Part shown: in pieces, positions 1 to 64,000 of the stretch
How positions within the stretch are numbered: position 1 is the first letter of the stretch
How the letters are laid out: each line of letters opens with the position of its first letter
Position numbers and translations under genes: made by a program
NCBI RefSeq assembly: GCF_003234795.2
Contig: NZ_CP126268.1
Location: 558,001 to 622,000 of the forward strand
DNA length: 64,000 bases
Direction: 5' to 3'
Source of the DNA: Curtobacterium sp. MCLR17_032
Lineage (GTDB): Bacteria; Actinomycetota; Actinomycetes; Actinomycetales; Microbacteriaceae
The notes under the pieces: model-generated
Databases searched by the model: none
The model's input: only the letters and a program-made list of their open reading frames with translations
Told to the model about the DNA's origin: nothing

Positions 1-1
1 C

Positions 2-187
2 GACGAGTGGGTCGCCAACTACGGCGGCTACTTCGGTGGCTCCGTCGACAAGCGCGACAGCCGTTACGTCGCCTCGGACACCTTCGGCCTGGTCGTCGGC
101 GAGTTCGCCTCGCTCGAGGACGCGCAGACCGCGCTCGCCGGGCACCTGCACGTGATGCTGCCGTCGGTCATCCGCCCGACCGCGTAG
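2..187 (+). CDS. Small conserved protein, 3' end only (paralogue of the gene at 37751)
   Basis: The open frame enters from the left edge and ends at TAG 185-187, leaving about 61 C-terminal residues. The piece carries NYGGYFGG, VDKRD, SDTFG, SLEDAQ and ends LPSVIRPTA. Nearly the same order and spacing recur in the 107-residue protein at 37751-38074 (NYGGYFGG, VDKRD, SDTFG, SLEDAQ, LPSVIRPVD), so the two are clear paralogues. I do not recognise the family; the protein is short and soluble-looking with no membrane segment in the visible part. A perfect hairpin follows, so this is the end of its transcript. Confidence 0.85.
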   Translation, partial: DEWVANYGGYFGGSVDKRDSRYVASDTFGLVVGEFASLEDAQTALAGHLHVMLPSVIRPTA

Positions 188-202
188 CGCTCTCCGCTCC
201 GT

Positions 203-243
203 CGACGACGCCCCGCTGGCCACTGGCCGGCGGGGCGTCGTCG
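203..243. terminator. Bidirectional hairpin terminator between converging genes
   Basis: A perfect 14-bp inverted repeat (203-216 with 230-243, core GACGCCCCGC) encloses a loop that can itself pair (GGCC 218-221 with GGCC 225-228). It lies between the end of the plus-strand gene at 187 and the end of the minus-strand gene at 273, where a shared terminator is expected. Confidence 0.75.
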
Positions 244-272
244 TGCGTGCGGCGTGCACGCCAGCAGCGACG

Positions 273-1250
273 TCACTCCGGCAGGCGGTAGGACCCCACC
301 GTGATCGCGTGCGCACCCTGCCCGGCGAGCACCCGGACGACGGCGTCGGCGCGGGCCCGGTTCGGTACCGAGTCCTTCGCCGCCCACGACGCCAGGGCCG
401 ACTGCAGCTCGTGGTCGTTCGTCACGATGCTCGTCGTCACGGTGCCGCTGCGGTCCTCCGGCTGCACGAACGTCGCCGCCGAGGGCGCCGAGTAGAAGAC
501 GCACGTGTCGAACCACGTCCGCGAGACCCCGGTCTGCTCGTCGACGAACCGGGCGAGCCGTCGGGCCTGCTGCCGGACCTGGTGCGCCGGCGACGCCCCC
601 TTCGCCTGCACCCGCACCTGCCACCAGTTCTCGGCCTGCTCCTCGCCGTTGAGCACCGTGCGACTGCGGACCTGCACGGCGAACGGCGGCACCAGGGACG
701 ACTCGTCCACCAGGTTCCGGAACGCCGGGTGCACCTCGCTCGGCCGACGCCCGTCGAACACGATGCCGCCCCAGCGCTTGTTCTCGATGACCAGACCCCG
801 GCCGGACTCCGACACGAGCACGTGGTCGGCCTGTGCGACGAACTTCCGCCACGGACCCTGCTCGGTCTCGCCGAGGGGCACGAACACGACGTTCGTCATG
901 AGCACGCCGCTCACCCCGGCGGCACGGCAGGCCCGGAGGATCGCCTGCTCGGACGCCTCCTCCCACTGCATGCCACGGCGGGCGAGCGCGCGGCTCTCCT
1001 CAGCCTCGGAGAGGGCGTCGCGTCGAGCGGCGTCAGCGGCCGCCACCTGCGCGGCGCGGTCGGCCTCGAGGCGTGCGGTGGCATCGCGGTGCGCGGCCTC
1101 GCGCTCGGCGAGCTCCGCGGTCCGCGCCCGCTCGGCAGCGTCGAGTTCGGCACGGGCAGCGGTCTGGTGTCGCCGTAGGAGGACCACCAGGACGACCACC
1201 ACGACGGCGAGCCCCCCGGCGACCAACCACGGCACGAGGTCGTCGGTCAT
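273..1250 (-). CDS. Membrane-anchored NERD-domain protein
   Basis: 325 residues. An N-terminal membrane segment (about 6-25, WLVAGGLAVVVVVLVVLL) is followed by a long Ala/Glu/Arg-rich coiled coil (about 28-90). A NERD (nuclease-related) domain follows: QADHVLV then VIENKRWGG, which matches the D...ExK core of the restriction-endonuclease-like fold. The C-terminal part (about 200-325) is mixed alpha/beta. NERD proteins are presumed nucleic-acid processing enzymes, but the substrate is unknown. I chose the ATG before DDLVPWL because it gives an immediate membrane anchor; a longer upstream frame exists but is not protein-like. The start codon overlaps the divergent start of the small gene at 1249. 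Confidence 0.8.
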   Translation of the reverse strand: MTDDLVPWLVAGGLAVVVVVLVVLLRRHQTAARAELDAAERARTAELAEREAAHRDATARLEADRAAQVAAADAARRDALSEAEESRALARRGMQWEEASEQAILRACRAAGVSGVLMTNVVFVPLGETEQGPWRKFVAQADHVLVSESGRGLVIENKRWGGIVFDGRRPSEVHPAFRNLVDESSLVPPFAVQVRSRTVLNGEEQAENWWQVRVQAKGASPAHQVRQQARRLARFVDEQTGVSRTWFDTCVFYSAPSAATFVQPEDRSGTVTTSIVTNDHELQSALASWAAKDSVPNRARADAVVRVLAGQGAHAITVGSYRLPE

Positions 1251-1464
1251 GGCACCACCCCACCACGGGCACCGGCCTGGAGGCGCGTGGTGCGTCGGCG
1301 CGTCCCCGTCGCCTCCGCCATCAGTACGGTGGGCGCTCGGCGCAGTCCTGCTGGTCGGCGGGTTCAGCCTGAGCCTCGTGCGTGCGCGCCGGTTCAGCCG
1401 TCGCGAGGTCGACGCCGAGATCGAGCGCCACCGCGCGGAGCAGCGGACGTCCGACCCCGCCTGA
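1249..1464 (+). CDS. Small single-pass membrane protein, hypothetical
   Basis: 71 residues: a Pro/Gly-rich N-terminus, one hydrophobic segment (about 29-47, WALGAVLLVGGFSLSLV), then a charged tail with RRFSRREVDAEIERHRAEQR. Its ATG (1249-1251) overlaps the ATG of the divergent NERD gene on the other strand (1248-1250), so the two starts share the palindrome CATG. I see no later in-frame start that keeps the membrane segment. Family unknown. The hydrophobic-then-charged layout supports a real gene, but there is no clear ribosome binding site. Confidence 0.45.
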   Translation: MAPPHHGHRPGGAWCVGASPSPPPSVRWALGAVLLVGGFSLSLVRARRFSRREVDAEIERHRAEQRTSDPA

Positions 1465-1492
1465 CCCGCAGCCAGACGACGCGGCCGGGTCG

Positions 1493-2488
1493 TCAGCCCA
1501 CCGAGGCCGCTCCCGAGCCCGAGCCCGACCCGGCGAACCGGTCCGTCGTCTCGAGCAGCGCGTCGAGGATCCCCGGCTCGTCGAACGCGTGCCCGGCGTC
1601 GTCGATCAGCCGGAACTCCGCCGACGGCAGCGCCCGGTGCAGGTCCCACGCGGTGACGGCCGGCGTGCACATGTCGTAGCGCCCCTGCACGATGACGGTC
1701 GGGATGTCCCGCAGCCGGTCGGCATCGCGGATCAGCTGGCTGTCCTCGAACCAGCCGTCGTGCGTGAAGTAGTGGTTCTCGATCCGGGCGAACGCCAGCG
1801 CGTACGTCGGATCCGCGTACCGGGCGACCAGGTCAGGCCGGGGCAGCAGTGTGATCGAGGCCGCCTCCCAGCTGGCCCAGGCGACCGCGGCCGGTCCGTG
1901 CACGGCGGGGTCCGGGTCGGCGAGCAGCCGTTCGAACACGCGGACCAGGCCGCCGGGCTGCCGTTCCTCCGGGGCCAGGGGAGCGAGGTACCCCTCCCAC
2001 AGGTCGGGCAGCACGTTCGCGGCACCGCCCTCGTAGAACCAGTCGATCTCGCTCGGCCGCAGCGTGAAGATCCCGCGGAGCACGAGTTCGGTGACCCGCT
2101 CCGGGTGCGTCTCGGCGTACGCCAGGGCCAGGGCGGACCCCCACGAGCCGCCGAACACCTGCCACGCGTCGATCCCCAGGTGCTCGCGCAGCTGTTCGAT
2201 GTCGCCGACCAGGTTCCAGGTCGTGTTCGACGACAGGTCCGTGGTCGGGTCGCCGGCGTACGGCAGGCTCCGGCCGCAGTTGCGCTGGTCGAACAGGACG
2301 ATCCGGTAGCGCGCCGGGTCGAACAGGCGTCGGTGGTCGGGGGAGCAGCCGGCGCCGGGGCCGCCGTGCAGGAACACGACGGGCTTGCCGTCGGGAGCGC
2401 CGCACTCCTCCCAGTACACCTGCTGGCCGTCGCCGACGTCGAGCATGCCGGTCCGGTTCGGTTCGATCGGTGGGTGGAGCTGGCGCAC
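1493..2488 (-). CDS. pip: Proline iminopeptidase (alpha/beta hydrolase)
   Basis: 331 residues, the usual family length. It removes N-terminal proline from peptides in the cytoplasm. The sequence shows the oxyanion-hole motif HGGPGAG, the nucleophile elbow GGSWGS (serine about residue 115), an acid residue in VQGRYD and the catalytic histidine in DDAGHAF. The N-terminus RQLHPPIEPNRTG is the conserved start of this family, which places translation at the GTG at 2486-2488. AGAGG lies about 8 bases upstream. The C-terminus ends in a Gly/Ser tail (SGSGSGAASVG). It stands alone; the neighbour on the 5' side is divergent. Confidence 0.92.
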   Translation of the reverse strand: MRQLHPPIEPNRTGMLDVGDGQQVYWEECGAPDGKPVVFLHGGPGAGCSPDHRRLFDPARYRIVLFDQRNCGRSLPYAGDPTTDLSSNTTWNLVGDIEQLREHLGIDAWQVFGGSWGSALALAYAETHPERVTELVLRGIFTLRPSEIDWFYEGGAANVLPDLWEGYLAPLAPEERQPGGLVRVFERLLADPDPAVHGPAAVAWASWEAASITLLPRPDLVARYADPTYALAFARIENHYFTHDGWFEDSQLIRDADRLRDIPTVIVQGRYDMCTPAVTAWDLHRALPSAEFRLIDDAGHAFDEPGILDALLETTDRFAGSGSGSGAASVG

Positions 2489-2561
2489 GGGCGTCCTCTC
2501 GGCGGTGGCGGGAGCGGGTGGTCGCTGCCACCGTACCGCCGCCCATGACGTGACCGGTCGG

Positions 2562-2605
2562 CGGACGGGAGGCCCGTCACCAGCCCGCCCCGCGCCTCCC
2601 GTCCG
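2562..2605. repeat. Dispersed GGACGGGAGGC palindrome, copy between divergent genes
   Basis: CGGACGGGAGGC (2562-2573) is repeated inverted as GCCTCCCGTCCG (2594-2605), a perfect 12-bp stem with a 20-base spacer. It sits between two divergently transcribed genes, so it cannot be an ordinary 3' terminator. The same core recurs in several intergenic gaps of this window. Confidence 0.7.
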
Positions 2606-2666
2606 ACTGCCTGCTCGCCCGCCGGACCACCGGACCGCCGAGGCGGGCCCGTGCCACGATGGGCGC

Positions 2667-3158
2667 ATGCCCGTCGTCGAGTCCCGCTGCGTGATCCCCG
2701 TCGAGGTGGCGGTCGCCTTCGCCGTCTCGCAGACCCAGGGTGCGATCCGGAAGCGGTGGGACCCGTTCATCCGCCGCCAGCACCTGGTCGGCGGCGCGAC
2801 CGTCCCCGGCAAGGGTGTCCGGACCTGGACCGTGCAGCGGTTCGGGTTCGCGATGGAGAGCGAGTACGTCTCGTACAACCCGCCGTCGAACGTGGGTATG
2901 AAGATGACGAAGGGCTCGTGGTTCTTCGAGCGGATGGGCGGCGGCTGGCGGTTCAGCGAGGCCGAGGGGCAGCCGGGGCACACCCTGGCGGTCTGGCGCT
3001 ACAACTTCACGTGTCGGCCGAAGTGGCTGGCGCCGCTCGCCGAACGGATCGGCGTGCTCGTGCTGCAGCGCGACATCGACCGACGCATCGCGGGCTTCGC
3101 GCGCGGCTGCTCCGACCCGGTGGTGCTGGCGCACGTGGCGGGGAGCACCGCGGCCTGA
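2667..3158 (+). CDS. SRPBCC-like (START/Bet v1-fold) protein
   Basis: 163 residues, no signal peptide. The layout of an N-terminal strand with VIPVEVAVAFAVSQ, long beta strands in the middle and a C-terminal amphipathic helix (LQRDIDRRIAGFARGCSD) resembles the polyketide cyclase/SRPBCC ligand-binding fold. The central part has KRWDPFIRRQHLVGG and MKMTKGSWFFERMGGGWRF. Ligand and reaction cannot be told. The ATG is preceded by GGGC only, a weak ribosome binding site. It converges on the gene ending at 3225. Confidence 0.6.
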   Translation: MPVVESRCVIPVEVAVAFAVSQTQGAIRKRWDPFIRRQHLVGGATVPGKGVRTWTVQRFGFAMESEYVSYNPPSNVGMKMTKGSWFFERMGGGWRFSEAEGQPGHTLAVWRYNFTCRPKWLAPLAERIGVLVLQRDIDRRIAGFARGCSDPVVLAHVAGSTAA

Positions 3159-3224
3159 GTCGCCCGCCCGGCGATGTCGAGCGTCGCGGTGCCCGGGCGG
3201 CGCCGGCTGCCTGCCGCCTGACGG

Positions 3225-3614
3225 TCAGAACCAGCGCAGGACGAACTGTTCGAGCACGTTGCGGGCGACCGCCACCGGGCCGCGGGCCGGTTCACCGCTG
3301 TCCTTGCCGATCGCCCGGAGCAGCGCGGTCTGCGCCTGCTCGTAGTCGCGCCGCTGTTCGCCCGAGTAGTCCTCCGGCGGGGTGGTCCGGCTCGTGGCGA
3401 CCGACTCGAGCTGCCGCATGCCGTACCGGAAGCCGACCGGGCGCGGGGCGGAGTCGATGAGCTGCGCGAGCCGCATGTGCGGGTAGCGAGCGGGGGCGCC
3501 GGACGCGGCCGCGATGCAGTCCGTCAGTCCGCGCAGGCCGGCTTCGGCACCGCCGGTCCGCAGGTGCACGAGTCGCGCACGGCTGCACAGGTCGTAGAGC
3601 ACTGCCTCGTCCAT
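3225..3614 (-). CDS. Hypothetical protein, 129 aa
   Basis: A soluble protein with N-terminus MDEAVLYDLCSRARLVHLRTGG and a predicted helical rest (RRDYEQAQTALLRAIGKD). No motif I recognise. The ATG at 3612-3614 is the first start after which the sequence looks protein-like; AGGAG about 7 bases upstream supports it. The intergenic gap to the divergent CPBP protease is about 130 bp. Confidence 0.6.
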   Translation of the reverse strand: MDEAVLYDLCSRARLVHLRTGGAEAGLRGLTDCIAAASGAPARYPHMRLAQLIDSAPRPVGFRYGMRQLESVATSRTTPPEDYSGEQRRDYEQAQTALLRAIGKDSGEPARGPVAVARNVLEQFVLRWF

Positions 3615-3746
3615 CCGGCTCCTCCCGGTCCTCGGACAGCGTGGCACAGACACCGTCGCAGCGGGGTTCCTCCTTTCGATGCAGGTCCGGCAGGTGCGTC
3701 CCTCCGCGGGTCGTTCCGGGCCGGCGGAGTTCCTAGCGTCGACGTC

Positions 3747-4727
3747 ATGACGAACACCATCGAAGCCCGGTCGACGACCGGCACCGCGCAGCAGGAACGC
3801 CGCGGCGTCCCGGGGGTCATCACCCGGCATCCGCTGCTGACCTTCTTCACCCTCGCCCTCGGCCTGAGCTGGCTGGCGTGGGTGCCGTACATCCTGTCGC
3901 CGCACGGCATGGGTGTGTGGGACATCCACTTCCCCGAGGTCCTGGGCAGCGCCCAGTTCACCGGGGTCCTGCCCGGCGCCCTGCTCGGCCCGCTGGGCAG
4001 CGCGTTCATCGTGACCGCGGTCGCCGACGGTCGCGCGGGCCTCCGCCGCTGGGTGGGACGCCTGTTCCGCTGGCGGGTCGCCTGGTACTGGTACGCGCTG
4101 GCGCTCGTCGTCGTCCCGGCGCTGATCGTCCTGTCCGCGGTGCCGTTCGCCGGCGGTGACGTGCACGCCCCCTCCGCCCTGGCGCTGTCGGCCCTGGTGC
4201 CCGGACTCGTCATCCAGCTGTTCTCGACCGGCCTCAGCGAGGAGCCCGGCTGGCGCGACTTCGCCCTGCCCCGACTGCAGCACCGCTTCGGTGGTCTCGG
4301 TGCCGCAGCGGTCCTCGGTCCGATCTGGGCGCTCTGGCACATGCCGCTGTACCTCAGCGACTGGGGCGGGTGGCCGAACGCGCACTGGAGCGAACCCGTC
4401 GTCTTCGCCCTCTTCACGATCACGTTCAACGTCGTGATGATCCAGGTGTTCAACAAGACCGGCGAGAGCCTGCCGCTCGCCCTGCTCCTGCACGTCGGCG
4501 TGAACAACACGATCTCGTCGCTGTTCCCCGAGATGTACCCGAGCATGACCGCCGGCACGCTGATGATCGGACTGACGATCATGTCGACCGTCGCCGCCGT
4601 GGTGCTGCTCGTCGTCACCCGCGGTCGTCTCGGCTACGACCCGGCACGTCGGGCGCTGCCGATCGACGCCCCGATCCCGTCGCGTGCCACCACGAGCCTC
4701 GTAGGATCGCACGATGGCAACCGCTGA
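3747..4727 (+). CDS. CPBP-family intramembrane glutamic protease
   Basis: 326 residues with about eight hydrophobic segments. The three family motifs are present: EEPGWR (EExxxR), then WALWHMPLYL with the active-site histidine, then HVGVNNT (HxxxN). Members cleave within membranes and act in prenyl-protein processing, bacteriocin self-immunity or regulated proteolysis; the substrate here is unknown. The 3' end overlaps the following histidine kinase gene by 14 bp, so the protease, kinase and response regulator form one transcript. That suggests the protease works with, or is controlled by, the same envelope-sensing circuit. The last 30 residues are cytosolic and Pro/Arg-rich. Confidence 0.85.
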   Translation: MTNTIEARSTTGTAQQERRGVPGVITRHPLLTFFTLALGLSWLAWVPYILSPHGMGVWDIHFPEVLGSAQFTGVLPGALLGPLGSAFIVTAVADGRAGLRRWVGRLFRWRVAWYWYALALVVVPALIVLSAVPFAGGDVHAPSALALSALVPGLVIQLFSTGLSEEPGWRDFALPRLQHRFGGLGAAAVLGPIWALWHMPLYLSDWGGWPNAHWSEPVVFALFTITFNVVMIQVFNKTGESLPLALLLHVGVNNTISSLFPEMYPSMTAGTLMIGLTIMSTVAAVVLLVVTRGRLGYDPARRALPIDAPIPSRATTSLVGSHDGNR

Positions 4728-6114
4728 GCCGCGCCCCAGTGCGCCCGGATCGGCGCCCGGGTCGGCGCCCGCGTCCGCGCCGGGTGTGACCGCTCGCCAG
4801 CGACGCACGGACGTGCTCATCGCGCTCGGTACCGCAGTGGTCGGGCTCGGACTGCTCCTCGGCCTGCCGCCCCTCGACGCCGCCGATCCCGACGTCATCG
4901 TCAAGGTCGGTGCCTACCCCGCCGTGGCCAGCGGCCCGTGGCTCGTCCTGGCCCTCGCACTGCTCGTCCAGTCGGCGGTCCTGCTCGTCGCCCGACGCGC
5001 ACCCCGCGCGGTGCTCATCGCGGTCAGCGCCGTCCCCGTCGTCGCCGTCGCCGCACCGACGACCCTGCACGGGCTCCTGCTGCTGCCGGTCGTCGTCGCC
5101 GTGGTCCTCGCCGTCCTGCGGGCTCCGCTCGCACGGATCTGGCCGACGCTCGTCGCCACTGCGGTCCTCGTCGTCCTCGCCGAGGGAACGGTCTGGTACA
5201 TCGCCTCCGGCGCCGGACGTGACGGAGTGGGTCTCGGCCTGACCCGCTCGGCCGGACAGGGCTTCCTGCAGGCCTTCGGCACGGTCGGACTGCCGGTGCT
5301 CATCACCCTCGTGGTCCGGGCCCGCCGCGAGGTCCGCGCCGCCCGCACCGCCGAGGCCACCGCCGTCGACCGCGAGGCCGACGCCCACATCGACGCCGCC
5401 GTCTCCCGCGAACGCGCCGCCATGGCACGGGAGCTGCACGACATCGCCGCCCACCACCTGTCCGGCATCGCCCTGATGTCCGCCGTCATCGACCGCCAGA
5501 TCGACACCGACCCCGAGCGTGCCCACGAGGGGGTCCGCCAGGTCCGGGAGCAGAGCACCGCCGTGCTCGAGGACCTGCGCCGCCTGGTCGGCCTGCTCCG
5601 CGACGACAGTCCCGCCGAGCGCGCGGTGGAGACCGTCACCGGCATCGTCGACCTGGCCGAACGGGCCCGGTTCCGCAGTGACGTCCGGCTCGACGTCCGG
5701 CCCGCAGCCGGCGTCGGAGACGCAGCGGTCGCACCCCGCCCGCTCGGCGACGGCGTCGGCCCGCTCGCCCAGCTCGCCGCCTACCGCACCGTCCAGGAGG
5801 CCCTCGCCAACGCCGCCCTGCACGCCCCGGGAGCGCCGTGCACCGTCACCATCGACGACCGCGCCGACGACCACCTCGCGATCCGCGTCGAGAACGGGCC
5901 GGCCACCGTCCCCGCACTCGGCAGCACGCCGGCCGGGGGGAACGGGCTGCGTGGCATGCGTGAGCGGGCAGAACTGGTGGGGGCGAGCCTCCAGGTCGGT
6001 CCGACGGATGCCGGCGGCTGGACGGTCAGCCTGCGTCTCGGCCGGGAGGCCCTGCCCACCCCCGCCCCGCCGGTCGCGACCACGCAGCCCGACCCCACGG
6101 AAGGCCCACGGTGA
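4714..6114 (+). CDS. NarL/DesK-type sensor histidine kinase
   Basis: 466 residues. A disordered N-terminus rich in Ala/Pro/Ser is followed by about five or six membrane helices (about 35-190). The dimerisation/phosphoacceptor helix contains MARELHDIAAHHLSG with His about residue 242 (HisKA_3). The ATPase domain carries EALANAALHAP (N box) and GGNGLRGMRERAELVG (G2 box). Its G1 region reads VENGPA rather than DxGxG, a variant I have seen among actinobacterial kinases of this class. It should phosphorylate the response regulator whose GTG start overlaps its stop by 4 bp. No extracellular sensor domain is obvious, so the signal is probably sensed in the membrane. Confidence 0.9.
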   Translation: MATAEPRPSAPGSAPGSAPASAPGVTARQRRTDVLIALGTAVVGLGLLLGLPPLDAADPDVIVKVGAYPAVASGPWLVLALALLVQSAVLLVARRAPRAVLIAVSAVPVVAVAAPTTLHGLLLLPVVVAVVLAVLRAPLARIWPTLVATAVLVVLAEGTVWYIASGAGRDGVGLGLTRSAGQGFLQAFGTVGLPVLITLVVRARREVRAARTAEATAVDREADAHIDAAVSRERAAMARELHDIAAHHLSGIALMSAVIDRQIDTDPERAHEGVRQVREQSTAVLEDLRRLVGLLRDDSPAERAVETVTGIVDLAERARFRSDVRLDVRPAAGVGDAAVAPRPLGDGVGPLAQLAAYRTVQEALANAALHAPGAPCTVTIDDRADDHLAIRVENGPATVPALGSTPAGGNGLRGMRERAELVGASLQVGPTDAGGWTVSLRLGREALPTPAPPVATTQPDPTEGPR

Positions 6115-6812
6115 CCGACACGACGTCCGACGGCCCGACCATCCGCGTCCTGGTCGCGGACGACCAGCCGCTCGTCCGGGCCGGCGTCTCCGCGCTCCTC
6201 GACGCGGAACCGGACATCGAGGTCGTGGCCGTCGCCGCCGACGGCGGCCAGGCCCTCGAGCTCGCCCGGAGCACCCGACCGGACGTGGCGGTCCTCGACA
6301 TCCGGATGCCCGTCCGGAACGGCATCGAGGTGGCGCGCGAACTCTGCCGCCCCGACGCCGACCCGGCCGTCCCCGCGCTCATGCTCACCACGTTCGACAT
6401 GGACGACCTGGTGTTCGGTGCCCTCGAGGCCGGCGCGTCCGGGTTCCTCCTCAAGGACGCCGAACCCGACGTCATCATCGGGGCGGTGCGTCAGGTCGCC
6501 GCCGGCAACGGCACCCTCGACCAGGCGCTCACCCGACGGGTCCTGCGTGAGTTCGCCTCACGCCGGAGCCTGCAACCCGTCACCGGGGACCGGGTCGACG
6601 GCGTCCTCACCGCCCGCGAACGCGACGTGCTGCTCCTGCTCGCGCAGGGGATGTCGAACGAGGAGATCGCTGCATCGCTCGTCGTCGAGGTCTCCACGGT
6701 GAAGTCACACCTGGCACGCATGCTGCCGAAACTCGGCGTCCGGTCCCGCCTGCAGGCCGTCGTCTGGGCCTACCAGAACCGGATCGTGACGGTTCCGGAC
6801 GGCGGCGCGTAG
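6111..6812 (+). CDS. LuxR/NarL-family response regulator
   Basis: 233 residues. The receiver domain (about 10-135) has VLVADDQPLVRAG, the phosphoacceptor Asp about residue 63 in VLDIRMPV, and TTFD followed by FLLKDA (conserved Lys). The C-terminal helix-turn-helix (about 165-230) has LTARERDVLLLLAQGMSNEEIA and VSTVKSHLARMLPKLGV. It is the DNA-binding partner of the kinase just upstream (GTGA overlap). Targets are unknown; autoregulation of the protease-kinase-regulator transcript is plausible. Confidence 0.92.
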   Translation: MTDTTSDGPTIRVLVADDQPLVRAGVSALLDAEPDIEVVAVAADGGQALELARSTRPDVAVLDIRMPVRNGIEVARELCRPDADPAVPALMLTTFDMDDLVFGALEAGASGFLLKDAEPDVIIGAVRQVAAGNGTLDQALTRRVLREFASRRSLQPVTGDRVDGVLTARERDVLLLLAQGMSNEEIAASLVVEVSTVKSHLARMLPKLGVRSRLQAVVWAYQNRIVTVPDGGA

Positions 6813-6852
6813 AGCCGATCGGCGCAGGCGAGCGTGCGCCGCGCGCTCGGCT
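6813..6852 (+). terminator. Two-tier hairpin after the two-component operon
   Basis: AGCCGA (6813-6818) pairs with TCGGCT (6847-6852), and GGCGCA (6821-6826) pairs with TGCGCC (6835-6840), with small bulges. It begins right after the stop codon of the response regulator. No T-run follows, which is common in high-GC actinobacteria. Confidence 0.5.
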
Positions 6853-6917
6853 GTCACTCCGCGGGTGCATGATGAGCGCGGCCGTCGTCCGCACGGCCCG
6901 GACTGGAGAGCACCACC

Positions 6918-8948
6918 GTGACCGAGACCCGCGCCTCGTCGCAGTCGTCAGACCACCCCTCGGGTGGGCACGACGCCCAGCCCGGTGACGCCGGCCCAGG
7001 CGACGACGCCACGCACCCCGCGAAGGCCGCGCAGCGCCCCGCCAGCCGGGAGGCCCGTGGGCACCGTGGCAAGGCTGGTCTCGCCCTCGCTGCGCTCGGC
7101 GTCGTGTTCGGCGACATCGGCACCAGCCCGCTCTACTCGATGCGCACGGTGTTCTCCGTCGACGGCGGCATCGTGCGGCCCGTCCCCGAGGACGTCTACG
7201 GCGTCATCTCGCTGCTCTTCTGGTCGATCACCATCGTCGTGTCGATCAAGTACGTCCTGGTGCTCATGCGCGTCGACAACCACGGTGAGGGCGGGGTGAT
7301 GGCGCTCGCCGCACTCGCCCGACGCCTGCACGCCAACCGGCCCGGCGGCACGACGGTGTTCCTGATCATCGGCATCGTCGGCGTCTCGCTGTTCTACGGC
7401 GACTCCGTGATCACCCCGGCAGTGTCGGTGTTGTCTGCCGTCGAGGGCCTGGGCACCGCAGCCCCGTCGGTCGAGCACCTCATCGTGCCGATCGCGGCCG
7501 TGATCCTCATCGGGCTGTTCATCGTGCAGCGCTTCGGCACCGCCAAGGTCGGCGCCTCGTTCGGCCCGGTCATGCTGCTCTGGTTCGTCGTCATCGCGGT
7601 CGCCGGCATCCCGCGCATCGTCGAGCACCCGGGTGTCCTGCAGGGGCTGTCCCCGACCTGGGCGATCGCGTTCCTGTTCGCGCACCCGTTCATCACCTTC
7701 ATCGCGATGGGCGCCGTCGTCCTCGCCATCACCGGAGCCGAGGCGCTGTACGCCGACATGGGCCACTTCGGGCGGATGCCGATCCTCCGCGCCTGGTTCT
7801 TCGTGGTGTTCCCCGCGCTCGTCTGCAACTACCTGGGCCAGGCCGCCCTGGTGCTCGAGGACCCGACCGCCACGAAGGACCCGTTCTTCCTGCTGTTCCC
7901 GAACTGGGCGCAGCTGCCCGTCGTGATCCTGGCCACCGCGGCGACCGTGATCGCCAGCCAGGCCGTCATCTCCGGCGCGTTCTCGCTCACCCGCCAGGCC
8001 GTGCAGCTCGGACTGCTGCCGCCGCTGACCATCCGCCAGACGTCGAAGCGCGAGGGCGGCCAGGTCTACCTGCCGGCCGTCAACCTGCTGCTCTTCATCG
8101 GCGTGATGGCGATCATGCTGGCGTTCCGCTCCTCGGCCGCCCTGGCCACCGCGTACGGCGTCTCGGTCACGGGTGCGCTGGTCGTCGACACCCTGCTGCT
8201 GCTCGTCGTCGTCAAGCCGCTCTGGCGCTGGGCGACCTGGAAGCTCGTCACCGTCGCCGTGGTGTTCGGCGGCCTCGAGCTGACGTTCCTCGCGGGCAAC
8301 CTGTCGAAGGTCCTGCACGGTGGTTGGGTGCCGCTGCTCATCGCCCTGGCCGTGATCACCCTGATGACGACCTGGCACCGCGGTCGGCAGCTCGTGCAGA
8401 TCGAGCGTCGGAAGCGCGAGGGCTCGCTCGCCGAGTTCATCGGAACCGTCAACGCCGACCACATCCCGCGCGTCCCGGGCATCGCGGTGTTCCCGCACCC
8501 GAACAAGGAGACGACGCCGCTGGCACTCCGGGCGAACGTCGAGCACAACGGCGTCGTGCACCAGCGCGTCATCATCGTGTCCGTCCTCACCGCCAACGTG
8601 CCGCACGTGGCGCTGGAAGAGGCCTTCCGCCGCGACGAGCTCGGTTACGACGACGACGGCATCGACCACATCACCATCACGTTCGGGTTCTCCGACGACC
8701 AGGACCTGCCCGCCGCGATGCGTGCCGCGTGCACCGCCGGCCTGATCGACCTGTCCCAGGAGGACATGTCGAAGGCGTCGTACTTCATCTCGCGCGGGGC
8801 ACTCCGGACCGGGGCGGGCAAGGGCGGGATGGTGTCGTGGCGGCGGAAGCTCTTCGTCGCGATGGCGCACAACGCTGCCGACCCGGCCGCGCGGTTCGGG
8901 CTGCCGCTCCGCCGCACGGTGACGATGGGCAGCGACGTCGAGGTCTGA
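6918..8948 (+). CDS. kup: Kup-type potassium uptake transporter
   Basis: 676 residues. After a disordered N-terminus of about 50 residues come FGDIGTSPLYSM, the Kup signature, and about twelve membrane helices (to about residue 490), then a soluble C-terminal domain typical of the KUP/HAK/KT family. ITGAEALYADMGHFG is also a hallmark. It imports K+ together with protons across the cytoplasmic membrane. The start is a GTG with GGAGAG about 9 bases upstream. It appears to be a single-gene transcript; the 3' side holds a palindromic element and a converging gene. Confidence 0.95.
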   Translation: MTETRASSQSSDHPSGGHDAQPGDAGPGDDATHPAKAAQRPASREARGHRGKAGLALAALGVVFGDIGTSPLYSMRTVFSVDGGIVRPVPEDVYGVISLLFWSITIVVSIKYVLVLMRVDNHGEGGVMALAALARRLHANRPGGTTVFLIIGIVGVSLFYGDSVITPAVSVLSAVEGLGTAAPSVEHLIVPIAAVILIGLFIVQRFGTAKVGASFGPVMLLWFVVIAVAGIPRIVEHPGVLQGLSPTWAIAFLFAHPFITFIAMGAVVLAITGAEALYADMGHFGRMPILRAWFFVVFPALVCNYLGQAALVLEDPTATKDPFFLLFPNWAQLPVVILATAATVIASQAVISGAFSLTRQAVQLGLLPPLTIRQTSKREGGQVYLPAVNLLLFIGVMAIMLAFRSSAALATAYGVSVTGALVVDTLLLLVVVKPLWRWATWKLVTVAVVFGGLELTFLAGNLSKVLHGGWVPLLIALAVITLMTTWHRGRQLVQIERRKREGSLAEFIGTVNADHIPRVPGIAVFPHPNKETTPLALRANVEHNGVVHQRVIIVSVLTANVPHVALEEAFRRDELGYDDDGIDHITITFGFSDDQDLPAAMRAACTAGLIDLSQEDMSKASYFISRGALRTGAGKGGMVSWRRKLFVAMAHNAADPAARFGLPLRRTVTMGSDVEV

Positions 8949-8980
8949 CGGGCGGCTGCGCGCCGGCGGCGGCGCGTGCT

Positions 8981-9046
8981 GAGGTTCGCGCTGAGCGACA
9001 CCGTTCGCGTGCCGACGGCCGCGGGTCGTCGCTGAGCGCGAGTCTC
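8981..9046. repeat. GTTCGCGCTGAGCGAC palindrome, copy A
   Basis: Left arm GTTCGCGCTGAGCGAC (8984-8999) and a right arm around 9028-9044 (GTCGCTGAGCGCGAGTC) form an imperfect inverted repeat with about 28 bases between. The arms match those of the copies at 9619 and 10353. It lies between the converging kup and lipoprotein genes and may serve as their terminator. Confidence 0.6.
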
Positions 9047-9056
9047 GCGGCGGCGC

Positions 9057-9488
9057 TCAGGCCGGGAGGCGCTCGGCGGCACCCGGGACGACCAGCTGCC
9101 ACGGGCCTCCACCCCGGACCCGCGTCAGGTACAGGCGGTAGCTGCCCGGCTCGGCCAGCGGGTCGCCGTCGACGTACTCGACGGGCTCGCCGCTCGACGT
9201 GCACTGGTCGGAGGTCGCGATCACGTCGATCCGATCGCCAAGCGTCCGGCCCTTGCACACGTCGGTGATCGCCGCTTCGTGGACGCGGTAGCGGCCGGCC
9301 ACCTCGACCGTTCGGTCCGTCGACCGGACGTCGGCGTCGACGACGAGGGACGCTTCGCGCGTCTGCTCCGCCGGGGTGAGTGAGACGTAGTCCACACACT
9401 GGCCGCTCCTTATCCCAGCGCACCCGGCGAGGCCGCCCCCGAGCATGCACACGATCCCGATCGCCAGCGCGCTCTTCCCCCACCCCAT
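9057..9488 (-). CDS. Predicted small lipoprotein
   Basis: 143 residues. The N-terminus MGWGKSALAIGIVCML ends in a lipobox LAGC, so it should be a membrane-anchored lipoprotein outside the cell. The rest is predicted beta-rich with four more cysteines (for example GQCVDY, DVCKGR, DQCTSS). No family recognised. I prefer the ATG at 9486-9488 over a GTG six codons upstream because it gives a normal signal peptide length. The end overlaps a GGGAGGC motif. Confidence 0.65.
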   Translation of the reverse strand: MGWGKSALAIGIVCMLGGGLAGCAGIRSGQCVDYVSLTPAEQTREASLVVDADVRSTDRTVEVAGRYRVHEAAITDVCKGRTLGDRIDVIATSDQCTSSGEPVEYVDGDPLAEPGSYRLYLTRVRGGGPWQLVVPGAAERLPA

Positions 9489-9618
9489 GCCGTCAGTGTG
9501 CTGCACGCGTCCGGCGCCGTCCAGGTCCGCCGAGCCTCGGCGGGGCGGACGAGGCTCGCGTCCCGGAGCCCGCAGAGTGTCCGTCAGGCCGAGGCCGGGC
9601 CGGGCCGGGCCGGGCCGG

Positions 9619-9678
9619 GTTCGCGCTGGGCGACACGGCTCGCCTGCGGTCGGCCGCGCGGTGTCGCTCAGCGCGAAC
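9619..9678. repeat. GTTCGCGCTGGGCGACAC palindrome, copy B
   Basis: The left arm is 9619-9636 and the right arm GTGTCGCTCAGCGCGAAC is 9661-9678; they are inverted repeats of 18 bases with one mismatch. The 24-base spacer is identical to that of copy C. It lies in the 309-bp gap between divergent genes (9489-9797), so it is not a simple terminator. Just before it are four consecutive GGGCC units (about 9598-9618). I see no gene in this gap. Confidence 0.75.
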
Positions 9679-9797
9679 CTCGGCGTCGCGCGCGCCCGGG
9701 TGCGAGCCGTCCGCGCCCCGGTGATGTCGTAGCCTCAACTGAGCGGGCCGTGAACCGGCGGGACCGCTCCGCGCCGAACAGCCTCCGGAGGACCACG

Positions 9798-10340
9798 ATG
9801 GACCGCCTGCGACGACTGCCGCTGCGGGCACTGCTGCCCATCGTCTTCGTCCTGGTGGGCGCGCTCTACTTCGGCATCGGACTCGCTTCGGACCCGGACG
9901 GGTCGTCGCTCGTGGCGCGGGCCTACAGCGCCCTGGCCTACGCGGTCCTGATGACGATCTTCTTCGGCCTGGTCATCCGGTACCGACGCCGGCGCGCGGG
10001 CGGAGTGGCGAACGCCGCAGCGATCCAGCAGGCGGTGCGCTCGGGGGAGATGCCCGGATCGGTCGACCACGTCGTCTGGGTCCGCGAGCTGGAGTCGACC
10101 CGCAAGCGCTACCGGAACAACCGGGTCCTCGTGCCGGTCATGGCCGTTGTGTTCGCGGCCTTCTCGGTCTGGGCTGCGCTGACCGTCAGCCCGTTCTGGT
10201 GGATCCTGCTGGTGGTGTTCCTGGGCTTCTGCGCGTACTCCGTGTGGGAGACGCGTTGCGCACTGCGGAACATCGACAGCCTGCTCGGCCGACTGCGGGG
10301 GACGTGGCCGGTACCGGGCGACGGCGGGTCCGCGGCCTGA
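9798..10340 (+). CDS. Small integral membrane protein, hypothetical
   Basis: 180 residues with about four hydrophobic segments: two near the N-terminus (about 11-30 and 42-60) and two after a charged cytoplasmic loop (about 112-128 and 132-150). The loop contains RSGEMPGSVDHVVWVRELESTRKRY. The family is unknown to me; the pattern resembles small actinobacterial membrane proteins of unassigned function. ATG at 9798 with GGAGGA about 6 bases upstream. Confidence 0.75.
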   Translation: MDRLRRLPLRALLPIVFVLVGALYFGIGLASDPDGSSLVARAYSALAYAVLMTIFFGLVIRYRRRRAGGVANAAAIQQAVRSGEMPGSVDHVVWVRELESTRKRYRNNRVLVPVMAVVFAAFSVWAALTVSPFWWILLVVFLGFCAYSVWETRCALRNIDSLLGRLRGTWPVPGDGGSAA

Positions 10341-10352
10341 GGCCGGGCCGAC

Positions 10353-10412
10353 GTTCGCGCTGGGCGACATGGCTCGCCTGCGGTCGGCCGCGCGGTGTCG
10401 CTCAGCGCGAAC
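10353..10412. repeat. GTTCGCGCTGGGCGACAT palindrome, copy C
   Basis: Arms 10353-10370 and 10395-10412, spacer 10371-10394. The 60 bp differ from copy B at one position only (the final base of the left arm). Here it lies between two converging genes (ends at 10340 and 10447). Confidence 0.75.
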
Positions 10413-10446
10413 CTCGTGCCTCGTGCCTCGCGCCGCGCCGCAGGAC

Positions 10447-10797
10447 CTACCGGCGGAGACGCGCCAGCTCGCCCCGGTAGCCGCTCAGCTGCCGGACGAG
10501 CCCCTCGCTGGCCCGCGAGCCGCTGAGGTCCCCGAGCAGCCGGTCGACCCGCCGCAGCACCGCCTGCTGGTCCGACCGCGAGAGCCCCCGGAAGCGGTCG
10601 GCGTCCGGCAGCTGTCCCGGCCAGCCGTCGTCGTCCGACGTGGCGACCGTGGTCTGCACGACGGTCGACGTGGTCGCGGGGCGTCCGACGTCCGACGAGG
10701 CGTCCGGGCCCCCGATGGTCGCCGCCGCGGCGCCCGTCCCCGCGATGGCCAGGATGAGCGCCAGGGTGGCCAGGCTGACAGCGGTCTTCTTCTGCAT
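10447..10797 (-). CDS. Predicted exported protein, 116 aa
   Basis: The N-terminus MQKKTAVSLATLALILAIAGTGAAAA is a Sec-type signal peptide. A Thr/Ser/Asp-rich linker follows, then a C-terminal helical region with SDQQAVLRRVDRLLGDLSG and QLSGYRGELARLRR. No known domain. It is divergent from the second kinase gene at 11026. In the 228-bp gap, 10821-10885 is a low-complexity run of GCTGCGG-like units, and 10936-10947 carries the GCCTCCCGTCC motif. Confidence 0.65.
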   Translation of the reverse strand: MQKKTAVSLATLALILAIAGTGAAAATIGGPDASSDVGRPATTSTVVQTTVATSDDDGWPGQLPDADRFRGLSRSDQQAVLRRVDRLLGDLSGSRASEGLVRQLSGYRGELARLRR

Positions 10798-11025
10798 CAC
10801 GTGCTCCGTTCGACGGCCGCGGGCTGCGGCGCTGCTGCGGGCTGCAGCGCTGCCGCGGACTGCGGCAGACCGCTCACTGCGGCAGGACCAGCTTCTGACG
10901 AGGCGGGCGTCAGGCGCATCGGCGGAAGGTGGTGGGCCTCCCGTCCGTTCGACTGATCGTCCGGACGCGCGCGCTCCGTCGTTCGGGGGAGGCGCGGAGT
11001 CGCCTCGGGCGGCTAGCCTCACGCC

Positions 11026-12435
11026 ATGCGTCCAGTCTCGATCCCGCCGTGGGTGCGCGCTGCCGTGGCCGGGGTCGTGTTCCTCGCCCTCGCGCTCCTG
11101 ACGATGGAAGGGCTGCACCGCGCCGGCTGGTACCCGACGAGCCTCGACGACTACCGGGTCACCGCGGCCCTGGTCGCGCTCTGCATCGGCGTCGGCCAGC
11201 GGCTGCCGTACCCGCTGCTCGTGGTGGTCGCGATCGTCGTCGGCTGGCCGCTGTGGACGTTCGGCGTGCTGACCGTGCGCCTCATCCCGCTCGTGATCGC
11301 CGTCTACCTGGCGTGTGCGGCCGGACGACGGGTGCTCGCCGTGCTGGCGGTCGTCACCCTGCCGACCCTGTCCGCGCTGTTCCTGCCCCTCGCGTTCGCG
11401 CCAGTGGAGTCCTGGGTGCTCGCCGTCCACCGGTGGCCGCTCGCACTGCTGCTCGGCAAGTCGCTCCTGGCCATCGCCGACTGGTCGACGATCGTCCTGA
11501 TGGGGATCCTGCTCGTGGCGTCCGCCGTCCTCGGCCGCGCCACCGCCCGTCGCCGTCGGTCCGAGCTCGTGCTGCAGCGGCGCAACGAGGAACTCGTCCG
11601 CCTGCGCGAGTCCGACCAGGCCCGCATCGCTTCCGAGGAACGCACCGCCGTCGCCCGCGAGGTCCACGACGTCGTCGCCCACCACATGGCCGCCATCGTC
11701 GTCCGCTCCCAGGCGCTGGTCCGGGTCGGGGTCGCGGACCAGGCCGAGTTCGCCGAGTACGCCTCGTGGGTCGCGGGCACCGGGCAGCAGGCGCTGTCCG
11801 AGATGCGGAAGGTCGTCCGGGTCCTCCGTGCGGGCGGGGACGGCGGCACGACCGACGCCCCGGTGTCGCTCCGGGGCGCCCTCGAGGCCGCCGTCGACCG
11901 CGTCCGCGCCACCGGTGTGCGGGTCGACACCGACCTGCGCGTGCCCGGGAGCCTGGGCGTGATGCAGGACTTCGCCGTCCTCCGCGTCTGCCAGGAGGCG
12001 CTGACCAACACCCTCGTGCACTCCGACGGCTCCTCGGTGCGGATCAGTCTGGCCGCGTCCGAGGACCGCATCCGCCTCGAGGTCCTCGACGACGGCGGCT
12101 CCGGCGGCAGCCCCCGGGTGCCGGAACTCGCCGTCGGTGGCGCCGGGATCCGCGGGATGCGGGAGCGCGCCGCGTCGATCGGCGGGGTCCTGGACGCCGG
12201 GCCGGCCGCGGGTGGCGGATGGCGCGTCACGCTCGAGGCACCCCGGGAGGCGCGTGTGCCGACGGCGGGCAGCGTCCGGCCCGGTGCGGGGCCGGGTGGT
12301 GCGGGGCCGGGTGGCGCTGCCGGTCGGGCGGCTGCCGGTGCTGCGGGTCCCGTCGGCGTGGCTGGGCTGGCTGCCGCCGCTCCTGCCGCTTCGGCTCCGG
12401 CCGGCGCTGCCGCTCCCCGGGTGGTCGCGTCGTGA
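11026..12435 (+). CDS. NarL/DesK-type sensor histidine kinase
   Basis: 469 residues. About four or five membrane helices occupy residues 8-175. The phosphoacceptor helix has VAREVHDVVAHHMAA with His about residue 214. The ATPase domain has CQEALTNTLVHS (N box), VLDDGGSGG (G1) and GGAGIRGMRERAASIGG (G2). The C-terminal 70 residues are an Ala/Gly/Pro-rich low-complexity tail. Its stop overlaps the GTG of the response regulator by 4 bp. The pair is independent of the one at 4714-6812 but of the same class. Confidence 0.9.
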   Translation: MRPVSIPPWVRAAVAGVVFLALALLTMEGLHRAGWYPTSLDDYRVTAALVALCIGVGQRLPYPLLVVVAIVVGWPLWTFGVLTVRLIPLVIAVYLACAAGRRVLAVLAVVTLPTLSALFLPLAFAPVESWVLAVHRWPLALLLGKSLLAIADWSTIVLMGILLVASAVLGRATARRRRSELVLQRRNEELVRLRESDQARIASEERTAVAREVHDVVAHHMAAIVVRSQALVRVGVADQAEFAEYASWVAGTGQQALSEMRKVVRVLRAGGDGGTTDAPVSLRGALEAAVDRVRATGVRVDTDLRVPGSLGVMQDFAVLRVCQEALTNTLVHSDGSSVRISLAASEDRIRLEVLDDGGSGGSPRVPELAVGGAGIRGMRERAASIGGVLDAGPAAGGGWRVTLEAPREARVPTAGSVRPGAGPGGAGPGGAAGRAAAGAAGPVGVAGLAAAAPAASAPAGAAAPRVVAS

Positions 12436-13139
12436 TCCGCGTGGTGATCGTCGACGACCAGGCCGTGGTGCGCACCGGCCTCGGCATGATGGTCGACGCC
12501 GAACCCGACCTGACCGTCGTCGGGCAGGCGCCGAACGGAGCCGAGGCGATCGCCGTCTGCGCCGACCTCCGCCCTGACGTGGTGCTCATGGACGTCCGGA
12601 TGCCCGTGCTCGACGGCATCTCGGCCACCCGCTCGATCGTGTCCGACGGCACCGCGGGCGCAGTGGTCATCCTCACCACGTTCGACGACGAGGAGTACCT
12701 GCTCGACGCCGTCCAGGCCGGCGCACTCGGGTTCCTGCTCAAGGACGCGGGCCCGGACCTCATCGCCGCCGGGGTCCGTGCGGCACACACCGGCGACACC
12801 CTCATCGCACCGTCGATGACCCGGGCGCTGCTCGAGAACCGGCTGCTCGGTGCCCGGTCCGGTGGCGCGGGCGGTGGCGCTGCGGGGTCGACCGCGCCCG
12901 CTCCGCCTGCCGAGCACGCCCCCGCGCTGGCGTCGCTGAGCGCCCGCGAGCGGGAGGTCCTCACCGCCCTGGTCCGCGGCGCCAGCAATGCGCAGATCGC
13001 GAAGGACCTCTGGATCAGCGAGGCCACCGTGAAGACCCACATCAGCAGCGTGCTCGGCAAGGTCGGGGCCGCGAGCCGGGTGCAGGCCGTCGTCTTCGCG
13101 TACGAGAGCGGCTTCGTCCGGCCGGACTGGTCCGCGTAG
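12432..13139 (+). CDS. LuxR/NarL-family response regulator
   Basis: 235 residues. Receiver domain: VVIVDDQAVVRTG, phosphoacceptor Asp about residue 54 in VLMDVRMPV, TTFDDEEY and FLLKDA. After an Ala/Gly/Pro linker comes the DNA-binding domain with LSAREREVLTALVRGASNAQIA and ATVKTHISSVLGKVG. Partner of the kinase immediately upstream. Confidence 0.92.
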   Translation: MIRVVIVDDQAVVRTGLGMMVDAEPDLTVVGQAPNGAEAIAVCADLRPDVVLMDVRMPVLDGISATRSIVSDGTAGAVVILTTFDDEEYLLDAVQAGALGFLLKDAGPDLIAAGVRAAHTGDTLIAPSMTRALLENRLLGARSGGAGGGAAGSTAPAPPAEHAPALASLSAREREVLTALVRGASNAQIAKDLWISEATVKTHISSVLGKVGAASRVQAVVFAYESGFVRPDWSA

Positions 13140-13148
13140 TCCCGCGGG

Positions 13149-13800
13149 CCGGCGAGGTCCGCGCTTGGCGACAGCGCTCGCGCTGCTCGCCGCGTGCGGT
13201 GTCGCTGGGGCCGAGCCCCGGCCTGGCGGACGGTTTGCGCCTGCCGGACGACGCAAGTTGTCCGCGTGGCCGAGTCTCGGGCGGGAGGCGCGGGGCGGGG
13301 CCGGGACGGGCCTCCCGGCCGGCGTGGTTCGCGCTGGGCGACAGGGCTCGCGCTGCTCGCCGCGTGCGGTGTCGCTGGGGGCGAGCCTCGGCCTGGCGGA
13401 CGGTTTGCGCCTGCCGGCGGCCGCAGGGTGTCCGCGTGGCCGAGTCTCGGGCGGGAGGCGCGTGGCGGGGCTGGGACGGGCCTCCCGGCCGGCGAGGTTC
13501 GCGGTGAGCGACAGCGCTCGCGCTGCTCGCTGCGTGCGGTGTCGCTGGGGGCGAGCCTCGGCCTGGCGGACAGTCTGCGCCCTGCCGGACGACGCAAGTT
13601 GTCCGCGTGGCCGAGCCTCGGGCGGGAGGCGCGTGGCGGGGCTGGGACGGGCCTCCCGGCCGGCGAGGTTCGCGATGGGCGACAGCGCTCGCGCTGCTCG
13701 CTGCGTGCGGTGTCGCTGGGGCCGAGCCTCGGCTAGGCGGGCAGTTCGCGCCTGCCAGGCGGCGCAAGTTGTCCGCACAGGCGAGCCTCGGCGCCCGCCC
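13149..13800. repeat. Tandem array of a 170-bp unit, four copies
   Basis: Units begin at about 13158, 13328, 13498 and 13669 (spacing 170, 170, 171); the last is shortened. Each starts with a version of the GTTCGCGCTGGGCGACA palindrome, continues with GGCGGACGGTTTGCGCC and GCAAGTTGTCCGCGTGG, and ends with a GGGAGGC...GCCTCCCGG inverted pair. The array fills the 689-bp gap between two converging genes. Frames through it are open by chance, but the 170/171-bp period breaks the reading phase, so I do not consider it coding. Confidence 0.85.
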
Positions 13801-13828
13801 GCCCGCGAGCGGCGCGGCCCAGCGCCCC

Positions 13829-15127
13829 TCAGGCGGCGCGGGAGCGGGACAGCGGCGCGGCCGCGACCTCGGTCGGCTCGGCGGACGCAGCCTCGCGGCG
13901 GATCGCGATGACCGTCACGTCGTCGTCGTGCGGCACCTCGGCCGCCCGCTCGGCCAGGGCCGCGACGATCGCCGCCGGCGTCCGGTCGGCGCGCGCCAGC
14001 TCGGCGACCGAGTCCACCGCGTCGTCGCGTCCGCCGAACAGGTCGAGCACGCCGTCGCTGAACGAGATGAGCAGGTCGCCCGGCTCGAGGGTGCCGATGG
14101 TGGTCGCCCACTCGTCGCGGAGGCCCATCCCCAGCGGCAGGTCGACCGAGCGCAGGCGCTCCACCCCTCCGGCAGCACGGAGGATGAAGCTCAGCCCGTG
14201 CCCGGCGTCGGCCCACTGCAGCCCGCCGTCGTCGTCGATGCGGGCGTGGAACAACGTGGTGAAGGTGACGTCGGTGCCGGCACCCTCGGCAGCGAGCCCG
14301 TCGGAGGCGCGGCGCAGGGCCTCGGACGCGTCGTCGACCGTCCGGGCGCTGCGGATCGTGGCACGCACGGCGGCGGCGATGAGTCCGGCGCCGACGCCCT
14401 TGCCCATCACGTCGCCCAGTCCGACGGCGATGCCGTTCTCGGTGCGGTACCAGTCGAAGAAGTCGCCGCCGACGCTCTTCGCCGGCATGCAGGTGCCGGC
14501 GACGGTGACGCTCTCGCCCAGGCCGTCGCTCGAGGTGGGCAGCAGGGAGCGCTGCACGGCGGCGGCGCGCTCGATCTCGGCGCGGACGCGGACCTCGCGG
14601 TCCTCGGCGGAGCGGACGGAACGGCGGGCGCGGCGGGAGAGCTCGTGAACGATGACGGCGACCGTGCCGAACACGACGACGGTGATGCCGAGGCGCACCA
14701 GCTCACTGGCGCGGATCACGGAGCCCGGCTGCAGCAGGTACGGCGCCAGGATCACGATCGTGACGCCGAGGATCGAGTACAGGATCGTGCGTCGGCCGTC
14801 GAGCGACGCCCACCACACCACCGGCAGGACCACGAGCGAGGTGAACACGGACGCGCCGGCACCGGTGCCCGTCCGGAACAGGGCAAGGGACACGAAGTCG
14901 ACGGCCAGCAGGATCGGCACGAGCGGGACCGCGCGCGGGAAGTGTGCGGCGAACGCGGCGAGCAGGGTCGCGACGCCGACGGAGACCAGGCTGGCGAGGA
15001 ACATCGTCAGGTCGCTGATCTCGAGCGTCGGCAGCGTCACGGTCAGCAGCGCGCCGAGGGCCAGCAGGCCGCTGATCGGAGCCTGCCGGACGAGGGGGTT
15101 GTCGATGACGCTGGTTGGGCGAGACAT
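13829..15127 (-). CDS. Membrane SpoIIE/RsbU-type serine phosphatase (PP2C)
   Basis: 432 residues. About six or seven membrane helices (about 15-165) are followed by a short coiled coil (SAEDREVRVRAEIERAAAVQRSLLP) and a SpoIIE phosphatase domain (about 200-415). Metal-binding motifs are visible: SVGGDFFDWY, GLGDVMGKGVGAGLIA, ISFSDGVLD and DDDVTVIAI. Such enzymes dephosphorylate anti-sigma-factor antagonists in partner-switching stress circuits; the partner is not in the window. ATG at 15125-15127. Confidence 0.9.
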   Translation of the reverse strand: MSRPTSVIDNPLVRQAPISGLLALGALLTVTLPTLEISDLTMFLASLVSVGVATLLAAFAAHFPRAVPLVPILLAVDFVSLALFRTGTGAGASVFTSLVVLPVVWWASLDGRRTILYSILGVTIVILAPYLLQPGSVIRASELVRLGITVVVFGTVAVIVHELSRRARRSVRSAEDREVRVRAEIERAAAVQRSLLPTSSDGLGESVTVAGTCMPAKSVGGDFFDWYRTENGIAVGLGDVMGKGVGAGLIAAAVRATIRSARTVDDASEALRRASDGLAAEGAGTDVTFTTLFHARIDDDGGLQWADAGHGLSFILRAAGGVERLRSVDLPLGMGLRDEWATTIGTLEPGDLLISFSDGVLDLFGGRDDAVDSVAELARADRTPAAIVAALAERAAEVPHDDDVTVIAIRREAASAEPTEVAAAPLSRSRAA

Positions 15128-15217
15128 GCTCAGCCGAGGCTACTGGACAACGGGGTGGACCGACGGGGTGTCGACCCGAAGAGGGGCCACGCCGGACGAC
15201 AGGTGTCGGGCTGTGCG

Positions 15218-15253
15218 GACGGCGGGACTCCCGTTCCCGGGTGCCCCGCCGTC
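15218..15253 (-). terminator. Hairpin terminator of the family 31 glycosidase gene
   Basis: GACGGCGGG (15218-15226) pairs with CCCGCCGTC (15245-15253), and the loop contains a smaller CCCG/CGGG pairing. It lies just after the stop codon of the minus-strand glycosidase gene (15282) and before the phosphatase gene start. Confidence 0.55.
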
Positions 15254-15281
15254 GTCTGCATCGTGGTGCCGTGCCGCGGAC

Positions 15282-18200
15282 CTACTCGGCCCGACGGTGG
15301 CGTCGTCGCCGCTGTGCCAGCAGCAGCCCGCCGGCGGTGAGCAGCACCAGGGCGAGGACCCCGATGGGCACGACGTTCGCACCCGTCCAGGCGAGGGCGC
15401 CGTCGCCGGCGGGGGACGAGCCTCCCGGCTGGGTGCCCGCACCGCCGGAACCCGGGCCGGCACCGGCGTCGGCACCCGGCGCGGGAGCAGGCGAGCCCGG
15501 CGCGGGAGCAGGCGAACCCGGCCCGGGCGACGGCGAGGCCGTCGGCGGAGCGGTCGCCGCCGCCGCCGTCACCGTGAACCCGACCCGAGCCAGCACCACG
15601 CCGCCCACCGACGCGGACACCGTGACTCGCCCGGAGGCCGTGGCCGGCACCGCCAGGTCGCTGCGGAACGTGCCGTCGGCACCGGTGCGGACGGTCACCT
15701 GGCCACCGAGCGCCGGCGTCGTCGACAGCGTGACCGTCGCCTCCGCCGGGAACCCGGAGCCGGTCACCGTCTGCGTGTCACCGGCGGTGACCGTCGGCGC
15801 GGCGACCTGGAGGCTCGGCACCGCAGCAGCGACCCTCGAGTACCGCACGATGGTCCGGTCCGTCACCGAGCGCTCGGCGACCGGCACGGTGATGGTGCGG
15901 CTGTCGGCGTCGTACGTCCATTCGGACGCGGCGACGGGAGTCCCGTCGATCGTGACGGAGGCGGGGCGGTCGGCGTCGGTGAACGTCGCCGTCCACGAGC
16001 GGTCGCGCACCTGGCCGGTGAACGAGCCGTCGGCCGGGGCGATGTCGAGCGTGCCGCCGTCGGCCTGCTGGGTGAACCGCATCGTGGTCGACGCGGAGTT
16101 GCCCGCGGCGCGAGCAGAAGAGGCCGCCGCGGTCGGCTGACCCTCGCCCGAGTCCTCGTGCAGGGCGAAGGTGCCGTCCGCGCCGGTCGCGACCGTCACC
16201 GTGACCGCGTCGAGCGGTGCGGCGTCGTTCGCGACGTGGTGCGAGCGGGTCGGGACGATGCCGCCGCTGCGGACGAACACCGGCATGGTGGTCAGGTCGG
16301 TCGTGACGTCGGCCGTCGTGCCGCCCTGGTAGGTCGTGCCGGTGAACCAGTCGGTCCACGAGTCGCCGGCCGGGAACCAGACCGAACGCGTGGCCTTCCC
16401 GGTGTCGTCGTTCGCGGTGGTGACGGGCGCGACCAACACGTCCTTGCCGTAGAGGTACTCGGAGCCGGCCTGGGCATAGGACTCCTGCGCCTCCGGGTAC
16501 TGCAGGTAGAGCGGCTGCAGCATCGGGGTGCCGGTCGCCGAGGCGTCGGCGGCCAGGGTGTACGTCAGGGGGAGCAGGTCCTCGCGGAGGTTGAGGAACT
16601 GCTTCGCCGACGCGTTCGCCTCGGCCGGGTACTGCCAGGGCAGCCGGTCGCTGTGGTTGCTGTGCAGGCGGTCGATCGGCTGGAACGCACCGAACTGCAC
16701 CCACCGGGCGTACATGTCGGCCGGCAGCTGGGTCGTGCCCGGCTCCTTGCCCTCGATGCCGTACTGCGCACCGTTGTGCCCGCCGATGTCGTGGCTGATC
16801 GCGGACAGGCCGGTCGCTGCCGACTCACCGGGCGTGTAGCCGACCTGGGCGGCGAGCTCGTCCCACGAGGACGTGGTGTCCCCGGTGAAGTGCACGGTGG
16901 TGCGCTTGTCGGCCCAGGGTCCGGTCGGCACGGCCTGCGGGTTGCCGTAGCCGCCCGCGGTCAGCGAGCCGTACGCGCGGGAGAACGCCAGACCGCGGCC
17001 CTTGAGCTGCTCGTCGGTGTACTTCGCGTACTGCTGATTGATGAACGCGTCCGGCGTCACACCGTTGGCGGAGTACTTCGAGTTCTCACTGCAGCACCAG
17101 TCGAGCCACCACATGTCGACGCCCTCCGGCTGTAGCGAGGTGTGCAGGTCGAAGTAGGCCTTGAGTTGGTCGGGGTCCGACCAGTCGAACAGGTAGCGGT
17201 CGCCGTCGCCCTTGGTGAGCTTGCCCTTCGCGGTCGCCTGCGCTGCCGCGAACTCCGGGTCCTTGCTGGAGATCGACGGGTGGATGTTGAGGGTGTTGTG
17301 GATGCCCTCGGCGTGCCAGTCGGCGAGCAGGCTCGTCATGTCAGGGATCCGGGCCGGGTCGACCGACCAGCCGTCCCACTTGCTCTCGCCCTCGTTCGTC
17401 GGGCTGCCGGTCTTGTAGTCGGTGTCGATCGCCATGACGTCGACGGGGACGCCCTCGTCCTGGAAGCGCTTCGCGATGTCCAGGTAGTCCTGCTGCGACC
17501 GGTCGTAGTACTCGGAGTACCAGACGCCGTACGCCCACTGCGGCAGGAGCTTCGAGGGGCCGGTCAGGGTCGCCAGGTCCTTCAGCGCGGTCGTGTACGC
17601 GGTGCCGTACCCGAAGACGTAGCCGTCCTGGTAGCCCTCGCCACCATGGTCGCCGCGGGGCGTGGTCTGCTCGGTCGCCGGGTCGTACAGTGCCGAAGCG
17701 GTGTCGTCGAGCAGCGACCAGCCGTCCTGGTAGAGCAGGCCGGGGTTCGTCTTCGCGGCACCGTTGGCGGTGTCGAGGTCACGCCGGTAGCCACCGAGCG
17801 GAGCGTGCGCGGCGAGGACGGGCGACGCGGTGTCGACGACCGCGATCGTGTCGAAGTTCACGTTGCAGTTGGCCGCCACGGTCGGACAGCCGATCGCGAT
17901 GTCGTTCGCGCCGGCCGCCAGGTGTACGGGGACCGTCACGGTGTTCCAGTAGTCCCAGCCGCTGGTGCGGGGGAGCTCACCGGTCGTGGCGGTCTGGCCG
18001 ACGGGAGCAGCGGTCAGTGTGGGCGTGCCGGCCGACCCGTTGGCGTACCGGACCTGCAGCGCGTAGTCGCCCGCGGCCGGGACCCCGGTGACGTGCGCGG
18101 TCATCTGGGCGCCGGCGCGCTCGAACCCGGCGACGAAGCCGTCCCCGGCGAAGCCGTTGTGGTTCGTCGCCACGGTCGCGGGGTCGCTGCGTGCGGCGTC

Positions 18201-19127
18201 CTCGGCCTGGCAGACGACGCCGAAGGCGCAGTCCTGGCCGGCGGACGCTGCGGTCGGCGCCGGGTAGGCCGCACCCGAGGGGACGATCGCCAGGCTGTCG
18301 ACGTTCACCCGACCGGAATCCGCGTCGCCACGGACGACCTTCACGGTGTGCGGACCGGCGGTCAGGTCGAGGGCTGCGGTGGTCTGCTTCCACTCGTCCC
18401 AGTTCGCGCCGGCCGGCAGGCTCAGGGTGACCGGGGCCCGGTCGTCGACGACGATGCTCAACGTTCGGGTCTCGACCTTGCCGTCGCCGCCCTGGTTGTT
18501 GGCGTACCGCATGGCCAGGTCGTACGACCCGGCCGTCGCGACTTCGGTGCGGAACGTCATGGAGTTGCCGACGTTCTCGAACCCGGCGGCGAAGCCAGCG
18601 CCCGTGTACCCCTTGTGGTCCGTCGCGTTCGCCAGGCCCTGCAGCGCGAGTGCCTCGCCCTCGCAGAGCGTGCCGATCGCACACGAGGGCGTCCGTGCCG
18701 TGACCCACGGGGAGCCGGTGACGGCCTGGCCCGCGGAGATCTTCAGCGTCACCCGGAGGTTGTCCTGGCTGAAGTCGCCGGTGCCCTGCCGGTACTGCAC
18801 GGTCATCGACCCGGTGTCGAGCGTCAGCCAGCCGTCCTGCACGGTCTTGGTGAACGGCGTCGGGGCGAAGTCGTCACGCCCGACCACGTTGAACGTGCCC
18901 TGGTCGGTGAACTGCCCGTCGCCCGCGTACTCGGTGCGGATCAGGGTGGGGGAGAGCACCTGGAAGCGGGCCTCGCCGGACACCACGGTGCGGGCGTCGG
19001 GAGCGGCGGCTGCCGGCAGGGCGGAGATGCCGAGCCCGCCGAGCGCGAGCGCTCCGACGACGGCTGTGGCGAGTGACGACCCGAGGAAGCGACGGCGCCC
19101 CCGGCTCGAGATGAGAGTGGGACGCAA
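15282..19127 (-). CDS. Secreted, cell-wall-anchored family 31 glycosidase with two CBM35-like modules
   Basis: 1281 residues. The N-terminus has SSRGRRRFLGSSLA, a likely Tat signal, cut near residue 41. Two repeated carbohydrate-binding-like modules follow: one begins CAIGTLCEGEALALQG (about 150) and one CAFGVVCQAEDAARSD (about 300); each contains GFxxGFE and MRYAN/VRYAN. The catalytic region has YGVWYSEYYDRSQQDY, VMAIDTDY, WWLDW with the candidate nucleophile Asp about 676, FTGDTTSSW with the candidate acid/base Asp about 750, and HDIGGHNG. The C-terminus has an Ig-like domain, a Pro/Gly/Ala linker and a sorting signal LAWTG (1245-1249), hydrophobic stretch and RRRR tail. It should cleave alpha-glycosidic bonds at the surface; substrate unknown. 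The start is TTG (19125-19127) with GAGGAG about 10 bases upstream. Confidence 0.88.
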   Translation of the reverse strand: MRPTLISSRGRRRFLGSSLATAVVGALALGGLGISALPAAAAPDARTVVSGEARFQVLSPTLIRTEYAGDGQFTDQGTFNVVGRDDFAPTPFTKTVQDGWLTLDTGSMTVQYRQGTGDFSQDNLRVTLKISAGQAVTGSPWVTARTPSCAIGTLCEGEALALQGLANATDHKGYTGAGFAAGFENVGNSMTFRTEVATAGSYDLAMRYANNQGGDGKVETRTLSIVVDDRAPVTLSLPAGANWDEWKQTTAALDLTAGPHTVKVVRGDADSGRVNVDSLAIVPSGAAYPAPTAASAGQDCAFGVVCQAEDAARSDPATVATNHNGFAGDGFVAGFERAGAQMTAHVTGVPAAGDYALQVRYANGSAGTPTLTAAPVGQTATTGELPRTSGWDYWNTVTVPVHLAAGANDIAIGCPTVAANCNVNFDTIAVVDTASPVLAAHAPLGGYRRDLDTANGAAKTNPGLLYQDGWSLLDDTASALYDPATEQTTPRGDHGGEGYQDGYVFGYGTAYTTALKDLATLTGPSKLLPQWAYGVWYSEYYDRSQQDYLDIAKRFQDEGVPVDVMAIDTDYKTGSPTNEGESKWDGWSVDPARIPDMTSLLADWHAEGIHNTLNIHPSISSKDPEFAAAQATAKGKLTKGDGDRYLFDWSDPDQLKAYFDLHTSLQPEGVDMWWLDWCCSENSKYSANGVTPDAFINQQYAKYTDEQLKGRGLAFSRAYGSLTAGGYGNPQAVPTGPWADKRTTVHFTGDTTSSWDELAAQVGYTPGESAATGLSAISHDIGGHNGAQYGIEGKEPGTTQLPADMYARWVQFGAFQPIDRLHSNHSDRLPWQYPAEANASAKQFLNLREDLLPLTYTLAADASATGTPMLQPLYLQYPEAQESYAQAGSEYLYGKDVLVAPVTTANDDTGKATRSVWFPAGDSWTDWFTGTTYQGGTTADVTTDLTTMPVFVRSGGIVPTRSHHVANDAAPLDAVTVTVATGADGTFALHEDSGEGQPTAAASSARAAGNSASTTMRFTQQADGGTLDIAPADGSFTGQVRDRSWTATFTDADRPASVTIDGTPVAASEWTYDADSRTITVPVAERSVTDRTIVRYSRVAAAVPSLQVAAPTVTAGDTQTVTGSGFPAEATVTLSTTPALGGQVTVRTGADGTFRSDLAVPATASGRVTVSASVGGVVLARVGFTVTAAAATAPPTASPSPGPGSPAPAPGSPAPAPGADAGAGPGSGGAGTQPGGSSPAGDGALAWTGANVVPIGVLALVLLTAGGLLLAQRRRRHRRAE

Positions 19128-19143
19128 GGGATGGGCTCCTCGT

Positions 19144-19157
19144 GGACGACGTCGTCC
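19144..19157. promoter_or_regulatory. Palindromic candidate operator before the glycosidase gene
   Basis: GGACGACGTCGTCC is a perfect 14-bp palindrome, 17 bp upstream of the TTG start. It has the size and symmetry of a dimeric regulator site, for example a sugar-responsive repressor. No regulator gene is adjacent. Confidence 0.4.
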
Positions 19158-19171
19158 GGTCTGATCGGTGG

Positions 19172-19196
19172 CGCGGGCGCCCCCTAGGCGCCCGCG
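19172..19196. other. Hairpin in the leader of the glycosidase gene
   Basis: CGCGGGCGCC (19172-19181) pairs with GGCGCCCGCG (19187-19196) across a 5-base loop. It lies 45-69 bp upstream of the start codon, so it is in the likely leader or promoter. No T-run follows on either strand. It could be a control hairpin; this is inference. Confidence 0.35.
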
Positions 19197-19304
19197 TTAC
19201 AACGTGGGAAACTGTAGGGCCTCATAGCTCCTGCATGGAAGACCGCAAGGAGGATGGCCGCCGTCGACGGCGCTCAGCGGATCAGACGGGAGGCGCGGGT
19301 CGGC

Positions 19305-20027
19305 TCAGCGAGGCCAGGTCGCGACGACCGCCACCGCGTTGAAGAGCACGTGCGCCATGATCGCGCCGCCGATGCGGTTCGTCATCGCGACCAGGGTGCC
19401 GGTCAGCGACCCGAGCACGAAGATCGTCAGGAACACCCGGAAGCCCTCGAGCTGCGTCCCGCCGGCACCGAGCAGGACGTGCAGGACCGCGAACAGGAAC
19501 GCGGTGAGGAACACGGCCAGGAACCGCGTGCGCGGGGTGAGTTCGGCGGCCATCCGGCGCTGGAAGAGCCCACGGAAGAAGACTTCTTCGAGGAACGGAC
19601 TGACCAGCACGATGCCGATGGCCGACACGATCAGCAGCGTCTCGTCCGGGGTCCCGAGCGTCGGCGCCGGGGTCAGGCCCGTCGAGCCCGTGAACGCCAG
19701 GCCGAGGAACACGTCGAACACCCGGCACAGGATCACGATGCCGATCGCGAAGATCGCGTCCCCGAGTCCCAGTCGCAGGCGAGCGGCACGGTCCGTGCTC
19801 GCCGATCGGCGCAGCACCCAGACGATGCCCGCGACGAGCGGCAGCCAGACGGCGAAGTCGGCCACCAGGACCTGCATGACGGGCGGCTGGATCTTGCCGG
19901 CGGTGTTGAACCCCGACGCGACCCGGGCCAGGATCACCGCCACCCCCAGCGCGACCAGCAGGATCACGAGGTCCCGCTGACGGCTGGTGTCGGGCTCGGC
20001 GTGGGTCACGTCGGACTCGGTGCTCAT
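19305..20027 (-). CDS. CPBP-family intramembrane glutamic protease
   Basis: 240 residues with about seven hydrophobic segments. The active-site motifs are PFLEEVFFRGLFQRR (EExxxR), FAVLHVLLG with the second-motif histidine, and HVLFNAVAV (HxxxN). Start: ATG at 20025-20027 followed by the soluble STESDVTHAEPDTSRQRD. It is the second CPBP member of the window and unlike the one at 3747 in length and flanks. The gene is bracketed by two copies of the GACGGGAGGC motif (19285-19294 and 20042-20053) in the same orientation. Function unassigned. Confidence 0.85.
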   Translation of the reverse strand: MSTESDVTHAEPDTSRQRDLVILLVALGVAVILARVASGFNTAGKIQPPVMQVLVADFAVWLPLVAGIVWVLRRSASTDRAARLRLGLGDAIFAIGIVILCRVFDVFLGLAFTGSTGLTPAPTLGTPDETLLIVSAIGIVLVSPFLEEVFFRGLFQRRMAAELTPRTRFLAVFLTAFLFAVLHVLLGAGGTQLEGFRVFLTIFVLGSLTGTLVAMTNRIGGAIMAHVLFNAVAVVATWPR

Positions 20028-20183
20028 GGGCTCACCGTAGAGGACGGGAGGCCCAGAACGGCCGATACAGCCGAGCGTTGCTCGATCATGTGGCACTATT
20101 TGAATGCCGTACACCGGGACATCCCCGGGCACTCGTGTTGGGACCACGGGCGAGCGGCGGGATCGTCGGGGAAGGCGGGCCGC

Positions 20184-21626
20184 GTGGAACTACGCGACTA
20201 CATCACCGTGCTACGTAAGGGATGGGTCCTCATCCTGGTCTTGGCACTCGTCGGAGTTGCCGCTGCCGCGGGCTTCTCCCTGCTCAAGAAGCCGGTGTAC
20301 TCCGCTTCGGCGCAGGTCTTCGTCTCGACGGAGACCTCGGGCAGCGCGAGTGACTTGGCTCAGGGGAACACCTTCACCCAGCAGCGCGTCCTGACGTACT
20401 CGAACCTGGTGTCGACGCCGATCGTGCTGCTGCCGGTCATCTCGAAGCTCCAGCTCGACATGAACGCCGACCAGCTCGCGACGATGGTGTCCGCGACCGC
20501 GCCGACGAGCACGACCCTGATCTCGATCAGCGTGAACGACACGGACCCGGTGCAGGCGGCGAACATCGCGAACGCGACGTCGCAGAGCCTCACCAACGTC
20601 GTCGAGGACATCGAGGCCACCGACGCCGACGGCAAGAGCAGCGTCAAGCTCACCCGCGTGAAGCAGGCCGACGTGCCGAGCGTCCCGGTCAGCCCGAACG
20701 TGCCGGTCAACGTCGCACTCGGCCTGCTCGTCGGGCTCGCGCTCGGTGTCGGCATCGCCGTCCTCCGCGAGACGCTGGACAACCGCGTGCGTACCGAGCA
20801 GGACGTCGAGAAGATCAGCGACAAGCCGGTCGTCGGTGGCATCGCCTTCGACAGCAAGGCCTCGGAACGTCCGCTGATCGTGCAGGTCGACCCGCGCAGC
20901 CCGCGTGCCGAGTCGTTCCGCACGCTGCGCACCAACCTGCAGTTCCTGGACATCGGCACCGGCGCCCGAACCTTCGTGATGACGTCGTCCGTGCAGTCCG
21001 AGGGCAAGAGCACCACGGTCGCCAACCTGGCGATCGCGCTCGACAGTGCCGGCTTCCGCGTGATCCTCATCGACGCCGACCTGCGCCGTCCCCGCGTCGC
21101 CGAGTACATGGACGTCGAGACCAACGCCGGTCTGACCGACGTGCTCATCGGCCGTGCCGAGCTCGAGGACGTCGCCCAGCCCTGGGGCCGCGGCAACCTG
21201 GTCGTCCTGCCGGCCGGACAGATCCCGCCGAACCCGTCCGAGCTGCTCGGGTCCCGCGCCATGCAGGACCTCATCGAGCGGCTCGAGGGCGAGTTCGACT
21301 ACGTCCTGTTCGACGCCCCGCCGCTGCTGCCCGTCACCGACGCGGCGATCCTGGCGAAGAAGGCCTCCGGCGCGATCGTCGCCGTGGCCTCGGGCAAGAC
21401 GCACAAGGGCCAGTTCGCCGCTGCGGTCTCCGCGCTCGAGAGCGTGGGCGCGCCGATCGCCGGCTTCGTCATCACGATGATGCCGGTCCGCGGCCCGGGT
21501 GCCTACGGCTACGGCCGGTACGGCTACGGGTACGGCTACGGCATCGAGGACGAGGACACACCGAAGGTCAAGCCGCCCAAGCGCGGCGGGAAGAAGCTCG
21601 GCGCCCTGAGTCGCGCCGAGCGCTGA
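20184..21626 (+). CDS. Polysaccharide chain-length regulator fused to a BY-kinase domain
   Basis: 480 residues. An N-terminal Wzz domain (MELRDYITVLRKGW, membrane helix about 14-34, second helix about 178-195) is joined to a cytoplasmic tyrosine-kinase ATPase (about 255-440). Walker A is QSEGKSTT (Lys about 275), Walker A' is VILIDADLRRP and Walker B is VLFDAPP. The C-terminus has a tyrosine cluster, YGYGRYGYGYGYG, the usual autophosphorylation tail. This type controls chain length and export of exopolysaccharide through cycles of phosphorylation. GTG start with AAGGCGGG upstream; an in-frame ATG at 20088 is possible but gives an unusual N-terminus. First gene of the cluster. Confidence 0.92.
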   Translation: MELRDYITVLRKGWVLILVLALVGVAAAAGFSLLKKPVYSASAQVFVSTETSGSASDLAQGNTFTQQRVLTYSNLVSTPIVLLPVISKLQLDMNADQLATMVSATAPTSTTLISISVNDTDPVQAANIANATSQSLTNVVEDIEATDADGKSSVKLTRVKQADVPSVPVSPNVPVNVALGLLVGLALGVGIAVLRETLDNRVRTEQDVEKISDKPVVGGIAFDSKASERPLIVQVDPRSPRAESFRTLRTNLQFLDIGTGARTFVMTSSVQSEGKSTTVANLAIALDSAGFRVILIDADLRRPRVAEYMDVETNAGLTDVLIGRAELEDVAQPWGRGNLVVLPAGQIPPNPSELLGSRAMQDLIERLEGEFDYVLFDAPPLLPVTDAAILAKKASGAIVAVASGKTHKGQFAAAVSALESVGAPIAGFVITMMPVRGPGAYGYGRYGYGYGYGIEDEDTPKVKPPKRGGKKLGALSRAER

Positions 21627-21642
21627 GACGAGGTCGGGGGAC

Positions 21643-22587
21643 ATGGACACTCGCCGGGGGACCCGAAACCTCGGTTCGTCGCTCACGCGGACGACCCTGG
21701 TCTGGGTCGCCATCGTGATCGTCGTGCTGGTCGTCATCGACATCGCACTCGTCACGCTCGCCCTGGGGCGCACCGCACCGAACTCCGGTGACCCGGCGGG
21801 CCCGATCCCGACCTTCTCCAGCTCTCCGCGCTCCAGCGAGAGCGCGTCCCCGACGCCGAACGCGTCGGCAGGTGCGGCAGACGCTGCGTCAGCCCGACGT
21901 CTGCTGTCCGCCATCGACGGCAAGGAGGCATGGCGAGCCTCCAGTACGTCGTGTTCCGTTGACAAGCCGGTGCTGGAGCACTCGGTGGACGGCGGGGCGA
22001 CCTGGGTCGCGGTCGCCCTCGGCGACGACGTGCGCACCCTGACGGGGCTGCGTGCCACCACCAGCGGCGTCTCGATCCTGACAGGGGTCGGCGACGACTG
22101 CGCCATGACCGTCCGAACGAGCACGGACGACGGTGCCACGTGGTCAGCCGGTCAGCCGGGCGCCGCCGGTGCCGGGGTCAGCGACGCCGCCCTGCAGCTG
22201 CAAAGCGGCCGCTCCGACTCGCCGTGTGCCGACCCGGTCGACGTCTACCAGGGGCAGTACACGACGCTCGTCGCATGCGCGGACGCCATCGCTTGGCGGA
22301 GCGGGACCGGGTCGTGGGTGACGGCACCGATCGGCGGGATCCACTCCATCGCCGACGCCGGCAACACCTACACACTCGCGCGCACCGGCGGTGCGACGTG
22401 CGCCGGCGTCGAGATCGCGAGCCTGGCGGCCGTGAAGGTGACTGCCTCGTCGACGGTCAGCCCCGTCGGATGCTGGACGGGGGGCGCGAGCAGTGGGCCG
22501 GTCGCGATCGGTCTCGCAGACAAGAACCTGTGGGCCTGGTCGGGCGACACGGTCGCGGTGTCTGCGGACGGTGGTGCTTCGTGGTGA
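21643..22587 (+). CDS. Membrane-anchored protein with Asp-box (BNR) repeats
   Basis: 314 residues. A short cytoplasmic N-terminus is followed by one membrane segment (about 19-41, VWVAIVIVVLVVIDIALVTLAL), a Ser/Pro-rich linker (45-80) and an extracellular domain. Three Asp-box motifs (SxDxGxTW) are seen: SVDGGATW, STDDGATW and SADGGASW, the last at the C-terminus. Such repeats build sialidase-like beta-propellers, but the catalytic residues of sialidases are not visible. Four cysteines could form disulfides. It lies between chain-length regulator and priming transferase and overlaps the latter by 4 bp, which implies a role in making or exporting the polysaccharide. Confidence 0.75.
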   Translation: MDTRRGTRNLGSSLTRTTLVWVAIVIVVLVVIDIALVTLALGRTAPNSGDPAGPIPTFSSSPRSSESASPTPNASAGAADAASARRLLSAIDGKEAWRASSTSCSVDKPVLEHSVDGGATWVAVALGDDVRTLTGLRATTSGVSILTGVGDDCAMTVRTSTDDGATWSAGQPGAAGAGVSDAALQLQSGRSDSPCADPVDVYQGQYTTLVACADAIAWRSGTGSWVTAPIGGIHSIADAGNTYTLARTGGATCAGVEIASLAAVKVTASSTVSPVGCWTGGASSGPVAIGLADKNLWAWSGDTVAVSADGGASW

Positions 22588-24044
22588 CGGTGACCGAACG
22601 GACCGCTCGACCGGAGCTCGGCTGGGAGAACACCTACGCCCGTCGATTGGTCATCACCGACGCGCTTGCGCTGATCTGGGTGGCGTTCGGCGTGCAGATC
22701 GCGTGGTTCGGGTTCGACAGCCGGCAGGTCGCGGGCAGTTCGGCCGACCTGGCCGTCGGGTACTCGGCCGTCTCGATCCTGATCGTCGTCGCCTGGCTGA
22801 TCGTGCTGGCGCTCTACGACACCCGTGATCCGCGCTACATCGGCACCGGCGCCGGTGAGTACCGACGAATCGTCGACTCGGCAATCCGGTTGTTCGCACT
22901 CGTGGCGATCGTCGCGTATGCCTTCAAGCTCGAGATCGCCCGCGGGTACATCTTCATCGCGTTCCCTCTCGGCGTCCTGCTCCTGCTGCTGACGCGTTGG
23001 ATGTGGCGCCAGTGGCTCAACGCACAGCGCCGGAGCGGCCGCTACTCCGCCACGGTCGTGCTCGTCGGGTCCACCGGATCAGTCGAGCACATCGCCCGCG
23101 AACTGATGCGGCACCCAGAAGAGGGCTACCGCGTCGTCGGTGCCTGTGTCCCGACCGGTCCCGTCGGCGGGACGCTCGGCACGACCGGGGTCCCCATCCT
23201 CGGACGGATCAGCGACGCTGTCGTCGCACTGCGCAGCATCGGTGCCGACACCGTGGCCGTGACGAGTTCGGACGACCTGGGCGCGCAAGCGGTGCGTGAA
23301 CTGAGTTGGGAACTTGAGGGCGGGCGCGAGCACCTGATCGTCGCTCCGAGCCTGACCGAGATCAACGGCCCGCGCATCCACACGCGTCCCGTCGCCGGCC
23401 TGCCGCTGATCCACGTCGAAATGCCCCGTTACGAAGGCACCACGCTCTTCATGAAGCGTGCGTTCGACGTCGCCGGATCGGCGCTGCTGATCATCGCCCT
23501 GTCGCCGCTGTTGATCGTGTTGGCACTCGCCGTGCGGTTCACCAGTGCGGGCCCGGTGCTGTACCGCCAGGAGCGCGTCGGCCTCAACGGCCAGCCGTTC
23601 GACATGCTCAAGTTCCGGTCCATGCGCGTCAATGCCGACGACGAGCTCGTCGCGCTCCTCGCAGCGCAGGGCAAGGGAGACACTCCGTTGTTCAAGCTGG
23701 AGAACGACCCGCGCATCACCTCGATCGGTAACGTGCTCCGCAAACACTCGCTCGACGAGTTCCCGCAGCTGTTCAACGTGCTGTTCGGCTCGATGAGCCT
23801 GGTCGGACCGCGGCCCCAGCGCGAGGGCGAGGTCGCGCTCTACGACGCCGCAGCACGCCGTCGGCTGTTGCTCAAGCCCGGCATGAGCGGCCTGTGGCAG
23901 GTCGGCGGACGGTCGTCGCTCGGGTGGGAAGACGCCATCCGGCTGGACCTGTACTACGTGGAGAACTGGTCGCTGACCGGGGACATCGTCATCCTGTGGC
24001 GGACGGTGCGAGCGGTGTTGGCGCCGGGGAAAGAGGCCCATTGA
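22584..24044 (+). CDS. Priming glycosyltransferase (polyprenyl-phosphate sugar-1-P transferase)
   Basis: 486 residues. Four or so N-terminal membrane helices, a central nucleotide-binding-like CoA-type domain (VVLVGSTGSVEHIAREL), and a C-terminal bacterial sugar transferase domain (about 285-486). The transferase signature is complete: KRAFDVAGSALLIIALSPL, MLKFRSM, KLENDPRIT, LRKHSLDEFPQLFNVLFG, MSLVGPRPQ and KPGMSGLWQV. It adds the first sugar phosphate to the lipid carrier in the membrane and so starts each repeat unit. Start GTG at 22584 gives a 4-bp GTGA overlap with the preceding gene. Confidence 0.93.
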   Translation: MTVTERTARPELGWENTYARRLVITDALALIWVAFGVQIAWFGFDSRQVAGSSADLAVGYSAVSILIVVAWLIVLALYDTRDPRYIGTGAGEYRRIVDSAIRLFALVAIVAYAFKLEIARGYIFIAFPLGVLLLLLTRWMWRQWLNAQRRSGRYSATVVLVGSTGSVEHIARELMRHPEEGYRVVGACVPTGPVGGTLGTTGVPILGRISDAVVALRSIGADTVAVTSSDDLGAQAVRELSWELEGGREHLIVAPSLTEINGPRIHTRPVAGLPLIHVEMPRYEGTTLFMKRAFDVAGSALLIIALSPLLIVLALAVRFTSAGPVLYRQERVGLNGQPFDMLKFRSMRVNADDELVALLAAQGKGDTPLFKLENDPRITSIGNVLRKHSLDEFPQLFNVLFGSMSLVGPRPQREGEVALYDAAARRRLLLKPGMSGLWQVGGRSSLGWEDAIRLDLYYVENWSLTGDIVILWRTVRAVLAPGKEAH

Positions 24045-24103
24045 TGATTGAAGCCGGACCGGTGTGCGCGATGGTCTCCGACAGTGATGAGGCCAGCCAG
24101 TGA
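24044..24103 (+). CDS. 19-codon linker ORF between priming transferase and next glycosyltransferase
   Basis: ATG at 24044-24046 shares a base with the upstream stop (TGATG), and the stop TGA 24101-24103 overlaps the GTG start of the next gene (GTGA). The predicted peptide begins MIEAGPV and ends DEASQ. The arrangement would let ribosomes pass from gene to gene without release, so this may be a coupling cistron rather than a functional peptide. No homologue known to me. Confidence 0.3.
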   Translation: MIEAGPVCAMVSDSDEASQ

Positions 24104-24930
24104 CGCGTCCCTTGAAGTCGGTCAGATGGCACATCGTCACCGTCTCCTACAACAGCGCACGAGACCTCGGCGACCACTGGGCAACCGTCGCCCTCCCGGA
24201 CGGGGTCCGCTGGACAGTCGTGGACAACGCTTCGAACGACGATTCAGTCGAGATCGCCCGCAACCTCGGTGCGACGGTGATACCGCTGGAGCGGAACATC
24301 GGATTCGGTGCGGCGAACAATGTCGGGGCGCGCAGTGTCGAAGCCGAGTACATCGTGTTCGCTAACCCGGATGTCTTGGTGGACACATCGACCCTGTCAT
24401 CGTTCGAGACGACGTTTTCCACAGGGGATGACCTCGTCCTCGCCCCGCAGCTGCTCAATCCGGACGGATCCGCTCAGCCGTCCGGGCGAAGCTTCCCGAC
24501 ACTCGCTTCAAAGCTCAAGAATCGGCTTCCTGACGCAGCAAGGCGGGACTACCAGATCACGGCTCGCGAAGGTGAACAACGGTACGTCTCGTGGTTCATC
24601 GGGGCTGCCGTTGTAATGACCATGAAGACCTACCGGCTGCTTCCGTGGGACGAACGCTTCTTCGTCTACTACGAGGATTCGGACCTCGGGCTCCGGGCAT
24701 GGAAATCAGGCCATCGGGTGGTTCTCGACGGATCCATTCGATGGATCCATGCGTGGGCCCGCGAGACTGCCGGCTTCAACCCTCGGGCCTGGAAGCTGGA
24801 GATCGCGAGCATGGCGAAGTTCTACTCGCGATACCCGCATCTCTTGCTCCCGAACAGGATCGCAGCATTGTTTCACCCCGAGCGTCGTTACGTTGGCCGT
24901 CTCGTCGGCGACGTCGAGGTCGGCCGATGA
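24100..24930 (+). CDS. Family 2 glycosyltransferase (rhamnosyltransferase-like)
   Basis: 276 residues. GT-A core: WHIVTVSYNSARDLG, VVDNASNDDS, RNIGFGAANNVGA and VFANPDVLVD (the DxD-equivalent). Further down are WFIGAAVVM and DERFFVYYEDSDLGLRAWKSGH. It should add one sugar to the lipid-linked repeat unit at the cytoplasmic face. GTG start at 24100, 4-bp overlap with a 19-codon ORF; the 3' end overlaps the next gene by ATGA. Base composition is visibly lower in GC than the genes upstream. Confidence 0.88.
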   Translation: MTRPLKSVRWHIVTVSYNSARDLGDHWATVALPDGVRWTVVDNASNDDSVEIARNLGATVIPLERNIGFGAANNVGARSVEAEYIVFANPDVLVDTSTLSSFETTFSTGDDLVLAPQLLNPDGSAQPSGRSFPTLASKLKNRLPDAARRDYQITAREGEQRYVSWFIGAAVVMTMKTYRLLPWDERFFVYYEDSDLGLRAWKSGHRVVLDGSIRWIHAWARETAGFNPRAWKLEIASMAKFYSRYPHLLLPNRIAALFHPERRYVGRLVGDVEVGR

Positions 24931-25823
24931 GCGGGTACCCAAGACCGCGGCTCACGATTGTGTCTGTCCTTTTTGGCGGTGCCGACACACTTCGAGAGAC
25001 GCTTCCCACGTGGCGCGAGTCCCTGACTGCGGACGTCGAGGTCGTGTTCGTCGACCACAGCGCGCGGGCCCTCGATGTCGATCTCGGTCTCGCCCGCTGG
25101 GCTCGCTACGAATGGAACCCTGAGAACCCCGGGTTTGCCGCTGGTGTAAACCGCGCTGTTCACTTGGCCAGGTCCGACCGGGTGTTCTTACTCAATCCGG
25201 ACGTCTTTCTCACCGAGGAAGCGCTCCGCGCGGTGGTCGAGGAGCAAAGCGATGGCTTGCTTGCCGTGGCCCTCCGTACTGACGGTCAGGTCCACGTTGG
25301 CATCGAGTACTCGTGGTGGGGCTTCTGCCGAGATCGTACGAATCTCGATCGACATCTGGTCGGTCCGAGCGGTGGGGCAGCAGTCTTCCCGAGCGATCTC
25401 GTCCTGCGCAGTCACCCGTTCCCTGACCATCTCTTCGCCTGGGGGGAGGACGCCGAGTGGGGACTAGGACTGTGCGCGAGCGGCATCATCACGCGAGAGC
25501 TGAAAGGCGTGGTGCTCGAACACGTAGGTGGTCACTCAGTCGACAACCCGCGCGGTCAGCAGCTCAAAGCAAGGCTGCTCGTCCGGAACCGCATCGCGAC
25601 GTTTCGGCGGGTCCTCGGGCTTCGTACCAAGCTGTCCATCGGCGCACCCTTCTTCGCCGCGATCGTTGTCAACCTGGCGCGGAAAGTGATGCAGGGGACC
25701 GCTCGGGCATACATTCGAGGAGTTCTCGAGGGCCTGCGGCTTCCGTTGCCACCATTGGACGGCCCGAAGCTCAGTTGGGCGCAGTGGAAGCGTTTCACGG
25801 CTGATGGCGGTGAGCGAGGATGA
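24927..25823 (+). CDS. Family 2 glycosyltransferase
   Basis: 298 residues. Core motifs: TIVSVLFGGADTL, VVFVDHSAR, NPENPGFAAGVNRAVH, VFLLNPDVFL and FAWGEDAEWGLGLCASG. It is of the same subfamily as the gene before it but clearly distinct. Acceptor and sugar unknown. Start ATG at 24927 overlaps the preceding stop (ATGA), and its own stop overlaps the flippase start in the same way. Confidence 0.85.
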   Translation: MSGYPRPRLTIVSVLFGGADTLRETLPTWRESLTADVEVVFVDHSARALDVDLGLARWARYEWNPENPGFAAGVNRAVHLARSDRVFLLNPDVFLTEEALRAVVEEQSDGLLAVALRTDGQVHVGIEYSWWGFCRDRTNLDRHLVGPSGGAAVFPSDLVLRSHPFPDHLFAWGEDAEWGLGLCASGIITRELKGVVLEHVGGHSVDNPRGQQLKARLLVRNRIATFRRVLGLRTKLSIGAPFFAAIVVNLARKVMQGTARAYIRGVLEGLRLPLPPLDGPKLSWAQWKRFTADGGERG

Positions 25824-27064
25824 GTAATCGCGACACGTCGCTAGCGGAGTCCGCGCCCGTTCGTCGGGGGCCGGTGAGCCGTCAGGTCGTGATCCTCATC
25901 GGATCACGGGGTCTGGCCGCCGTGCTCCAATCGGTCTCTTTCATGCTGCTGAGCAGGGCCGTGGATCTGCGGACGTTCGGCGTGATCGGTGTCGTCACGG
26001 CCATTGCGGGCTTTGCGTTGCTCGTCAGCGACCTCGGAGTGACCGCCACCCTCTCGCGAGCACGGGCCCGTCAAGACCACGCGCTGGTTCGTGGAGCGCT
26101 GCAGCTCAACGACGTCGTCACGGTGGTCAGCGCCGTACTGTTCGGCGTTGCAGCTGGTTTCGCGGCTGCACCCGGCGTTGCACTTGCGATCTTGGCGGTC
26201 TCGCTGACCGTCGAGCGCAACGTCGAGACGCACCTCAGCGTCTTCTACGCGGACGGTTCGCGCTTCGTTCCCGCGGTGTCGATCCTCGGTCGCCGCTTGC
26301 TCATGCTGGCCGTATTCTGGGGTTCGCTCCAAGCATCCGTGGACGGCGCACTCGCATTTGCGATCGCGCAACTTGCCGGGGCGACGTTCAGCCAGGTGCT
26401 GCAGCGCATCACGCTTGCCCCATTGTCGCGAACCGCATCTCCGCTCGGCCTGGGCACGGTGTTCAGAGGATCGTGGCGGTTCTGGGCGAGCTCAGTACTC
26501 AACCAAGTTCGTATCCTCGACTCCGCCATCGTCGGCGCCTTCGCTTCGGTTGCCAGCGCGGGCCTGTACGCAGCAGCCCAAAAGCTGGTGAACCCGTTGC
26601 TCCTGTTGCCCGCATCACTCTCTCAGGTCATCTTGCCTGCGGTGGCTCGGGATCGCAGCAACGTCCGGCGGATCACGAAGCGAGTCTGTGGCCTGTTCCT
26701 CGGCACATACGTCGTGATCGTCCCTGTCACGTTCTTCGCACGCGGTCTCCTCGATCTTCTCTTCGGTAGTCCCTACGGAGACGGCGCATCGATCCTCGTC
26801 TGGGCAATGCTGGGCTTCCCGATGCTTGCGCTCTCTGGCCCTCTTGCAGCAATCCTCCAAGGGCTTGGCGACGAGGGGTTCGTGGCGCTCAACGGCGCGC
26901 TCTTCGCGGTCGTAGCACTCATCGCGATGGTCGGGGGCGCCATCATGTTCGGCCCCACCGGTGTAGCCGCCGGGATGACGATCGCCTACACGCTCCGTAC
27001 GCCGGTCCTCGTCGTCCGGATCTTCCGGTCCGATCTTCGCCGTTCAGAAAGCGTTCAGCCGTGA
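25820..27064 (+). CDS. Polysaccharide flippase (Wzx-type, MOP superfamily)
   Basis: 414 residues, about twelve hydrophobic segments spread over the whole length. N-terminal GPVSRQVVILIGSRGLAAVLQSV and SFMLLSRAVDLRTFGVIGVV match the start of oligosaccharide flippases. It should move lipid-linked repeat units from the inner to the outer leaflet. The position among glycosyltransferases, with the polymerase downstream, fits a Wzx/Wzy pathway. ATGA overlap at the start; the stop overlaps the next GTG start. Confidence 0.88.
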   Translation: MSNRDTSLAESAPVRRGPVSRQVVILIGSRGLAAVLQSVSFMLLSRAVDLRTFGVIGVVTAIAGFALLVSDLGVTATLSRARARQDHALVRGALQLNDVVTVVSAVLFGVAAGFAAAPGVALAILAVSLTVERNVETHLSVFYADGSRFVPAVSILGRRLLMLAVFWGSLQASVDGALAFAIAQLAGATFSQVLQRITLAPLSRTASPLGLGTVFRGSWRFWASSVLNQVRILDSAIVGAFASVASAGLYAAAQKLVNPLLLLPASLSQVILPAVARDRSNVRRITKRVCGLFLGTYVVIVPVTFFARGLLDLLFGSPYGDGASILVWAMLGFPMLALSGPLAAILQGLGDEGFVALNGALFAVVALIAMVGGAIMFGPTGVAAGMTIAYTLRTPVLVVRIFRSDLRRSESVQP

Positions 27065-27939
27065 TGGAGAGAAGCGTCGAGAGCGGCAAGCCTGTCACTG
27101 GTCCTCAAAGGGCAGGCATCTCCCTGGCAGTTGTTGTCGTCCGTTACAAAAAAGCCATTCGCGACATGCCCGTTGTGCAGTATGCCGCAGCGCTTGAGTC
27201 GGACACGAAGATCAGGTGGATCATCGTGGACAACTCGCCGGCCGAGGCAACGATGGATGACAGGGCGGGTCTTCCCGCCAACTCGCGGTACATGTGGCTC
27301 GGCGCGAACCGCGGGCTGCCCAAGGCCTACAACGCTGCACTCACGCATCTCGACGAGTCGACGACCCACATCTGTTTCCTCGACCAGGACACCAAGGCGG
27401 TCGGGACGTACCTACAAGCCATTCTCGACCGAGGTGATTGCGGCAGCGACATCGTCCTGCCTGTCGTGGTGTCCGGGGCCGTTATCCTTTCTCCCTGCAG
27501 GAGAACTGGCCCCTGGTACAGACCTGTCAGATGGCGGGGTGCGATCCCTGGCCCAATGAGCTGGATCAACAGCGGCATGGTCGTCAGCGCCAAGGTGTTC
27601 GCCTCCACGCGATTCGACGAGCGGTTGTTCCTCGACTACGTCGATCATCGGTTCGCGCTCGACGCTCAGCGTGCCGGTGCTTCTGTGGACGTCCGGTGGG
27701 ACCTGGCGCTCGAGCAGGACTACTCCCGTGAGACTGATGACGTCGATGCTGCTTACCGTCGGTACTTGATCTTTCGTGATGACTTGCGAACGTTCTATGG
27801 TCCGGGCGTCTCCGGGCGTCTTTGGGCGATGGGGCTCACGCTTCGCCGCGCACTGGTGGCTACGAAGAAGTACCGGACAAGGCGGTTCCTCGCCGCTTGG
27901 ACCTCAGGAAGGCGGACGGCGGATGCCGCGGAGCGGTAA
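27061..27939 (+). CDS. Family 2 glycosyltransferase (rhamnosyltransferase-like)
   Basis: 292 residues. Motifs: LAVVVVRYKKAI, IIVDNSP, ANRGLPKAYNAAL, CFLDQDTKAV and WINSGMVVSAKVF, then DERLFLDYVDHRFALDAQRAG. LDQDT and DYVDHRF are typical of rhamnosyltransferase-type GT2 enzymes. Start is GTG 27061 (4-bp overlap) or ATG 27064; I cannot decide between them. The end overlaps the next gene by 17 bp. Confidence 0.85.
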   Translation: MMERSVESGKPVTGPQRAGISLAVVVVRYKKAIRDMPVVQYAAALESDTKIRWIIVDNSPAEATMDDRAGLPANSRYMWLGANRGLPKAYNAALTHLDESTTHICFLDQDTKAVGTYLQAILDRGDCGSDIVLPVVVSGAVILSPCRRTGPWYRPVRWRGAIPGPMSWINSGMVVSAKVFASTRFDERLFLDYVDHRFALDAQRAGASVDVRWDLALEQDYSRETDDVDAAYRRYLIFRDDLRTFYGPGVSGRLWAMGLTLRRALVATKKYRTRRFLAAWTSGRRTADAAER

Positions 27940-28594
27940 GAGTGCGTTGTGGAAGACGAGTAGACGCCTTCTCCACCACATGAGATTGGAATCGCACCGA
28001 TTCCGCTGGTACGGATCGAACCGGCACAACGAGACCTTCGCTGTGAATCAGTTCCGACGCGACCACGTCGAGGTCGGGAACTTCACCTACGGGCCGCTCA
28101 GAGTCATCGACGGTGCTGCTTCGAGCAGACTGCGCATTGGCTCCTTCTGCTCCATCGCTGAGGACGTCACGTTCGTGCTCAACGGGGACCACCCTCTCGA
28201 CCGGCTTTCGACATTTCCGTTGCGCGCCTTCGTCCTCGGGGAGCAGGAGACTGTGCAGTCTCGCGGAGACATCGTCCTCGGAGACGACGTCTGGATTGGA
28301 CACGGCGCTGTGATTCTCTCTGGCGTGACACTGGGTCGCGGAAGCGTCATCGCAGCAGGATCGATCGTGACACGTGACGTCGCGGACTATGCGATCGTCG
28401 CCGGCAGTCCTGCGCGTGTAGTCCGTTCTCGATTCGGAGCGGACGTCCTCGAAGCTGTACGGAAGGTGGACATGAGTCGCCTGAACGAGCCCTTCATCCG
28501 TCGGAACCTCGAGATGCTCGAGGCATCTGTCGATGCGGCGTCGGTCGACGAGATCCTTCGTGCTCTCGGTTCAGGGATGGGTGGAACGACATGA
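27923..28594 (+). CDS. Hexapeptide-repeat acetyltransferase (CatB/NodL-like)
   Basis: 223 residues. The left-handed beta-helix is seen as FTYGPLRVIDG, LRIGSFCSIAEDVTFVLNGDHPLDRLSTFP, GDIVLGDDVWIGHGAVILSGVTLGRGSVIAAGSIVTRDV and AIVAGSPARVVRSRF. NGDHPLDRLSTFP is typical of xenobiotic/sugar O-acetyltransferases of this fold; the histidine of GDHP is the likely catalytic base. It probably acetylates a sugar of the repeat unit. ATG at 27923 within the end of the previous gene. The stop overlaps the next ATG by 4 bp. Confidence 0.85.
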   Translation: MPRSGKSALWKTSRRLLHHMRLESHRFRWYGSNRHNETFAVNQFRRDHVEVGNFTYGPLRVIDGAASSRLRIGSFCSIAEDVTFVLNGDHPLDRLSTFPLRAFVLGEQETVQSRGDIVLGDDVWIGHGAVILSGVTLGRGSVIAAGSIVTRDVADYAIVAGSPARVVRSRFGADVLEAVRKVDMSRLNEPFIRRNLEMLEASVDAASVDEILRALGSGMGGTT

Positions 28595-29835
28595 GGGTGA
28601 TCTCGAACTTCCACTTCTGGTACGCCATCACATGGACGATGTGCCTGATCGCGTACAGCTGGGAATGGTCCGAACTGAACCAGCCACTGCGGCCGGATCT
28701 TCTGACGTTCTTCTGGCTGTCCATCGTGATGTCAACGCTCATCCTGGTCGTGCAGCTGGGGCGAGGGGCCGCGAACGACGACCGAGACGTCGTGCTCAGG
28801 TCCGCACGTGAGGGCAAGCGCGACGGGCGCAGTGTCACGGTGATGTTCGTCATCGGGTTCGCCCTCGACTTTGCCTACCAGGGGGCGATCCCGTTCTTTC
28901 GCGGGGGCTACACCGGGTTTGACATCACAGCACAGATCCAGTCAACGGTTGGAATTCCTGTTCTCCACGTCGTCCTGATCGGCGGAGCAATCTTCTTTGC
29001 CCTAGAGCGTTCCGACCGTTTTTTCGTGCAGAGGTCTCGCTCTTACGCCCTCCAGTTCGTCGTCATCCAGATACTGCTTCTGCTCAACAACAGTCGCGGA
29101 TACATCACCTTTTGCGTAATCGGTGCACTATTGTTGTTCGCGCTACGGAAATTCTCGGACGAGGGCAGGATGCGTCCTCAGATCCTCGTTTTGGCAGCGA
29201 TCGGTGGCGTTGTGGTCTTGTTCGGTATCGGAGTGTTCGGGAACATCCGCTCTGGTTCATCCTGGTGGGATTCGAGCCACATTTCGCACTTGGGTCGATA
29301 TCAAGATAGGTACCCAGGCTGGTTGAGCGAGCAGTTCCAGTGGGCCTATACGTACTTCACGAGCCCACTCGCCAACCTCAATCTTAACCTTTCGGTGAGG
29401 CCGGTTGATGGCTCATTGACTCAAGTATGGCTGGCGTTCTTGCCCGACACCTTCGGTAAGTACTTCGTGGCTGAACGGGTCAATGTTGTGTATCTGGTCT
29501 CGTACCTGAATGCGTCGACCGGCTATGTCGTGCCGTACTACCTCGGTGGCGGAGTGCCCGCACTGTATGTCTTCTACATCCTGCAAGTGGTGTTGCTCGA
29601 ACTGGGGGCGTTCCTTGCGCGAAAGATCGGCACCGCCGTTGCGCTGTTTCAAGTTTGTGCGTCAGTCATCGTCATCGTCTTCGTCTTCTACAACTCCTTC
29701 TCCGACGCCGCAACCTGTTTTCTGATCCCGCTAGCTCTAGCTGTCGGACTGGTAAGACGGCGCCGGGTCGAGAAGAAAACTGCCGGTGGTCAACAGGTCG
29801 GCCGTGCTGGGGCATCGCCTCTACGTCGAGCGTGA
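28591..29835 (+). CDS. Putative polysaccharide polymerase (Wzy-type)
   Basis: 414 residues with about ten or eleven membrane helices. It has the typical large outside loop in the second half (about 210-300: SGSSWWDSSHISHLGRYQDRYP, then LSEQFQWAYTYFTSPLANL). LLLNNSRGYITF and the loop are similar in kind to O-antigen polymerases, which are poorly conserved; the call rests on topology and on the gene's place beside a flippase. It would join repeat units outside the membrane. Noticeably lower GC and more A/T-ending codons than neighbours outside the cluster. Confidence 0.7.
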   Translation: MRVISNFHFWYAITWTMCLIAYSWEWSELNQPLRPDLLTFFWLSIVMSTLILVVQLGRGAANDDRDVVLRSAREGKRDGRSVTVMFVIGFALDFAYQGAIPFFRGGYTGFDITAQIQSTVGIPVLHVVLIGGAIFFALERSDRFFVQRSRSYALQFVVIQILLLLNNSRGYITFCVIGALLLFALRKFSDEGRMRPQILVLAAIGGVVVLFGIGVFGNIRSGSSWWDSSHISHLGRYQDRYPGWLSEQFQWAYTYFTSPLANLNLNLSVRPVDGSLTQVWLAFLPDTFGKYFVAERVNVVYLVSYLNASTGYVVPYYLGGGVPALYVFYILQVVLLELGAFLARKIGTAVALFQVCASVIVIVFVFYNSFSDAATCFLIPLALAVGLVRRRRVEKKTAGGQQVGRAGASPLRRA

Positions 29836-29887
29836 CCTGGGCTCGTCTCGCTATCCGATTACTTGAGTAGATGGGCCCGGTAAGTCA

Positions 29888-30919
29888 TTGGAACAGTCAG
29901 TCCCTCGTTTGAGCGTAGTCATCCCAGCGTTCCAATCAGCACATGTCATCCTCGATGCAGTGACGAGCGTGCTCGACCAGGCAGTAGCCGGTGTCGAGGT
30001 CGTCGTCATCGATGACGGAGGTGCGGATGACATCGTCGGAGCCTTGGCATCGCTGGCTTCAGATGAGCGCCTCAGGCTCATACATCAGGATCGCGCTGGA
30101 GTGTCCGTGGCTCGGAACCTGGGAGTGCGCGAGTCGCGCGGAGCGTTCCTGATGTTCGTCGATGCGGATGACCGCCTCACGCCGGGCTCCCTGGGTGGGT
30201 TCCTGGAGTTCGCGATCGAATCGAGGTCGGACGTCGTGATCTCAGACTTCTTCCTCACCCGGGGTGCAGAAGGCGAACTGGTGAAAGCCGTCAACTCCGA
30301 TCTCACGAGTTTCAATACATCCGATCGCGCGGTCCTGCAGTGGCTGACGCTCGCTCGGGTGGGGTTCCAGAACAAGCCGAACGTCGGGCTCCTGGGTGCG
30401 CCGTGGTCGAAGATATACTCGCGGACCTTCCTCGAAGAGCGATTCAGCCGCGAGAACCTCTTCCTCCCTGGGCTAACACGGGGTCAAGACGTGTTGTTCA
30501 ACACCGAAGTCTTCGGCGAAGCCAGTCGAATCGGTTACTGGCCATTCGCGACGTACTCCTACTCGGTCTCAAGCGACTCGTCGTCGCATCGGCCAGCGCA
30601 TGACTTCGCGGACAAGATCGCTCTGCTCGAGGCAAGTCTGCTGCAACTCATCTCGTCGAAGGGGTGGGGTCATCTCCGCCCTGCTGTGGCGAAGATGGTC
30701 GTCACCTTGTTCGAAGAGTCGCTGCTGCGGATCGGGAGCGGACTCTCACCCGCGAAGGTCCGCGACTTGCGCTCGCGACCGCCTGTCCGAGCGGCTCTGA
30801 AGAGCGCGCGTCTTAGAGACTTCAGTCTTGCGGGCAGGGTGAAGCTGGTGGCCTTCCGCGTTGGTCCACGCTGCACCGCATTGCTGATGCGCGCATTGCG
30901 CCGGATATCTCGGCGGTGA
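29888..30919 (+). CDS. Family 2 glycosyltransferase
   Basis: 343 residues. The GT-A domain (about 8-110) has PRLSVVIPAFQSAHVI, VVVIDDGGADD, HQDRAGVSVARNLGVRESRG and MFVDADDR with the DxD. The C-terminal part is helical and may bind the acceptor or membrane (RVKLVAFRVGPRCTALLMRAL). Start is TTG at 29888, the only plausible start near the conserved N-terminus; this is a weak, unusual start. It is separated from the polymerase by 52 bp, the largest gap within the cluster, and closes it. Confidence 0.83.
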   Translation: MEQSVPRLSVVIPAFQSAHVILDAVTSVLDQAVAGVEVVVIDDGGADDIVGALASLASDERLRLIHQDRAGVSVARNLGVRESRGAFLMFVDADDRLTPGSLGGFLEFAIESRSDVVISDFFLTRGAEGELVKAVNSDLTSFNTSDRAVLQWLTLARVGFQNKPNVGLLGAPWSKIYSRTFLEERFSRENLFLPGLTRGQDVLFNTEVFGEASRIGYWPFATYSYSVSSDSSSHRPAHDFADKIALLEASLLQLISSKGWGHLRPAVAKMVVTLFEESLLRIGSGLSPAKVRDLRSRPPVRAALKSARLRDFSLAGRVKLVAFRVGPRCTALLMRALRRISRR

Positions 30920-31080
30920 CTGCGCGTCTGGGCGCGCTCGGAAGCTGTGGTCAGGTAGCCGGTGAGTGTGAAGAAGGCAACGACGCCGATTGCTCCTGCT
31001 GTCCCGGCGAGCTCTGGCCACGAGTGCCGAACGAGTACCGAGAGGATCCCGACGCCCCAAGGAGCGTCCAGCCATTGATC
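30920..31080 (-). pseudogene. Possible remnant of an acyltransferase-3 (OafA-type) gene
   Basis: On the minus strand, one frame from about 31080 to 30910 reads DQWLDAPWGVGILSVLVRHSWPEL then GAIGVVAFFTLTGYLTTA. The second part resembles the conserved N-terminal GxxGVDxFFVLSGFLIT helix of membrane O-acyltransferases, and HSWP fits the preceding helix. A stop in that frame near 31087-31089 removes any start, and the frame then runs into the glycosyltransferase gene. It may be the end of a decayed modification gene, but a chance frame is possible. The rest of the 297-bp gap (to 31216) holds nothing I can name. Confidence 0.3.
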
Positions 31081-31216
31081 CTGCGCTCAACGCACCTGCC
31101 GGCACGGAGACGGGTATATCGCGCTTGGCGGCAAGCGCGATCGGATACTTCGAAGCCGAGAACGGCAATCTGCGTGGTCGGCTTGTCGCGACGTGGCACA
31201 ACCCTAGGATTACCTC

Positions 31217-33037
31217 ATGTCCGACCAGCCCGAGTCTGGACGCACTGCAGCACGTCGCGGGTCTGGGGCCCGCGTTGTCCTGTGGGTCGTCCTCGCCCTC
31301 GTCCTCCTGCTGATCCTCGCCGTGGCGTGGATAGGCGTCCGTGGTTTCCTGGCAAGGGGGCACCTCGAACGCGCCGTGGGTGACGTCAACACGCTGCGAT
31401 CGCAGCTCACCGGCGGCGACACTGCTGCGGTGCAGGGGACTGCCAAGCACCTGCAGGACGAAGCGGGCGCTGCCCGCTCGCTGACCGGTGACCCGATCTG
31501 GGGCGCCTCGCAGTACATCCCGTTCTTCGGGACGAACCTGCGAGCCGTGCGACAGGTGTCCGTCGTTGTCGATGACGTTGCCCGGAACGCCGTCACGCCG
31601 GTGTCAGGCGTTGTCGGGAAGTTCAGCACCGACAGTTTCGCGCCCAAGAACGGCAAGATCGATCTGCAGCCGATCGAGGACGCCCAGCCAGCGGTCGCGA
31701 AGGCTACTTCGACCTTGCAGCGGGCCGAGCGCGATGCGCAGACGATCGACACGAGCGCCACGCTGTCGCCCGTGACCACAGCGGTCGGGCAGCTGCGAAA
31801 CGCGCTGCAGTCGGCCTCGGCCCAAGCCGGGACCGCCAACCGCATCGTTCAGCTCGCCCCGGCGATGCTCGGTCACGACGGCGACCGGAACTACCTGCTG
31901 TTGTTCCAGAACAACGCCGAGCTGCGCGCAGGCGGGGGAATACCTGGCGCCGTCGCGCGCCTGCAGGTCGATGATGGGCACATCAAGCTGGCGGCACAGG
32001 CGTCGAGCACGGACTTCGGGAAGTTCGATCAGCCCGTCTTGCCGCTCGACGAGGACACGAAGAGCCTGTACGGATCGATCACCGGCGAGTACATCCAGGA
32101 CGTCACACTGACCCCGCGGTTCGACGTGTCGGCGAAGCTGGCGCGGGAGATGTGGAAGCAGAAGTTCGGCGAGCAGGTCGACGGGGTCCTCGCCATCGAC
32201 CCCGTCACGCTGAGCTACATCCTGCGGGCGACCGGGCCGGTGCAGCTGCCGACCGGCGACACGCTGACCTCGGACAACGCCGTCAAGCTTCTGCTCAGCG
32301 ACGCATACAGCAAGTACGCGGACCCGAAGGTGCAGGACGCGTTCTTCGCTTCTGCAGCGAGTTCGGTGTTCGAGAAGGTGTCGAGCGGCACGTTCGACAC
32401 CAAGCAGTTCATCGCCGCGCTGACCCAGGGCGCCGACGAGGACCGTCTCCGGCTGTGGAGCGCGGACAACGGCGAGCAGCAGCTCATCAACGGCACATCT
32501 GTGTCGGGCGCATTGCCGAGTGCGACCAAGGCCACTCGGCAGTTCGGCGTCTACCTGAACGACGGCACCGGCTCGAAGATGGACTACTACCTCGACAAGA
32601 AGGTCTCCGTCGGTGGCTCGGTCTGCCGGAAGGACGGTCGGCCGACGTCCGTGATCCAGGTCACGCTGAAGAACACTGCGCCCGCCGATGCGGCCACGAG
32701 CCTGCCCGAGTACGTGACCGGCGGCGGGGACTTCGGGACAGAACCCGGCAAGATCAAGACGCTCATCGCGGTCTACGCGCCGTCCAATGCGATCTACCTC
32801 GGTGCGTCCCAGGACGGCAAAGCCACGGGCCTCCAGACCACGGTCGACGGCGACCACCCGGTCGTGCAACTCCGAACGCTTCTCGCTCCCGGGCAGAGCA
32901 CCACGTTCCGTGTGGCGTTCCTCGGCGAGGCCAAGTACGCGAAGGCCGGCGTACAGGTGGAGTCGACTCCCGGGGTGCGGGAGTCGAAGGTCCAGCCGCT
33001 GCAGTTCGACTGCGCGAAGCCGGTCCCGGTCGGCTGA
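31217..33037 (+). CDS. DUF4012-type envelope protein
   Basis: 606 residues. One membrane anchor (about 21-44, VVLWVVLALVLLLILAVAWIGV) is followed by a helical region and the DUF4012 core: GDRNYLLLFQNNAELRAGGGIPG, VDGVLAIDPVTLSYILRATGPV and KLLLSDAYSKY. The C-terminal third is beta-rich with two cysteines. In other actinobacteria, as I recall, such proteins sit beside exopolysaccharide genes; their biochemical role is unknown. Placed directly after the cluster in the same direction, it probably belongs to the same system. ATG at 31217. Confidence 0.85.
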   Translation: MSDQPESGRTAARRGSGARVVLWVVLALVLLLILAVAWIGVRGFLARGHLERAVGDVNTLRSQLTGGDTAAVQGTAKHLQDEAGAARSLTGDPIWGASQYIPFFGTNLRAVRQVSVVVDDVARNAVTPVSGVVGKFSTDSFAPKNGKIDLQPIEDAQPAVAKATSTLQRAERDAQTIDTSATLSPVTTAVGQLRNALQSASAQAGTANRIVQLAPAMLGHDGDRNYLLLFQNNAELRAGGGIPGAVARLQVDDGHIKLAAQASSTDFGKFDQPVLPLDEDTKSLYGSITGEYIQDVTLTPRFDVSAKLAREMWKQKFGEQVDGVLAIDPVTLSYILRATGPVQLPTGDTLTSDNAVKLLLSDAYSKYADPKVQDAFFASAASSVFEKVSSGTFDTKQFIAALTQGADEDRLRLWSADNGEQQLINGTSVSGALPSATKATRQFGVYLNDGTGSKMDYYLDKKVSVGGSVCRKDGRPTSVIQVTLKNTAPADAATSLPEYVTGGGDFGTEPGKIKTLIAVYAPSNAIYLGASQDGKATGLQTTVDGDHPVVQLRTLLAPGQSTTFRVAFLGEAKYAKAGVQVESTPGVRESKVQPLQFDCAKPVPVG

Positions 33038-33487
33038 GCCGCGACCGGCGACGACGGTGACGCGAACTCTAGGGGCAGAAGACGCGGTCTCGTGCGCAGG
33101 CCTGATCGGTGAGTCGCCGCATACCGCGGTGTCGCGGGACCCCCACTCCGGGGGGCAAGAGCCGACCTGAGTGGCCGTCGAGCCTTCCCATCTCGTGGCA
33201 AGATCCCCGCTGTCGCTGGTCGATCTGCCCGCTGAACTGGGCTTTCAGTCCGTGATGGCTGATGTGTGACGGGTTCGTGCTCCAATCCAGAGCTCAACCT
33301 GGGAGCGAATCCAGCCCGAGTTCACGCATTCGTTGCACAAAGGGTGGCAACAGACTGTGAAACTCCGCTAGATTGAGGGAACTTCGCCAATCGCACTCGC
33401 CATCACTGGTCGTGGGGGATTGACATCTGCGGAGGCAGGGCTCTGGTATCAGGGTCTGTCAGATCAGATCACTAGGGGAACTACTTC
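33038..33487. other. 450-bp intergenic region with promoter and leader of the LAFTG protein gene
   Basis: No gene is seen. A short GC hairpin (CCCCC 33140-33144 with GGGGG 33150-33154) may end the upstream transcript. The rest is lower in GC, as expected for a promoter region, and carries the promoter given separately. Confidence 0.5.
33420..33449 (+). promoter_or_regulatory. Candidate housekeeping promoter of the LAFTG surface protein
   Basis: TTGACA (33420-33425) is a perfect -35 box; TGGTAT (33444-33449) lies 18 bp on as the -10. Transcription would start near 33456, giving a leader of about 32 bases with AGGGGAA (33474-33480) ahead of the ATG at 33488. A perfect -35 is rare in this window and suggests strong expression. 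Confidence 0.5.
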
Positions 33488-34045
33488 ATGAAGAAGCTCA
33501 TCGCCGCGGTCGTGCTGGCTGGCGCCGCACTGCTCGCAACTCCGGCCGCCGCCAACGCCGCTGGTTACGCACCCGACTCGAACGTCTCCATCTCGGGCAA
33601 CTACGTCGCCGGCGGCGTCGTCGTCGTCAACTTCAGCCCGGGCGCGTTCCAGAACAACGAGACCGTCAACGTGCAGATCACCGGTGCCGGTGTCTCCTCC
33701 GCGACCCTCGGCGCTCTGCCCGTGACCACCGTCTCGAAGGCGTACACCGCCGGCGCCGACGGCTCCCTCCCCGTCCGCGTCACCCTCCCCGTGGGTGGCT
33801 CGGGTTCCTACAACCTGACCGCCACCGGCGCCACCTCCGGTGTCGTCGGCGTCGCGTCCTTCACCCTCGCGCCGGCTGACGCCGCTGCGGTTGCTGCGGG
33901 CTCGAACGGCACCAACGGTTCCCTCGCATTCACCGGTTCGACCGTCTCCGCCCTGGCCCTCTGGGTCGCCGGTGGCGCAGTCGTCCTCGGTGGCGGCCTG
34001 CTCGTCGTGCGCGGCTCGGTCCGTCGCCAGCGCGAGACCGTCTGA
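33488..34045 (+). CDS. Small secreted surface protein with LAFTG sorting signal
   Basis: 185 residues. Signal peptide MKKLIAAVVLAGAALLATPAAANA, cut near residue 25. The mature part is a beta-rich Ig-like domain (about 30-130) followed by a short Gly/Asn linker and the sorting signal LAFTG (146-150), a hydrophobic stretch and RGSVRRQRETV. It should be linked to the cell wall by a sortase of the actinobacterial type that takes LAxTG; the adhesin at 38433 carries the same LAFTGST. Strong upstream promoter and a perfect terminator hint at an abundant single-gene product. Confidence 0.85.
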   Translation: MKKLIAAVVLAGAALLATPAAANAAGYAPDSNVSISGNYVAGGVVVVNFSPGAFQNNETVNVQITGAGVSSATLGALPVTTVSKAYTAGADGSLPVRVTLPVGGSGSYNLTATGATSGVVGVASFTLAPADAAAVAAGSNGTNGSLAFTGSTVSALALWVAGGAVVLGGGLLVVRGSVRRQRETV

Positions 34046-34061
34046 GCTTCAGCTCACTGAA

Positions 34062-34097
34062 CGAAACCCCCGGGGCCGAGAGGCTCCGGGGGTTTCG
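34062..34097 (+). terminator. Hairpin terminator of the LAFTG surface protein gene
   Basis: CGAAACCCCCGG (34062-34073) pairs perfectly with CCGGGGGTTTCG (34086-34097), loop of 12. It begins 16 bp after the stop codon. Confidence 0.85.
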
Positions 34098-34116
34098 TCG
34101 TTCTGGGGGGCGTACG

Positions 34117-34236
34117 TCAGGTCACGACGAGCAGGACGGCGACCACTCCGATGACGAGGAGCGGGGCGACCACCCAGAGCCACCATGGAAAGGCGGACGG
34201 GCGACGGTACTGGTGGGATTTGCGATTCGGGTTCAC
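34117..34236 (-). CDS. 39-aa membrane peptide (paralogue of 34425-34538)
   Basis: GTG start at 34234-34236. The peptide reads VNPNRKSHQYRRPSAFPWW, then a single membrane helix (LWVVAPLLVIGVVAVLLVV) to the end. The RRPxxFPWWxWV core is repeated in the peptide encoded 190 bp upstream at 34425-34538, with the same length before and after the helix. The resemblance between two peptides in different frames of non-repeating DNA argues that both are real. Function unknown. Confidence 0.6.
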   Translation of the reverse strand: MNPNRKSHQYRRPSAFPWWLWVVAPLLVIGVVAVLLVVT

Positions 34237-34424
34237 GTGCTGACCGTAGGACCGCGAGGTGTCCGCCAGATCACCGGCTGCGCGACCCGGCAGTGAGTTT
34301 CGGCGGATTCGCGGCTTCCCGTAACACGAACGTCGTGGCTGACCCCGCGGTGTCCTCCTCAGAGGGGACTCGGTCCATGGCGTCAGGTCGCTCGTCCGTG
34401 CCCCGTTGTGCCTCGGAGCAGCCC

Positions 34425-34538
34425 TCAGGAGAGAGCGATGACGCCGCCGACGATGACGATGACCGTCAGTGACGAGAGGACCCAGGTCCACCAGGGGAAC
34501 AGGGGTGGACGGCGGAAGACTCTCTGCGGGGCGGACAT
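34425..34538 (-). CDS. 37-aa membrane peptide (paralogue of 34117-34236)
   Basis: ATG at 34536-34538, stop at 34425-34427. Sequence begins MSAPQRVFRRPPLFPWWTWV and ends in a hydrophobic helix SSLTVIVIVGGVIALS. Core FRRPPLFPWWTWV matches RRPSAFPWWLWV of its neighbour. The ribosome binding site is weak (TTGCGGG). A basic N-terminus, a Trp-Trp belt and one helix suggest a peptide lying across the membrane; role unknown. Confidence 0.6.
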   Translation of the reverse strand: MSAPQRVFRRPPLFPWWTWVLSSLTVIVIVGGVIALS

Positions 34539-34583
34539 CCCGCAATGATAGATGAAATACCAGCGGACGCTGATAAAGGGTCG

Positions 34584-34925
34584 TCAGTCGCGCGGAGCCT
34601 TCGGCAGCTCCCACACCTCCGCGTACCGCTCTCGCACAAGCGGCCAGACCTGCTCGACCGCGTCCTCGACCGAGCGCACCGAGTCGCTGAGCGGTGGGGT
34701 GAGCACGAACTCGTGGGGGATTGGCCGTCCCGAGCGGTCGTGCCGCCCCTCGGGGTCGGGGAACCGCACGGCGAGCATCCCGGTCCGTCGACGGATGGTG
34801 GCGGGCACGTCACGGACCCCGGCGAACGCTTCTTCGTAGCGGGCCAGGGGGTCCTGCCCGGGCTGCTCGGTCGCCAGGAAGCGGAAGCCCCACGTGCGAC
34901 CGCGGGTGGCCCAGATGAAGCTCAT
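34584..34925 (-). CDS. Hypothetical protein, 113 aa, partner of the GTPase gene
   Basis: Soluble, no signal or membrane segment. N-terminus MSFIWATRGRTWGFRFLATE; central GMLAVRFPDPEGRHDRSGRP; C-terminal helix VEDAVEQVWPLVRERYAEVWELPKAP. I do not recognise it. Its ATG overlaps the stop of the GTPase gene by 4 bp, so the two are made together and may form a complex. Confidence 0.65.
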   Translation of the reverse strand: MSFIWATRGRTWGFRFLATEQPGQDPLARYEEAFAGVRDVPATIRRRTGMLAVRFPDPEGRHDRSGRPIPHEFVLTPPLSDSVRSVEDAVEQVWPLVRERYAEVWELPKAPRD

Positions 34926-36082
34926 GCGTCGTCTCCTCGGCGGAGCACCCGGTCGTCGACCCCGCGCTCCAGGTCCTCGGCGAAACGGGCGAGCACCCGG
35001 GTGGTGAACTCCCGCTCGGCTTCGGCCTGGTCCTTGACCTTCGCCACCTTCTTGGCGGCGAAGCTGACGGCCTTCGAGCCGAGCCCGCCGCCGATCATGC
35101 TGACGGCAGCGCCGACCAGGTTCGACTTCACGAACTTCGACGTGCCGAGGAACCCGACGACGGGTCCGACGAACTTCAGCAGCTGCTCGGCGACCTGGGC
35201 ACCGCGCTGCCGGGTGGAGGCCCACTTCGCGAAGCGCTCGAACGGCAGCATCGCGGTCATCGGCAGCAGCAGGTCGACGCCGGTGCGGGTGGTGACGTCG
35301 ATCGCGCCGGGGGTGAACTTGGCGGAGGACAGCAGCAGGAAGTCCTCGCCGACGTCGAGCGCGTCGGGGTCCTCGACGAAGCTCTGCAGCACGCTCCGCA
35401 GCTCGTCGAGCTCCCCGCCGGCCTTGCCGATGACGAGCTCGCGGAACTCCTCGACGTCCAGGTCGGGCAGCAGGTCTGCCTTCGACAGTGCGAGGGTCCA
35501 GATGCGGGGGAACCGGGCCAGGCGTCTGCCGTCCTCGAGCACGTCGTCCCGCAGGGCGTAGAGACCGGTGTGGAAGTCGGTGAGCAGGGCCTTGAGGTAC
35601 CGCTCCTCTTCGCCGACGTTCTCGGCGAGCAGCTGGCCGTCGACGAGCACGACGGCGACGTCTGCGCTGAGCAGGGACCGGAAGGTCTCGACGCGTCGGG
35701 CTTCCTCGTCTGCGGAGCTCGGGTCCTCCTCGAACCACTCGCCGGGGTAGTCGTGCCACACGATGCCCAGGGGCTTCGCCGCCTTCTGCTTCGAGCGGCC
35801 CTTCGGCAGGTCGTCCGCCGACGGTTCGATGACGAACCGGTACGACGTGGCGCTGAACCGGTTCGCGCTCGGGACGGTGGAGCTGTCCCGCATCCCCAGG
35901 TAGTTGCGGTGCAGGGCCCGCCCCTGTGCGCGGTCCTCGGCGGTGACCGCATACCGGTTCGCGCGCCGGACCTTCGGCTCCTGCGCGGCGCCGTAGAACG
36001 ACGAGAGCAGGACGGTCTTCCCGCTGCCGCTGCCTCCGAAGACGGCGATGTGCTGTTCCATCGTGGTGCTGGTCGAGGCCAT
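34922..36082 (-). CDS. P-loop GTPase-like protein of unknown function
   Basis: 386 residues. Walker A GGSGSGKT (16-23), a switch-type WHDYPGEWFEE (about 110), VAVVLVDGQLL (Walker-B-like strand) and SKADLLPDLD, which matches the guanine-specificity motif (N/T/S)KxD. After the GTPase core (about 10-275) comes a helical/hydrophobic part including VGPVVGFLG, GAAVSMIGGGLGSKAVSFAAKKV and a charged tail. It resembles the poorly studied double-GTPase-type families of bacteria, but I could not confirm which. Operon with the 113-residue gene downstream. Start ATG 36080-36082; an alternative is Met8. Confidence 0.7.
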   Translation of the reverse strand: MASTSTTMEQHIAVFGGSGSGKTVLLSSFYGAAQEPKVRRANRYAVTAEDRAQGRALHRNYLGMRDSSTVPSANRFSATSYRFVIEPSADDLPKGRSKQKAAKPLGIVWHDYPGEWFEEDPSSADEEARRVETFRSLLSADVAVVLVDGQLLAENVGEEERYLKALLTDFHTGLYALRDDVLEDGRRLARFPRIWTLALSKADLLPDLDVEEFRELVIGKAGGELDELRSVLQSFVEDPDALDVGEDFLLLSSAKFTPGAIDVTTRTGVDLLLPMTAMLPFERFAKWASTRQRGAQVAEQLLKFVGPVVGFLGTSKFVKSNLVGAAVSMIGGGLGSKAVSFAAKKVAKVKDQAEAEREFTTRVLARFAEDLERGVDDRVLRRGDDA

Positions 36083-36201
36083 GATCCGACCGTAGGCGGG
36101 TGCACCTGCGCGCTCCGCCCGCCACCCCGGACCTGAGCAACCACGAAGGATAGGTTCGACAGAAGCTCGACATCGGGTCGGCAGCACGACGGGGGACGCA
36201 G

Positions 36202-36534
36202 ATGCAGATCAAGCACGTGACCGGGGCGGCCCTCGGGGCGCTGGTGCTCGCGACGACACTGGCGGGGTGCTCGGCCTCGGCGTCGGTGTACCGCACGGTC
36301 AGTCCGGAGAGCTTCGAGTCGACGGTGGTCAAGGCGCTGCAGAAGACCTCCGACGCCACCCCCGAGGTCGACTGCGGTGACGAGCAGATCGCGCTGAAGG
36401 ACGGCGACCAGGTGCACTGCGACGTCAACGCCAAGGGGTACGACGTCATCTACGACTCAGTCGTGACGATCAGCGCGAAGAGCACCAAGACCTACAGCGT
36501 GCACGTCGAGGTCGACGAGCAACCGAAGTCGTGA
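36202..36534 (+). CDS. DUF4333-like lipoprotein
   Basis: 110 residues. Signal peptide with lipobox LAGC (Cys23). The mature domain has SVYRTVSPESFESTVVKALQ, EVDCGDEQIALKDGDQVHCDV and YDVIYDSVVTI; the paired cysteines in CGDE and HCDV are the mark of the DUF4333 fold seen in actinobacterial lipoproteins. Its stop overlaps the next GTG start by 4 bp, and the two are divergent from the GTPase operon. Confidence 0.75.
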   Translation: MQIKHVTGAALGALVLATTLAGCSASASVYRTVSPESFESTVVKALQKTSDATPEVDCGDEQIALKDGDQVHCDVNAKGYDVIYDSVVTISAKSTKTYSVHVEVDEQPKS

Positions 36535-36884
36535 CCGACGGACGCGAGCCGGCGGATCCGCCGGCCACGGGCCTCCAGGTCGGCCTGTCGGTCACCGCGG
36601 TCGTGGTGACGGGCCTGCTCGGGCTCGTGTTCTCGGTGGTCGACCTGGTGCTCATGCTGTTCGTCGGGGGGATCGACGTCTCGAACGGCCGGACCGACGT
36701 GACGGCCAGCCGGATCTCCATGGGGCTGCTGCTGCTCGTCGCGACGGCGCTGTGGTGGACGGGCGTGGTGATGACGACCCGGGCGGTCGGGCGGAAGCGC
36801 ACCGGGTTCGGCCCGGCACTCGGTTTCGGACTGGGCAGCCTGCTGCCGCATCTCAGCATCTGGGGCATCGGCAACGGCTCCTGA
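36531..36884 (+). CDS. Small integral membrane protein, hypothetical
   Basis: 117 residues, three hydrophobic segments (about 18-45, 60-85 and 95-112). GTG start overlapping the stop of the lipoprotein gene (GTGA), so they are probably expressed and act together at the membrane. No family recognised. Confidence 0.65.
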   Translation: MTDGREPADPPATGLQVGLSVTAVVVTGLLGLVFSVVDLVLMLFVGGIDVSNGRTDVTASRISMGLLLLVATALWWTGVVMTTRAVGRKRTGFGPALGFGLGSLLPHLSIWGIGNGS

Positions 36885-36926
36885 GGCGGTGGCCCTTGGA
36901 TGGACGAAGGGGTCGGTGGCGTGCGG

Positions 36927-37466
36927 TCAGGCCCGCCGCCGCGCCGCCGCCCCGAGCAGCACGACCCCGAGCACCGCTCCGAGGACAGCACCCATCGTGT
37001 TGGCGACGACGTCGTCGATGGTCGCGAACCGCGCCGGCAGGAACAGCGCCTGTCCGGTCTCGATCGTGGCGCTGACGAGCAGGCCCGCGCCCGCGCCGGC
37101 CCACCACCAGCGGGCCCCGGCGAGCAGGACCACGAGCAGCCCCAGCGGCACGAAGAACGCCACGTTCGCCAGCGACTCGATCATGTCGTAGCCGAACCAG
37201 CTCGGCGCCCCGCGCCGTTGGGCAGCGGCGACCAGTCGGATGATCAGGGGGTACGCGCCAGAGTCGACGGGGGTGCCCCAGAAGCCGATGAGGACCACGC
37301 CCACCCCGTAGGCGACGGCCAGCGCGCCGGCGACCCGGCGACTCCGGCCGGTCGCGTGGGCGCTCGTGCCGCCACGGCGGCGGAGCGCGCGTCCGGAGGC
37401 GACCACCCGTCGGACCGCAGCCGACGTCACGTCGCGCACGTCGGGCTCGGGTCGGTCGGGGGTCAC
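36927..37466 (-). CDS. VanZ-like membrane protein
   Basis: 179 residues. A basic N-terminus of about 45 residues (RRVVASGRALRRRGG) precedes about four membrane helices. The VanZ-like core reads NVAFFVPLGLLVVLL, SATIETGQALFLPARFATIDDVVANTMGAVLGAVLG. VanZ-family proteins are linked to low-level glycopeptide resistance, but most, including such short ones, have no known role. The start is GTG (37464-37466); Met alternatives are absent. Confidence 0.8.
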   Translation of the reverse strand: MTPDRPEPDVRDVTSAAVRRVVASGRALRRRGGTSAHATGRSRRVAGALAVAYGVGVVLIGFWGTPVDSGAYPLIIRLVAAAQRRGAPSWFGYDMIESLANVAFFVPLGLLVVLLAGARWWWAGAGAGLLVSATIETGQALFLPARFATIDDVVANTMGAVLGAVLGVVLLGAAARRRA

Positions 37467-37481
37467 GGGAGCGACGCTACC

Positions 37482-37541
37482 GGGGCGGGCCTCCAGGGCG
37501 GATCCACCGCTCGGCGGACCACCGGACGGGAGGCCCGCCCC
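37482..37541. repeat. Dispersed GGACGGGAGGC palindrome, copy between divergent genes
   Basis: GGGGCGGGCCTCC (37482-37494) pairs perfectly with GGAGGCCCGCCCC (37529-37541), 13 bp, spacer 34. Inside the right half is ACGGGAGGCC. It lies just upstream of the VanZ-like start and in the 284-bp gap before the gene at 37751, so not at a gene end. Confidence 0.65.
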
Positions 37542-37569
37542 ACCCACCTGGATTCCGTCCAGAAAGCGA

Positions 37570-37597
37570 GTACCCCGGTTTGTCCCCTGTACCCCGG
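37570..37597. promoter_or_regulatory. GTACCCCGG direct repeats before the gene at 37751
   Basis: GTACCCCGG occurs at 37570-37578 and 37589-37597, spaced 19 bp (about two helical turns). GTACCCCA follows at 37723-37730. Similar GTACCCC and GTCCCC motifs lie before the adhesin gene (38254 and 38273) and, inverted, before the lipoprotein gene at 45897. Such spacing fits a dimeric activator; the regulator is unknown. Confidence 0.4.
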
Positions 37598-37750
37598 AAA
37601 CGTGACGTTCCGTCCCGGTTTTCCGGGGTTCGATACCGGAGCGGATCAGGAGAACCCGTGAATCGACGCGGCTGGCTGGTGAGGGAACCGGTGCGCGCCG
37701 TAGCGTTGTCCCGCAAGCAGATGTACCCCAGAACGTGAAGGAGCAGGGCC

Positions 37751-38074
37751 ATGACGATCATCAGCCACGACGTGCACCAGGTCGAGGTGACGCTGGACAC
37801 CGACACGGTGGACACGATCGCCGTCCTCGAGGCCCAAGTGGCCCACACTCCTTCCCGCGCCTCCCTCTCGTGGGCCGAGGTCGAACCCGGCCTCTGGTCC
37901 GCCAACTACGGCGGCTACTTCGGTGGCACGGTCGACAAGCGCGATGGGCACTACTTCGTGTCCGACACGTTCGGCCAGTACGTCGGGGACTTCCGCTCGC
38001 TGGAGGACGCACAGTCGCGTCTCGCCGAGCGTCTGCACATCGTGCTCCCGTCCGTCATCCGCCCGGTCGACTGA
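37751..38074 (+). CDS. Small conserved protein (paralogue of the gene cut at the window start)
   Basis: 107 residues, no signal or membrane segment. N-terminal half MTIISHDVHQVEVTLDTDTV and SWAEVEPGLW; C-terminal half NYGGYFGGTVDKRDGHYFVSDTFG, SLEDAQSRLAERLH and LPSVIRPVD. The second half is shared with the 2-187 fragment. The N-terminal part is predicted beta-strand, the C-terminal part a helix that ends in a short Ile/Arg strand. Family unknown. ATG with AAGGAG 7-13 bases upstream. The upstream gap holds repeated GTACCCC motifs. Confidence 0.8.
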   Translation: MTIISHDVHQVEVTLDTDTVDTIAVLEAQVAHTPSRASLSWAEVEPGLWSANYGGYFGGTVDKRDGHYFVSDTFGQYVGDFRSLEDAQSRLAERLHIVLPSVIRPVD

Positions 38075-38173
38075 CCGGCTTCGACGGACTGATCACGGTC
38101 ACCCGACCACGAGGGTTCGAACGCAGCAGCGAAGCACCACCCGGAGCATGACCTCCGGAACAGCATGACCGAG

Positions 38174-38197
38174 GCCCCGCCGGAACACCGGCGGGGC
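38174..38197 (+). terminator. Tetraloop hairpin terminator after the gene at 37751
   Basis: GCCCCGCCGG (38174-38183) pairs perfectly with CCGGCGGGGC (38188-38197) around the loop AACA, followed by TTT. A classic intrinsic terminator form. Confidence 0.8.
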
Positions 38198-38253
38198 TTT
38201 GACGTTCCTCGGACAATCGGCTCCGCCCGGCACGTCCGGACGGGGCCGGAACT

Positions 38254-38280
38254 GTCCCCAGTGTGGGGGTGTGTACCCCG
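38254..38280 (+). promoter_or_regulatory. GTCCCC / GTACCCC direct repeats before the adhesin gene
   Basis: GTCCCC (38254-38259) and GTACCCCG (38273-38280) start 19 bp apart, the same spacing as the pair upstream of 37751. They lie about 150-180 bp before the adhesin ATG. A common regulator is possible. Confidence 0.35.
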
Positions 38281-38289
38281 AAATCCCGG

Positions 38290-38317
38290 GAGAGGTCCCC
38301 CCTACTGGGGACCTCTC
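38290..38317. other. Hairpin in the leader of the adhesin gene
   Basis: GAGAGGTCCCC (38290-38300) pairs perfectly with GGGGACCTCTC (38307-38317), loop CCTACT. No T-run follows. Being about 115 bp upstream of the adhesin ATG it may be a leader control element rather than a terminator. Confidence 0.4.
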
Positions 38318-38432
38318 ATGTCCCCGTGCGTGATCGGCCCACTGCCAGGATCGGGCTCGGCGTGAACGGTCGTTCTCCGATTCCCTCGGGTCCTCGAGCG
38401 CCAGGTTCGCTGTCTCGACCCGAAAGTGACTC

Positions 38433-41400
38433 ATGCTGCCTGCTCCCCAGGGCACCGCCCTGCCTCGCCGCGCGTTCGGCCTCCGTCCCCTCGCCATGCT
38501 CGGCGCCGCGCTGCTCGTCGGCGCCGGCCTGAGCACCGCCGCCGTGGTCTCCGCCGCCCCCGCCTCCGCCGCGGTGCAGGCGACGCAGGACAGCCACTTC
38601 GTCTGCGACCAGAACACGCTGTACGCGACGAACAGCGCCGGCAAGGTCGTCGCGATCGACATCACGACGGGCGCGAGCAAGGGCACGACGGTCGACGTGG
38701 CTGACCTCGGCACCGGCGCGAACAACGGCCTCGGGATCTCCCGCGAAGGCACGTCGATGTTCGCGGCCGGCAACAACACCACCGCCACGCTGCGGTCCTT
38801 CGACCCGAAGACGAACACCGCGTCCGGACCGGTGGCCACCGACAAGGTGCGCCCGGTGCTCCGCGGTGCGGTCAACCCGGTCACCGGCATCTACTACTAC
38901 GGCGACAGCTCCGGCGCGCTGCTGGCGTACGACCCGGCGACGAAGAAGGCCATCGGGCAGGTCGGGACGATCCCGAACCTCAAGCCCGGCAACGGCGACT
39001 TCGCGTTCAGCTCCCGCGGCCTGTTCTTCGTCGTCGCAGCCGACAAGGTGTACCGCGTCGACACCGAGACCGTCCCCACCACGGCGGGCACCACGGCGCT
39101 GACCACCACCGAGATCGCCACGCTGCCGTCCGGCACGGACAGCCCGGGCATCGCGTTCTCGTCCGACGGCTACCTCTACGTCTCGAACACGACGACCGGT
39201 GGGACGACGCAGAACCCGGTCTCGACGACGACGCTCATGCAGCTCGACCCCACGTCGGGCGCCCAGGTCCGGAGCTTCCCGGTCGTCGGCAACTACAACG
39301 CCAGCGACCTGGCCACCTGCAACTACGCCGACACCGTCACCGGCCGGGCGAGCGTCGACCAGCGGTGGAAGGCGACCGACCAGTTCGGCCTCGCGATCAC
39401 CGGCGACGGCATCACCGCGGCGAGCAAGGGCACCAGCGCCAGCACCACCGGCAGCGCCACCGGCCTGCAGGACCAGAAGGCCGGCGCGATCCTGACCACG
39501 CCGGGCAAGAAGTACACGGTCACCCAGACCGCCGCCGGCACCACCGACCTGGCGAACTACACGACCACGTGGAAGGCGGTCGACGTCAACAGCGGCACCG
39601 CCGTGGCGGCCGGCACCGGGCAGACCGCGGCGTTCACGTTCCCGCAGGCCGTGGGCACCGACGGCACCGACGTCGTCGTCACGTTCACGAACACGCTCAA
39701 GCTCGTGCACGCCTCGACCACCGCCGACACGTACTCGACCCCGGTCGACACCACCCTCACAGTCCCGGCCGCCGGCGTGCTGGCGAACGACGCGGGCACC
39801 GCGCTGACGGTCACGAAGCACACCGACCCGACCTCCGGCACGCTGACGATGACCGCCACGGACGGCAGCTTCACGTACACACCGGACGCCGGGTCCTCGG
39901 GCACCGCCCAGTTCGACTACACCGCGACCGACGGCAGCGGCCAGACCTCGACCAGCACGGTCACGATCACGGTCACCCCGACCGCCACCGACGACGCGTT
40001 CAGTGTGCACGCCGGCTCGACCGCCACCGTGGACGCCGCCCACGGCCTGCTCGCCAACGACCACGGCTCGCGCCTGACGATCACCGGCAACACGACGCCG
40101 ACCCACGGTTCGCTGAGCCTCGCGGCCGACGGCTCGTACACGTACACGCCCGACGACCGCTTCTCGGGCGCCGACAGCTTCACGTACACGGCGAAGGACG
40201 GCTCCCGCGCGACGATCACCGGCACCGTCAGCATCACCGTGCTGCCGACCGCGAAGGCCGACACCATCACCGCGACCGCCGGTCAGACCACGACCGTCGC
40301 CGCTCCGGGACTGCTCGGCAACGACCTCGGCTCGGGCCTGACCGTCACGGACACCACGACGCCCGCGCACGGCACGGTCACGGTCGGCACGGACGGCACG
40401 ACCACGTACACGCCGGCGCCGGGGTACTCCGGGCCGGACGGCTTCGACGTGACGATCACCGACGGCAACGGCGAGTCCGACACCGTCACCGTCACGGTCC
40501 GGGTCGCCCCGAAGGCCGTCGACGACACCGCGACCGTCGACGCCGGCAGCTCGGTCAGCACGACCACCCGTGCCACCGGCGTCCTGGGCAACGACTCCGG
40601 CACGGCCCTGACCATCACGAACTCCACGGCACCGGGCCACGGCACGCTGGTGCTCGACGCCACCGCCGGCACGTACACGTACACGCCGACCGCGGGCTTC
40701 TCCGGGACGGACCGCTTCGACTACACCGCGACCGACGGGTCCGGTGCGGCGACGTCCGCCACGGTGACGATCACGGTCCGCCCCGTGGCCACCGCCGACA
40801 CCGTGACCACGCCCGCCGACCACCCGGTCGTCATCGACGTGCAGGCGAACGACTCCGGTACCGGCCTGACCACCACGGTCGTCGGCCAGCCCCAGCACGG
40901 GGCGGTCGCGGTCGCCACCGACGGCACCGTCCAGTACACGCCCGCCGCCGGTACCTCGGGGACGGACTCCTTCACCTACACGGCGACCGACGCCGCGGGG
41001 AGGACGACCGCCCCGGTGACCGTCTCCGTGACCGTGACCCCGGTCGCGAACGGTGATGCCGCATCGGCGCAGGCCACGAAGACGCTGACGATCCCGGCCG
41101 CGACCCTGCTCGGCAACGACTCCGGCACCGGCCTGACCATCACGAAGGCCACCGGCCCGTCCCACGCCGACGTGACGCTCGGCACGGACGGCACGATCAC
41201 GTACACCGCGACGCCTGGCTTCTCGGGGACCGACACCGTCACGTACACGGTGACCGATGCCTCCGGGCAGTCGACCACCGCGACGATCACGGTCGTCGTC
41301 GGGCCGATGGCGAAGCCCGACACCGCGACCGCCACCGCCGGCACGACCCTGACCGTGGCCAAGGCCGACGGCGTGCTCGCCAACGACCAGGGCTCCGACC

Positions 41401-44400
41401 TGCGGGCGAGGACCGACCGTGCGCCGGCGAACGGCACGCTCGACCTGCACGCCGACGGCTCGTACGCCTACACGCCGGCCGACGGGTCCTCCGGCAGGGA
41501 CACCTTCACCTACACGGCGACCGACGGCTCCGGTGGGACGTCCACCGGGCTCGTCACCGTGACCGTGCGGCCGAAGGCACAGGACGACCGCCTCACCACG
41601 ACGGCCGGCAGGCCGCTCGTCGTCACCGCGGGCACCCTCACCGGCAACGACGCGGGCACCGGCCTGACCGTCACCGCGGTCACCGACGGTGCGCACACCA
41701 CCGTCGTCCTCGGTACCGACGGCTCGATCACGATCACCCCGGCCGACGGGACCTCGGGCACGGACTCGTTCACGTACACCGTGACCGACGCCGCCGGGAA
41801 CACCAGCACCGCCACCGTCCGCGTCCTCGTGGCTCCGGTCGCGACCGACGACGCCGGCAGTGTGCGGGCGGGGGAGACCCTCGCCCGCACGACCCCCGCC
41901 ACCGGGGTCGTCGGCAACGACCACGGCACCGGCCTGACCATCACCCGGCACACCGAGCCGGGCCACGGCGTCCTGGTGCTCGACGACACCACCGGCGCGG
42001 TGAAGTACACGCCCGTCGACGGGTTCTCCGGCGACGACTCGTTCACCTACACGGTGACCGACACCGCCGGCACACCCGCCACCGCCACGATGACGCTCGT
42101 CGTCACGCCGGCGACCGCGGAGGACCGGGCGACGACCTCGGCGAACTGGCCCGTCACGATCGACGTCCAGGCGAACGACTCCGGCGTCGGCCTGCACACC
42201 GAGCTCGTCGGGGCGCCCGCACACGGCAGCGTCGTCCTCGAGCGGGACGGCACGGTCACCTACGCACCGGCTGCCGGGACCTCGGGGACGGACACGTTCA
42301 CCTACCGGGTGACGGACGCGAGTGGACGCCCGAGCGGGCTGTCGACGGTGACCGTCACGGTCCTCCCGGTCGCGATGACCGACACCGTCGGGACCGCAGC
42401 CGGCAAGCCCGTGTCGATCCCGGCGGCGACGCTGCTCGGCAACGACTCCGGCACCGGCCTGGCCGTGACGAAAGCGGGCGGTGCCGACCACGGCGACGTC
42501 ACCCTCGGCACGGACGGCACGGTCCGCCACACGCCGACGCCCGGCTTCTCGGGGACCGACACGATCACGTACACGGTGACTGACGCGTCCGGGCAGTCCG
42601 CCACCGCGACCGTCATCGTGGTGGTCGGCCCGATGGCGACGCCCGACACCGTGACCGCGACGGCCGGCTCGACACGAACCGTCTCGACGGGTGACGGCGT
42701 CCTGGCGAACGACCGCGGCACCGACCTGACCGCGACCGTCGACCAGGCGCCCGCACACGGCACGCTCGACCTGCACGCCGACGGCTCGTACTCGTACACG
42801 CCGGCCGACGGGTTCTCCGGCACCGATCGCGCCACCTACACGGCGACCGACGGCGCGGGCGCGAAGGCGACCGGCACCGTCACGATCACCGTGCGGCCCG
42901 CTGCCGGCGACGACAGCCGTACCACCAGCGCCGGGCAGCCGGTCACCGCGACCTCGGCCGCGCTGACCGCCGACGACGCCGGCATCGGCGTGCACGTCAC
43001 CGACGTCACCGACGGCGCGCACGGCACCGCCACGGTGGACGCCGACGGCACCGTCACCTACGTCCCCACCGCCGGCTGGTCCGGCACGGACACCGTGACG
43101 GTCACCGTGACCGACGCGATCGGCAGCACCGCGACCAGCACCCTCACCATCACGGTGATCCCGGTGCTCGCCGTGCCCGACGCCACCGCCACCGCGGACG
43201 GCCAGCTCGTCGTCCCCGCCGGACAGGGCGTCCTCACCGGCTCCACCGGCATCGACCTCGAGGTCACCGGCCACGGCACCCCCGACCACGGCACCGTCGA
43301 GGTCGGCAAGGACGGCTCGTACACGTACACCCCCGCGCCCGGGTACTCCGGCCCGGACGGGTTCGACGTGACCGTCACCGACGGCAGCGGCGGCACCACC
43401 ACCGGCACCGTGACGATCACCGTCGCCCCGAAGGCCGTCGACGACACCGCCACCACGACGGCCGGCAGCCCGGTCGCCGTCGCCGTCACGGGCAACGACT
43501 CCGGCACCAGCCTGCGCGTCACCGCTGTCGGCACGGCCACGCACGGAACGGTGAGCACCACCGGCGCCGGGACCGTCACGTACGTCCCGGCGGCCGGGTT
43601 CTCCGGCACGGACACGTTCCGGTACACCGTCGTCGACCCGACCGGCGGCACCGCCTCGGCGACCGTCACCGTCACGGTCACGCCGACGGCCACGGCCGAC
43701 GTCCTCCGCACCGCCGGCGGCCAGGCGCTCACCATCGCCGGTCGCACCCTCACCGGCAACGACTCCGGCACCGGCCTCACCGTCACCGGACACGGCGACG
43801 CCCGACACGGCACCGTCACGACCGGCACCGGCACCACCGGCACCGACGGCGGACTCGTCTACACGCCGGCCGCCGGGTCCTCCGGCACCGACCGCTTCAC
43901 CTACACGGTGACAGACGCCGCCGGGCAGACGACGACGGCCACCGTCACCGTCCTGGTCGGCGCCGTCGCGGTCGACGACTGGAGCACCACGACCACCAAC
44001 GGAACCGTCCGGATGGCCCGCACGCACGGCGTCCTGTCCGACGACTCCGGCACCGGACTCTGGGCCTCGGTCGACCTCCACCCGCAGCACGGCACGCTCC
44101 GGCTCGCGAAGGACGGGTCGTACGTGTACGCCCCGTCCGCGAACTGGTCCGGCCGTGACTGGTTCACCTACACGGCACACGACGCCGAGGAGAACACCGC
44201 CGTCGCCCTGGTCGCGATCGACGTCACCCCGACCGCGACCGCCGACACCGCCCGCACCACCGCAGGCACCGCCGTCACCGTCCGCGGACCCGGCGTGCTC
44301 GGGAACGACCGCGGCACCACGCTGCGGGTCGTGTCCGTCGGGACGGCCGCCCACGGCGCCGCGACCATCGCCGCCGACGGCACCTTCGTCTACACGCCGG

Positions 44401-45254
44401 CCGCCGGGTTCTCCGGCACCGACACCGTGCCGTACACGGTGCGGGATGCCAGCGGGCAGACCGTCGACACCAGCGTCACCGTGACCGTCGGGATCGCCGC
44501 GGCCGACGACACCGGCCGCACGATCGCCGGGACGGCGCTCGCCGTGGACGCCCGCCACGGGCTGCTCCGCAACGACTCGGGCACCGGGCTCACCACGAGC
44601 CTCGCCCGCGCGGCGGCACACGGCACCGTCCGCGTGCAGTCCGACGGGTCGTACGTCTACACGCCGGCCGCCGGGTTCACCGGACGGGACACGTTCACGT
44701 ACACGGTGACCGACGCCTCCGGGCAGACCACCCGTGCGACCGCGACCATCACGGTCGTCGCCGCAGCGGTCGCCACCGACGACCGGGGCACCGGCCGGAC
44801 CGGACGCACCGTCACCGTCGAGCCGCTCGACAACGACAGCCCGACCGGTGGTGCGACGTTCGACACCGACACGCTGCACCTGGTCGACCCCGCCACCGGG
44901 CACATGACCGACCGGGTCACCGTGCGCGGCTCGGGCAGCTGGCACGTCGAGGACGGGGTCGTCACCTTCACGCCCGTCCGCGGCTTCCACGGCACCGAGA
45001 AGGTCGACTACACCGTGCAGGACAGCGCCGGGCAGGTCGTCACCGCGACGATCACCGTCACCTACCCGGTCGGGATCGCAGCCGTCGCCCACGTGGCGCA
45101 GCTCGCCTTCACCGGCAGCACGGGCCTGGCAGGGCGCGGGCTCGGGGCGCTCGCACTGCTGCTGGCCGGGGCAGCGCTGCTGCTCCGGCGGCGGATGCTG
45201 GCCGACGGATCGGTCGAGGAGACCGGGCCGATCGGACCGCGCCGACGCCGGTAG
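38433..45254 (+). CDS. Giant secreted adhesin-like protein with tandem beta-sandwich repeats and LAFTG anchor
   Basis: 2273 residues. A signal peptide (cut near 46, ASAA) is followed by a beta-propeller-like domain (about 50-295: CDQNTLYATNSAGKVVAIDI) and a prealbumin-like domain (about 300-425). Then come 19 repeats of about 88 residues (428-2110), each like the tandem cadherin-like repeats of bacterial surface proteins: a VLANDxGTGLTVT strand, HGTLxxxxDGSYTYTP, GFSGTDxFTYTVTDASG and TVTITVTP. A final fibril-type repeat (2110-2215) has DNDSPTGG and TEKVDYTVQDSAGQ. The C-terminus is LAFTGSTG (LAFTG 2224-2228), a helix and RRRR, a sorting signal. It should form a long stalk on the cell wall and bind surfaces or polymers; ligand unknown. 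Repeats 4-8 and 9-13 are copies of one block. Confidence 0.85.
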   Translation: MLPAPQGTALPRRAFGLRPLAMLGAALLVGAGLSTAAVVSAAPASAAVQATQDSHFVCDQNTLYATNSAGKVVAIDITTGASKGTTVDVADLGTGANNGLGISREGTSMFAAGNNTTATLRSFDPKTNTASGPVATDKVRPVLRGAVNPVTGIYYYGDSSGALLAYDPATKKAIGQVGTIPNLKPGNGDFAFSSRGLFFVVAADKVYRVDTETVPTTAGTTALTTTEIATLPSGTDSPGIAFSSDGYLYVSNTTTGGTTQNPVSTTTLMQLDPTSGAQVRSFPVVGNYNASDLATCNYADTVTGRASVDQRWKATDQFGLAITGDGITAASKGTSASTTGSATGLQDQKAGAILTTPGKKYTVTQTAAGTTDLANYTTTWKAVDVNSGTAVAAGTGQTAAFTFPQAVGTDGTDVVVTFTNTLKLVHASTTADTYSTPVDTTLTVPAAGVLANDAGTALTVTKHTDPTSGTLTMTATDGSFTYTPDAGSSGTAQFDYTATDGSGQTSTSTVTITVTPTATDDAFSVHAGSTATVDAAHGLLANDHGSRLTITGNTTPTHGSLSLAADGSYTYTPDDRFSGADSFTYTAKDGSRATITGTVSITVLPTAKADTITATAGQTTTVAAPGLLGNDLGSGLTVTDTTTPAHGTVTVGTDGTTTYTPAPGYSGPDGFDVTITDGNGESDTVTVTVRVAPKAVDDTATVDAGSSVSTTTRATGVLGNDSGTALTITNSTAPGHGTLVLDATAGTYTYTPTAGFSGTDRFDYTATDGSGAATSATVTITVRPVATADTVTTPADHPVVIDVQANDSGTGLTTTVVGQPQHGAVAVATDGTVQYTPAAGTSGTDSFTYTATDAAGRTTAPVTVSVTVTPVANGDAASAQATKTLTIPAATLLGNDSGTGLTITKATGPSHADVTLGTDGTITYTATPGFSGTDTVTYTVTDASGQSTTATITVVVGPMAKPDTATATAGTTLTVAKADGVLANDQGSDLRARTDRAPANGTLDLHADGSYAYTPADGSSGRDTFTYTATDGSGGTSTGLVTVTVRPKAQDDRLTTTAGRPLVVTAGTLTGNDAGTGLTVTAVTDGAHTTVVLGTDGSITITPADGTSGTDSFTYTVTDAAGNTSTATVRVLVAPVATDDAGSVRAGETLARTTPATGVVGNDHGTGLTITRHTEPGHGVLVLDDTTGAVKYTPVDGFSGDDSFTYTVTDTAGTPATATMTLVVTPATAEDRATTSANWPVTIDVQANDSGVGLHTELVGAPAHGSVVLERDGTVTYAPAAGTSGTDTFTYRVTDASGRPSGLSTVTVTVLPVAMTDTVGTAAGKPVSIPAATLLGNDSGTGLAVTKAGGADHGDVTLGTDGTVRHTPTPGFSGTDTITYTVTDASGQSATATVIVVVGPMATPDTVTATAGSTRTVSTGDGVLANDRGTDLTATVDQAPAHGTLDLHADGSYSYTPADGFSGTDRATYTATDGAGAKATGTVTITVRPAAGDDSRTTSAGQPVTATSAALTADDAGIGVHVTDVTDGAHGTATVDADGTVTYVPTAGWSGTDTVTVTVTDAIGSTATSTLTITVIPVLAVPDATATADGQLVVPAGQGVLTGSTGIDLEVTGHGTPDHGTVEVGKDGSYTYTPAPGYSGPDGFDVTVTDGSGGTTTGTVTITVAPKAVDDTATTTAGSPVAVAVTGNDSGTSLRVTAVGTATHGTVSTTGAGTVTYVPAAGFSGTDTFRYTVVDPTGGTASATVTVTVTPTATADVLRTAGGQALTIAGRTLTGNDSGTGLTVTGHGDARHGTVTTGTGTTGTDGGLVYTPAAGSSGTDRFTYTVTDAAGQTTTATVTVLVGAVAVDDWSTTTTNGTVRMARTHGVLSDDSGTGLWASVDLHPQHGTLRLAKDGSYVYAPSANWSGRDWFTYTAHDAEENTAVALVAIDVTPTATADTARTTAGTAVTVRGPGVLGNDRGTTLRVVSVGTAAHGAATIAADGTFVYTPAAGFSGTDTVPYTVRDASGQTVDTSVTVTVGIAAADDTGRTIAGTALAVDARHGLLRNDSGTGLTTSLARAAAHGTVRVQSDGSYVYTPAAGFTGRDTFTYTVTDASGQTTRATATITVVAAAVATDDRGTGRTGRTVTVEPLDNDSPTGGATFDTDTLHLVDPATGHMTDRVTVRGSGSWHVEDGVVTFTPVRGFHGTEKVDYTVQDSAGQVVTATITVTYPVGIAAVAHVAQLAFTGSTGLAGRGLGALALLLAGAALLLRRRMLADGSVEETGPIGPRRRR
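39715..44763 (+). repeat. Nineteen tandem ~88-residue repeats within the adhesin gene
   Basis: Units are 85-93 codons, with most identity around HGTLxxxxDGSYTYTP and FSGTDxFTYTVTD. Comparing starts, repeats 4-8 (from 40512) and 9-13 (from 41838) align one to one with an offset of 1326 bp; repeats 6 and 11 (41043 and 42369) show the same offset. Repeat 14 resembles repeat 3 instead. Confidence 0.85.
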
Positions 45255-45280
45255 GCGTCGTCCGGAGTTCCGTGACAGCC

Positions 45281-45330
45281 GGGAGGCCCGGATCACGTCA
45301 GCCGATCGGCTCACGTGATCCGGGCCTCCC
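45281..45330. terminator. Perfect 18-bp hairpin between converging genes
   Basis: GGGAGGCCCGGATCACGT (45281-45298) pairs perfectly with 45313-45330; the loop holds GCCGATCGGC, itself a palindrome. It terminates the adhesin gene and probably the minus-strand gene ending at 45358. The outer part carries the dispersed GGGAGGC motif. Confidence 0.85.
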
Positions 45331-45357
45331 GTCCGTGTGTGGCGCGGGCGCGGCCCG

Positions 45358-45897
45358 TCAGTCGGTGCGGAGGGTGTCGTTCTCGTCGGAGGCCACCGGC
45401 TCGACCGGGGTCCAGCCGTACCAGCGGCCGTCGACCTCGGCCGTGAGGCGTCCGTCGCCGCAGGTGACGAGGGACGTCGTCGGCAGGCGGTCCGGCAGGA
45501 AGCCGGCGGTCATCGCCGGGCCGCCCTTCGCGTCGTCGACCGACTTGCACGCGCTCGTGTCGACCCCGTCGGCCGACGTGAAGCCGATGACGTAGCCGGG
45601 CTTGCTCGTGTCGAGCCGGACGTCGATGTCCTCTGCATCCGTCGGCACCCACTTCGGCATGAACCAGGCGAGGTCCTCGGAGTTCGCCGTCGACGGGGCA
45701 TCGGCGTAGGTGGCGAAGTGCTCCTGCTGCTCGGGCAGGTACGGCTTCACCACGCTGCAGCCGGCGAGGGCCAGGACGATGACGCCCATGCCGAGGACGC
45801 CGACCGCGGAGGTGAGGGCCGAACGCTCGGATCGGGTGGTGGTCTGGGTGGTGTCGGCTGTGGTGTCGTTCGTGGTGCGGTGCTGCGTCGAGGTCAT
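45358..45897 (-). CDS. Predicted lipoprotein, hypothetical
   Basis: 179 residues. A long Thr-rich, charged N-terminus (about 26 residues) is followed by a hydrophobic stretch SAVGVLGMGVIVLALAGC with a lipobox (Cys about 47). The mature part has LAWFMPKWVPTDAEDIDVRLD, VDTSACKSVDD and VTCGDGRLTAEVDGRWYGWTPVEP. No family recognised. The long n-region is unusual; the true start may be later. A GGGGTAC motif (inverted GTACCCC) lies at 45915-45921, just upstream. Confidence 0.7.
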   Translation of the reverse strand: MTSTQHRTTNDTTADTTQTTTRSERSALTSAVGVLGMGVIVLALAGCSVVKPYLPEQQEHFATYADAPSTANSEDLAWFMPKWVPTDAEDIDVRLDTSKPGYVIGFTSADGVDTSACKSVDDAKGGPAMTAGFLPDRLPTTSLVTCGDGRLTAEVDGRWYGWTPVEPVASDENDTLRTD

Positions 45898-45980
45898 GTG
45901 TCCATCGTCTCGACGGGGTACCTACCGGGGAATGTGGCCACCTGCCGGAACGGGGTGGGGCTGACCCCCGGGTTGCCGGG

Positions 45981-46829
45981 CTACTGTGCCGGGATGGCTG
46001 ACGACCCGATGCGCGCCCTGTTCTCGAGCGCGATGACCGCTGTTCCGGGCGGCGGCGACGCCGGACGGGCGGCCGGACTCGTGGGGCTCCTCGGGCTGCT
46101 GACCGCGCTCGTCTCGCTGGTCGGTGCCGTGGTGGTGGGGATCGGCGCGTTCGTCGTCGTGCTCGCACCGCTGGTGGTCGGGTTGGGTGTGGGGCTGCTG
46201 CCCGGCTTCACTCCGGGGCCCTGACCGGGGACCGTCGCCGGTCGACCCGTCGTGTCAGCCGACCCGCTGTTCCAGGCGATCCGTTGCCAGGTGGACAGTG
46301 CCTCCCAGCGCGTCGGGTCGAACCGGAACATGCTGCCCATGCCCGGCTGGTCGAGCTCGGGGGTGATCGGGACCCGGGTGAGGCTCGCCAGCAGGAGCGC
46401 CCCGACCCCGCCGTGCGCCACGAACACGATCGACCGCTGCGGCGTCTCGGCGACGAGCTGACGGACCGCCTGCTCGATCCGGCGCTGCGCATCGACGGCC
46501 CGTTCCCATCCGCGGACCGACTCCAGAGGCCGGGCGAAGAACGCATCGACGGTCGGCTCGAACTCCTGCGGATCGAGGTAGCCCGTGGCGCTGCGGTCCA
46601 TCTCGCCCAGTCGCGCGTCGACTTCGGCGTCGAGCTGCCACGACCTGGCGAGCACCGCGGCGGTGTCGAGCGCCTTCCGTTCGGTGCTGCTGACCAGCCG
46701 CTCCGGCCGGGGCAGGACAGAAGCGGCACGTCCGGCGCGAGCAACTCCCTGCGGTGACAGGCCCCAGTCCTCGATCGGCACGGCGGGGTCCACGACGACC
46801 TCGGGGTGGGTGAGGAACGTGCAGTGCAT
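45981..46829 (-). CDS. Histidine phosphatase (phosphoglycerate-mutase-like), extended C-terminus
   Basis: 282 residues if the frame runs to the stop at 45981. The catalytic domain covers about 1-193: MHCTFLTHPEV carries the phosphate-binding histidine (in place of the usual RHG the text is THP), PRPERLVSSTERKALDTAAVLA, GYLDPQEF, and IVFVAHGGVGALLL with the second histidine. Most relatives stop near TWQRIAWNSG; the last 90 residues are a Pro/Ser/Thr-rich tail antisense to a possible small membrane protein gene (45994-46224). The LTHPEV variant belongs to a recognised clade. Substrate unknown. ATG at 46827-46829. Confidence 0.75.
   Translation of the reverse strand: MHCTFLTHPEVVVDPAVPIEDWGLSPQGVARAGRAASVLPRPERLVSSTERKALDTAAVLARSWQLDAEVDARLGEMDRSATGYLDPQEFEPTVDAFFARPLESVRGWERAVDAQRRIEQAVRQLVAETPQRSIVFVAHGGVGALLLASLTRVPITPELDQPGMGSMFRFDPTRWEALSTWQRIAWNSGSADTTGRPATVPGQGPGVKPGSSPTPNPTTSGASTTTNAPIPTTTAPTSETSAVSSPRSPTSPAARPASPPPGTAVIALENRARIGSSAIPAQ
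45994..46224 (+). CDS. Possible 76-aa membrane protein overlapping the phosphatase tail
   Basis: MADDPMRALFSSAMTAVPGG then two hydrophobic segments (about 27-44 and 47-68). It lies wholly antisense to the C-terminal extension of the phosphatase frame, and the third codon positions coincide, so codon bias cannot separate them. Either this gene or the phosphatase tail is real in this stretch, less likely both. No good ribosome binding site (GCCGGG). Confidence 0.3.
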   Translation: MADDPMRALFSSAMTAVPGGGDAGRAAGLVGLLGLLTALVSLVGAVVVGIGAFVVVLAPLVVGLGVGLLPGFTPGP

Positions 46830-46851
46830 CCGACGACAGTACTGTCGGGGT

Positions 46852-47331
46852 GTGGTCCTCGTCGGTGGTCGAACCGTGCTCGACGTCATCTCGCCGGAGC
46901 TCGCGCGCCGCATCGTCGCGCGTGACGAGCAGCCGGGGGACGACTGGCATCCGGAGTACCCGTTCGCGGACGAGCTCGACCCGCTGCGGTCACTCGCGGC
47001 CGCGTCGAGCACCGACCCGGTCTTCACCATGTACCTGATCCGGCGGCGATCGGACGGCTCGGCGGTCGGCGGCATCGGGTTCTTCGGGCCGCCGGACGGC
47101 ACCGGGACCGTGGAGTTCGGGTACGGGCTCGTCCCGTCGGCCCGGGGCGCAGGAATCGCGACCGAGGCCGTCGAGCTGGCACTCCAGCATGCGGCTGACA
47201 ACGGGGCACGGGCGGCCGTCGCGGACACCGACGTCGCGAACGTCCCCTCGCAGCGGGTCCTCGAGAAGAACGGCTTCGTCGAGGTCCGGCGCGGCGCAGC
47301 GCTCGTGTTCTACCGACGTGAGCTCGTCTGA
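46852..47331 (+). CDS. GNAT-family N-acetyltransferase
   Basis: 159 residues. The acetyl-CoA-binding core reads GYGLVPSARGAGIATEAVELALQHAAD, preceded by VGGIGFFGPPDGTGTVEFG and followed by VADTDVANVPSQRVLEKNGFVEV; the last is the usual C-terminal asparagine-loop of the RimJ-like subgroup. Substrate (protein terminus or small molecule) unknown. GTG start at 46852, only 22 bp from the divergent phosphatase start, so the promoters overlap. Confidence 0.88.
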   Translation: MVLVGGRTVLDVISPELARRIVARDEQPGDDWHPEYPFADELDPLRSLAAASSTDPVFTMYLIRRRSDGSAVGGIGFFGPPDGTGTVEFGYGLVPSARGAGIATEAVELALQHAADNGARAAVADTDVANVPSQRVLEKNGFVEVRRGAALVFYRRELV

Positions 47332-47380
47332 CGGACGGTTGCAGCGCCTCCCGGCTGGTGCTCGTCCCCCTCGGATGGAG

Positions 47381-48607
47381 TCAGCGGCGTGCCGCCACGA
47401 CGGCGGACGCCACCGCGATCAGGACGAGACCGGAGACGCCGATCGCCGCAGCGCCGACGCCGGAGTGCGCGACGAGCGCGCCGGTGAGCGCAGCGCCGAG
47501 GGCGATGCCCGCGGCCGATGCGGAGTTGATCCAGGTGAACCCCTGTGTCAGCGCCGCAGCCGGCACCGTCGCCTGCACGATCTGTGACGACGACGCGACG
47601 AGCGGAGCGATCGCCGTCCCGCCGACGAGCAGCATCACCATCAAGCCCGCGAGCGTCGGCCACGCGGCCCCGATCAGGACGGCCACGGCGAGCACGATCG
47701 ACGCGACCAGCTGGACGACCTGTGGCCGCGGACTCGTCCGGAGTGCGCCGTACGCGAGCCCTGCCACGATGCTCGCCGCACTGGACAGGGCGAGGACGAC
47801 TCCGATGAGGGGTTGCATGCCCCGGGCGGCGGCGACGGCCGTGACGAGCAGCGGAACGGCGCCGAAGAAGCAGCCCAGCCCCAGGTTCACGCCGAGCGTC
47901 CAGCGGAAGCCCGGCACGGCGAGGACGTGCGACGGCTCCCGGGTGTGAGACGCCCGCGGCCGGTGCGGTCGCGGGGCCGTGTGCCGCTGCAGCGACACGA
48001 CGCCGCAGCCGACCGCGACGAGCATCGCCGCCGCGGCCGACCCGGCCCAGGGGGCCAGGAGCGAACTCGCGAGCGTCGCGAGGACCGGTCCGACCAAGAA
48101 CACCGCGTCGTTGACGGTCGCCTCGAGCGAGAACGCGACGCGGAGCGCCGTCGGTTCGGCCAGGAGGCCCGCCCACCGTGCCGCCGACAGCGCGCCGGGC
48201 TGCGGCATCGCGGCACCGGCGAGGACGACGGCCGCCAGCGTGACCGCGACCGGAGCCGACCCGGCGAGGAGGACCGCGGCGATGACGGCCACGACGTGGA
48301 CGACGGTGACCGCCGGCACCGTCACCGACTGTCCCCAACGGTCCACGAGGCGGGCGACCTGCGGTCCCACCGCTGCCTCGGCGACGGCGAACGAGCCCGT
48401 CGCGGCGCCGGCGACGGCGAAGGACCCCGACGCATGCTGGACCGAGAACAGCAGGCCGAGCCCGGTCATCGCGACGCCGAGACGGGCGAGCGCCGCTGGC
48501 AGGAAGAACCCGAGCGCGCCTGGACGGCGGAGGACGCCCCCGTAGCGGGAGCGTGCCGAGCGGATGGCTCCGAGGAGAAACGACGAAGGAGCATGCGCAG
48601 TCGCCAT
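47381..48607 (-). CDS. MFS transporter
   Basis: 408 residues, twelve predicted membrane helices and a cytoplasmic loop of about 30 residues in the middle (PRPHRPRASHTREPSH). GFFLPAALARLGVAMTGLGLLFSV at the start and VARLVDRWGQ (motif-A-like loop) fit the major facilitator superfamily; the helices are rich in Ala and Val. Transported compound unknown. ATG at 48605-48607; a longer frame upstream (to 48700) is not protein-like. Confidence 0.85.
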   Translation of the reverse strand: MATAHAPSSFLLGAIRSARSRYGGVLRRPGALGFFLPAALARLGVAMTGLGLLFSVQHASGSFAVAGAATGSFAVAEAAVGPQVARLVDRWGQSVTVPAVTVVHVVAVIAAVLLAGSAPVAVTLAAVVLAGAAMPQPGALSAARWAGLLAEPTALRVAFSLEATVNDAVFLVGPVLATLASSLLAPWAGSAAAAMLVAVGCGVVSLQRHTAPRPHRPRASHTREPSHVLAVPGFRWTLGVNLGLGCFFGAVPLLVTAVAAARGMQPLIGVVLALSSAASIVAGLAYGALRTSPRPQVVQLVASIVLAVAVLIGAAWPTLAGLMVMLLVGGTAIAPLVASSSQIVQATVPAAALTQGFTWINSASAAGIALGAALTGALVAHSGVGAAAIGVSGLVLIAVASAVVAARR

Positions 48608-48766
48608 GGACGATGCCTCCGACGCGGTGCGAGCTGTCAGTCGGCAGACAAGTCGGCCTGGGCTTCGACGATCAGCATCGGCACCGCGGTACCTCGCCAT
48701 GATGGCGGGGCGGAGGGCCGTGGCGCAAGGCTCCCGGCGGTCCGGGCGACCGGTCCGGGCCGAACG

Positions 48767-49345
48767 TCAGACCTCCCAGTCCGACGAGTACGTCCTGCCC
48801 TGCAGCAGTTGCGCCAGTTCGACGTGGACCGACACCGTCTTGTCGAGACGATCGGCGCGGTCCGGCCGCAGCTGGTCGCCGTCCCAGTCCCGCTCGGAGA
48901 AGTACGCCGTGTAGGGGTTCACGATGCATTTGAAGTCCAGCATCAGTGATTGCGCGAGTGGTCCGGTCGCCATCGTGCTGTGCGGCAGACCGGCAGCGCA
49001 GACGAACGTGACGACCTTGTCGAACCATGCCGCACGCCGACCTGCACCGGTCGCGCCGGTGGACTCGATGAGCGACTTCACCGTCGATGACGGCGCCCAG
49101 TTGTAGATCGGGAAGGCGAGGACGACACCGTCCGCTTCGTCGATGACGCGGTGCACGGCGCTGAACACGTCGCTGTCGAACACACCGTCGTTGTCGAACG
49201 GCGGCAGCGAGACGTCCGCTAGATCGACCACCGTGCTCCGATGTCCCTGCGAGGAGATGGCGTCAGCCGTGTGCTCGGCGAGTCGGCGGCTCACGCTCGC
49301 CGGGTCGAGGCTGCAGGAGAAGACCGGGAGGTTCAGCGACGACAC
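48767..49345 (-). CDS. NAD(P)H-dependent FMN reductase
   Basis: 192 residues, flavodoxin-like fold. The flavin-phosphate loop is CSLDPASVSRRLAEH near the start; FPIYNWAPSSTVKSLIES is the second conserved loop of the family (usually PEYNGSxPGxLKNxID). It reduces FMN with NAD(P)H in the cytoplasm; partner enzymes are not obvious here. ATG at 49343-49345. Confidence 0.85.
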   Translation of the reverse strand: MSSLNLPVFSCSLDPASVSRRLAEHTADAISSQGHRSTVVDLADVSLPPFDNDGVFDSDVFSAVHRVIDEADGVVLAFPIYNWAPSSTVKSLIESTGATGAGRRAAWFDKVVTFVCAAGLPHSTMATGPLAQSLMLDFKCIVNPYTAYFSERDWDGDQLRPDRADRLDKTVSVHVELAQLLQGRTYSSDWEV

Positions 49346-49370
49346 ACGAGCACGGTACCGAAGCGACGGG

Positions 49371-49547
49371 TCATCCGACGCGACGGCTCCGCTGCCGTCG
49401 GACCTGCACGAGCATCACCATCAGCGCGAGCCCGATCAGCACCGGGATCCAGACGGATCCGGATGCGGCCGGTGCCACGACGACTCCGAGCACCAGGCAG
49501 GTCCCCGCACAGACCGCGATGACGACGTCACTGGCTGTCCACTTCAT
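49371..49547 (-). CDS. 58-aa membrane protein, hypothetical
   Basis: MKWTASDVVIAVCAGTCLVLGVVVAPAA, then a second hydrophobic segment VWIPVLIGLALMVMLVQV and a basic tail RRQRSRRVG. I chose this ATG because GAGGGGAAC lies about 5 bases upstream; a longer frame begins 19 codons earlier without such a site. Function unknown. Confidence 0.6.
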   Translation of the reverse strand: MKWTASDVVIAVCAGTCLVLGVVVAPAASGSVWIPVLIGLALMVMLVQVRRQRSRRVG

Positions 49548-49578
49548 GGTCGTTCCCCTCGTTCGACTTCCTGACACG

Positions 49579-50283
49579 CTACGACTCTGCTGCGCCGGTG
49601 TCACCCCGGGAAGCCATGGTCGAGAACACGAGGTCCCTGACGGTCGCCGCGTCCTGCGTCGCGCGGTCGATCAGGACGCCTGGCATCCCGGCAGATCGAG
49701 CGCCGGCTACGTCGCGGACGGGATCGTCGCCGAAGAAGACGCAGTCGGCGGGGCGGACTCCCACCTCGGCCGCGAGTGCCACGAACGCACGAGCGTCGGG
49801 CTTCTGGAACCCGATCCGCTCCGAGACGCACACGACGTCGAACAGCTGGTCGATCCCGGTCTGCGCGAGCTTGTCGAGCTGCTGTTCCTCGGACCCGTTG
49901 GTGAGGAGCCCGACGCGGTACCCCTGCGCACGGAGGTCTCGCAAGAGGTCCGCGACGTCGGGGAACGTCCGCCACGCAGCCCGGTACGAGCGGAGGTAGT
50001 CCGCGAACATCGCGTCGACCCCCGCGTCGTCTGCGGGGATGACACAACCGAGCGGCGGCAGCACGGTCCGGAGGCGCTGCCGACGTTGCTCAGGGAAGCT
50101 GACCTCCCCGAGACGCCACCGTTCGAACTGCTCCTCCTCCGCGGCGAACCAGGAGGCGAGCGTGGCCTCCGTGCTCTCCGCTCCCTGGCGCTCGAGGAAC
50201 GCCGCTGCCCCGAGCCGAGCTGCACCGACGTGGTCGAACAGCGTGCCGTCCAGGTCGAAGCAGGCTGCCCGCGGGGTCGTCAT
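49579..50283 (-). CDS. HAD-superfamily hydrolase
   Basis: 234 residues. Motif I FDLDGTLFDH (nucleophile Asp about residue 10), motif II LLTNGSEEQQ, motif III lysine in QKPDARAF, motif IV FFGDDPVRDVAGARSAGM. A helical cap lies between motifs I and II (about 18-100). Likely a small-molecule phosphatase of the YjjG/YihX type. Its ATG overlaps the stop of the carbamoyltransferase gene by 4 bp, so the two are co-expressed. Confidence 0.9.
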   Translation of the reverse strand: MTTPRAACFDLDGTLFDHVGAARLGAAAFLERQGAESTEATLASWFAAEEEQFERWRLGEVSFPEQRRQRLRTVLPPLGCVIPADDAGVDAMFADYLRSYRAAWRTFPDVADLLRDLRAQGYRVGLLTNGSEEQQLDKLAQTGIDQLFDVVCVSERIGFQKPDARAFVALAAEVGVRPADCVFFGDDPVRDVAGARSAGMPGVLIDRATQDAATVRDLVFSTMASRGDTGAAES

Positions 50284-51134
50284 CCGAGGTCCAGACAGAA
50301 CGCCATGACGGCCTGCTGCACGGGGAGCAGCGGTGCCTTGAAGGCGTGCCCGACGAAGGCGGGGTGGTCGATCGCGTCGGCGCTCACCTCTCGGCCGCGG
50401 ATGAACGGCGGGCAGGGCGCGAAGCGGACTCCGGTCGGCGCCAGGTCGAGCAGCTCCGCGGTGACGCGGAACGGCGCGAGCGCGTCGGCATGACGGCCGG
50501 GTCCGTCGGTCAGGACCACGTCTGCTGACCGCACCGCAGCCTCCAGGTCGTCGGTCCAGACCGCACCCGGAGTCGCGAGGTCAGCGGGGCAGCACTGCAC
50601 CAGGTCGAGCTGCAGGACGCGAGCGGCCTCTTGCCAGGCGCGGGCGATGTTGCCGTCCGCGCCCACGAAGAGGAAGCGGAGCGCGGTGATCTCGCCGTGT
50701 CGGCGCAGCGAGAACAGGTCGGCGAGCACCTCGCACGGATGGTTCTCGTTGGTCATTGCGTTCACGACGGGCAGCGCCTGCGCCGCGGCCAGCTGCTCGA
50801 TGACCGCCAGGTCCGGGTGCCGGGCCACGACGATGTCGGCCCAAGGAGCCAGGTACTCGGCGACGTCCGCGAGCGCCTCCGGTTTGTCGAGCGTCGTGTC
50901 CGGGAACACGATCGGCTGCAAGCCCATCAGGGACGCTCCGCGTTCGAACGTCACACGCGTGCGCAGGCTCGTCGACGGGAAGAAGAGGACGGCTGCGCCA
51001 TGCGTCGTCGGACCGCGGCCCTGGTCGTAGGCGTCAGCGAGGGCGAAGACCGCTTCGACGTCGTCTGCCGACCAGGCGTCGAGGGTGGTGAGGGACCGCA
51101 TGGCACCACCGTAGACAGTGGCGAGTCTGCTCAT
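50280..51134 (-). CDS. Carbamoyltransferase-like protein (OTC/ATC superfamily, atypical)
   Basis: 284 residues, shorter than ornithine or aspartate carbamoyltransferases (about 310-330). The carbamoyl-phosphate motif STSLRTR (about 54) is intact. HPCEVLADL replaces HPCQxLxD, and the C-terminal loop reads FAPCPPFIRGREVSADAI in place of HCLPxHRGxE; DxWxSMG of ornithine enzymes is absent. It probably carbamoylates a different acceptor amine. Start: ATG 51132-51134 overlaps the upstream stop by 4 bp; a second ATG at 51099-51101 (MRSLTTLDAWS) aligns better with family N-termini. Operon with the NAD(P)-binding protein upstream and the HAD hydrolase downstream. Confidence 0.7.
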   Translation of the reverse strand: MSRLATVYGGAMRSLTTLDAWSADDVEAVFALADAYDQGRGPTTHGAAVLFFPSTSLRTRVTFERGASLMGLQPIVFPDTTLDKPEALADVAEYLAPWADIVVARHPDLAVIEQLAAAQALPVVNAMTNENHPCEVLADLFSLRRHGEITALRFLFVGADGNIARAWQEAARVLQLDLVQCCPADLATPGAVWTDDLEAAVRSADVVLTDGPGRHADALAPFRVTAELLDLAPTGVRFAPCPPFIRGREVSADAIDHPAFVGHAFKAPLLPVQQAVMAFCLDLG

Positions 51135-51886
51135 CGTGCCGCGGAGTCCGCTGCCTCCTGGCTCCCCAGCCACTCTGTGAACCGCGGACCGATGACCTCG
51201 GCGTCTGCTCCGGGAACCAGCGCCCCGTTCCGGAAGGCCCGCCCCATCGAGCCCGGGATCGGCACCGGGACCGCGACCACACCCCGGTCGGGCAGGGACT
51301 GCGTCATCTCCCAGAGTGTCATCGTCTCCGGGCCCGCAACGTCGACCGCTGTCTCGGTCCGGAGGCCCGTGGCGACGTCGGCGACGACCGTTGCGACGCT
51401 GTCGAGTGCGACCGGCGCGATGGTCATGCCGGGCACGAGTGCGAACGGCCCGGTCCGCATCCGCTCGAGGTGCTGTCGCGCGAACTCGAACCACTGTGTC
51501 GAGCGCACGATCGTGAGTCGCGGGCTCACGTCCCTCGCGATCTGCTCCTGAGCGGTCTTGCCGGCGAAGTACCCGTAGCCCTGCACCGCGGGCAGCGTGC
51601 AGTTGACGATCGACAGGAGCACGTGGTGCGCCTGGAGGTCCGTCGCGGCTGCGGCGATCGCTCGTGTCGAGTGGCCGAAGAAGTCGGTGGCGCGCCGCCG
51701 GCTCGTGGTGAACATGCCGGTCGCCTCGACGATGACGTCAGCTCCCGCCAGTCGCTTCGTGGCGTCGTCACGGAGCACGTCGAAACCGGTCGCTCGCGAA
51801 TGTCGCGTCACGTCGCACCCCCGTGCCTGCAGCGCCCGTTCGATCGCGCGTCCGGAAGCGCCCCCACCCACCACAGCAACCTGCAT
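51131..51886 (-). CDS. NAD(P)-binding oxidoreductase-like protein (NmrA/SDR-type)
   Basis: 251 residues. The N-terminal Rossmann motif is VAVVGGGASGRAIERAL; ADVIVEATGMF and VLLSIVNCTLPAVQGYGYFAGK follow, with YGYFAGKTAQE where classical SDRs have YxxxK. The C-terminal part has DVAGPETMTLWEM, typical of atypical SDR/NmrA proteins. Substrate unknown. It is divergent from a TetR-type regulator across an operator-like palindrome, and starts the three-gene operon with the carbamoyltransferase and HAD genes. Confidence 0.8.
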   Translation of the reverse strand: MQVAVVGGGASGRAIERALQARGCDVTRHSRATGFDVLRDDATKRLAGADVIVEATGMFTTSRRRATDFFGHSTRAIAAAATDLQAHHVLLSIVNCTLPAVQGYGYFAGKTAQEQIARDVSPRLTIVRSTQWFEFARQHLERMRTGPFALVPGMTIAPVALDSVATVVADVATGLRTETAVDVAGPETMTLWEMTQSLPDRGVVAVPVPIPGSMGRAFRNGALVPGADAEVIGPRFTEWLGSQEAADSAAR

Positions 51887-51902
51887 GCCGTCCCCCTCGT
51901 GA

Positions 51903-51918
51903 CTCTACAGATGTAGAG
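51903..51918. promoter_or_regulatory. TetR-type operator between divergent genes
   Basis: CTCTACAGATGTAGAG is an inverted repeat: CTCTACA, two bases, TGTAGAG. It lies in the 49-bp gap between the oxidoreductase start (51886) and the regulator start (51936). GATACT (51919-51924) reads as a -10 for the regulator; the overlapping TAGTAT on the other strand reads as a -10 for the operon. A bound repressor would block both. Confidence 0.7.
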
Positions 51919-51935
51919 GATACTACGATCGACTG

Positions 51936-52493
51936 GTGTCCGAGCGGCGGAAGTCCCTGGCAGACGCTGGTCTGCGGCTGGTCGCACGCGAGGGCGTGCG
52001 CGCGCTGACGCACCGGGCGGTCGACGCAGAGGCCGGGGTCCCAGCGGGATCGACCTCGTACTACGCGCGGAGCCGGAACGAACTCACGGCCCTCGTGGTC
52101 GCTCGGATCTCCGAACGCCTCGCGACCACGCTCGAGACCGTGGCCGTGCCTCCCGTCCTCGACGTCGATGCCGCGACCGGCATCGCGGAGGGGTTCCTCG
52201 AGACACTGGCGCGCGAGCACGATGCCCAGGCAGCGCGACTGGCGTTGCTCACCGAACTGCGGGCCGACGATGCGGTGCGGACGCCCCTGACCGCGGCGGA
52301 CCCCGTCCGCGCCGCACTCATCGCCACCGCAGAGCAGATCCTCCGGGCGCTGGGCGTGCCCGATGCCCCTGCGGCCGCGGTCGACTTCGTCGGCCTGGTC
52401 GACGCGCTCCTGCTCTACCGCATCGCTCGCGTCGGCCCGATCGACTCACGTCGCGTCCTCACCGCCTACCTCGGAGGTCTCGCATCGCGGTGA
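51936..52493 (+). CDS. TetR-family transcriptional regulator
   Basis: 185 residues. The N-terminal helix-turn-helix reads LADAGLRLVAREGVRALTHRAVDAEAGVPAGSTSYYARSRNEL, a textbook TetR domain. The C-terminal ligand-binding part is all helical (about 65-185). It should repress its own gene and the divergent oxidoreductase-carbamoyltransferase-HAD operon through the palindrome at 51903-51918. GTG start; the -10-like GATACT is only 12 bp from the start codon, so the mRNA may be almost leaderless. Confidence 0.9.
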   Translation: MSERRKSLADAGLRLVAREGVRALTHRAVDAEAGVPAGSTSYYARSRNELTALVVARISERLATTLETVAVPPVLDVDAATGIAEGFLETLAREHDAQAARLALLTELRADDAVRTPLTAADPVRAALIATAEQILRALGVPDAPAAAVDFVGLVDALLLYRIARVGPIDSRRVLTAYLGGLASR

Positions 52494-52526
52494 CGGAGAG
52501 ATCGATCCCTAGGGATGGTTCAGCGA

Positions 52527-53258
52527 TCAGAACAGCGGCTCGATGAGGTGCGGCCCGTCGTTCCGCACGCTGTTCACCGTCCGCGCGACCTCGTACTGCT
52601 CGAGGCCCGCCGCGACCTCCAGCGACTCCCGGTCGAGCAGCGCGAGCAGGTCGTCGGTGCCGGCACCGTCGCCGAGCCAGGCGTCGTAGCCGTCGGGGGT
52701 CAGGAACGCCGGCATCCGGTCGTGCACCTCACCCGGAGCGACGTGGGCGTCCCGCGTGATGATCGCGAGCGACAGTCGCCACTTGTCCGGGTCGTCCTCG
52801 GGCTTCGTGGGGTCGGGCCAGGCACTGACGACACCGGCCATCGCCAGCGCTCCGCCGGGCTCGTGGACGAAGTGCGGCTCCTTGCCGTCCTCCCGCACGA
52901 CCCACTCGTAGTAGCCCTGCGCCGGCACGATGCACCGGTTCGTCGCGAACGCCCGCTTGAACATGCCGCTCGTGGCGACGGTCTCGATGCGGGCGTTGAT
53001 CGGCTTCGGGCGCTGCTTCTGGAAGTCCTTCGCCCAGCTCGGTACGAAGCCCCAGCTGATCTGCGGCAGTTCGCGCTGCCCGTGCCGCTGCCGGACCGCG
53101 TACACGGGGTCGGTCGGCGCGACGTTCCAGCTCGACGCGAGGCCGGCGTGGACCTCGCCGGTGTCCTCGTCGACGTGCTCGGTGCGCGCCGCGAGCTCCC
53201 CGACGAGTTCGGGCAGCAGGTCAGCGGTGGTGTCGGAGACGACGAAGCGGCCACACAT
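52527..53258 (-). CDS. SRAP-domain protein (HMCES/YedK-like)
   Basis: 243 residues. The protein begins MCGRFVV, where Cys2 becomes the N-terminal residue that cross-links to abasic sites in single-stranded DNA; this fixes the start at 53256-53258 and rules out an upstream frame. Further motifs: NVAPTDPVYAV, WGFVPSWAKD, PINARIETV, RCIVPAQGYYEW (Glu) and HDRMPAFL (His). It protects abasic sites during DNA replication. No damage-response genes adjoin it. Confidence 0.93.
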   Translation of the reverse strand: MCGRFVVSDTTADLLPELVGELAARTEHVDEDTGEVHAGLASSWNVAPTDPVYAVRQRHGQRELPQISWGFVPSWAKDFQKQRPKPINARIETVATSGMFKRAFATNRCIVPAQGYYEWVVREDGKEPHFVHEPGGALAMAGVVSAWPDPTKPEDDPDKWRLSLAIITRDAHVAPGEVHDRMPAFLTPDGYDAWLGDGAGTDDLLALLDRESLEVAAGLEQYEVARTVNSVRNDGPHLIEPLF

Positions 53259-53296
53259 GAGCCCAGTGTGCACGGAGCCGCTGACGTGCGCGCTGG

Positions 53297-53944
53297 TCAC
53301 AGTGCGCTGTAGCCCGCTGGCAGCGCCCCGCGGCCCGACAGCGCCCGCAGCAGCAGCGGCCCGTCCCCACGCCGGACCGCCGCCTCGGCGAGCAACAGAC
53401 TGGAGGCCCGCACCGCCTCCACCGGCACCGCGACGTCCACGACGTGGCCGGCTCCGGCGACCGCACGCACCAGGTCGTCTCCGTGCACGACGAGTTCCAG
53501 CACCCGGGTGCGGAGGTACTCGTCCACGGGGAGACGGAGGCCGCCCACGACGGTGATGCGGGCCTCCCGGCCGGCGGTGTCGACCGCAGCGAGTGCGCGG
53601 TCACGAGCCAAGGCCACCGCAGCTGCCGGTTCGGAGCCGAGCGCAGCGCCGGCGGCGACGCCCCGGGCGGCGACGTCGTCGGGGTCGGCGACGGAGCCCG
53701 CGGTGGCGCGGAGGTAGCCGACGGCGTCCACGACGTCGTGGGACTCGTCGGGGGAGTCCTTCGCCGACAGGTAGGCGGCGACGGTCAGCAGTGCCCGGTT
53801 CGTGTGTCCGACGAGGGCGCGGACGTCCCAGACGCCGAGCGCCGGGGCGGTCCAGAGCGGGGGGTCGTCCGCCGGCGTCGGCAGGGCATCGACGACCTCG
53901 ACGAACCAGGCCGCAGTCGTGGCGAAGAGCTGGCGGGGGACCAT
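53297..53944 (-). CDS. Maleylpyruvate isomerase-like (DinB-fold, mycothiol-dependent) protein
   Basis: 215 residues. The N-terminal four-helix bundle has ALGVWDVRALVGHTNRALLTV (metal-binding His) and DEYLRTRVLELVVHGDDLVRAV (family signature near the middle). The C-terminal extension is Leu/Ala-rich. This family includes mycothiol-dependent isomerases and many uncharacterised members. ATG at 53942-53944. It lies between the SRAP gene and a membrane protein, all on the minus strand. Confidence 0.8.
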   Translation of the reverse strand: MVPRQLFATTAAWFVEVVDALPTPADDPPLWTAPALGVWDVRALVGHTNRALLTVAAYLSAKDSPDESHDVVDAVGYLRATAGSVADPDDVAARGVAAGAALGSEPAAAVALARDRALAAVDTAGREARITVVGGLRLPVDEYLRTRVLELVVHGDDLVRAVAGAGHVVDVAVPVEAVRASSLLLAEAAVRRGDGPLLLRALSGRGALPAGYSAL

Positions 53945-53991
53945 GCGCTCATCCTGTCCCGAGTGACGCCTGGCGTCACCCGTCTCCCGGG

Positions 53992-54666
53992 TCAGTCTCC
54001 GGGCAGCCCGATCTTCGATCCGGACGGGAACCGGTTGCGTTCGGTCGGGGGCGTGGCCGGGGTCTCGGACGGCGGTGACGCAGCGGCGGCGCGGTGCGCA
54101 CGCTCGGTCCGGCCGAGCTGCCAGAACGTGGCGGGGAGGGTCCAGACGACCAGGAGTGTCATCGTGAAGCCCACCGTGGCCCGTTCGCCGGTGGTGAGCA
54201 GCGCGATGCCCGCGAGCGAGCAGCCGATCAGGACCGCTGCGGCCCGTGCGACGTCGACCACGAGTGTCCGCCGCACCAGTGCCGTGTCGTGCAGGACGTC
54301 GGTGCGGTCCTCGGGTCGCATCTCGGGCGGCTGCCGGACCAGGTAGCGCTGCACGGAGGCGCGGGCCAGCCGCATCGTCTCGGGCCGGACCGTTTCGTTG
54401 TCGATCGTGGCAAGCGGCTCCTGGGTCTGCGCGAGCGGGAAGCACCCGACGGTGACCAGGCCGGCCGCCAGCGAGGTGAGCACCACCACGATCGTCGCCC
54501 GGACGGGTCCGGAGTCGATCCAGCCGGTGTTCACGGCAGTGAGGCCGAGCACCAGGGCTGCGAGGAGCCCCACGACGATGCCCCCGATGACGGCTCGTCG
54601 GAAGCGCTTCGGCGAGACGTCCTCGCCGAACCGCGCACGGAACACCTGCCACCCCAGTCGGAACAC
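53992..54666 (-). CDS. Membrane protein, hypothetical
   Basis: 224 residues. Four hydrophobic segments in two pairs: about 25-45 and 57-77, then 138-158 and 165-183. A cytoplasmic loop between them is charged (NETVRPETMRLARASVQRYLVRQPPEMRPEDRTD), and the tail is Pro-rich (SPPSETPATPPTERNRF). Family unknown. ATG at 54664-54666. Confidence 0.7.
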   Translation of the reverse strand: MFRLGWQVFRARFGEDVSPKRFRRAVIGGIVVGLLAALVLGLTAVNTGWIDSGPVRATIVVVLTSLAAGLVTVGCFPLAQTQEPLATIDNETVRPETMRLARASVQRYLVRQPPEMRPEDRTDVLHDTALVRRTLVVDVARAAAVLIGCSLAGIALLTTGERATVGFTMTLLVVWTLPATFWQLGRTERAHRAAAASPPSETPATPPTERNRFPSGSKIGLPGD

Positions 54667-54796
54667 GGCCCCTGTCTACCGGCTCCCGCTGAGGATCGCT
54701 CGGACACGCCCGGCCATCTGCGGTGGTGCGGCGCCCCGGTCGCGCGACCCCGGGCCTCCACAGCGATCGTCCAGCGACGGTCGATCACCTGGCGGC

Positions 54797-55222
54797 ATGA
54801 GTCTCGACATCGTCTACACCGCAGCCGCCCACGCCACCGGAGGCGGCCGCGACGGACACGTCCGCACCGAGGACGACCGCATCGACCTCGACACCCGACC
54901 GCCGAAGGAGATGGGCGGCAGCGGCGAGGGTACCAACCCCGAACAGCTCTTCGCCGCCGGGTACGCGGCCTGCTTCCTCGGCGCGCTGCACGCCGCCGGC
55001 CGTGAGCTGACGCTGGACACCACCGGCGCCGAGGTCTCCGCCGAGGTCAGCATCGGCGGCAACGGCTCGGGCGGCTTCGGCCTGGCCGTCGAGCTCGACG
55101 TCTACGCACCGAGCGTCGCCGGACCCGAACGACAGCGGCTGGTCGAGCTCGCGCACACCATCTGCCCCTACTCGAACGCCACGCGCGGCAACATCACGGT
55201 GACGCTCTCGCTCGTCGACTGA
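54797..55222 (+). CDS. ohr: Organic hydroperoxide resistance protein (Ohr/OsmC family)
   Basis: 141 residues, normal for Ohr. Two catalytic cysteines: Cys59 in YAACFLGAL and Cys123 in TICPYSNATRGN. The N-terminus YTAAAHATGGGRDGHV and NPEQLFAAGYAACF are diagnostic for Ohr rather than OsmC. It is a dimeric peroxidase acting on fatty-acid and other organic hydroperoxides. No OhrR-like regulator lies next to it. ATG at 54797; the upstream SD is GGCGGC only. Confidence 0.92.
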   Translation: MSLDIVYTAAAHATGGGRDGHVRTEDDRIDLDTRPPKEMGGSGEGTNPEQLFAAGYAACFLGALHAAGRELTLDTTGAEVSAEVSIGGNGSGGFGLAVELDVYAPSVAGPERQRLVELAHTICPYSNATRGNITVTLSLVD

Positions 55223-55259
55223 CGCGCCCGCGGTGCTCACCGCTCCCTAGGCTGGAGCG

Positions 55260-55640
55260 GTGAGCCCCGACCGCTGCCCCTGCCTGAGCGGCAACCCCTA
55301 CGACGAGTGCTGCGGCCCCCTCCATGCCGGTGCGCCCGCACCCACCGCCGAACGGCTGATGCGGTCGCGGTTCTCCGCCTTCGCGCTCGGCCTGCCGGAG
55401 TACCTGCTCCGCAGCTGGCACCCGCGCACCCGGCCGGAGTCGCTCGACCTGGACCCCGGGCAGCGCTGGACGCGGCTCGACATCGTCGGCACCCGGTCGG
55501 GAGGCCCGTTCGACTCCGCCGGCACCGTCACCTTCCGCGCATGGTGGCGCTCCGACACCGAGCGCGGGACGCTCGAGGAGACGAGTGACTTCGTCCGCGA
55601 GTGCGGGCACTGGTACTACGTGGACGGTGTTGTGGTCTGA
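55260..55640 (+). CDS. YchJ-like SEC-C metal-binding protein
   Basis: 126 residues. The N-terminal zinc site is CPCLSGNPYDECCGPLHAG, followed by PTAERLMRSRFSAFALG and a C-terminal NTF2-like domain (WTRLDIVGTRSGGP, WWRSDTERGTLEETSDFVRE, WYYVDG). It matches UPF0225. Role unknown. GTG start at 55260, 37 bp after ohr, probably on one transcript. Confidence 0.88.
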   Translation: MSPDRCPCLSGNPYDECCGPLHAGAPAPTAERLMRSRFSAFALGLPEYLLRSWHPRTRPESLDLDPGQRWTRLDIVGTRSGGPFDSAGTVTFRAWWRSDTERGTLEETSDFVRECGHWYYVDGVVV

Positions 55641-55682
55641 CGGCGGTGGGCGGGGCGTGTGCCGTCCGTCTGGGCGTCCGCC

Positions 55683-55776
55683 GAGACGCCGGTGTCTCGG
55701 TGAGACGCCGCGGTCTGCCCGAGACGCCGCGGAAGTCGGGGGCGTCTCGGGCGCTCGGCGGCGCCGGACGGAGACG
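55683..55776. repeat. Short direct and inverted repeats of GAGACGCC between converging genes
   Basis: GAGACGCC starts at 55683, 55702 and 55721, exactly 19 bp apart; GGCGTCTC, its inverse, occurs at 55741 and 55769. The arms can pair in several ways and end in the gap between the YchJ-like gene and aroE. It may be a bidirectional terminator or a protein-binding array. Confidence 0.6.
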
Positions 55777-55799
55777 GGGGCGTCTCGCCGTGGCCCGCG

Positions 55800-56672
55800 T
55801 CAGCCGATGGTCTCCGGCAAGCCCACGGCAGCGCGCATGGCCCGGCGGACCTCGGCCTCGGCGGGCAGCAGTTCGTCCTCGTCCCCGGTCAGGAAGAAAC
55901 GGATCTGCCCGATCGCCTGCTCGCTGAGCATGTCGAGGCCGTTCAGCACCCGGCCGCCCGCCGCCGTCCACGCCGTGGCGGCCCGGGTCGGCCACGGCTC
56001 GTACGCCACGTCGAACAGCACCGCGTCCGGACCGGACGGCACGAGGGGCAGTTCGTCCGCCGCGCCCCCCGGCAGCGTCGACACCACGAAGCCCATCGGG
56101 TCCGCCGAACCGAGGTCCTGCAGGTCGTGCACCTCGAGCGTCACACCGAGTCGAGCCGCCAGCAGCACCAGGTCACTCGCCTTGGCGGTGTCGCGCAGGA
56201 ACACCCGCACCAGTGAGGCGCCGAGTCGCAGTGACGCGGTGAGGGCGCTCGCCGCGGTCGCCCCGCCGCCCAGGATGGTGGCCTCGCCCGGCACGTGACC
56301 GAGCGCCGCGACCGGGCGGACGATCCCCTCGACGTCGGTGTTCGCACCCGCCAGGACGACCGACGAGCCCTCGCGGCGGAACGCGACCGTGTTCGCGACT
56401 CCGAGCTCGTCGACGAGCGGGGTCATCCGGTCGAGCAGGGGGAGCACCTCGCGCTTCAGCGGCATCGTGAGACTGAGGCCACGCCACTCGGAGCCGAGCC
56501 CCGCGACGAACGCGGCGAGCCCACCGGAGGCGACCTCGTGCCTCCCGTACGAGAACGGCACCCCGAGCACGTCGTAGGCCGCAGCGTGCAGCGTGGGGGA
56601 GAGCGAGTGCGCGATCGGGGAGCCGAGAACGGCGAGTTCCGTGCGGTCGGCGTCAGGGAAGGTGAGGGCCAC
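55800..56672 (-). CDS. aroE: Shikimate dehydrogenase
   Basis: 290 residues. It reduces 3-dehydroshikimate with NADPH on the way to chorismate. Motifs: VLGSPIAHSLSPTLHAAAY (shikimate site), SLTMPLKREV with the catalytic lysine, GANTDVEG (Asp pair), the nucleotide site ILGGGATAASALTASLRL, VVSTLPGG, and FDVAYEPWPT and NGLDMLSEQA near the end. ATG at 56670-56672. A chorismate mutase gene lies about 1.9 kb downstream on the other strand, so aromatic biosynthesis genes are near but not in an operon. Confidence 0.93.
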   Translation of the reverse strand: MALTFPDADRTELAVLGSPIAHSLSPTLHAAAYDVLGVPFSYGRHEVASGGLAAFVAGLGSEWRGLSLTMPLKREVLPLLDRMTPLVDELGVANTVAFRREGSSVVLAGANTDVEGIVRPVAALGHVPGEATILGGGATAASALTASLRLGASLVRVFLRDTAKASDLVLLAARLGVTLEVHDLQDLGSADPMGFVVSTLPGGAADELPLVPSGPDAVLFDVAYEPWPTRAATAWTAAGGRVLNGLDMLSEQAIGQIRFFLTGDEDELLPAEAEVRRAMRAAVGLPETIG

Positions 56673-56722
56673 GCGCGCAGCCTATCCAGGCAGGCCCCGG
56701 CGCCCACCCGGGCTGCGAACCC

Positions 56723-56741
56723 TTAGGTTAGGCTACCCTTC
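56723..56741 (+). promoter_or_regulatory. DtxR/IdeR-type iron box abutting the start codon
   Basis: TTAGGTTAGGCTACCCTTC closely matches the DtxR/IdeR consensus TTAGGTTAGGCTAACCTAA, with differences confined to the right half. It ends one base before the GTG at 56742, and TAGGCT (56729-56734) could be a -10, so transcription would start at or next to the start codon. Repression by iron-loaded regulator is expected. Confidence 0.8.
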
Positions 56742-57755
56742 GTGATCCGATCCTCCCTCTCCAAGCGCCGTTCCGGGCGTGTGCTCGCCGCGGCCGGCGC
56801 CGTCGTCGCAGCCGCGCTCGTGCTGGCCGGGTGCTCCTCGTCGAGCCCCTCGTCCTCGTCGTCCGCCGCCGGCTCGTCCGACGGCGCCTTCCCCGTGTCG
56901 ATCACGACCGGGCTCGGCACCACGACGATCGACTCCGCCCCCAAGCGCGTCGTCGCCCTCGGCTGGGGAGACGCCGAGACCGCCCTCGAACTCGGCGTGC
57001 AGCCCGTCGGCGCCAGTGACTGGCTCGCCTTCGGCGGCGACGGCGTCGGCCCGTGGCTCAAGGGGGCGTACAAGAAGTCCCCGAAGATCATCAAGACGCT
57101 CGAGCCCAGCTACGAAGACATCCTCAAGCTCAAGCCGGACCTGATCCTCGACGTGAAGTCCTCGGGCGACAAGGACCGCTACGACAAGCTGTCCGCCATC
57201 GCCCCGACCGTCGCGATCCCGAAGGGTGGCGAGAACTACCTCACCTCCACCACGCAGCAGGTCGACATGATCTCGAAGGCTCTGGGCAAGGAGTCCGAGG
57301 GCAAGAAGCTGCTCAGCGACCTCGACGACTCGTACGCCGCCGCACGCAAGGCGCACCCCGAGTTCTCGGGGAAGACGGCCGCGATCGGCGCGTACACGTC
57401 CGAGGGCTTCGGCGTCTACGCCTCCCGCGACAGCCGCGCGACGTTCATGCAGAACCTCGGCTTCACGATCCCGTCCGCGATCGACAAGGCCGCCGGCAAG
57501 GAGTTCTCGGTCTCGCTGTCGAACGAGAACCTCGATCTCCTCGACGCCGATCTCACCGTCGTGCTGCCGATCTACGTCGACGCGTCGAAGGCCACCGCGG
57601 ACCCGCTGTTCCAGAAGGTGCCGTCGGTCGAGGCCGGGCACTCCATCGTCGTGGACGACTCGGACGTCTCGAACGCGTTCTCGCTCGGGACGACCGCCGC
57701 GATCGAGTGGGCGCTGAAGCGGCTGCCGGACGAGTTCGCCTCGAAGCTCGGCTGA
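56742..57755 (+). CDS. Iron-siderophore ABC transporter binding lipoprotein
   Basis: 337 residues. N-terminus IRSSLSKRRSGRVLAAAGAVV with lipobox LAGC (Cys31), so membrane-anchored outside. The binding domain (about 50-335) has KRVVALGWGDAETALELGVQPVG, EDILKLKPDLIL and the long linking helix of the FecB/FepB fold. It binds ferric siderophore for import; permease and ATPase genes are not adjacent. GTG start directly follows an iron box with no ribosome binding site, suggesting a leaderless mRNA. Iron-controlled expression is expected. Confidence 0.9.
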   Translation: MIRSSLSKRRSGRVLAAAGAVVAAALVLAGCSSSSPSSSSSAAGSSDGAFPVSITTGLGTTTIDSAPKRVVALGWGDAETALELGVQPVGASDWLAFGGDGVGPWLKGAYKKSPKIIKTLEPSYEDILKLKPDLILDVKSSGDKDRYDKLSAIAPTVAIPKGGENYLTSTTQQVDMISKALGKESEGKKLLSDLDDSYAAARKAHPEFSGKTAAIGAYTSEGFGVYASRDSRATFMQNLGFTIPSAIDKAAGKEFSVSLSNENLDLLDADLTVVLPIYVDASKATADPLFQKVPSVEAGHSIVVDDSDVSNAFSLGTTAAIEWALKRLPDEFASKLG

Positions 57756-58065
57756 GGCCGGGGGGCGCCGGGCGCCGGGCCGCCGCGGGCGCTGCGGGCG
57801 CCGGAGCCGCTGCGGGCGCCGGAGCCGCTGCGGGCGCTGGGGCGCCACGGCGCTGCGCCTGGCGGGCGCTGCGCGGCGCGAGCGGGACCCGCACAACCGG
57901 AACCGGCCCGCACCACGGGATGTCGTGGTGCGGGCCGGTTCGTGTTGTGCGTGGGTGCCGCGGCAGCGGGCGGCGCGCCGGTGGGGCGCCGGACGCGGGC
58001 CGGTCCGCGCGGGGTGGGGCGGGCCTCCAGGCCGGGCGCGTCGCGTGCCGGACGGGAGGTGCGGG
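57756..58065. other. 310-bp gap with GC repeats and a strong terminator
   Basis: Right after the stop lies a G/C-only tract (57756-57880) with a repeated 18-base unit GAGCCGCTGCGGGCGCCG. A terminator follows (57901-57940). At 58021-58060 there is another copy of the GGGCCTCC...GACGGGAGG pair. No gene is visible. Confidence 0.5.
57891..57950. terminator. Strong hairpin terminator after the siderophore-binding gene
   Basis: AACCGGCCCGCACCAC (57901-57916) pairs perfectly with 57925-57940 (16 bp, loop of 8), extended by GCACAA (57891-57896) with TTGTGC (57945-57950). It separates the gene from the converging one. Confidence 0.8.
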
Positions 58066-58470
58066 TCAGGATCCGGCGAGCGAGCCCACGAACGCGAACA
58101 GGAGCGCGAGCAACGGGAAGGCGCCCTGCATCGACGCGGACCGCAGGTACTTGCGGCCGGTGCCGACGAGGACGACGGCAGCGCCGAGCATGCTCGCGCA
58201 CGAGAAGACGACGAGCGTCCAGCCGGTCGCACCGTTGCCGGCGAGCACCATCACGACGCCGAGGATCGCGCCGATGGCCAGGAACAGGTTGTAGAAGCCC
58301 TGGTTGAAGGCGAGCGAGCGGGTCGCCTGCGCCTCGGCCTCACTCGAGATGTTGAAGATGCGTCGAACCCGGGGGCTCGTCCACGCCACCGACTCGAGGA
58401 AGAAGATGTACGCGTGCACCAGGCCCGCCAGGACCGCGAAGACACCGGAGATCGCCAGCAGAACCGTCAT
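58066..58470 (-). CDS. DUF1304-like membrane protein
   Basis: 134 residues, four membrane segments (about 4-22, 55-72, 77-97 and 112-132). MTVLLAISGVFAVLAGLVHAYIFFLESVAW and FNQGFYNLFLAIGAI match DUF1304. The RBS decides the start: GGGAGG lies 9 bases before the ATG at 58468-58470 but directly abuts an upstream ATG at 58477-58479, so the downstream one is used. Function unknown. Confidence 0.8.
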   Translation of the reverse strand: MTVLLAISGVFAVLAGLVHAYIFFLESVAWTSPRVRRIFNISSEAEAQATRSLAFNQGFYNLFLAIGAILGVVMVLAGNGATGWTLVVFSCASMLGAAVVLVGTGRKYLRSASMQGAFPLLALLFAFVGSLAGS

Positions 58471-58548
58471 GATGACCATCCTCCCAGCATCGGGACGATC
58501 GTGCGGTCACATCTCGTCCGTGACCCCCTCGATCAGTAGGCTCTGACC

Positions 58549-58866
58549 ATGAACGAGGCCCGAGGGACGACCGATGACGACGCCGTGGCCGAGCTGCAGG
58601 GCATCCGGCAGAGCATCGACAACATCGACGCTGCCGTGATCCACATGCTCGCCGAACGGTTCAAGTACACGCAGCGGGTCGGGTACCTCAAGGCCGCAGC
58701 GGGCATGCCGGCTGCGGATCCCTCGCGCGAGCAGACTCAGGTCGCCCGGCTCCGGGCCCTGGCGGAGGAGTCGCACCTCGACCCCGCCTTCGCCGAGAAG
58801 TTCCTCAACTTCATCGTCGCGGAGGTCATCCACCACCACGAGCGCATCGCCGTCGGTGAACTGTGA
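58549..58866 (+). CDS. Chorismate mutase (AroQ type)
   Basis: 105 residues, all-helical. IRQSIDNIDAAVIHMLAERFKYTQRVGYLK carries the helix-1 arginine (IRQSIDNID) and the RF-KYTQRVGYLK segment (lysine) of the active site; the C-terminal helices have DPAFAEKFLNFIVAEVIHHHE. It converts chorismate to prephenate for phenylalanine and tyrosine. Its stop overlaps the next gene's GTG by 4 bp. Confidence 0.9.
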   Translation: MNEARGTTDDDAVAELQGIRQSIDNIDAAVIHMLAERFKYTQRVGYLKAAAGMPAADPSREQTQVARLRALAEESHLDPAFAEKFLNFIVAEVIHHHERIAVGEL

Positions 58867-59993
58867 CCCTGCCGCCGCTGCACCTGCTGATCGGCTCGTA
58901 CACGCCGACCGGGGGCGGCAACGCGACCGGCATCTCGATCCTCGACGGTGACGTGGTGTCGACCGTCGCGGTGCTCGACGACCCGTCGTTCCTGGCGGTC
59001 GACGGGGACCGGGTCTACGCGGTCTCCGAGACGATCGACGGCGGGGTCCACGCGTTCCGCCGGTCCGGGTCCGCGCTCGAGCACCTGTGGGACGCCCCCG
59101 CCGGTGGGGACGCACCCTGCCACGTCCGGGTCGACCCCTCGGGGGCGCTCGTCGTCACGAACTACGTCTCCGGGACGGTGACCGCGGTGTCGCTGCAGGT
59201 GGCGGAAGCGTATGCGGCGTCGTCTGCGGGTGCGGTGCACGGCGGTGGCGCTGGCGCTGGGGCTGGCGTGGACGCCGGCGCGAGCGCTGCGGTGCACGGC
59301 GTCGCGGGGCAGGGCGCCGGTGTGTCCGCCGTGCTGCCCGACGCTGCCCTCGCGACCGAGGTCCTGCCCGACGCCACCGGCCCCGACGAGGACCGACAGG
59401 AAGGCCCGCACGCCCACCAGTCGATCGCCACACCGGACGGCACCGTGCTGGTCGCCGACCTCGGTGGGGACGCCCTGCACGAGTTCCGGATCAGCGCCGA
59501 CGCCGGCTCGGTCTCGATCGAACCGCTGCGGGTGCACCACGTCACCCCGGGCGCCGGACCGCGGCACATGGCCTGGGTCGACCGGGACCTGATCGTCGCG
59601 GGCGAACTCGACGGGCGGGTGTACCGCCTCCGCCGCGACGAGTCCGGGTCGTTCCGGGATGTCTGCGCCACCTCCGTCCTGAACGGCCCCGATGTGCCCT
59701 CGCTCCTCAGCCACATCGAGGTCGACGAGCGCGGCCTGGTCACCGTCGCCGTCCGGGGCCGCGACCAGATCGTGGTGCTCGACACCGCGGACGACGGGCT
59801 CCACGTGGTCGGGGCTGCCTCGGCCGGCGGGGTGTGGCCGCGCCACTTCGCCCGGGTGCCCGGCTACCTGCTCGTCGCGAACCAGATGTCGGACGCGGTG
59901 GCGGTGCTGCCGGTCGGGGACGACGGCGTGCCGGGGGAGGCGGTCGGGCAGATCGCCGTCGGTAGCCCGGCCTGCATCATCCCGCTGGGGTAG
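58863..59993 (+). CDS. Beta-propeller lactonase-like protein (YbhE/6-phosphogluconolactonase fold)
   Basis: 376 residues. N-terminus LLIGSYTPTGGGNATGISIL begins the propeller; later blades have PCHVRVDPSGALVVTNYVSGTV, GPHAHQSIATPDGTVLVADLGGDALHEF, GPRHMAWVDRDLIVAGEL and PRHFARVPGYLLVANQMSD. The GxxxH and PRH loops are where the family binds its substrate. An Ala/Gly-rich insert of about 40 residues (about 117-155) interrupts blade two or three. GTG start with 4-bp overlap with chorismate mutase. Confidence 0.85.
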   Translation: MTLPPLHLLIGSYTPTGGGNATGISILDGDVVSTVAVLDDPSFLAVDGDRVYAVSETIDGGVHAFRRSGSALEHLWDAPAGGDAPCHVRVDPSGALVVTNYVSGTVTAVSLQVAEAYAASSAGAVHGGGAGAGAGVDAGASAAVHGVAGQGAGVSAVLPDAALATEVLPDATGPDEDRQEGPHAHQSIATPDGTVLVADLGGDALHEFRISADAGSVSIEPLRVHHVTPGAGPRHMAWVDRDLIVAGELDGRVYRLRRDESGSFRDVCATSVLNGPDVPSLLSHIEVDERGLVTVAVRGRDQIVVLDTADDGLHVVGAASAGGVWPRHFARVPGYLLVANQMSDAVAVLPVGDDGVPGEAVGQIAVGSPACIIPLG

Positions 59994-60082
59994 CCGGTCT
60001 GCGTCCCGGGTGACCAGCCTTCGCTGTCCGCTCCGGCGCAGTGGTCAGGCCTGGTCCAGGCCGTGCCTGCTCGACCGCCGGG

Positions 60083-61018
60083 TCAGGCCTGTTCGACCGG
60101 CAGGTCGATGACGTTCTCGAAGGCCCGGCCCTCTGCCAGTGCTGCGACCTGACGCCGGATCAGGTCGAGCGACCGCGGGATGCTCAGATCCGTGTTGCCG
60201 CCGACGTGCGGCGTCAGCACGGTGTTCGGTGTCGTCCAGAGCGCGTGGTCGGCGGGCAGGGGTTCCGGATCGGTGACGTCGAGCGCCGCCGAGATCCGGC
60301 CCGAGCGGAGTTCCGCCACCAGAGCATCCGTGTCGACGACCTTGCCGCGCGCGACGTTCACCACGAGCGCGCCGTCGGGCAGTGCGGCGAGGAGGTCCGC
60401 GTCCACCAGCCCCTCGGTCTCGTCGGTGAGTGGCGCGATGAGCACGAGGACGTCCGTCGTGCGGGCGAGTTCCGGCAGTTCGCCGAACGCATGCACCTGC
60501 CGACCGTCCTGCTCACGAGCGGTCCGGGCGACGACGGTGACGTGGGTGCGGAACGCCTCGAAGCGCGTCGCGATGGCCGAGCCGATCGCGCCGTAGCCGA
60601 CGACGGTCACCCGGCGGTCGGCCAGCGACCGTGTCTCGCGGGCGTCCCACCGCTGCTCGGCGCGGTCGAACTGGAACGCGGCGATCTCACGCAGCGAGGT
60701 CAGCGCCAACCCGACGGCGAGCTCGGCGGTCTCGTCGTCGTGGATGCCGCGGCCGTTCGCCAGCCGGGCATGACCGGGCACGTGCGGGGTCGCCCACTCG
60801 TACCCGGCACTCGGCAGCTGCAGCAGCTCGAGGTTCGGCAGGTCGTGCACGAACTGCCACCGGTGCCGTCCGCCGAAGTAGAACGGCAGGAACGCGATGG
60901 CGACCTGGTCAGCCCGGGCGTACGGCGCCTCGACGTCCCAGACGTCGAGCTCGATGCCGTCCGGCGCCGGGCCGAAACCGTCGACCAGTTCCGGCAGGGG
61001 CAGCGTGACGATCGGCAC
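60083..61018 (-). CDS. D-isomer-specific 2-hydroxyacid dehydrogenase
   Basis: 311 residues. The NAD-binding domain has VTVVGYGAIGSAIATRFEAF; catalytic residues are Arg in VNVARGKVVDT, Glu in DVTDPEPLPADH and His in LTPHVGGNT. The substrate-binding part is the N- and C-terminal rest. Start is GTG at 61016-61018 (VPIVTLPLPEL), 5 bp after the purL stop, so it is read with purQL; a link to purine synthesis is not evident. Substrate unknown. Confidence 0.87.
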   Translation of the reverse strand: MPIVTLPLPELVDGFGPAPDGIELDVWDVEAPYARADQVAIAFLPFYFGGRHRWQFVHDLPNLELLQLPSAGYEWATPHVPGHARLANGRGIHDDETAELAVGLALTSLREIAAFQFDRAEQRWDARETRSLADRRVTVVGYGAIGSAIATRFEAFRTHVTVVARTAREQDGRQVHAFGELPELARTTDVLVLIAPLTDETEGLVDADLLAALPDGALVVNVARGKVVDTDALVAELRSGRISAALDVTDPEPLPADHALWTTPNTVLTPHVGGNTDLSIPRSLDLIRRQVAALAEGRAFENVIDLPVEQA

Positions 61019-61023
61019 CGGGG

Positions 61024-63456
61024 TCAGGAGTCCGTGCGCGGAGAGAAGGAGCCGTGGTCGTCGAGCGGCCCGCGACCGACGTAGCCCTCGGTGACGTTCT
61101 CCTTGATGACGTCGCCGAAGTACGACGGCAGGGTCGCGCCGTGTGCACCACGGAGCTCGTCGATCGTCGCCTCGAACGCACCCTGGACCTCGAGCGAGCC
61201 CGACGCGGCGTCGGTCACACCGATGCGCAGCACCGGGTAGCCCCGGCCCGTGCAGAGGCCCTGGAATCGCACGTCGTCCTCGCGCCGGACGGTCACGATG
61301 ACGCGGCCCGTCGACTCGGAGAACAGCGCGGTCGCGGTGTCCACGCCGTCGCGGGACTCGAGCTCGTCGAGCACGACGCGGGCGCCGAGCCCGAAGCGGA
61401 GCACCGACTCGGCGAGGGTCTGGCCGAGGCCGCCGTCCGCCAGGTCGTGCGCGCTGGTCAGCAGCTGCTCGTCGGCCGCGGCGGCGATGAGCTCCGCGAG
61501 CGCCTTCTCGCGCCCGAGGTCGACCATCGGCGGACGCCCACCGAGGTGGTCGTGCACGGTGCCGGCCCAGGCCGAACCGTCCAGCTCGAGGCTCGTGGTG
61601 CCGAGCAGGTAGATGTTGTGGCCGTCGTCCTGCCAGCCCGAGGGGATGCGCTTGGCGACGTCGTCGATCACGCCGAGGACACCGACGACGGGCGTCGGGT
61701 GGATCGGGGTGCCACCGGTCTGGTTGTAGAACGACACGTTGCCGCCGGTCACCGGGATGCCGAGTTCCATGCAGCCGTCCGCCAGGCCTTCGACGGCCTC
61801 GGAGAACTGCCACATGACCTCGGGGTTCTCCGGCGAGCCGAAGTTCAGGCAGTCGGTGACCGCCGCGGGGACGGCACCGGTGACGGCGACGTTCCGGTAC
61901 GCCTCGGCCAGGGCCAGTCGGGCGCCCTGCTTCGGGTCGAGCTGGCAGTAGCGGCCGTTGGCGTCCGTGGCGATCGCGACGCCGAGGCCGGTCTCCTCGT
62001 CGACGCGGATCATGCCGCCGTCGTCGGGGAAGGACAGCGCGGTGTTGCCGAGGACGTACGTGTCGTACTGGTTCGTGACCCAGCGCTTGTCGGAGAGGTT
62101 CGGCGACCCGAGCAGCTGCAGGAACTGCGCCTTGAGGGCCGGGCCGGTCTCCGGACGGTCGAGCGACTCGGCGCCGTCGGCCTGCAGCGCGTCGATCCAG
62201 GTCGGGTAGGCGACCGGGCGGTCGTACACGGGGCCGTCGACGGCGACGGTGCGCGGGTCGACGTTGACGATCTCCTGGCCCTGCCAGTCGATGACGAGAC
62301 GGCCGGTGCCGGTGACCTCGCCGAGCACGCTGGTCTCGACCTCCCACTTGCCGACGACCTCGAGGAAGGCGTCGAGCTTGTCGGGGCGGACGACCGCCAT
62401 CATGCGCTCCTGGCTCTCCGACATGAGGATCTCCTCTGCCGTGAGCGACGGGTCGCGGAGCAGGACGTCGTCGAGGGAGATGTGCATCCCGCCGTCGCCG
62501 TTGCTGGCGAGTTCGCTCGTCGCGCAGGAGATGCCCGCGGCGCCGAGGTCCTGGATGCCCTCGACGAGCTCTTTCTGGAACAGCTCGAGGCAGCACTCGA
62601 TGAGGACCTTCTCGGCGAAGGGGTCGCCCACTTGGACCGCAGGACGCTTGGTCGGGCCGCCCTCGGTGAAGGTGTCGGACGCCAGGATCGAGGCCCCGCC
62701 GATGCCGTCGCCACCCGTGCGGGCACCGAAGAGCACGACCTTGTTGCCCGCGCCGGAGGCGTTCGCCAGGTGCAGGTCCTCGTGACGCAGGACGCCGACC
62801 GCCAGTGCGTTCACCAGCGGGTTGCCCTGGTACACCGGGTCGAAGTAGGTCTCGCCGCCGATGTTCGGCAGACCCAGGCAGTTGCCGTAGAACGAGATGC
62901 CGCCGACGACCCCGTGCACGACGCGTGCGGTGTCCTCGTGGTCGATCGCACCGAAGCGGAGCTGGTCCATCACCGCGACCGGACGGGCACCCATCGAGAT
63001 GATGTCGCGGACGATGCCGCCGACACCGGTGGCCGCGCCCTGGTACGGCTCGACGTAGGACGGGTGGTTGTGCGACTCGACCTTGAAGGTCACCGCCCAG
63101 CCGTCGCCGACGTCGACGACGCCGGCGTTCTCGCCCATGCCGACCATCAGGTTCTTGGTCATCTCCGGCGTGACCTTCTTGCCGAACTGCCGGAGGTAGT
63201 TCTTGCTCGACTTGTAGGAGCAGTGCTCGGACCACATGACCGAGTACATGGCGAGCTCACCCGAGGTGGGGCGGCGGCCGAGGATCTCGCGGATCTTCGC
63301 GTACTCGTCGGCCTTCAGCCCGAGTGCCGCGTAGGGCTGTTCCTTGTCGGGCGTCTCGGCGGCGTCCTGGACGGTGTCGGGCTTCGGGCGGACGGGCGTG
63401 GTCACGGTGTTGTCGTTCCCTGTCACTGGAGTCGCGGGCGCTGGAGTCGCGGTCAC
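61024..63456 (-). CDS. purL: Phosphoribosylformylglycinamidine synthase subunit II
   Basis: 810 residues, of the small (Bacillus-type) PurL size. It converts FGAR to FGAM with ATP and ammonia from PurQ. Motifs: [18 protein letters not shown] near the start, [102 protein letters not shown] and [19 protein letters not shown] start at 63454-63456 overlaps the purQ stop by 4 bp. Confidence 0.96.
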
Positions 63457-64000
63457 TTGACGAGCGCGCGCTCGATCACGGAGGTGAAGAAGGTGAGGCC
63501 GTCCGTACCGGAGGCCATGGCCGCGCGGGTGTCCGGGCCGAACCCGGGCTCCGTCGCGTGCTCGGGGTGCGGCATCAGGCCGACGACGTTGCCGCGCTCG
63601 TTCGAGACACCGGCGATGTCGTCGATCGACCCGTTCGGGTTGACGCCGACGTAGCGGAAGACGACCTGACCGTTGTCCTCGATGCGCTTGATCTCGTCCG
63701 CATCGGCGACGAACCGGCCGTCGGCGTTCTTCAGCGGGATGGTGATCTCCTGCTGCGCGTCGAAGCCCGAGGTCCAGGCGGTGTCGGCGTTCTCGACGCG
63801 GAGCACCTGGTCGCGGCGGATGAACTGCTGGTGGGCGTTCCGCGTGTGTGCGCCGGGGACCAGACGGGCCTCGGCGAGCATCTGGAAGCCGTTGCAGATG
63901 CCGAGCACGGGCATGCCCTTGCCGGCGACGTCGATGACCTCGGCCATGATCGGTGCCTTGGCGGCGATGGCACCGGCACGGAGGTAGTCCCCGTACGAGA
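63453..64000 (-). CDS. purQ: Phosphoribosylformylglycinamidine synthase subunit I (5' end outside window)
   Basis: About 182 residues are visible; the N-terminus lies beyond the right edge (the frame continues to 64000 with [18 protein letters not shown]). It is the glutamine amidotransferase that feeds ammonia to PurL. The catalytic cysteine is in [11 protein letters not shown] and the histidine/glutamate pair in [25 protein letters not shown] is also characteristic. It overlaps purL by 4 bp. Confidence 0.95.

Follow-up and report, generated by a model that had tools for sequence, protein, structure and literature searches.

BIMEs are mosaics of extragenic palindromes that lie in clusters, and sometimes in regular tandem, between or after genes; they bind gyrase, IHF or PolI, and BIME-2 of E. 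coli is their tandem type. Hairpins that lack a T tract exist at the 3′ ends of actinobacterial genes.

REPINs are moved by RAYT transposases, and CGTC-tagged REPs form a class without a dedicated transposase, as set out in the excerpts of PMC3733652 used here, in which different REPs are also described near the same recB site in two Xanthomonas species. Excerpts of PMC3686654 describe orthologous RAYT genes that have REPs of different classes next to them, and excerpts of PMC8049555 were also used for the comparison with known systems. Here we compare with these systems a tandem array of palindromic elements in Curtobacterium sp. MCLR17_032, located in a stretch of 64,000 nucleotides (the window; contig NZ_CP126268.1) on which an earlier note had been made from the letters alone.

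Structure of the tandem array

The array occupies 13147..13791 of the window (+ strand) and runs A-B-C, A-B-C, A-B-C, A-B, unit 4 being without C, as delimited by TRF, a repeat search and the profile models R1, R2 and R3 for elements B, A and C, respectively. TRF reported a period of 170 over 13147-13776 (3.7 copies, 91% matches, score 1041), and an ungapped repeat search placed the unit starts at 13158, 13328, 13498 and 13669, with spacings of 170, 170 and 171 bp. Units 1 and 3 were 92% identical to unit 2 over 170-171 bp (E 1.7e-68 and 7e-67), and unit 4 matched unit 2 at 86% identity over its first 134 bp only. When the region was compared with itself, identity at lag 170 was 0.68, against a mean of 0.34 for lags 20-349. 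TRF, the repeat search and the unit-to-unit alignments agree with the earlier note on the four units and on their periods, and the array does lie between two converging genes. The upstream gene (12432..13139, + strand; start placed by a home-made gene finder) encodes a response regulator with a LuxR/GerE domain (Pfam PF00072, PF00196), and the converging gene (13829..15127, - strand) encodes a SpoIIE-type phosphatase (PF07228) whose nearest named matches are from Curtobacterium, C. salicis WW7 standing at 91% amino-acid identity.

Element A is an inverted repeat of ~64 bp with inner arms GCGACA, found at 13158..13221 (R2 69.6 bits), 13328..13391 (79.3 bits), 13498..13561 (73.4 bits) and 13669..13732 (73.2 bits). 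Element B is an inverted repeat of ~69 bp with inner arms GCGGACA and ends CGAGNCTCG, located at 13211..13279 (R1 82.4 bits), 13381..13449, 13551..13620 and 13722..13790 (79.1 bits each). Both follow a common design, in which an outer arm leads over a short mismatch to an inner arm and a centre, after which the order is reversed, with dyad symmetry and nearly invariant inner arms. Element C, a GGGAGGC...GCCTCCC hairpin of ~40 bp, is present at 13282..13321 (R3 52.2 bits), 13452..13491 and 13623..13662 (55.5 bits each); all these copies lie on the + strand. In each unit A runs into B with an overlap of 11 bp, and at the junction a single GCGAGNCTCGG-like motif serves as the right end of the one and the left end of the other. 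Among 34 neighbouring A/B pairs less than 60 bp apart in four genomes, nine overlapped by 9-11 bp with one terminal motif in common; six of the nine came from this array and its counterpart in the relative G019, and the remaining three were B-B pairs. Over 204 kb of the MCLR17_032 genome, all five copies of CCGAGNCTCGG coincided with A/B elements (1.9 expected). The bare 9-mer CGAGNCTCG was not enriched in the same 204 kb (20 seen versus 24 expected), and 12 of its 20 copies were located at A/B.

This dissection refines the unit described previously. The sequence GTTCGCGCTGGGCGACA at the unit start is no palindrome by itself: it forms the left arm of the larger inverted repeat A, and it differs from unit to unit; the GGGAGGC/GCCTCCC pair closes units 1 to 3 but is missing from unit 4; and the unit is a composite as proposed, but of three elements instead of two, B having not been separated from its neighbours A and C.

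Folding was assessed on the copies of unit 2. A predicted hairpin is well supported for B (-46.6 kcal/mol, z -3.96) and weakly for the array's C (z -1.58), the A and C copies folding little above shuffled sequences (A, z -0.77, no better than shuffles). Relatives such as C. pusillum carry C as a perfect 36 bp palindrome (-39.2 kcal/mol, z -7.8). Base pairing was preserved with compensatory changes in A (10 cells, a level reached by none of 500 shuffles) and weakly so in B (3 cells, reached by 12 of 500). A search for a hairpin followed by a T tract gave no terminator in 12900-14100, no promoter-like site was detected in the same interval, and Rfam gave no match up to E 0.1 in 8800-14100. The repeat is not of the CRISPR kind, the entire 170 bp unit being repeated and unique spacers being absent. 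Long overlapping open reading frames run across the array, and translations change frame from unit to unit; since 170 is not divisible by 3, no frame is kept across the units, as the earlier note had stated.

Distribution of the elements and search for a mobiliser

Profile models placed 30 B, 28 A and at least 95 C in the MCLR17_032 genome, the figure for C being a minimum, since each of the 150 candidates scored was a match. The unit is thus built of elements that also occur singly elsewhere, as had been claimed. Two places that fitted both the A and the B model were assigned to B in this count and were included under both in the tally of contexts below. The models were built from relatives retrieved with the array as query, and the counts therefore lean to the array's lineage. 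Single elements within the window comprise A at 8985..9048 (R2) and 10354..10417 (R2 76 bits), both in convergent spacers, B at 9530..9598 (R1 58.3 bits) beside A at 9620..9683 (R2 76.7 bits), all on the + strand, and C at 2562..2601 on the - strand (R3 58.8 bits). With genes called by the home-made finder, 29 of 30 A, 30 of 30 B and 53 of 56 C (those examined of the 95) were extragenic. The 3′ end of a gene was nearer than a 5′ end for 25 of 29 A, 25 of 30 B and 48 of 53 C, where a rough estimate from 31 window spacers of 60-1500 bp would predict 15 in 31; the binomial tails (3e-5, 8e-5 and 9e-11, respectively) overstate this bias because the array copies are not independent. C lay at a median of 29 bp from the gene 3′ end. 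Genes beside A/B elements were of varied function.

Mosaics and arrays were also present elsewhere. MCLR17_032 carries further mosaics at 2732908-2733613 and 3266478-3266981; arrays of B with a 59 bp period occur in two genomes of other species, G033 and G047, and an A+C array with a 131 bp period in G003 (loci L003 and L005 were left out of the survey of element places as overlapping). In G033, a 14-bp tandem repeat of 9 copies (L093:1383-1508, unit CGCCGCGCCGAGTC) directly adjoins the 59-bp-period B array and looks like slippage of half a motif.

In a sample of 120 genomes of the family, to which stricter filters were applied and for which figures come from the genomes listed, B was found in three. 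These three belong to the window's genus, and the 84 other genera sampled gave no B. A was found in five of the 120, namely the three with B and, weakly, one genome in each of two other genera; these weak occurrences consist of three A-like places in G160 (genus g21; including L402) and a single marginal one in g68. In the window's genus, B was present in 37 of 40 genomes, with 0 to 110 strand-matches per genome, each palindrome usually being counted twice. G019 had 40 B places, and the close relative MCPF17_052 had no detectable B, 14 A, and C. In G018 (L099) three A lie within 3 kb, yet the genome has one B strand-match, so that the numbers of A and B seem to vary independently. Apart from the elements, the codon-usage gene finder called no gene in window 24045-31375, where the GC content is 56-65% as compared with a window mean of 70.5%, which suggests an acquired or unusual region.

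The REP-associated transposase that the earlier note had proposed to look for was not found: Y1_Tnp (PF01797, the RAYT family) was not detected in any of 60 genus genomes, MCLR17_032 included, and the control was positive in 5 of 14 named genomes. No transposase appeared among the 25 listed of the 128 Pfam families in 64 genes flanking A/B. At 2489174 and 2490262 of MCLR17_032, inverted A elements flank one gene; this arrangement could be an autonomous copy, and the gene product looks unlike a transposase. Of the features of MITEs, A and B have the inverted-repeat ends, and no parent transposon appeared among the listed flanking-gene families. No target-site duplication could be read at A/B sites, whose flanks are GC-rich simple sequence.

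Orthologous sites in four species

We compared MCLR17_032 (G000) with G019, C. salicis (G060) and MCPF17_052 (G061). The spacer that holds the array measures 689 bp with four units in MCLR17_032 and 1667 bp in G019. In C. salicis it has 130 bp and a single A, and in MCPF17_052 it is 20 bp long and empty. The G019 spacer holds what we read as vestiges of four units, arranged as in MCLR17_032 and broken by a stretch of ~1.1 kb. The variability of the locus foreseen in the earlier note is therefore real, the orthologous spacer holding nothing, one A or four units, and the array is a locus that varies between species. The G019 insert (L089:369-1507; 61% GC over 377-1435) contains a 323-aa gene with a sub-threshold match to DUF4190 only (Pfam), and an A-like palindrome lies just past this gene (1435-1487); the gene is possibly cargo captured by recombination between elements.

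Array copies of A were 92.7% identical within MCLR17_032 and 95.8% within G019, as against 80-81% between the genomes, and copies at the same position were no closer (79.7%) than those at different positions (81.1%). Because A copies are more alike within than between genomes and show no positional likeness, the A of the array was amplified or homogenised separately in each lineage. For B of the array, identity was 84.5% within MCLR17_032, 94.2% within G019 and 82-84% between them. At a second shared array (2732908 of MCLR17_032), A copies were 88.3% and 86.5% identical within MCLR17_032 and G019, respectively, and 85-87% between them, and B copies 92.8% and 91.8% within and 88-89% between. 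On these identities, lineage-wise homogenisation is clear for A of the array, weak for B (evident in G019, hardly so in MCLR17_032) and not general, the second array giving no sign of it for A and a slight one for B.

Matching of the A/B places of the four genomes through their flanking sequence gave 45 site groups: 3 common to all four genomes, 16 to three, 13 to two, and 13 confined to a single genome. The one-genome groups are overcounted, the G019 array, G019 1126241 and G019 3193922 being among orthologous sites left unjoined; two clusters of MCPF17_052 without flank were left unmatched. Of 21 B loci in G019, 18 fitted A/B sites of MCLR17_032 by both flanks, one by one flank and two by none. 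MCLR17_032 and G019 had 22 groups in common, 17 with the same type, 4 switched and 1 partial, and in all six groups common to MCLR17_032 and MCPF17_052 the type was the same. At 909546 and 2699958, MCLR17_032 shares A with MCPF17_052, and the two remaining genomes, G019 and C. salicis, both have B. In the spacers at 2489174 and 2490262, MCLR17_032 and MCPF17_052 have A, G019 has B, and C. salicis has one B in the group; at 2490262 an apparent single B end (GCCGAGGCTCGGC) is seen in C. salicis (L382), the rest being absent, and is perhaps a remnant after deletion. Likewise, MCLR17_032 has A at 3269586 and at window 8985, versus B in G019 and C. salicis, and the MCPF17_052 orthologue of the 8985 spacer is an element-free 10 bp.

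Alignments showed conserved flanks around the exchanged sites. In comparisons confined to single-element clusters, orthologous pairs of the same type had a mean identity of 88.7% (39 pairs), as compared with 68.0% for random A pairs and 70.6% for random B pairs (40 each), values that are if anything too high since orthologues were kept among the random pairs. Elements of different type at one site were 51.7% identical (10 pairs), hardly above random A-B pairs (48.6%, 40 draws). Gradual mutation of A into B is rejected on this comparison; as orthologous pairs of different type resemble random A-B pairs, the whole core was replaced, not mutated.

The surroundings of the elements vary as well. 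At 1134824 of MCLR17_032, B lies within GC-rich simple sequence in three species, MCPF17_052 is without that sequence, and the four genomes alike keep a hairpin next to the stop codon. GC-rich simple repeats of very unequal lengths flank A/B in the G019 orthologue of window 8949-9056 and in the 1134824 orthologues, and they are missing where the element is missing (1134824, MCPF17_052).

Over 22.5 kb of flanks, informative sites joined G000 with G019 at 290 positions, with G061 at 176 and with G060 at 152; these flank windows partly overlap (2489174 with 2490262; the array with the 8985 spacer), and two listed sites gave no four-way window. A recount without overlapping windows gave 252, 152 and 121, and sites outside the array region 123, 97 and 69, in the same order of groupings. 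This sequence comparison gives only moderate support to a grouping of G000+G019 versus G060+G061. By their A/B alleles, the genomes fall into G000+G061 and G019+G060, which is not the grouping favoured by the flanks. The flanks of 2699958 favour G000+G019 (38 versus 14 and 17) and its alleles do not, and the closest left window of 2489174 favours the allele split by 13 to 5. Within 0-1000 bp to the right of 1134824, G000+G061 outweighs the flank-favoured grouping in informative sites (26 versus 6), which may be a trace of recombination between species. A history with just one exchange, on one branch, would require the less favoured species grouping; the history of exchange may instead have involved loss of a partner from an A-B composite, short-tract transfer between species, or repeated exchange.

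Element C followed another course. It was found in the orthologous G019 interval at 14 of 17 C places in 204 kb of MCLR17_032, and in the orthologous C. salicis interval at 9 of 13 testable places, 3 of those 9 over intervals of more than 2 kb. All three C copies of the array are missing in C. salicis, and two of the three in G019. Because its positions are mostly kept between species, C mostly behaves as an inherited 3′-end hairpin.

Origin of the array and its place among known systems

The array is probably a REPIN/BIME-like mosaic of Curtobacterium extragenic palindromic elements without RAYT, tandemly amplified in a convergent spacer. Amplification as a block is supported by the data, and so is the proposal of the earlier note that amplification was followed by drift, the units differing from each other at scattered sites. 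In the course of events that we envisage, the spacer would have gained A, and B would have been added beside it with a terminal GCGAGNCTCGG motif common to both; C may already have been adjacent or may have arrived next to A-B. The block of ~170 bp would then have multiplied through unequal recombination or slippage, with partial re-homogenisation of the units within each lineage. Between converging genes, such a block could serve as a bidirectional hairpin barrier for 3′-end processing, termination or insulation, and A and B may have spread by means of some enzyme, not RAYT, that acts in trans or has since been lost.

Exchange at orthologous sites lends itself to a different, tentative reading, which is possible if doubtful: A and B would be alternative cassettes at inherited docking sites, the whole core, bounded by terminal GCGAGNCTCGG motifs, being swapped independently of RAYT, and arrays would grow by adding cassettes with a motif in common. 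The overlaps agree with it in size, A and B having 11 bp in common here and the B-B period of 59 bp in two other species being 69 minus 10; were it true, species would differ in which type fills the same sites. It is unlikely that A and B are non-autonomous elements of the MITE or REPIN kind, whose transposase belongs to another family or has been lost, and that the array arose by repeated adjacent insertion. The inverted-repeat ends of both families, the very unequal number of B (none in MCPF17_052 versus 40 places in G019) and the presence or absence of elements at orthologous spacers speak for such mobility, and to that extent for the mobile palindrome of the earlier note, but no transposition was seen. 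Moreover, Y1_Tnp, the only transposase family searched genome-wide, was not found in the genus, the listed flanking-gene families contain no transposase, and the constant order of units with a 170-171 bp period suits block duplication better than separate insertions. The opposite view, that the elements are immobile, selected 3′-end hairpins copied by slippage or recombination and kept alike by conversion among copies, accounts for the strong 3′-end bias, for the orthology of C in G019 and C. salicis and for the A/B site groups occupied in several genomes; it suits C well but A and B less, given that MCPF17_052 is without detectable B, that orthologous spacers of 10-20 bp hold no element and that entire A/B cores are exchanged, and we regard it as unlikely.

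Dyad symmetry, nearly invariant GCGACA/GCGGACA arms and tandem multiplication would also befit a candidate platform for a DNA-binding protein (gyrase, some nucleoid protein, or a regulator acting on the adjacent signalling genes), its copies being selected for avidity; for BIMEs and REPs, binding of several proteins is reported in excerpts of PMC2817692. This explanation is improbable, as the elements adjoin genes of varied function and the same gene pair has none or one element in relatives. Finally, tandem repeats are prone to error in assembly and long overlapping reading frames cross the region, but an assembly artefact or a hidden coding sequence can hardly be the answer: the units differ at scattered sites and an orthologous array exists in a separately assembled relative, while the period does not divide by 3, the frames shift, and in two relatives the sequence is largely or wholly missing. 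Neither of the two findings that the earlier note had named as refuting it was made; with orthologous spacers of merely 20 and 130 bp in two relatives, no conserved protein extends across the stretch.

Returning to the mosaic that we favour, we found no published description of these elements, nor of apt Curtobacterium or Microbacteriaceae repeats, in the open-access literature, outside which most subscription journals lie; 'actinobact' has no occurrence in the main text of PMC3733652. A genus with REPIN-like elements in tens of copies, unequal between species and exchanged at fixed sites, and with Y1_Tnp not found in 60 genomes, makes testable how palindromic repeats without a transposase spread and why the same spacers are refilled.

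Like BIMEs, and especially the tandem BIME-2 of E. coli, the array and the mosaics at 2732908-2733613 and 3266478-3266981 combine mixed palindromic motifs in extragenic clusters. They differ from BIMEs in being composed of inverted repeats of ~64-69 bp and a 40 bp hairpin, in a genus of which 60 genomes yielded no RAYT-family gene, and no likeness to enterobacterial REPs is evident in the A, B and C consensus, judged from the consensus alone. With REPINs, A and B share two inverted palindromic arms about a short central spacer, an extragenic location and tens of copies in lineage-specific numbers; they differ in that no Y1_Tnp was found and that one family can take the place of the other at fixed sites. 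By eye, the A and B consensus end in neither a GTAG nor a CGTC tag, and on account of this and of the RAYT result the elements are not filed as members of a RAYT system. The CGTC REPs, which excerpts of PMC3733652 present as a palindromic class without dedicated transposase, are similar in that respect and differ in sequence and length. As to actinobacterial 3′-end hairpins, C resembles them in being a GC-rich hairpin close to the gene 3′ end, and differs from them in being a genus-wide sequence family, not a structure alone.
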